IMG/VR virus record: IMGVR_UViG_3300024346_000486
Coordinates: 1-24,577 of that record
DNA: 24,577 bases
Direction: 5' to 3' (one strand)
From: a virus
This document shows positions 1 through 24,577 of this stretch, in pieces. The stretch's first letter is position 1. The number at the start of each line of letters is the position of its first letter. The notes below the pieces were generated by a model. The model was not told the origin of the DNA and made no database searches. It worked only from the letters and a program-made list of their open reading frames with translations. Made by a program: the position numbers and the translations under genes.

Positions 1-763
1 TCCTACTATCAGTACCATAAGCAAGGTTTCTTCTTAGAGATGCTTGGTTATCAGCTTTAGATATCCCTACATGCATCCCAGGGTCTCGTGAGACTCTCCA
101 CGCTGATGTTTGACTACAACCAATGTTACACCAACTATTTCTTCCAGATCCACTACAGTGAGATGCTCGACTACCTACTAAAGAATATGAAGTAGATTCT
201 TCGGTAGGGTCTCCATGACTATGTGAAGGAAGATGCTCTACACCTAATTCAACTACACTATAGTTTGCAGTGAAAAAGTATGTCCCTTCCGCTACTTCCA
301 TATCATCATAAATTGCTTGAAAACTTACTGCAGTTGATATTTCTTCTCCAACTAAATCTAATGTAGAAATCCAAAATGTTTGAGAATTATTACCCGTATC
401 GCCATTAGTACCTTTTCCAATAATGGACCAAAATGGGTCATCAGATATAGAATTGGAGAATGGTTTATGTGCATCTCCTTTGGCACTCAAATAATTATAA
501 TGACCAGCAACTGCATCCATGATACCTGGTTGACCTTGAGTCAGTGGTGGCAACTTAAATGTGCTGCCAGCAGTGCCTCCATAACTATTACCTATCACTC
601 TGAATAAGATAGGATACTTTGTATTTGAAATTGTAGCGCCATTACATACAGTCCACCCAGCAGGTAATTGACCTTGGTCAGATGCCCATGGGATAATACA
701 TCCCACAGGCAAACCTTTCATAGACCTTACTCTATTGTATTTTGTTACGTCTGCGAATGCCAT
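1..763 (-). CDS. Tail-collar domain short tail fibre protein (gp12-like), 3' end beyond left edge
   Basis: An uninterrupted minus-strand frame of 254 codons starts at the ATG at 761-763 and is still open at base 1, so the C-terminus is missing. It starts MAFADVTKYNRVRS and carries the phage tail collar signature at about residues 18-75: LPVGCIIPWA, LPAGWTVCNG, YPILFRVIG and GGTAGSTFKLPPL. Farther on, HLPSHSHGDP (His181 and His183) resembles the HxH metal-binding motif of T4 gp12 and long-fibre tips, where three chains share a metal ion. In T4 the short fibres anchor the baseplate to the host surface; that role is inferred here. The start lies four bases after the stop of the giant structural gene, so the two are probably co-transcribed and may act together in host contact. 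The family call is firm. Whether this is the true gp12 equivalent or another collar-domain fibre cannot be decided. Confidence 0.85.
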   Translation of the reverse strand, partial: MAFADVTKYNRVRSMKGLPVGCIIPWASDQGQLPAGWTVCNGATISNTKYPILFRVIGNSYGGTAGSTFKLPPLTQGQPGIMDAVAGHYNYLSAKGDAHKPFSNSISDDPFWSIIGKGTNGDTGNNSQTFWISTLDLVGEEISTAVSFQAIYDDMEVAEGTYFFTANYSVVELGVEHLPSHSHGDPTEESTSYSLVGSRASHCSGSGRNSWCNIGCSQTSAWRVSRDPGMHVGISKADNQASLRRNLAYGTDSR

Positions 764-767
764 TAAG

Positions 768-3700
768 TTAAATCTCCATTAAGAACCAACCTTGCTGCTC
801 GCCAGCGACACCGTTGCCATCTGCATCAGTATTACCGACATAGATGAGACCGAAACCAGCGTTTGGTGTATTGACAACCAATTCACCACCACCATAGTTA
901 GAAGCACCACCAAGACTACTACCAGTTGCTCCACCTTGAAGTTTAACTCCAAGGGGTGCTCTGACAACTAAATTAACATTATAGTTGAGTGCTCCACCAA
1001 CATCAACAACTCTGATTGTGTCACCAGTTATTGCTTCAGATGGCAGACGTAAGACCAAAGTAGAAGAAGGTCTTACGAGATATTGTAGATTTGGAGCAAG
1101 GAGATATGCACTAGAATCATTATTACCTTGTGTAGAAACAAAAATTGTCTTTCTACCACCATTTCTGTTATAGAAGTTTTCATGACCAAATGCTTCAATA
1201 GAAGCGTCACCTCTAATTCTAAATGGTTTTGCGTTATTCTCCCCTAAGTTATTAATACTTAAGTAGTTATCAGCAACAGAAGGAGAGTTGGTATATGTGC
1301 CATGGACAGTAAGAGTTGCTCCTGTGTTAGCGGATGTCAACGCTCTACCAATCACTGTGCTACCAAGTTGAGCATCAACAGAGAATCTAGTAGTGAAAGG
1401 ATTACTACCAGTTTCAGTATTAGCAGAATTTTGTAGCGTGCCAACTGTAAGGTCATTACCCGCTCTCAGTGTGCCTGCTACCTTGGTGTTACCAGTGGCA
1501 CCCAAGACTTCAAGAGCAATATTTGTAGCAGCATCAGTCCTACTCTTATCAAAGTTTCCTGTAGCAAAGAAGGAATCCTTGAAGATTTTGAAATCTGCAC
1601 CATTGTATAGTTTAGTATCACCAGAAGCAGACTCAACGTAGAATTTAGGTAGAGCACCGTTAGTAATTACAAAGTATTGCTTACCAGGATTGCTAGTATT
1701 CGTATTACCACTTAACTCAATAGAGTTGTGGACTGTTAAGTTACCACCACCTGTAGTCTGTAGTGTAGATCCAGTAGCAGTGCTACTTTGTAATCCTGTC
1801 GAATCAGCAAAATTCTGGTCATTTGCTGCATTAATAAATGGTTTTGCAGTATCATAACCAATAACAACGTCGCCAGTAACTTGTGTCTGACCAGTTGTTG
1901 AGATTACCTTAAATACTTCCAAAGCATCTGTTTCAGCTCCTTCAATACCAAAATCACCATTGTTGATAGTAAATGACTGAGCATCAGCAGGGTTGATAAC
2001 AGAGATTCTGACATATTCACCACCAGTGTCTAGGTCATTCTTATTCAATCTGAATAAGTCATCAACTTTAATGTTTGCAGAGAATTCAGCAACATTGACA
2101 ACCTGATCTGTCGCAGTTAGAGGTGATGGGAAGATATAGGAAGCATTTTGCTGCTCGACTAATCTGAAGATTCTAGAATCATCTTCATGAGCGGCAGCTG
2201 CGGTGCCTCTTTGTCCTCTAATAACCTGGACAGAATACGGGATTGGAGCATCTGGGACTAGTGATGTTGGATAATCAACTGTCTTGACAATTTCAGCATC
2301 AATCAATAGAAGTTGGTTAATGCTAACACCTGATGGGTTATTAATAGGCAATTCATAAATTTCCTGACCATCCGTTGTGAGATTACCAGTTTTGAAATTG
2401 TCGTCGCCCCAAGGTATGTCACCAGATGTATCAATTCTGGTAGACTGCAGTTGCAGTCTTGTATTACCAGCATCTGTTGCACCACTTACTAATCCAATAA
2501 CAATAGAATTATCAGATGCATCTTTAAGAGTAAATCCTGTAGAATCTCTATCATCAATATAATATGTGGTGTTAGTAGATATTCCAGTTAGATTGCCTGT
2601 ATCAAAGAAGACAATAGCATCATTTGCACTATATGGTGCAGATGCGACAATCAGTTTGCTACTGGAAACAGTAGTAATACTCAATAGTCCGTCTAGATTC
2701 TTAACTACTGAGAAGTAGTCAATATTGAGGTTTGCAAGACTACCAACTGCTTGGTTTTCACCAACATTATCTCTAATAACAGTACCTGTAGTAGATGTTG
2801 TTGCAACATCACCACCTGCATTGCTATATGTAAATGTATTGGTGCCAGTAACCGTTACGCTAACAACACTAGTTGGATTGAATGAGTTGAAACTTGTTTC
2901 AATCTCAACATTATTTCCAGTTGTTAACTGATGCGAATCAATTGTAGTAACAGTAGCGACGTTAGAAGTTCTAGAAACATTAGCAACTCTGATTAAACCA
3001 AAGACGTTTCTATCAATACCAAGGTTAGTATTCTTAAGACCACCATTCTGAGTCATGTCTGACTCGAATAAAGAAGACCCTAAGACATGCAGACCGTTTC
3101 TAATCTTAGAAGTACCTGCAACACCACCAATCTCTAGTGTGCCAACACTAAGACCAATCTGAAGTTTGGTAAGTCCACTCTCAAACATCTTAAACTCACC
3201 AGTTGGTGATGTGGTGTTAATTTCACCACCATTAAGTGTCAATACACCATCAACAATCGTCTGGAAGTTTTTAACATTGAAGACACTATCTTGGTTGTTA
3301 GCAAATGCGCCACCAACAGTGATAAGTGACTTGTATGCTGTGTTATTATTTGCTACCGTGCCAATATTAACTGTAGAATCAGTAGAAGAAGTGTGAATAT
3401 CTAATGTGGTAGCAGCCGTAGATGCTGTGCCGATGTCAATATTCTGGAATCCTGTAGCAAGATTACCAATCTGAATGTTTTGTGCATAACCAGCAACAGT
3501 TAAACCTGTTGTAGTTGACTGGTTAGCGATGGCAAAGTTTGTGCTAGTGGAGCGAATATCGCCACCATTTACATCAATGTCAGTCTCGAAGGTAAAATCT
3601 CCAGTAATTCTAGCATCACCAGAAACAACGAAGTTTTTATCTAGTGCTGCATCATTAACGTTAATACCAACTCTACCGTTATCTGTATCTGCTGTTCCAC

Positions 3701-6700
3701 TCTCAGACCTACTTGCTTGTGATAGAGTTGTGGTTGCTACTCTAAATTCTGCAGTTGAATCTTCATTTGCACTATCACCACCAACCAAGAGAGCATAATT
3801 AGATGCCTGAGGGGTGCCTCCAGTGCCGTCAGATAGTGTTGTTTGCGTCCTACCGCTAATGTATGTCGTGCCGACAATATCAAGGTTTGCTCTTGGATAT
3901 GTGGCAGTAGAAACAAATCCATCAGTATAATCACTAGAAACTGCTCTAGCAACTGTGTTAATACCTAATCTATAATCACCATAAACAGAAGTTTCTGTGC
4001 GTAGTGCTTCTGCACCAATAACACCAGTTTCCTTCCATTCAGATTCTCCTAGTGCAATCTCAATAGTTGGTTGAGTAGAGTCAGAGTTGACAGAATAGAT
4101 GTAAGGACCATTACCAACTAAGAGAGTCTCAGATCCTCTTTCAGTAATGAGATAAACATAACTATTTGACTCCAGATACTCGTAACCTTCAGCAGCATTA
4201 TTATATACAGTATGGACACCATTTAGTGTTGCCAATGTATCAATAGCACCAGTGATTTTAATCTGACTGGTTAAAGTAATACCTAAAGATGCACCAGGAT
4301 TAGACGCGCTGAAGTTAGTCTTACCAACTTGGAATATAAGTTTAACAACATTGAGGTTTGGATAGAATTCAACACCTGTAACATCAATTGCAGATTCGTT
4401 ACCAGCAGCAACTTTTAGAGTATATGGGACATAAGCGTTAGAATATACCCACCCAAGTGATCCTGTAAATCCAACTTGTCCACCTTTGAATAAAATATCA
4501 CCCGATAATGGGACAGTAGACCCAAAGGAGATAGACTGTGAAGAGTTGAATCTAGCCTTGGTGCCAGACTGATCCTGATTAGGTGCCATATTATCAACAC
4601 CTGACCTCAGAGTATATCTCTGTGTGCCTCTTGGATTGAGGTCAAAAATAGCAGCTCTTACTCTATTCTTATCAATAATGATATCACCAGCTCTTGTAGT
4701 ATCAAGTAGTGGGTCATCATCACCAGGGAGGACACCTTGTCTATCACCAGGACGTGATACGATTGTGAGTGAAGGAGGAGTCATCTTCGCTTCAAACTCA
4801 GGGTCCACATTAACAGTGATAGGAGAGTTAAAGAAGTTTCTTAAGTTAGGTGGAGCATTGAGAGTAATGATATTCTCAAACGTTACGGGGTCTTCAAAGA
4901 CAGTAACGAGACTACCGAATTCACCATCTTCACCATCTTCTTCTTCCAGAATTAGTGCGTCTAGGAATTCTTCTTCACCAGTAATAGCGTTAATCTTACG
5001 ATTACCGATATACAATTCACCATTAGAGTTGATGCCAGTGTAGAAGACAATACCTGCATCTTGCTTCTTAGCCTGTGCGTAGTAGTCTTGAATGTCAGTT
5101 AAGATAACTGTCTGTCTGACAGGGAAACCAGTTGAGTAGTTACCAGGACCGAATCCAAGATACTCAAACGTATGGTTACCAGCACGAGCAATAGATGGAC
5201 GGCGCAATTCGATGAAGAGTTTCTGCTCTAGTGGGAATCCAGAGTCACCTGCAATAGGAATTAGTCTCTCTTCTGCTCCAGATGATGCAGCACCAGTTTG
5301 TGCCTTAATTTCATTACTGCCAGTATAACTGTAGTCCCCAGACCCAGGATTAGAAACAAAATCTAAGATTGCTTCCTTAGTAGCAGAATTCTTAGCATCG
5401 TTGATTGTAACTAAACCATGGATATAGTTGTCAGCAGCACAAGATGCTGCTGGTGGGTCAAGGAGTGTAGAATCCTGGTTACCACCCTGCTCATCACTAC
5501 CATCATACTGGAAGAGTAATGGGTCATTTTTGTAGGTGAGAGGATATAGTCTAGATACAGGCTGACTAAACTTGAATTTTCTAAAGTTTTGCCCAACACC
5601 AGACCCTAAAGGTAAAGGTGCAATATCACCACGAACTACAGTTAGATAGTAGACACCATCTTGCTGACGTGGGATTCTTCTCTGAATCTCTTCGATACTA
5701 TAGATGTAGTATGTTTCGGTTAGGTCAGATGTATCTTCGACGCTAACAACTCTGTACTGTCTAGCAGCATCATCAGTAATAACATCACCAGGAGTGATGC
5801 AGTAGACGTTAGATGCTTCAACACCATATAAGAAGTCTTTCTTGTCTTCTTTACCAAAGTTAGGTCTATCCAAGACTTCAGCAGTAACGTCTGCTTGTCC
5901 TGAAATAGTTTGTCTGATATATGTTTGCTTGTTATCAGCAAAATCTAACGACCCGTTTACACCTTTAAGGATTAGATAGTTAAACGCTTCTAGACCACCT
6001 TCTACATTCTCAGTGCCAAACCATGAGTGGACAGTTGCACTACCAGTATAATCACCATACCAGGTAACAGTAGACCCCTCAACAAAGTCACCGTTACCAC
6101 CTTGAGGTTGTCCAACCTTAACTGATACAAATCTTTCTGCTTTGAGTGACTCTAGGTCTAGACCATGGTCAAAGACCGTCATCTCTAGATACCCATCAGC
6201 ATTTGTCCTTGCAGACTGAATGGTGAAAGATATATTAGATTCTGTCTTTGTGCCCTCAATACGCTTAGCAAAGACTGGATTGTATGGGTCATACTCAGTT
6301 AGAGCAGCAGATACGCCAAGTCTTTCTCTTGGTGATGGACCTTCTTCAAAGAATGTAGCATCTTTCTGGACACCAGAAGCAACTGGTTTGAGAAGTAATT
6401 TCTGTGGTAGAAGTTTTCTCTTCTCGTCAGTTCTGAGTCTGATTGCAAAACCTTCAAGCGGGTCTCTAACATCATCGCGATAGTTAGGAATGACATAACG
6501 TAGTTTGTATGACTTATCCTCTTTCTTTCTAGAATCGTCTGCTCTATAGAAGAATGCGTCAGGAGTGCGGGGTGGCTTATTGACATAGAGACTTCCTCTC
6601 GATGCATCCGCCATAGTGATTCTTTGATAAATCTCATTGCCAGATTGCAGAGTTTTGATATACCAAGATTGCTGTGCGGCATCATAACCCAGAGGACTTC

Positions 6701-9700
6701 TCTTCTTGGTTGCAAAGACGTGGAATGACTGACCACTTGGGAAGTTAAACTGGACAGCATTCTGCTTGTCGATAGCATTCTGGACAGTAAGATATAGCGA
6801 GAATTCGTTATTCTTAGTGTAAGTTGCTGGGCGACCGACATAATATGGTCTATCAATCTCTAGTCTACTACCAGTAGTCTTGGTGGGTAAAGTATCGAGA
6901 GCAGCACCAACTGCTTCGCCATTAACTAGATTTGCTTCTAGTGGATAGAAGAATACTTGCTGAATTTGGACACCATTGATAGCGGTATCAAAGACGTGGT
7001 TGGTAGTAGTCTCAAATACTCTGGAGCTAATTAACTCACAAGTATAACGATGTAGGTCATAGTTAACATCAGTTAGATACTGATGGACTTCAATCTCAAT
7101 ATCTTTACTGATTGTAGCAGTTTCAGACGAATAGATATAGTTACCTGCAGTAGCATTTTCAGGGCTAGTTGCAAGCATGAATGTTTGAGAATCATTAAAC
7201 TGTGCTGTCGCACCTCCAGATGAATAATCATTTGGTTGTGTAATCTTACCAGGAGCAATGATATAATACTTGGTATTAGTATCAAATCCTTTTGGTAGTC
7301 TAACCAGGCGCTTATCAACAGTATCATTTGCTGCTTTAGGCACAAGTCTAACAGGTGTGCCAGTTTCCATATTGTGTGGATTAGCACCACCAACACGGAA
7401 TAGTGTTGCTCTGGTTGCAAAGTCAGAAGTGTTGACTAGTTGAGAAACTAGAGGCTCTGCATCTACACCATTACGGATGATGCTGTCAACCACGCGCATC
7501 TTCTCAATAATAGCATCTTTTGTGCCTGCACACTTATCTGCACTAGAATCAAGAGTAATGCTATTATCTTTCTGTGGAGAATATCTAACAATATATTCAT
7601 CACTACCAGAATTTCTAGGAGGTAGTGGTCCTGTGCTCTCTAATGCCTCAATAAGGATATCAAACTCAGTAGCAATAGTGTAAGCAACATCAGCACAAAC
7701 AGGGACACCTGCTGTAGATGTATCAATAGTCAAATCTAAATTATAATCTAGAGTATTGCTTCCGTCCTTAACATATAGTGGGTCTGTAGCAAGACCATCA
7801 CCAGTTCTCCAATTACGCATTGCAAGAATTGCAAGGTCTCTTACCTTCTTATATGCATATACACTGATATTCAACTCTCCATATAGAGACTCTACCCCAG
7901 CGTTATATGTTGTAGCAGGTATTGCTAGAGCAGAATTATTAAGTTTATCAATTAGAATACCGAATAGAGTATCGATATTATTTCTTACATCTAAACAAGC
8001 ATTAGGATTATCGTTGGGGATATTAGGTCCAGCAACATCGACCTGAGCAGGTCCAGTAGAAATATCAAAGTCTCTGATATTGAGTTGATTAGTTACTGCT
8101 TTGAAGCATAGGTCTCTTGCTTCTGCAAATGCAGTGACTGATTGTGCCAATTCTCCTGCAAGACCATTACTGATAAGAGTATTACCAGTGCTATCAAAGT
8201 AAGATAGAGTTGCATTAATAACATTATAGTTACCACCAAGACCCAAATCTTCTGCAATTGCATCAACAACAATACCAATATCACGCTTGCACTTCTCTTG
8301 GAAGGAAGGTGAGCTGCCATAATTGATTCCAGGCACCGCAGGATTAGTTGTTGTGCCAGTAACCATATCACCCTGGCGGATTCTACCGAAAATAATCTCC
8401 GATAAAGTGTTTACAGTTGCTTGGACATTAGAGCAAGACTGCGAATCTTGGTTATTTGTAGTAACACCAGGAGTGCCAAATACACTGATACCAGACCCAG
8501 CATTTCCAGGTTGTGGGTCACCAGTAAGAGTCAAATCTTTAGCAAATAACTGGTTGTTAAATGCCAACTTCATCGTCTCAATCGCTGAAGTGAATGCAGT
8601 GATTGAAGGACCTTCTTCTCCCTGTAAACCTGCAGCAATCCATGCTTGCTCAACAGTATCTACAGTAACTACTAGGTTATCAGCAATATCTACACCACCG
8701 ATAGACCCACCAGGAATAGTGATACTGTCACTGGCATCGTAACCGTATCCACCATCTAGGATAGTTACACTGTCAACTACGCCACTAGAATCCCTAGTTA
8801 CACGGAAAGTAACTCCTACACCAGACCCATTAGTAGTGGTTTCTACACCATTATAAATTCTATCTGCTCGGTTAAGTAGAGTTGTGCCTGCAGCAGGAGT
8901 GAAGGTTAATACCTTACCATTTACATTACCTTCAACAAAGTATTGCTTAGCAAAATCAATGGTGTAAGAGTTGCCGAGTGTTGTGAGGTCTGTAGAGATG
9001 GCATCAATAAACATGCCCACGTCGCGCTTACACTTAGATTCACCATCAGTGATGATGCTGCCAGCAGACTCATTAGGTAGTGAGTTAGTATTTCCTGCTG
9101 TAAGTGCTGCAACAATAATACTGTTTAGGTTATCAATATTAATGCGGACATTAGAACAGGATAGTGTAGATTCATTGTCACCAGTAACACTGTCTGCAGT
9201 GATTGTTAAATCTTTAACTGTTAAATGATTGGTGACTGCTGCCTTCATCAACTCAGTTGCCTTGTTATAGGCAGTAATAGTCTGTGCCTCTTCACCAGTT
9301 AGTGACCCAGCACCAGGACCATTAAAATACTCTAAAGTAAATAGTCTAGTATATCTGTTACCACCTTGGAAAAGGTCGAGGGAGACAGAATCTACGAAGA
9401 TTGTAAGGTCACGAATACAAGATGCAGGACTTGGATTTACAAATCCAGGATGTTGGATGACAATCTCATCATATGCGCTTTGGACAATTTGAGTTTTATT
9501 CTGTTGAATTAGACGATATCCATCTGCAAATCTACCACCAGCATCTGTTTGTGCATCACCTGGAAAATAGAAATCTGGATGAGCAATAGCGACTGCAGCA
9601 ACTGCTTTGTCTTCAATATGCTTCTTATTCTGCTGGATTAAGCGATAAGCATCCTTATAACGTCCATATACATTAGTCTGAGCATCTCCACCATCGCTAA

Positions 9701-12635
9701 ATCCACTACCACCATAGTAGAAGTCAGGATATTCGATAGCAAGTTTTGCTGCTGCTTTGTCGATAATCTCTTTTCTATTAGAGAGAATTAGATTCTTACC
9801 ATCAAAGAAACGGTCTGATGCTCCGACATAAGATGTTGCAGCATCTACAATACCAGCATTGCCAAATGTAGCAAGGTCTTGAATTACACCATCAAGGATT
9901 AACTTGATATCACGCTTACACTTAGTCTCATCTGGGACATTAGTTGCAGGGTCCCACTGTTTAGCAAGAATGAGTGCTTCCTCAGCAATAAAGTCTTTGT
10001 TAGCAGTGATGAGGTTGCCAGCATCAAGTCCTCTACCAGAAGAACTAGCAAATTTCGCTTGATTTAACTCAAAATTGAGTGTAACTCCACCAGAAACTCC
10101 CTGAGCAGTAATAGTAGCAGTAGCGTTTACAGTATCAGTATCATTAGCATTGCCTAATCTGAATTGAGTGGTGCTAATAACTTCTTTAACATATGTGCCC
10201 GAAGGAATCGGATTTGTTTGACCAGAAGCAGGAGATGCTGTGACAAGCATACCCTCAACCAAACCAATGGTTGTATATGCTGCAGGGACATTAATAACAT
10301 CAGAATTCAATCCAGTGCTGCAATTCTCAATACGGAATTCCCAATTACGCATTGCTGCAATAGCAAGACCTCTAGCATAATTAAATGCATCGAGAGACTC
10401 TTCTTTTTCGCCTTCGATAAAGTCTAGGTTATTGCCAGTATAGTATGATTGACCTGCTTGGACACTATTGACGTTACCACCAACACGAAGGTCATTAGCA
10501 ACTGCTTCTAGGACATATCCAACGTCACGACGACACTTGCCAATAGTAATACCTTCTCTGGTAAGTAGATATGGATATTTACGAGTGATATATCCATATG
10601 TCTCGGATGCAATAAAGTCTCTATTAAGGTCAATCGAATTTGCTGCATCTTGGTCTTTATCCGAGATAACAGCATTATTTGAGGTTGGTGAAAGGATGGA
10701 GAGAGCAACATCATACTTTCTGAAACCAGCAGGAGATATTTCTGCTGAGCGAATAGACCCAGTAAATCCAGTTGCAGGGTCTAATTTTACATAGATTTTT
10801 TCATGTGACTGAGCACCTAGTCTGTAACCATTAACAGTAGTTGCTGGTTTTGATAGTGGGTCACTAGCTTCATCTGTGCCAAGATAAAGTCTTATAACAT
10901 TAACAGGACCACTAGTATCTAGAGAGCTACTACCTCGGACTTTAATCTGATTGAAGGTAAAGTATTGATACTTCTTAGTTGTAGTAGTAACCTTCCTAGG
11001 AGGAATGATATGAGAAATGTAACCACCTTGGTCCTGGGAGAATGCATATCCCTTGTAACCAATAGCATGAAGTGATGTGTTACCGAAGTTAGAGTTGGAG
11101 TTGGTGATAGACATATCACCACCAGATTCCATCAGGAAGTGGTCAGCAAAACCAACAGCGAAGATAGAAACGTTTTGGATGAATGCATCATTAGATGCTT
11201 TAACGTGGAAGTTTCTCCAGTCATCCTTCCAATATGCATCACCCTTGGTGTGATATGGAGTCGTTGCAAATGCGTCAGTTAGAGGTGCTTGATTCCAAGT
11301 GTTAGAGAATTCGTCATAGCGGATAAACGCACGGTCATCTCTTTGTAGCGAAACACCCGTATACTGTGCGATAACCATGGATTTGAAACCACTCGCCTTG
11401 CTACCATCAGCATGGATACCACAAATACCCCAAGTGGAGCGAATAGAGACGTTAAAGACGTATGGTGATGCAGATTCTACAGAGTCAATTTCTGCTTGTG
11501 TAGATGCATTAGTATCAAGGTCTGGTGGCGTTATAGAGGTGCCAATTTTATCACCAAGACCAACTGCTGCAGCATTCTTACCGATAACACGATAACTAAA
11601 TTCTTTAGGGTCAGTAATGCTGATTTCTCTAACAGAGAATACACCTGTCAGAGGATCATTAGAAAGAGGAATGGGCTCTGACGCTCCTGCTGGTAGCGTG
11701 GAGCGAAGACTAGCCACGGCAACCGCCTGGCCCACATAGTATCCATGATTTGTTTTCGTTTTAACAGTAACATCTAATGCTGAAGTGCCAGCAACATCAT
11801 TGACTTCAATAGAGTCAATACGAATAGCATCTTGAAGAGGACCAACAATTCTGTTTTCCTGTGGTCTCTGCTCAAATTCGCCTGGATCATCAATAGTAGG
11901 TTGGAATAGAGAGAATGCACGAGCAATCTTTCTATAAAGTAAACCTAGGTCATCTTTACTTGCAAATTCAAAGTTGCAAATTTTGTGGTGAGAATAATAA
12001 GGAATTGTTGTGAGAGTATTACCTGGTTGATAATAAACCTTACCAATATTCTCTTGCGTGTTAAACAAAGGAGAATTACGCTCAACGTCACCATCTAGAA
12101 TGGTAAACTGCCAGAAGTAGCAACCACCCGTAACGTTAAACATCGTTGTTCTACCGATGTCAGAATCAGCAGGATCAGGTACATAAAGAGGATGTAAACG
12201 AGTCCTACGAAGGTCCATACCCACCAAAGAGGTGCCACGGGGAATAGTGGCACCACCATTAGGACCATTAAACTTATAAAGAATATTATTAGGATTGCCT
12301 AGGTCAACAATAGACTCATCTTCCCATTCTTGAGTTGCTTGATTGTAAGCAAAAGGAGCAATTTCCTCAGGGTTTGCAATACCAGGACGGTTATCAATAT
12401 AGTGGTTGCCTGGGGACAACATAATAGTAAACTGGTCAAATCTATCATTTTCCTGACCAGGAACATACGAATATCTACCTACTTCTAGGAATGCTCTTTG
12501 AATTGTAAAAAAGGGTCTCGTAGGAGAGTTACCTCTATTGTCTAATGCATCCGAAGCATTGAAATCATCAGGTGAAACGTATAAGTATCTACCAGTTTTA
12601 CTGGAAATTAGATTCTCTAACTTGGTTAATGGCAT
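768..12635 (-). CDS. Giant 3955-aa virion structural protein, probable tail fibre/host-contact protein
   Basis: One open frame of 3955 codons, ATG at 12635 and TAA at 768-770. I recognise no catalytic domain. The N-terminus (YLYVSPDDFNASDALDN, then PFFTIQRAFLEV) resembles beta-helix fibre modules. Residues about 695-1500 hold at least five repeats headed by C-[KR/I]-R-D followed by a hydrophobic helix and DL..GGN or a similar turn. Residues about 950-1060 add three tandem units with the core HPDFY or YPDFY and YRLIQQNK. An acidic stretch near residue 2560 is followed by long Ser/Thr/Asn/Gly-rich beta-type sequence, including RGQRGTAAAAH near 3480. The C-terminus (about 3830-3955) ends in QQGWFLMEI and looks like a discrete fibre-tip domain. 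Giant proteins with CKRD repeats are, as I recall, typical of cyanophage virions. Placement between spike/hub genes and a collar-domain gene supports a baseplate-attached fibre. The exact role is unknown. Confidence 0.8.
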   Translation of the reverse strand: MPLTKLENLISSKTGRYLYVSPDDFNASDALDNRGNSPTRPFFTIQRAFLEVGRYSYVPGQENDRFDQFTIMLSPGNHYIDNRPGIANPEEIAPFAYNQATQEWEDESIVDLGNPNNILYKFNGPNGGATIPRGTSLVGMDLRRTRLHPLYVPDPADSDIGRTTMFNVTGGCYFWQFTILDGDVERNSPLFNTQENIGKVYYQPGNTLTTIPYYSHHKICNFEFASKDDLGLLYRKIARAFSLFQPTIDDPGEFEQRPQENRIVGPLQDAIRIDSIEVNDVAGTSALDVTVKTKTNHGYYVGQAVAVASLRSTLPAGASEPIPLSNDPLTGVFSVREISITDPKEFSYRVIGKNAAAVGLGDKIGTSITPPDLDTNASTQAEIDSVESASPYVFNVSIRSTWGICGIHADGSKASGFKSMVIAQYTGVSLQRDDRAFIRYDEFSNTWNQAPLTDAFATTPYHTKGDAYWKDDWRNFHVKASNDAFIQNVSIFAVGFADHFLMESGGDMSITNSNSNFGNTSLHAIGYKGYAFSQDQGGYISHIIPPRKVTTTTKKYQYFTFNQIKVRGSSSLDTSGPVNVIRLYLGTDEASDPLSKPATTVNGYRLGAQSHEKIYVKLDPATGFTGSIRSAEISPAGFRKYDVALSILSPTSNNAVISDKDQDAANSIDLNRDFIASETYGYITRKYPYLLTREGITIGKCRRDVGYVLEAVANDLRVGGNVNSVQAGQSYYTGNNLDFIEGEKEESLDAFNYARGLAIAAMRNWEFRIENCSTGLNSDVINVPAAYTTIGLVEGMLVTASPASGQTNPIPSGTYVKEVISTTQFRLGNANDTDTVNATATITAQGVSGGVTLNFELNQAKFASSSGRGLDAGNLITANKDFIAEEALILAKQWDPATNVPDETKCKRDIKLILDGVIQDLATFGNAGIVDAATSYVGASDRFFDGKNLILSNRKEIIDKAAAKLAIEYPDFYYGGSGFSDGGDAQTNVYGRYKDAYRLIQQNKKHIEDKAVAAVAIAHPDFYFPGDAQTDAGGRFADGYRLIQQNKTQIVQSAYDEIVIQHPGFVNPSPASCIRDLTIFVDSVSLDLFQGGNRYTRLFTLEYFNGPGAGSLTGEEAQTITAYNKATELMKAAVTNHLTVKDLTITADSVTGDNESTLSCSNVRINIDNLNSIIVAALTAGNTNSLPNESAGSIITDGESKCKRDVGMFIDAISTDLTTLGNSYTIDFAKQYFVEGNVNGKVLTFTPAAGTTLLNRADRIYNGVETTTNGSGVGVTFRVTRDSSGVVDSVTILDGGYGYDASDSITIPGGSIGGVDIADNLVVTVDTVEQAWIAAGLQGEEGPSITAFTSAIETMKLAFNNQLFAKDLTLTGDPQPGNAGSGISVFGTPGVTTNNQDSQSCSNVQATVNTLSEIIFGRIRQGDMVTGTTTNPAVPGINYGSSPSFQEKCKRDIGIVVDAIAEDLGLGGNYNVINATLSYFDSTGNTLISNGLAGELAQSVTAFAEARDLCFKAVTNQLNIRDFDISTGPAQVDVAGPNIPNDNPNACLDVRNNIDTLFGILIDKLNNSALAIPATTYNAGVESLYGELNISVYAYKKVRDLAILAMRNWRTGDGLATDPLYVKDGSNTLDYNLDLTIDTSTAGVPVCADVAYTIATEFDILIEALESTGPLPPRNSGSDEYIVRYSPQKDNSITLDSSADKCAGTKDAIIEKMRVVDSIIRNGVDAEPLVSQLVNTSDFATRATLFRVGGANPHNMETGTPVRLVPKAANDTVDKRLVRLPKGFDTNTKYYIIAPGKITQPNDYSSGGATAQFNDSQTFMLATSPENATAGNYIYSSETATISKDIEIEVHQYLTDVNYDLHRYTCELISSRVFETTTNHVFDTAINGVQIQQVFFYPLEANLVNGEAVGAALDTLPTKTTGSRLEIDRPYYVGRPATYTKNNEFSLYLTVQNAIDKQNAVQFNFPSGQSFHVFATKKRSPLGYDAAQQSWYIKTLQSGNEIYQRITMADASRGSLYVNKPPRTPDAFFYRADDSRKKEDKSYKLRYVIPNYRDDVRDPLEGFAIRLRTDEKRKLLPQKLLLKPVASGVQKDATFFEEGPSPRERLGVSAALTEYDPYNPVFAKRIEGTKTESNISFTIQSARTNADGYLEMTVFDHGLDLESLKAERFVSVKVGQPQGGNGDFVEGSTVTWYGDYTGSATVHSWFGTENVEGGLEAFNYLILKGVNGSLDFADNKQTYIRQTISGQADVTAEVLDRPNFGKEDKKDFLYGVEASNVYCITPGDVITDDAARQYRVVSVEDTSDLTETYYIYSIEEIQRRIPRQQDGVYYLTVVRGDIAPLPLGSGVGQNFRKFKFSQPVSRLYPLTYKNDPLLFQYDGSDEQGGNQDSTLLDPPAASCAADNYIHGLVTINDAKNSATKEAILDFVSNPGSGDYSYTGSNEIKAQTGAASSGAEERLIPIAGDSGFPLEQKLFIELRRPSIARAGNHTFEYLGFGPGNYSTGFPVRQTVILTDIQDYYAQAKKQDAGIVFYTGINSNGELYIGNRKINAITGEEEFLDALILEEEDGEDGEFGSLVTVFEDPVTFENIITLNAPPNLRNFFNSPITVNVDPEFEAKMTPPSLTIVSRPGDRQGVLPGDDDPLLDTTRAGDIIIDKNRVRAAIFDLNPRGTQRYTLRSGVDNMAPNQDQSGTKARFNSSQSISFGSTVPLSGDILFKGGQVGFTGSLGWVYSNAYVPYTLKVAAGNESAIDVTGVEFYPNLNVVKLIFQVGKTNFSASNPGASLGITLTSQIKITGAIDTLATLNGVHTVYNNAAEGYEYLESNSYVYLITERGSETLLVGNGPYIYSVNSDSTQPTIEIALGESEWKETGVIGAEALRTETSVYGDYRLGINTVARAVSSDYTDGFVSTATYPRANLDIVGTTYISGRTQTTLSDGTGGTPQASNYALLVGGDSANEDSTAEFRVATTTLSQASRSESGTADTDNGRVGINVNDAALDKNFVVSGDARITGDFTFETDIDVNGGDIRSTSTNFAIANQSTTTGLTVAGYAQNIQIGNLATGFQNIDIGTASTAATTLDIHTSSTDSTVNIGTVANNNTAYKSLITVGGAFANNQDSVFNVKNFQTIVDGVLTLNGGEINTTSPTGEFKMFESGLTKLQIGLSVGTLEIGGVAGTSKIRNGLHVLGSSLFESDMTQNGGLKNTNLGIDRNVFGLIRVANVSRTSNVATVTTIDSHQLTTGNNVEIETSFNSFNPTSVVSVTVTGTNTFTYSNAGGDVATTSTTGTVIRDNVGENQAVGSLANLNIDYFSVVKNLDGLLSITTVSSSKLIVASAPYSANDAIVFFDTGNLTGISTNTTYYIDDRDSTGFTLKDASDNSIVIGLVSGATDAGNTRLQLQSTRIDTSGDIPWGDDNFKTGNLTTDGQEIYELPINNPSGVSINQLLLIDAEIVKTVDYPTSLVPDAPIPYSVQVIRGQRGTAAAAHEDDSRIFRLVEQQNASYIFPSPLTATDQVVNVAEFSANIKVDDLFRLNKNDLDTGGEYVRISVINPADAQSFTINNGDFGIEGAETDALEVFKVISTTGQTQVTGDVVIGYDTAKPFINAANDQNFADSTGLQSSTATGSTLQTTGGGNLTVHNSIELSGNTNTSNPGKQYFVITNGALPKFYVESASGDTKLYNGADFKIFKDSFFATGNFDKSRTDAATNIALEVLGATGNTKVAGTLRAGNDLTVGTLQNSANTETGSNPFTTRFSVDAQLGSTVIGRALTSANTGATLTVHGTYTNSPSVADNYLSINNLGENNAKPFRIRGDASIEAFGHENFYNRNGGRKTIFVSTQGNNDSSAYLLAPNLQYLVRPSSTLVLRLPSEAITGDTIRVVDVGGALNYNVNLVVRAPLGVKLQGGATGSSLGGASNYGGGELVVNTPNAGFGLIYVGNTDADGNGVAGEQQGWFLMEI

Positions 12636-12678
12636 AGTCTTCAGGGACCCTAGTTTGGCACAAGATTTCTTCTTGAGT

Positions 12679-12686
12679 TATTTATA
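12679..12686 (-). promoter_or_regulatory. T4-type late promoter core TATAAATA
   Basis: The minus strand reads TATAAATA, an exact match to the T4 late promoter -10 box recognised by the phage sigma factor gp55 with the sliding clamp. It lies 44 bases upstream of the giant gene's ATG, which predicts a 5' leader of about 35-40 bases. I found no other exact copy on my reading. It is well placed to drive the giant gene and the collar gene behind it as a late unit. Confidence 0.75.
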
Positions 12687-12710
12687 CATACTGTATCTAA
12701 GAATCATATC

Positions 12711-13253
12711 ATGCTCCCAACTTGTGACTACATCAAATTAAACAAACAGTCATTATACAATTCTGTAAGAAATTTAACGATAAATCCAAAATATTCGTCT
12801 TTTTCTCCACCAGAAATATATAAATCTTACTGCACTGACCAGTCTAAATCGATAAATTTTTACACTCAAAATTTTGACACATATTTACTAAAACAATATG
12901 ATACAGTAAATAGTGATGTCGTTACCGATGACGATTTATTCAGGATTTTATCTGATAGACGTATATTAAATGTATTTTACTTTGAAGTATGGGGGTCTGT
13001 TATTGAGCATAAAGACCCCAAAGGACGCTATTTGGGTTACCCACATGATGAATACCAAACCACTATTATGCCAATAGACATCCCAACATCAGATAAAAGC
13101 ATATTTAATACTTTTTATAATAAAGAAAGTGTGGATTTAAAAGAGGGAGAGTTTTTTTATTGGGACGTAACAAAAGTTGCTCACTCATGGCATTTTGACT
13201 ATTCAAAAGTCAATAAAAAATTTAAGTTATTGCATCTCGATTACATAGAGTAA
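12711..13253 (+). CDS. 180-aa protein, possible 2OG-Fe(II) oxygenase-like double-stranded beta-helix
   Basis: This is the only plus-strand gene I accept. It starts MLPTCDYIKLNKQS and ends LLHLDYIE. I do not recognise it as a whole, but the spacing of likely metal ligands fits the oxygenase/cupin fold: HKD (His100, Asp102) as HxD, His158 in VAHSW as distal ligand, and Lys172 fourteen residues later where such enzymes keep a basic residue for the cosubstrate. LKEGEFFYWD before the distal His suits the typical turn before that strand. The gene is AT-rich (hand-counted 60-base lines of 22-38% GC, against about 50% in a sampled spike line), which suggests a foreign origin. It runs convergently to the tRNA-Thr unit and divergently from the giant gene. 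No strong ribosome site precedes the ATG and no convincing plus-strand promoter is visible. Substrate unknown. Confidence 0.6.
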   Translation: MLPTCDYIKLNKQSLYNSVRNLTINPKYSSFSPPEIYKSYCTDQSKSINFYTQNFDTYLLKQYDTVNSDVVTDDDLFRILSDRRILNVFYFEVWGSVIEHKDPKGRYLGYPHDEYQTTIMPIDIPTSDKSIFNTFYNKESVDLKEGEFFYWDVTKVAHSWHFDYSKVNKKFKLLHLDYIE

Positions 13254-13275
13254 AACCCCCTAAAAAAGGGGGTTT
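13253..13275. terminator. Bidirectional hairpin terminator between convergent genes
   Basis: A perfect 8-bp stem, AAACCCCC at 13253-13260 paired with GGGGGTTT at 13268-13275, encloses a 7-base A-rich loop. The stem begins inside the TAA stop of the plus-strand gene. In the plus direction it ends in TTT. In the minus direction it ends in GGGGGTTTTAC, so it can also stop transcripts leaving tRNA-Thr, which lies 19 bases away. The U tracts are short, so efficiency is uncertain. Confidence 0.8.
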
Positions 13276-13293
13276 GCACTTCCTTCACACGGA

Positions 13294-13365
13294 AGCCAAA
13301 CACAGGATTTGAACCTGCGACCTGAGCTTTACAAAAGCCCTGCTCTACCACTGAGCTAGTTTGGC
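13294..13365 (-). tRNA. tRNA-Thr (anticodon UGU)
   Basis: On the minus strand the acceptor GCCAAAC pairs with GTTTGGC. The D arm is GCTC/GAGC around AGTGGTA. The anticodon stem GGGCT/AGCTC (one G-U pair) holds the loop TTTGTAA with anticodon TGT. The T arm is GCAGG/CCTGT around TTCAAAT. The discriminator base is T and CCA is not encoded. All four arms fold, giving 72 bases. It is the last element of the early-type cluster and sits 19 bases from the terminator. It probably supports translation of ACA codons. Confidence 0.93.
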
Positions 13366-13562
13366 AAATTTTTCTCTTCTTTCTTTGTTTTGAAATAAAG
13401 TTTGTAATATTTTTTCTTCATTTCATCTAGTGTATTCATATCTCCTTCAAAACCCATATATTTAAGATTTTGATAAGTCCCCTCCATGTCACTAATAAGT
13501 AGAAGAAGATGGGTAGCAGTTACAGGTCTACCACCAAGAGTATAGTTTTCGGAGGATTTCAT
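13356..13562 (-). CDS. Hypothetical 68-aa basic protein
   Basis: The frame starts at ATG 13562, overlapping the stop of the oxygenase gene in a 4-base ATGA junction, which indicates translational coupling. It contains VTATHLLLLISDMEGTYQNL, a probable helix, and a strongly basic C-terminal half (MKKKYYKLYFKTKKEEK). The stop codon TAG lies inside the 5' end of tRNA-Thr, so the last ten bases are shared with the tRNA. I do not recognise a family. The coupled start and the lack of a competing frame make it probably real. A regulatory or structural partner role is possible but unsupported. Confidence 0.6.
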   Translation of the reverse strand: MKSSENYTLGGRPVTATHLLLLISDMEGTYQNLKYMGFEGDMNTLDEMKKKYYKLYFKTKKEEKNLPN

Positions 13563-14116
13563 GCGATGCTAAAATTGCAGGATAGCGTTTTACGAAGCAC
13601 ATTACTTTTATGAGGACTTACTCCATGCAACATAGTGCCAGGAAAGAATAAAACTTGTCCTGCTTTATATTCTGGCATCCACTTATCACCTGCATTCAAT
13701 TCTTCATAATTTAATGCTGCCATTAACTTATTGCTAGCAATATTATTATATCTATTATAGAAATAAAATTGACTAAAGTCTTTACCGTCATTTAGAAAAA
13801 AGACGCTGGCAATATCTGTTTTATGGTCGTGTATTTCTTGAAAATATCCTTCTTTGTAGTAATTAATCCACGGATACATAATATTCATGGTAACACGACT
13901 ATGAAATGCTTCATCTATAAACAAATCTAATGAAGGTTTAATAATATTAACAAACTCTGGCGTAGTAATATAAGTAGTATCTATTTTACAATCATTTTGC
14001 CATGATTCCCGATGATTATTAACTTCGTTTTTAGAATCTGTATATTCTTTCAATTCTTTAAAATTGGGAATATCATATTTCCAATAAAAAAGAGTAGGAT
14101 AACAACTATTATACAT
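13559..14116 (-). CDS. 2OG-Fe(II) oxygenase family protein
   Basis: A 185-aa protein with the layout of the phage/cyanobacterial 2-oxoglutarate and iron dependent oxygenases (2OG-FeII_5 type). WINYYKEGYF leads into EIHDHKTDIASVFFL, with His96 and His98 as the HxH/D-type metal pair on the first strand. GQVLFFPGTMLHGVSPH carries the distal His164, and Arg175 in VLRKTLSCNF would bind the 2-oxoglutarate carboxylate. Such enzymes hydroxylate proteins, nucleic acids or small molecules; the substrate here is unknown. The second metal ligand is not the classical Asp, although Asp101 is near. It starts two bases after the 88-aa gene and overlaps the 68-aa gene by four bases, so the three form one translational unit. 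The DNA is AT-rich compared with the structural genes. Family call fairly sure. Confidence 0.85.
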   Translation of the reverse strand: MYNSCYPTLFYWKYDIPNFKELKEYTDSKNEVNNHRESWQNDCKIDTTYITTPEFVNIIKPSLDLFIDEAFHSRVTMNIMYPWINYYKEGYFQEIHDHKTDIASVFFLNDGKDFSQFYFYNRYNNIASNKLMAALNYEELNAGDKWMPEYKAGQVLFFPGTMLHGVSPHKSNVLRKTLSCNFSIA

Positions 14117-14118
14117 TT

Positions 14119-14385
14119 TTAATCATCTACAGGCAACAAAGCAGGGTCATTTACTTCAATATCAAACATTAATGGATGGCATTCTTCCATTACAAGATAA
14201 TTGCAAATTTGATATAAGATTTCATCATCAAAATCGCGATATTTTAATGCCTCTGCTTGTATTTCAGGATGGTCTTGCAATACTTTTGGTAATTCATCAA
14301 AAGTATACGGCATACCTTGAATAAAATACATTCTAACTACTTCGCCCAAGTAAAAGACGTACGATTGAGATAGTGTGTATTTCAT
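14119..14385 (-). CDS. Hypothetical 88-aa acidic protein
   Basis: It starts MKYTLSQSYVFYLGEVVRMYF and ends NDPALLPVDD. The N-terminal quarter is aromatic and hydrophobic, and the rest is acidic and probably helical (ELPKVLQDHPEIQAEALKY). I do not recognise a family. It lies 34 bases downstream of tRNA-Leu and two bases before the oxygenase gene, so it belongs to the same transcript. No clear ribosome site precedes the ATG. The compact, uninterrupted position between two convincing genes supports a real gene; no function can be assigned. Confidence 0.65.
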   Translation of the reverse strand: MKYTLSQSYVFYLGEVVRMYFIQGMPYTFDELPKVLQDHPEIQAEALKYRDFDDEILYQICNYLVMEECHPLMFDIEVNDPALLPVDD

Positions 14386-14419
14386 GTTATTTTCACTAAT
14401 CGATAGTATTTAGTGGAAA

Positions 14420-14503
14420 TAGGGCGAGAGAGACTTGAACTCTCACGAGCATATGCCCAACAGATTTTAAGTCTGGTGCGTCTACCGATTCCGCCACCGC
14501 CCC
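14420..14503 (-). tRNA. tRNA-Leu (anticodon UAA)
   Basis: A minus-strand class II tRNA of 84 bases. The acceptor GGGGCGG pairs with TCGCCCT (G-U at both ends of the stem) with discriminator A. The anticodon stem CCAGA/TCTGT holds the loop CTTAAAA with anticodon TAA. A long variable arm (TTGGGCATATGCTC region) follows, and the T arm is GAGAG/CTCTC around TTCAAGT. CCA is not encoded. It starts three bases after the stop of the 60-aa gene, so it must be processed out of the mRNA. It would serve UUA codons. Confidence 0.95.
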
Positions 14504-14506
14504 ATA

Positions 14507-14689
14507 TTATCGCAGTATTACATTTTCAGTCTTAATCAGTTTCTTACACTGGTCCAGTAATTCAATTAATTCATTGATACTACCGCATTTGAGGGTAATT
14601 ACTGATAAATCTTCCGCCTCTACGATTATTTTTTTATTGTACAAATCTACTCTGATAATTTCAAGAAGTTTGGTAGATTTATCAAACAT
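14507..14689 (-). CDS. Hypothetical 60-aa protein
   Basis: It starts at ATG 14689, with an in-frame GTG one codon earlier as an alternative, and overlaps the last codons of the 82-aa gene by eight bases. The sequence begins MFDKSTKLLEIIRVDLYNKK and ends KKLIKTENVILR. A short beta-rich N-terminal half (IIVEAEDLSVITLKCGS) is followed by a helix (INELIELLDQCKKLI). I do not recognise a family. The overlap with the upstream gene and the tRNA three bases downstream place it second in the early-type cluster. Small size and position suggest an early host-interaction or regulatory protein, but nothing in the sequence proves it. Confidence 0.65.
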   Translation of the reverse strand: MFDKSTKLLEIIRVDLYNKKIIVEAEDLSVITLKCGSINELIELLDQCKKLIKTENVILR

Positions 14690-14930
14690 CACTCATATCA
14701 CTCAGACGAGGCATAAACAGATAACCAATATCATCACCTTCTTCAGCAGCACCCCACTCGTGAAATTCTTGGCAAATAGACATGATGTCACGCCAGGACT
14801 CAGTTTCCTCAAGTTGCTTCATACGTGCTTCCATGTTGTCGAGAATTGGGTCGATAACATCTTCGACACTGGTTGATTCAACTTCGTTGATTTGACCGTC
14901 GTTTCCGTAGTCGAGCATAGTCCTGTCCAT
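14682..14930 (-). CDS. Hypothetical 82-aa acidic protein, first gene after the tandem promoters
   Basis: It starts MDRTMLDYGNDGQINEVES and is strongly acidic, with a predicted helical core (VEDVIDPILDNMEARMKQLEE) followed by SWRDIMSICQEFHEWGAAEE. I do not recognise a family. It begins only 12 bases after the -10 box of the proximal promoter, so its message would have a leader of about five or six bases and no room for a Shine-Dalgarno site. Transcripts from the distal promoter would have a leader of about 60 bases, yet the bases just upstream (ACAAAAACAAAC) also contain no such site. Immediate placement behind two strong promoters argues for an abundant early protein; the role is unknown. Confidence 0.7.
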   Translation of the reverse strand: MDRTMLDYGNDGQINEVESTSVEDVIDPILDNMEARMKQLEETESWRDIMSICQEFHEWGAAEEGDDIGYLFMPRLSDMSDV

Positions 14931-14942
14931 GTTTGTTTTTGT

Positions 14943-14971
14943 ATTATAGCAGAGTCTCTAGAGGCTGTCAA
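14943..14971 (-). promoter_or_regulatory. Proximal sigma-70 promoter, perfect consensus
   Basis: The minus strand reads TTGACA (14971-14966), a 17-base spacer, then TATAAT (14948-14943), a perfect match to the bacterial housekeeping consensus. Transcription should start near 14936, about five or six bases before the 82-aa gene's ATG. The spacer contains the palindrome CTCTAGAG. Such boxes suit an early phage promoter read by host RNA polymerase before phage factors appear. Confidence 0.88.
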
Positions 14972-14995
14972 CCCCCTTCAACTGAGCACATCGTT

Positions 14996-15024
14996 ATTAT
15001 AGCGGCAATCAGGGGTCTTGTCAA
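14996..15024 (-). promoter_or_regulatory. Distal sigma-70 promoter, perfect consensus
   Basis: The minus strand reads TTGACA (15024-15019), a 17-base spacer, then TATAAT (15001-14996), identical in its boxes and spacing to the proximal promoter 53 bases downstream. Predicted start is near 14989, giving a leader of about 60 bases that contains the proximal promoter. Confidence 0.88.
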
Positions 15025-15096
15025 GTATAAAAACCTTTTCGGGTCAAATTTTGGCGGCGATTTTGTAGGTGCCTTTTGGTAACCAGGGGTCGGTTT

Positions 15097-16689
15097 TCAA
15101 TTCAGGTTAATTCCTGCAGGTCCATCGATGTCCACCGTGACGCCTGTAATCTTGATTATCCCCTCACTGGTCAGGTTGAGACTGCTATACTTCTCATTTA
15201 CAACACCTGTGACCGTTTTAGTTACAGCACCTGTAATTGTTTCAGTCAATGCACCAGTCTGGGTAGTGGTAATGGCACCCGTAATAGTATTTGTGATAGC
15301 ACCAGTGATGCTATTTGTAAAGTTGCCAGTAAGTGTTGATGTAACTGCTCCTGTGCCTGTTATAGTGAGTGGTTTAGTTGTTGTTAAAGTATTGAGTGCT
15401 GTCTCAAACTTGAGGAAGTCTGTGCTTACTGCTTCAGCACCGATACCAATTTCTGCACTCTTAATGCCTTTGAATTTAGCATCAAGTTTTGCAGTGCCTA
15501 GGAGACTCCCTGTCATCGAATCTAGGATGACATCGCCTGGTTTGCCTACAAGCGTTTCCGTGTCTCCACGTCCACCTACAAGACCAATGAAACCTGCTGT
15601 GGTGGCGATAGCAGCGTTGCCTCTGCCAAGAAGAGTTGTAACCCAATCACCATTCCATATCTCAGTCTTCATGACTGTCTTGCCAGGAGTATTACCTTTG
15701 TTGACAACAATTGCCAGATTCTCTAACTGTGTAGCACCCCAGACTGGTGGGACTGCTGGTCCAGTTGGATTAACTATAGTGCCCTGTGCTTCAAGTCTCA
15801 TCTTCTGACCAGCAGCAATCCAGACATTACCTGAAGTTGAGAGATTCAAATCGCCAGATTGTCTAACAGAATTGGTGCCCATAGGCGACCCAGTTTCTTG
15901 TACTTTGGCAGCAGTTGTTTTCTCCGTGCTCTGCACAGACTTAGTTGTTACTGTAGTTGCTTCATTAATATACTTTCCTGCTTTGATGATGACCTCACCA
16001 CCGCCTGCATCAGGCAACTCAAATCCAAATAGACCACCAAGTGCTGCAGCTGCTACTGCTGTTGGTTCGTATCCTGCTAAGATATTAACAGCTCTTGTAG
16101 CATTGAGTGTTAATGTCTCAGCGGCATTCATAGTGATATTTCTACCACTGAAGAAAATATCTCCATTGGCACATTCAATATCCAATCCACCATTACTTAC
16201 ATTAATAGAAAATGCAGGATATCTCTTCTTATCTACTGACTGTGTGTTAGAGTTACTAACATCACCTTCTTCGTCATGTTGACCCGATGCATTAACATTA
16301 ATAGCAAGAGATGTGCCAACATTTACTCTGCAATTTGCTTGAGACTCAATTTCAATCCTTCCACAAGTTAAGTCTTCTGCAACTGGACTTGCTGCTTTGA
16401 CTTGAATAGTGCCTTTCTCATCTACACTAAAGTGAGACCCAGTGCTGCCAATGATACCAAAACTACTGTCACCGAAAGGATTTTCTGCAGTAAACCAGAT
16501 GTTATTGTTTCTAATACCTACGTCAGCTGATGGAGGAATTAGACTGACTTGACATCCTTCTAAGGGAAATAATGCTTCTGTCTTAGTCCAGTCAATCGTA
16601 GATGCATCAAATGCCATCTCAGTGTCTGCCCAAAGATTCTTGGAATCTACACCGTTAAATTTTGCATATGAAAATTTTTCGCTTGCCAT
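15097..16689 (-). CDS. Baseplate spike protein with gp5-type C-terminal octapeptide beta-helix
   Basis: A 530-aa protein starting MASEKFSYAKFNGVDS. The ribosome site AGGAG (16703-16699) overlaps the upstream gene's stop and lies nine bases before the ATG. Residues 453-500 are six contiguous octads of the form [ILVQ]TG followed by five residues: LTGNFTNS, ITGAITNT, ITGAITTT, QTGALTET, ITGAVTKT, VTGVVNEK. This matches the VxGxxxxx octapeptide period of the T4 gp5 C-terminal triple-stranded beta-helix. The end, VTVDIDGPAGINLN, resembles the termini of spike and VgrG-type needle proteins. Middle segments (GRNITMNAAETLTLNA and others) also look beta-helical. As a trimer it would form the membrane-piercing needle below the hub. 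It has no lysozyme domain. It follows the gp5-like OB-domain gene directly, so the two may together replace T4 gp5. Confidence 0.8.
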   Translation of the reverse strand: MASEKFSYAKFNGVDSKNLWADTEMAFDASTIDWTKTEALFPLEGCQVSLIPPSADVGIRNNNIWFTAENPFGDSSFGIIGSTGSHFSVDEKGTIQVKAASPVAEDLTCGRIEIESQANCRVNVGTSLAINVNASGQHDEEGDVSNSNTQSVDKKRYPAFSINVSNGGLDIECANGDIFFSGRNITMNAAETLTLNATRAVNILAGYEPTAVAAAALGGLFGFELPDAGGGEVIIKAGKYINEATTVTTKSVQSTEKTTAAKVQETGSPMGTNSVRQSGDLNLSTSGNVWIAAGQKMRLEAQGTIVNPTGPAVPPVWGATQLENLAIVVNKGNTPGKTVMKTEIWNGDWVTTLLGRGNAAIATTAGFIGLVGGRGDTETLVGKPGDVILDSMTGSLLGTAKLDAKFKGIKSAEIGIGAEAVSTDFLKFETALNTLTTTKPLTITGTGAVTSTLTGNFTNSITGAITNTITGAITTTQTGALTETITGAVTKTVTGVVNEKYSSLNLTSEGIIKITGVTVDIDGPAGINLN

Positions 16690-16701
16690 TTGTTATATCT
16701 C

Positions 16702-19623
16702 CTACGGACAGTCGATGTATTCACCTTCAGGTGTTGGACCAACGACCTCTGCAATCTCTCTTACATCTTGCTTATCTAGGCAAGCAACGTTAGCGATTGC
16801 AATGGCACCCACACCCTGAGATGATGCTACAATTTTAACCTTTGGATAAGTTGTAAAGGTCCTTGATTTATCTCGGACTCTGATATCAACTAGCACTCCA
16901 TCTCTAATAATTGCTTCAGCAATATCCAAGTCTCCATCAACAAAAACAGCAGGTGGCTCATCGAAACCAAATCCTGTTTTAATGATAGTAAACCCAGTGA
17001 TAATACAATCTAAATTAGTTGGTGGATTAGGTGGATATCCTCTACCAGGACGCATGATTCTAATCTTCTTAAGGAAACCATTAGCATCTAAATCTGCTAC
17101 TGCTGATGCACCATATCCTTTACCATTACCTTGCACATAAATCTTTGGTGCTTGTCTATACGGACTACCACCATTACATATAGCAATGTCAATAATCTCG
17201 CCATCTTCTGAAACTACTGGGTCACATGCAATAGGTGGTGATGGTGTAACTGGAGTTGGTGATGGGTTGGGGAAGGGAGCATTGCCTTCGACAGCAAACT
17301 GGTCTGCCGCAAAACCATTCTTAAGTGCAACAAAGACAGCAATAGTTGTAGAGAAACTCAACTTATCTGCAAAGGTGATAAGTTTCTTCGCTTTGTTGTC
17401 CTTAATATTAAATTTATAGGATAGTGTATTATCAAAGACATCACTCAGTGATAACTCTGGGGCAAAGATATAGAAGTCAAGCACCGTGCCATTCGGGACA
17501 TTTTCAGTCTCCAATTCAATAGTTACAGTCTCTCCTCCTTTAACTAACAGTGGTCTCGCAGTAAGAGTATACTTGGCACCAATTGACCCGATTGGAGTGT
17601 TAATACCTGATGTGAATGACGATGTTGCACTACCTCCAATAGAAACAGTAGGAGCAGATGTATTAGCATTGCCTCCATCATATACAAAATCACTAATACC
17701 ATCTAACAAAGTAAATGTAGATGTTTTACCACTAACTGATACACCGATGTTACTGACATGTCCCGCTGATAGTAGTGGTCCTCCCGTTGGTGGAGTATTT
17801 GGGTCTGCTATTAGTGTTAATGATGCTGGTTGTGAGTTAATAGATGAAGGATTAGTGCTTGCATCTCCACTTACTACACATCTATAACTACCTTCTGCAT
17901 CAGTTGTAAAACTAGTTGTTGTATTACCTAAGTCTGTCCATGTATCCGTGCTTATTGTATAATACTGCCAATTATATGTTACTCGACCAGCATCAGACCT
18001 AGCACCTACGCATTCAAATGTATGTGTATTTCCTCGAATAATCGTTGCACCTACAGGATCAATAATAATCTCAAGAGTAACATCTGTTGGTGGTGTAGGG
18101 ACATCCTGTTGTGGTGGCACGGGGATTGTTTCTGTTGCAAATACACCACCAGTGATAGCAATATTTAATACAGGTGTGACAGGTTTCTTTGCATCATCAC
18201 ATGCACCGATAGCGGGTGATGGTTTAGTATCTGCACTAATTGCTGCTAGTAAATCATCTAGGTCGTCTGCTAAACCTCTACCCTTAGTCTTTGGACCTTC
18301 ACCACAATCAGTAATAACTTTCTTACATTCTTTTGGTAGACCTGAGCAAGAAATGCCCAAGAGGTCCATGATTTCTGAGATAGTAGAGAAGATATCATTT
18401 AGTGGTGCAGCAATACCTTCTAAGATACTAAGTAGTGGTTCAATGATAGAGTTGATAGCATCTTTTAAAAACTTCTCGATGCCACTCATCAATCCATTGA
18501 CTAGTGCTTCAATACCACATAGAGCATCAGACCAGAAGTCATCAAGAGCACCAAAAATGAAGTCCGTAATGAAATCTAATAGTCTAGTATAAAGGTCATC
18601 AATACTGCAACCAATCTTTGCTAGAGTATCTTCTAAAAACTTTTGAATTTTATCAAGAATCTTTTCTGGATTCTTTGGGTCGTATGGTGGTTTTGCGTCT
18701 GCTGGTTTTACTTTATCAGTGATGAGTCCTAGTAGAGTGTTGATAAGTAACTGGACACCATCCTTAACAAGGTTGTATAACTTACCTTTCAACCAAGAAT
18801 AACCTTGTGAAATAATTGCCAGGATTTTATTGATGTATCCCATGACAAATGTTTCGCCTTCACGGGCATACCCTGTCACCTTGCTGGTGAGGTAACTTCC
18901 TACCTGCCCTCCAGACTCAGAGATTGCCTTAAACATTTCAGACAATACAATCTCAAGTTTGGATGCTGTGCCTCCAGTAGGACAGTTTGCCTGTGAGATA
19001 GTTGTGCATTTAACAGCAGCTTCATTCAGTGAGCTACCTGCACAGTTTAGATAAGCAATAGCAGGTGCCTGCCCATATCCTTTCTTAGGATTAGTTGCTG
19101 TGCCAGCTGGTGCTCCTGCCTGTGCTACTTGACCAGCAGCTGCTGCTTCTACTTCTGCTTTATTAAGTGGTGTTACTACTTGAGGAGTGCCTGCTACAGG
19201 TCCAGGAGCAAAGTTTCTAAATGCTCTACATCCCTCGGAATTCTCTTTTAAAAATTGTGATATGGCGGGGTCTGTTTCGGACCTGGCATTGCGGATTGCA
19301 CCAATGCTACCAAGAATATATGGTTGCTGTGCCATTCCAGCATCCATAAAAAATCCAATAACCCAATCACCATATGTTAGGTTAGTTGTTGCGCCTCCAC
19401 TTGCAGTGAAAGCATTAGTTGTTGGAGCGACAGAGTTTGCCCATGGCAATTCGTCCGTCCCCTGACCTTCACAGTCAGCGAGATGGTGACCAACAATTCT
19501 AACCTTATAGCGATTAGAATTCTTTACATTTTCATCGGTCTTTTCGACTTGCCCCACCCACCAGTGAAATCCATCTTTGCCTACAAAGTTGGATGAGCGG
19601 ACGCCGTAACTCTCAAATGCCAT
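16702..19623 (-). CDS. gp5-like baseplate hub protein with OB domain and Ig-like insertion, no lysozyme
   Basis: A 973-aa protein. Residues about 1-125 (FHWWVGQVEK, YKVRIVGHH, ELPWANSVAP, YGDWVIGFFMDAG, QQPYILGSIG) show the gp5/VgrG N-terminal OB-type domain that sits on the gp27 hub ring. Residues about 220-440 are rich in amphipathic helices. Residues about 525-605 form an Ig-like domain with Cys538 (HTFECVG) and Cys582 (SYRCVVSG) in the usual disulfide positions and a Trp (YNWQYY) between. Residues about 805-940 repeat a Gly-Tyr module (GSPYRQAPKIYVQG, GRGYPPNPP). I see no T4-lysozyme-like catalytic Glu-Asp-Thr region, although T4 gp5, at 575 residues, carries one. The gene starts two bases after the 75-aa gene and is followed by the spike gene. 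The hub assignment is strong; the role of the central and C-terminal parts is unknown. Confidence 0.82.
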   Translation of the reverse strand: MAFESYGVRSSNFVGKDGFHWWVGQVEKTDENVKNSNRYKVRIVGHHLADCEGQGTDELPWANSVAPTTNAFTASGGATTNLTYGDWVIGFFMDAGMAQQPYILGSIGAIRNARSETDPAISQFLKENSEGCRAFRNFAPGPVAGTPQVVTPLNKAEVEAAAAGQVAQAGAPAGTATNPKKGYGQAPAIAYLNCAGSSLNEAAVKCTTISQANCPTGGTASKLEIVLSEMFKAISESGGQVGSYLTSKVTGYAREGETFVMGYINKILAIISQGYSWLKGKLYNLVKDGVQLLINTLLGLITDKVKPADAKPPYDPKNPEKILDKIQKFLEDTLAKIGCSIDDLYTRLLDFITDFIFGALDDFWSDALCGIEALVNGLMSGIEKFLKDAINSIIEPLLSILEGIAAPLNDIFSTISEIMDLLGISCSGLPKECKKVITDCGEGPKTKGRGLADDLDDLLAAISADTKPSPAIGACDDAKKPVTPVLNIAITGGVFATETIPVPPQQDVPTPPTDVTLEIIIDPVGATIIRGNTHTFECVGARSDAGRVTYNWQYYTISTDTWTDLGNTTTSFTTDAEGSYRCVVSGDASTNPSSINSQPASLTLIADPNTPPTGGPLLSAGHVSNIGVSVSGKTSTFTLLDGISDFVYDGGNANTSAPTVSIGGSATSSFTSGINTPIGSIGAKYTLTARPLLVKGGETVTIELETENVPNGTVLDFYIFAPELSLSDVFDNTLSYKFNIKDNKAKKLITFADKLSFSTTIAVFVALKNGFAADQFAVEGNAPFPNPSPTPVTPSPPIACDPVVSEDGEIIDIAICNGGSPYRQAPKIYVQGNGKGYGASAVADLDANGFLKKIRIMRPGRGYPPNPPTNLDCIITGFTIIKTGFGFDEPPAVFVDGDLDIAEAIIRDGVLVDIRVRDKSRTFTTYPKVKIVASSQGVGAIAIANVACLDKQDVREIAEVVGPTPEGEYIDCP

Positions 19624-19625
19624 TG

Positions 19626-19853
19626 TCAGTCTTCATAAACTAAACATTCAGGTTCTGAAGGGTTTGCATCACAAAACAATTCTAGTGGTGTAGGATCGTG
19701 ATGGTCTCCTTCTTCAATCTCTTTCTTATGATGCTCTACATATTCTTCCAATTCATGCAATTCGCCTTCAATGTGACGACGCTGATTGGGAGAGGTCATA
19801 GGATTGTCAAGGATTTCTTTGTCCTTTTCGATATGCTTTTCAATACTTTCCAT
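19626..19853 (-). CDS. Small acidic helical protein between the two hub genes
   Basis: A 75-aa protein whose ATG (19853-19851) directly abuts the TAA of the gp27-like gene, with zero bases between; its TGA is two bases before the gp5-like ATG. MESIEKHIEKDKEIL is followed by RRHIEGELHELEEYVEHHKK, so the first 50 residues should be helical and perhaps coiled-coil. The tail, LELFCDANPSEPECLVYED, has two cysteines. I recall similar small proteins at this place in cyanophage genomes, but know of no tested function. Position suggests a hub assembly partner or chaperone; that is inference. Confidence 0.75.
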   Translation of the reverse strand: MESIEKHIEKDKEILDNPMTSPNQRRHIEGELHELEEYVEHHKKEIEEGDHHDPTPLELFCDANPSEPECLVYED

Positions 19854-21263
19854 TTATTTTACCTTGCTAGCTGTATTCTTTCTGCCGAAACAATCTCTAA
19901 TGAGTGTGATATTAGTGGTGCCAGTGCGAGGTTGAGCACCTCTCATGATAAAGTTATAACCAATGTTTTTGATTAGATAATTACCACTATGTTCTTCGTC
20001 ATAAGGGTTTGTTTTTCTATCTTCATCACTAGTCATGTTTGGAAATAGTAATTCCAATTTATCTCCTGCCCTAATAGTAAGGTTTGGAGGCACTGTAATA
20101 TTTAGCTCCTGGTTTGAAGCTAATCTATATCTAGCATTAGATTGTGCAACAGAATACCTATTATAGTCTTTATATGCAGCATTGTCAGCCCCATTTGTGT
20201 CGGGATCCTCATGAAACATTTCACTATTAATCATCTGTGCCATGACTCTAGTAGAATGCTCCGACAATATTTGCTGCTCCTTAGGTAGTTTATCCTGACT
20301 GCCCATGTGAGACATCTGCTCCCAAGTATCTTTAATCTTATAGATATTCTCTTCGTAATAGCACTTGTTTACATCAAAAAATACACAGACAGTAGAGTAC
20401 ATTCCTTCTCTCAACTGCTTGAGCATATTCAACTCATTTGAGAATGTGTAGTCAAGAATGTTTAGATGCTCAGTGCCTGCCTTACCCTCAGTATTTACAT
20501 ATCCATAGTTATAAGTATACTTTGTCTCTTCACCACCAAAACTATCGCTGCCATCAGATGCTAACTGGTCTAATGATTTGAATACATATCCATCATGTGT
20601 CTCAAAGAAACAATAACCTGCACTACCTGACATCTTAGGTAAGTTTTCTGTCTTCAATGATGATACTCCCTCACCATTACCAGTTGCTCTCTCCTGTGAT
20701 GTGCCACTAGTAGGTTCTTTAGCGTTACCAGAAATAGTAATAGGTGCTAGTTGATAGATAAAATCGAATGGTCTCTTCAAACTAGGCAACCATTTCTGCT
20801 CAAACTTTGCCTCCTCTACCATAATATCTTTCTCAGTCTTAATGACATTTTGCAAGACATCTTTGATAACCTTATCATTAGACCCACGTAAGATACCAGC
20901 AATCCTCACACCCTCATTGACCATACCCTCATAACTCATGAGGCTTAGTTTATATACTTGCTGTCTACCTGAGATAACTCTTACATCAATAGCAGACACA
21001 GATAAGTCATACTCATATGTTGTGTCATTAAATGTAGGTGTGCTTGTCTTGATAATAATTCTTTCTCTACCTTGAATAGGTAGGTTTGCTAACAGGTTGA
21101 CTGTAGTATCTTCAATAATAATCTCCCCTAAAATGTATGGGTTGTTGATACTCTCGTAGATACTAAACTCTAATACTAACTGTGTGATGTCAAGAGTCTT
21201 GCCTTCGATAGGCACTAGTAGAATAGACTCTACTCCAAATTGTCTTGCGTTTTCTACTGCCAT
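19854..21263 (-). CDS. Baseplate hub protein, gp27-like
   Basis: A 469-aa protein starting MAVENARQFGVESILLVPIEG. The N-terminal part (ITQLVLEFSIYESINNPYI, GEIIIEDTTVNLLANLP, RERIIIKTSTP) and the later YKLSLMSYEGM fit the T4 gp27 hub fold, in which a trimer forms the ring that links tail tube to spike. Near the C-terminus, LNITVPPNLTIRAGDKLELLFPN and GNYLIKNIGYNFI resemble the tube-like domain common to contractile tail hubs. Length is above T4 gp27 (391 residues). The start lies two bases after the stop of the 939-aa gene, and the stop directly abuts the 75-aa gene, so translation is probably coupled. Neighbours (gp5-like and spike genes) support the assignment. Confidence 0.85.
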   Translation of the reverse strand: MAVENARQFGVESILLVPIEGKTLDITQLVLEFSIYESINNPYILGEIIIEDTTVNLLANLPIQGRERIIIKTSTPTFNDTTYEYDLSVSAIDVRVISGRQQVYKLSLMSYEGMVNEGVRIAGILRGSNDKVIKDVLQNVIKTEKDIMVEEAKFEQKWLPSLKRPFDFIYQLAPITISGNAKEPTSGTSQERATGNGEGVSSLKTENLPKMSGSAGYCFFETHDGYVFKSLDQLASDGSDSFGGEETKYTYNYGYVNTEGKAGTEHLNILDYTFSNELNMLKQLREGMYSTVCVFFDVNKCYYEENIYKIKDTWEQMSHMGSQDKLPKEQQILSEHSTRVMAQMINSEMFHEDPDTNGADNAAYKDYNRYSVAQSNARYRLASNQELNITVPPNLTIRAGDKLELLFPNMTSDEDRKTNPYDEEHSGNYLIKNIGYNFIMRGAQPRTGTTNITLIRDCFGRKNTASKVK

Positions 21264-21265
21264 TG

Positions 21266-24085
21266 TTATACGAGATCTAGATATAAGAAGTCAGCAAAGT
21301 TACCAGCAGCAACCTTTGCCGAAGGAATGGTAGAGCCAAAAGACCCAGCAGCGGATGCTGTCTTTTTACCGATATTTTGTGTTGGTGGCATCACCACTGC
21401 AGCTGCTGTTGATGCAGCAGGTTGGCGTGATGGAATAACTTGCTCTGGAGTCTTCTTTAGTGGTGCAGGTTTGGGTGCTGGTGCTCCAGGTGTGAGATTT
21501 TGTGATGTGACACTCTTAGCACTTGTGCCTGCAAATCCCATCCCATCAAACTGGAGAAGTTTACCATTCTTCTTTACATAATCACCCTTGTTATATTTTT
21601 TATTGGGGTTGTATGATTTTACTTGGTTTTTTCTGAAGTCTCCACGTCCACCACCTTGGAAACCCAACTCCCTCATCATCGCTTCCTGTTTCTTCCTACG
21701 ATTTTGTAAAGAATTAATTGTCTTTCCCATTGGTGTTTTGTCAGAGACTTTATGATCTCTATCTTTTGCTAACCCAAAGAAGTTTTTTATAGTAGAAAAT
21801 ACTCCACCACTTTCTGCTTCTCTATTAACAGAATCTGGTCCTGGTAGCACTGGTTTAGCAGCAGGTTCTGGTCCGTCAGGTTGTGGCACAACTACAGAAT
21901 CACTTGCTCTTCTTACATAATCAATTTTATTTAATTGAATTTTGCCTGCACTAACTCTACCACTTTGGTTACCGCCAATGATATCTACTGCGCCATCTCT
22001 TGGCGACCCAGCAGCAAACATAACATGAGTCTTAGACCCACCACCATAGTCACCAACAATAACATCACCATATTTAATGTGTGATTTATCTACTGCTGCT
22101 CCCCAGTCTGAATAACTATCTGCTGCTGCAGACCCAGACCCCATAATACCTTGCCTCTTCAGTTGAGAATTTACATATGCAGCACACCATGGTTTCTCTG
22201 TGGGATTAACAACACCACCTGCACCACTCTGCGTGATTTCATTCTTCATTTGCGAAGCACTTTTACCTAGGTCTGCTTCCAACTCTGCCTTGAGTCCTGC
22301 AGCTGCAGCAGGTGCAGGTGGATTACCACCGCCATCGGTATCTGGTTTATCTCCACCACCAGTTTTGCCACCAGCCATTTTGAAATGCTTAAGCATACGC
22401 TCCATAAAGTTTTGAGAAGACTGATTCACATCTACCTTACCTAATGTTCCAGACCCAACATTAGATGTGAAATTTAGATTAGAAATACCAAATCCTTTTG
22501 ATGCTGCACGAATCCTCTGCTTAACAGTATCACCTGCAGTGCCAGACATAGACTGCCCTAGCATACCAGCAGACACACCAAGAATCATTGCTGCCTGTGC
22601 CTGCATTGGTAGGTCACCACTACCCTCAGATAGCATATCTTTACCAGCACTTCTGTTAAGTGGAATAACTTTATCCCCAGGATACAACATAGTCCTGGTT
22701 GGATTATCTACAATGCCACCACGATTAAGTGGGACAATACCACCTTGAGAAAAAGCACCCATGCCAGTAGGATCTCGACGTAACCCAAGAGGGTCATTAT
22801 ACATGTCAGGTACATTATTAATTGACCCAACACCACCTACATCTTGAATCCTGGTGCCTGATACTAATGCTTCAATATCTCCAGGTGTCATTTTCTTGTC
22901 GGTAGCACCTGCCGCTAGTGCTTCCCTCTTAGCATTATCAGCATCAGTAAGAGCGTCAGATTTAAGTTTGCCCACCGCAGACATAGCAGATGCAATTTCT
23001 TTCATCCCTGCTTCGCCTATAATGCCACCTAAAACGGCACCAACGACTCTAGCGCCAGGAATAGGAATTGGTCCAAATAACATAGCACCATATGTTGCAC
23101 CAACAGACGCTCCAGCTAGACCAGCTAGAGCTCTATCCATAGACTCACCAGTTGCCATATCAATAGCAAAACTAAGAGCAGCTGCTTTGATTGGTAAATT
23201 TTTAAAGAATTCTTTAAGTGCCTTTTTACCGCCTTGTTTTGCTACTTCTTTACCAGCAGTTGTAGTAACTTTAGCGCCGCCACCTGTTACAGGTTTTGTA
23301 CCTGTGATAGGTTTGCCACCTTTAGTTTTTGGTCCTCCCTTGAATGGATTGAGTTTACTGAAGACTTGTCCTATACCACCTTTAGGCATGAAGTTTGATA
23401 GTAAGTCTCCAATTCCCAACCCTGTGAGAATCTTGTCAAGTAATCCACCACCACCACCATCATCTGGTGTATCTCCAGGTTTGTTTTTCTTGCTGCCACC
23501 AGGACCACCAGTGCCTTTGACACCAGCAACATCCTTTGTCCTCTCTAGTCTTCTCTCAGACTTAGCAAACTTTGCTTGCTCTAATGCTTTACGTCTAATT
23601 TCAGTCTGTGCATTCACAGACTCTTTAATCATTGTGAGTGACCCAGTGGTCTTAGTTGCCTGCTCAAGATTAGCACTAGATAATCCTTGAATGCCATCCA
23701 TCTTGGCACGCATTGCTGTCGTGTCCTTGATAATAGCAGTGAAACCACCAGCAATAAATTCTTTTAATTTTGCTTTACCTTCAGCGCCACCAGTCTCTGA
23801 AGGAGTCTTTACCTGCTGTGCTGTATCAGGTGACTTCTTATTCCAATCAAATTGTTTAGACCATTGTGCCTTTGATTTGTTGGATTTTACTGGATTAAAC
23901 TTATTACCTAAAGCAGACTTGAATAGCGACCCTTTCTTGGTCTCCATTCCTTTCTCTTGTGCCTTCTCTCTTTCTTGCTTTGCTTCGTCTGCTGCATCAC
24001 GAATTTTCGCACCAATATTAGCTGCGATATTTAATACGCCAGGACCTTGCCCTGCTTCTGTTGGTGTTACTGTGCCAGCTGCCAT
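21266..24085 (-). CDS. Virion protein with cysteine amidase/peptidase (CHAP/NlpC-like) domain
   Basis: A 939-aa protein. The first 210 residues are charged (KIRDAADEAKQEREKAQEK) with Gly-rich linkers. Residues about 290-365 are a Gly/Ala-rich hydrophobic segment (GLAGASVGATYGAMLFGP, VVGAVLGGIIGEAG) able to enter membranes. Residues 446-480 hold tape-measure-like motifs GGIVPLNRGGIVD and MLYPGDKVIPLNR. Residues about 595-715 look like the TIGR02594/CHAP hydrolase fold: KPWCAAYVN with Cys634, YGDVIVGDYGGG, KTHVMFAAG with His687, and DIIGGNQ with Asn706 as a possible third residue. This domain would cut peptide or amide bonds in peptidoglycan. KKYNKGDYVKKNGKLLQF near residue 830 resembles a small carbohydrate-binding module. 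SD-like AAGGGGG lies before the ATG. Placed next to the hub, it is a good candidate for the wall hydrolase that gp5 lacks. Confidence 0.78.
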   Translation of the reverse strand: MAAGTVTPTEAGQGPGVLNIAANIGAKIRDAADEAKQEREKAQEKGMETKKGSLFKSALGNKFNPVKSNKSKAQWSKQFDWNKKSPDTAQQVKTPSETGGAEGKAKLKEFIAGGFTAIIKDTTAMRAKMDGIQGLSSANLEQATKTTGSLTMIKESVNAQTEIRRKALEQAKFAKSERRLERTKDVAGVKGTGGPGGSKKNKPGDTPDDGGGGGLLDKILTGLGIGDLLSNFMPKGGIGQVFSKLNPFKGGPKTKGGKPITGTKPVTGGGAKVTTTAGKEVAKQGGKKALKEFFKNLPIKAAALSFAIDMATGESMDRALAGLAGASVGATYGAMLFGPIPIPGARVVGAVLGGIIGEAGMKEIASAMSAVGKLKSDALTDADNAKREALAAGATDKKMTPGDIEALVSGTRIQDVGGVGSINNVPDMYNDPLGLRRDPTGMGAFSQGGIVPLNRGGIVDNPTRTMLYPGDKVIPLNRSAGKDMLSEGSGDLPMQAQAAMILGVSAGMLGQSMSGTAGDTVKQRIRAASKGFGISNLNFTSNVGSGTLGKVDVNQSSQNFMERMLKHFKMAGGKTGGGDKPDTDGGGNPPAPAAAAGLKAELEADLGKSASQMKNEITQSGAGGVVNPTEKPWCAAYVNSQLKRQGIMGSGSAAADSYSDWGAAVDKSHIKYGDVIVGDYGGGSKTHVMFAAGSPRDGAVDIIGGNQSGRVSAGKIQLNKIDYVRRASDSVVVPQPDGPEPAAKPVLPGPDSVNREAESGGVFSTIKNFFGLAKDRDHKVSDKTPMGKTINSLQNRRKKQEAMMRELGFQGGGRGDFRKNQVKSYNPNKKYNKGDYVKKNGKLLQFDGMGFAGTSAKSVTSQNLTPGAPAPKPAPLKKTPEQVIPSRQPAASTAAAVVMPPTQNIGKKTASAAGSFGSTIPSAKVAAGNFADFLYLDLV

Positions 24086-24109
24086 AGTATCTACTTACCC
24101 CCTTGATAT

Positions 24110-24577
24110 TTAGGACAAACTTTGAAGGTATTGCATGTCTGCATTCTTTCTGGCAGCAGCATAGATATTTGCTGGCACCGACTCCACAACTGTCTGCACT
24201 GGACCAGGGACAGGGACATATTGAATAGATGGTTGGACAATCGCTATTGTTTGACCACCTCCAACCGTGCCACTAGCAGTATCTTTAGGAATAGGAATTG
24301 GTGTTATCTTTGCTTCAGGTAACTGCCTTCTAATCTCTCTACCCCTTTTGTTTATTACACGCTCAGGTTTTCTATCGTCATCAGACATGCCAAAAATTAT
24401 TTGACTCATGGTATCAGTCAAACCTTCTTGGTTTACACTAGCCTTGCTAGCAATAGTTTCATATCTATTGAATGCTTTCTCTGGATTAGTGTATACATTA
24501 TATGCTTTGTTGACACCAGGAAGAATAACAAACTTGTTTGGAAACTTCATCAACCATTCTAAACCATGACCAATAAC
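24110..24577 (-). CDS. C-terminal part of an unidentified structural-region protein, 5' end beyond right edge
   Basis: The minus-strand frame is open from base 24577 to the TAA at 24112-24110. Methionine and TTG codons near 24550 exist, but the frame continues upstream as VIGHGLEWLMKF, so the true start is probably outside the window. Visible parts: LMKFPNKFVILPGVNKAYNVY, a helical middle (PEKAFNRYETIASKA), MSQIIFGMSDDDRKPE, a Pro-rich segment (ITPIPIPKD, VQYVPVPGP-like IQYVPVPGPVQT) and a helical end (IYAAARKNADMQYLQSLS). I do not recognise the family. It lies 24 bases before the 939-aa gene in the hub operon, where T4 relatives carry baseplate hub or assembly genes such as 26 and 51; equivalence is unproven. 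Confidence 0.7.
   Translation of the reverse strand, partial: VIGHGLEWLMKFPNKFVILPGVNKAYNVYTNPEKAFNRYETIASKASVNQEGLTDTMSQIIFGMSDDDRKPERVINKRGREIRRQLPEAKITPIPIPKDTASGTVGGGQTIAIVQPSIQYVPVPGPVQTVVESVPANIYAAARKNADMQYLQSLS

Follow-up and report, generated by a model that had tools for sequence, protein, structure and literature searches.

Host-like promoters of T4-like cyanophages have been described in cyanomyoviruses such as Syn9 and S-PM2, where they combine TTGACA and TATAAT hexamers with ~17-nt spacing, are specific to the gene strand and include one copy at the same site as the locus described here. The two sites analysed in this work, P1 and P2, belong to this known class in an unusual doubled, perfect form: the window (the whole 24,577-bp stretch of a virus record that was analysed) has two adjacent perfect copies, whereas a single strong copy occupies this site in the cultured phages examined. 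Tandem promoters are familiar from bacterial rrn P1-P2, which likewise place two sigma-70 promoters in series, with an A/T-rich stretch upstream and tRNA genes downstream, although the spacing of the pair described here is 53-83 bp and the operon is that of a phage. Promoter-early stem-loop (PeSL) cassettes of T4-type phages, reportedly described by Arbiol in 2010 and Comeau in 2014, resemble the locus in that a promoter module marks the edge of a gene block and the genes downstream are exchangeable; unlike them, P1 and P2 have no stem-loop beside them. The early promoters of T4 are also near-consensus sigma-70 promoters read by the host polymerase before replication, but they are aided by Alt/ModA modification, which is absent in cyanomyoviruses (PMC2984593), and the timing of P1 and P2 is probably middle. 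Cyanomyoviruses lack alt, modA, modB, motA and asiA, and their pre-late genes probably depend on unmodified host polymerase with sigma-70, according to a review (PMC2984593).

The main gain from the locus is a conserved, testable regulatory site that is ordinary in kind: a conserved control point in very abundant marine viruses, where a tRNA/accessory-gene island within late structural genes carries host-type promoters.

The tandem sites and their late-gene surroundings

The window is a fragment (24.6 kb) of a T4-like cyanomyovirus related to S-CAM3, which was also the closest cultured match across the tRNA-Leu/GC730 stretch. Synteny with Kyanoviridae was clear (gp5-like hub, gene in the baseplate lysozyme position, small ORFs and tRNAs, giant tail-fibre-like ORF). 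The promoter region and the flanking late genes comprise the following features:

16702-19623, minus strand: gp5-like baseplate hub gene, assigned by synteny
15097-16689, minus strand: late gene in the baseplate/lysozyme position, ending just upstream of P1; weak phrog_430 match; in cultured phages the syntenic gene is the base plate lysozyme gene
15025-15065, minus strand: A/T-tract-rich, UP-element-like stretch just upstream of P1, its A-tract columns conserved in the alignment
14996-15024, minus strand: P1, TTGACA-17-TATAAT, predicted start ~14989, conserved in 10 distinct tandem loci
14972-14995, minus strand: 24 conserved nt separating P1 from P2, AACGATGTGCTCAGTTGAAGGGGG, most of them predicted initial transcribed sequence of P1
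14943-14971, minus strand: P2, TTGACA-17-TATAAT with an extended -10 (TGC before TATAAT), predicted start ~14936
12679-12686, minus strand: T4-type late promoter motif TATAAATA, preceding the tail-fibre-like ORF
768-12635, minus strand: tail-fibre-like ORF of 3955 aa, start at 12635, downstream of the small-gene cluster

An earlier note on this DNA had described two tandem perfect sites on the minus strand with 17-nt spacers, 53 apart, amid late structural genes, and both parts of that description are confirmed: the sites lie at 15024-14996 and 14971-14943 with starts 53 bp from each other, and the flanks are the baseplate gene upstream and the 3955-aa tail-fibre-like ORF downstream. They are the sole perfect TTGACA/TATAAT matches in the 24,577 bp when spacers of 15-19 nt are allowed, while dinucleotide shuffles held a mean of 0.07 perfect sites and none of 100 shuffles held two. 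Both have sigma-70/SigA-type hexamers with spacing within 16-18 nt, beyond chance expectation, and stand directly upstream of a same-strand gene with a ribosome-binding site, which is weaker in the window and clearly AGGAG-like in four relatives (L008-L011). Neither is of the T4 late type (TATAAATA without a -35), both having TATAAT plus a -35 hexamer.

Perfect sites with 16-18-nt spacers numbered 1-8 per genome in 15 complete cyanomyovirus genomes of roughly 170-198 kb, nearly all on the gene-bearing strand and no two within 150 bp of each other. The exact double pattern with 53-bp spacing was present in only three further IMG/VR contigs, and perfect tandem pairs with looser spacing in at least 119 stretches among 2.9 million contigs; such pairs are rare, yet not unique. 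Their presence elsewhere might be taken to mean that P1 and P2 are chance matches or a compositional artefact, but the shuffles, the conservation of the hexamers against drifting spacers (below) and the synteny contradict this, and we give it almost no credence. The conservation and the synteny bear out the earlier contention that the two copies have been selected.

Conservation and recombination of the promoters

Relatives in IMG/VR were collected via the 78-aa protein encoded by the first gene downstream and via gp5. The tandem pair was found in 10 distinct loci (the window, L004-L008, L036/L043, L037, L038 and L040), in which both promoters always scored at least 11/12 and were 53-83 bp apart. 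Across these loci, hexamer conservation was 0.94-0.97 against 0.60-0.70 for the spacers, and all counterparts of P2 scored 11-12/12 and retained TGC. After the P1 -10 hexamer, 24 nt of the AACGATGTGCTCGGTTGAAGGGG type were near-invariant, whereas the promoter spacers varied, and a 19-nt core within these 24 nt, taken with G as the variable base, occurred in only nine IMG/VR contigs, all of them loci of the tandem group. Because the stretch and the leader after P1 fold no better than shuffles, we propose that it may act as an initial transcribed sequence that tunes promoter escape. Near-consensus promoters can be escape-limited, and for one of them, T5 N25, control of this kind is documented (PMC12464699). 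The folding result spoke against a structured leader after P1; a coding leader was also rejected, as the micro-ORF beginning MCSVEG, although open in the majority of tandem loci, is reduced to ATG-TAG in L008.

Three relatives (L009-L011) have only one promoter, a hybrid. Its left part resembles P1 of L036 (0.89-0.95, versus 0.45 for P2) and its right part matches P2 (0.97, versus 0.46 for P1), while the 81 bp between the promoter parts are missing. The promoter copies therefore recombine, be it by loss or by gain of a promoter, and the doubling is dispensable, one promoter being sufficient. These hybrids, the mostly single-promoter second clade of the 78-aa gene and the overlap of the P1 and P2 polymerase footprints at 53 bp would all accord with the use of only one of the two promoters, the other surviving as a remnant or decoy through recombination between promoter repeats. 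A remnant would decay, however, and both sites score at least 11/12 in 10 distinct loci despite their diverged spacers; we therefore hold single use to be distinctly unlikely.

A nucleotide-similarity search with the P1/P2 stretch gave no meaningful match in cultured phages. By position, 13 of the 14 cultured cyanomyoviruses examined have a promoter scoring at least 10/12 after the gp5/lysozyme gene, and in S-CAM1, S-CAM3, Sf-FR1 and Syn9 (18628-18656 in Syn9) the match is a full 12/12; Sf-CH1b is the exception, with no promoter there that reaches 10/12. Across whole genomes, sites on the gene strand that have 17-nt spacing and score 11/12 or better number 94 in 1.15 Mb, roughly one per 12 kb, so that the position after gp5/lysozyme is strongly enriched. 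The first gene downstream varies among the cultured phages, being gp135, a DUF680 protein, T4-GC 49 or 649, or tRNA-Leu directly.

Two further features of the cultured phages were observed at this site. In Sf-CH1b (L088, 9842-10012), the S-RSM4/S-CAM4-type site lacks its strong second promoter, and the remaining upstream segment is joined directly to the post-promoter sequence of relatives, as if deleted between promoter-like repeats. In S-PM2 (L080), S-H9-2 (L081) and Syn1 (L085), the intergenic region with the host-like promoter also contains, after that promoter, a CTAAATAA motif that may be late-promoter-like, an arrangement that suggests dual control.

At this site, then, the promoter is kept and the flanking genes are exchanged, as in PeSL cassettes. 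The site could be a PeSL-like mobile promoter cassette in which the repeated promoters would mediate exchange of downstream genes, a proposal compatible with host-polymerase use of P1 and P2. The changing first gene beside a constant promoter, the hybrid promoters of L009-L011 and a second setting of the 78-aa gene, which there follows tail-fibre-assembly and oxygenase genes and again has its promoter, are in its favour; against it, no significant stem-loop adjoins the promoters, and PMC4503421 disputes that PeSLs drove shuffling in the S-PM2 ORFanage, a different cyanophage region. We regard a cassette of this kind as rather doubtful. The search for a stem-loop next to P1 yielded no supported fold (z -0.73 for 15025-15097; consensus fold -0.51 kcal/mol). 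The pair and the near-invariant 24-nt sequence might also be a functional device, of escape-limited or mutually exclusive promoters tuned by this sequence, that additionally serves cassette-swap recombination at the late/middle boundary, PeSL-like without the stem-loop; this we put forward only as a speculation of low probability.

The downstream unit and its first gene

The unit after P1 and P2 consists of five small ORFs, tRNA-Leu and tRNA-Thr, all leftward, followed by an intrinsic terminator:

14682-14918, minus strand: first gene, 78 aa, unknown function, weak phrog_4892 match
14507-14692, minus strand: 61-aa ORF, unknown function, holding a promoter-like sequence at 14664-14636
14419-14504, minus strand: tRNA-Leu (TAA)
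14119-14385, minus strand: 88-aa GC730-like ORF, phrog_4134, syntenic with T4-GC730 of cultured phages
13559-14116, minus strand: 2OG-Fe(II) oxygenase, 185 aa, PF13759 and phrog_81
13356-13562, minus strand: 68-aa ORF, DUF7212/phrog_741 by family matches
13294-13365, minus strand: tRNA-Thr (TGT)
13256-13271, minus strand: intrinsic terminator, AAACCCCC-loop-GGGGGTTTT, at the end of the unit

Rfam identified the two tRNAs and nothing else. The terminator fold (13245-13280) has an energy of -16.9 kcal/mol (z -4.1), and this terminator, together with the separate late motif at 12686-12679, makes the cluster a self-contained transcription unit inside the late genes. A 180-aa ORF on the plus strand (12711-13253), with a weak DUF7018 match, is convergent with the cluster and meets it at the terminator.

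Very probably, P1 and P2 are genuine SigA/RpoD host-polymerase promoters that launch a self-contained pre-replicative unit of early-to-middle, most likely middle, expression. Both sites would be read by the host RNA polymerase in unmodified form, carrying its primary sigma factor (SigA/RpoD); the transcript would cover the 78-aa gene, the 61-aa ORF, tRNA-Leu, the GC730-like gene, the 2OG-Fe(II) oxygenase, the DUF7212 gene and tRNA-Thr and would stop at the terminator (13271-13256), and the surrounding late genes would use the phage's own late promoters, of gp55 type. Direct computation gave the sites, their conservation despite spacer drift, the coupling to the downstream gene, the cyanomyovirus synteny, the terminator and the separate late motif; initiation at ~14989 and ~14936, the choice of sigma factor and the timing are what we infer from the sequence. 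The proposal of the earlier note that host polymerase reads a small-gene/tRNA cluster between late genes thus draws good inferential support from the conservation, synteny, gene coupling and terminator.

The first gene probably starts at the ATG at 14918 (MLDYG...) and not at the ORF-finder ATG at 14930, since most relatives lack an equivalent of the latter; the predicted 5' leader would therefore be ~18 nt from P2 and ~71 nt from P1. Close relatives of the 78-aa protein share an invariant QEFHEWG core. The protein had no match in Pfam or NCBIfam, and its AlphaFold model is helical with low confidence (pLDDT 61.8). A profile search identified 47 loci encoding the family, with 35 distinct upstream regions. 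In 34 of these 35, the 200 bp examined contained an exact TTGACA in a promoter scoring 10/12 or more, and the copy closest to the match was no more than ~72 bp away from it; among mono-shuffled controls, 61 of 2350 upstream regions reached that score. The gene and its promoter occur in two genomic contexts. In the second, which holds many of the loci and is exemplified by L022, the gene follows tail-fibre-assembly, 2OG-oxygenase and phrog_4883 genes, and the promoter in this clade is mostly single and weaker, with an extended -10 that is mostly TACAGT. This coupling offers a way into a phage protein family that is uncharacterised and has a promoter of its own in each context.

A third promoter-like sequence (14664-14636, minus strand, 10/12) lies in the 61-aa ORF of the window, and its counterpart scores 12/12 with a 17-nt spacer in ten relatives (L004-L008, L036-L038, L040 and L043). 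It could reflect constraint on the encoded peptide (D.I.VDLYN) or be a real internal promoter for tRNA-Leu.

Probable timing and joint use of the promoters

Doron et al. are said to have found in 2016 that host-like promoters drive middle genes in Syn9 and P-TIM40 and that early genes use another element. In the relatives, some perfect promoters stand before talC, hli, mazG and tRNA genes; in P-HM2, talC and other auxiliary metabolic genes belong to the middle class (PMC5082946). On these combined grounds we favour middle timing for the P1/P2 unit, and the earlier suggestion that the promoters fire in the first minutes is not upheld; nor is the suggestion that transcription from them is very strong, since near-consensus promoters can be escape-limited. 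Immediate-early firing would agree with a full host sigma-70 consensus, which requires no phage factor, and with a review that equates sigma-70-like promoters with early genes (PMC2984593), but it runs against the middle-gene associations just given and appears to us somewhat unlikely. Syn9 has both a mapped transcriptome and a perfect promoter at the equivalent site, so published data can answer when the unit is transcribed.

The doubling would probably raise output or robustness. At a spacing of 53 bp, however, a polymerase complex on P1 reaching to +20 covers the -35 of P2, and the two promoters would therefore compete or alternate and not simply add.

Among the perfect promoters of cyanomyoviruses, one type, TTGACAGAGCAAAGATGAAGCTGTATAAT, is recurrent (KU686198, PV340855, KU686193, AJ630128, MW147367 and GU071105). 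In S-PM2, this promoter lies within the end of gp41 just before mazG, where it doubles as coding sequence.
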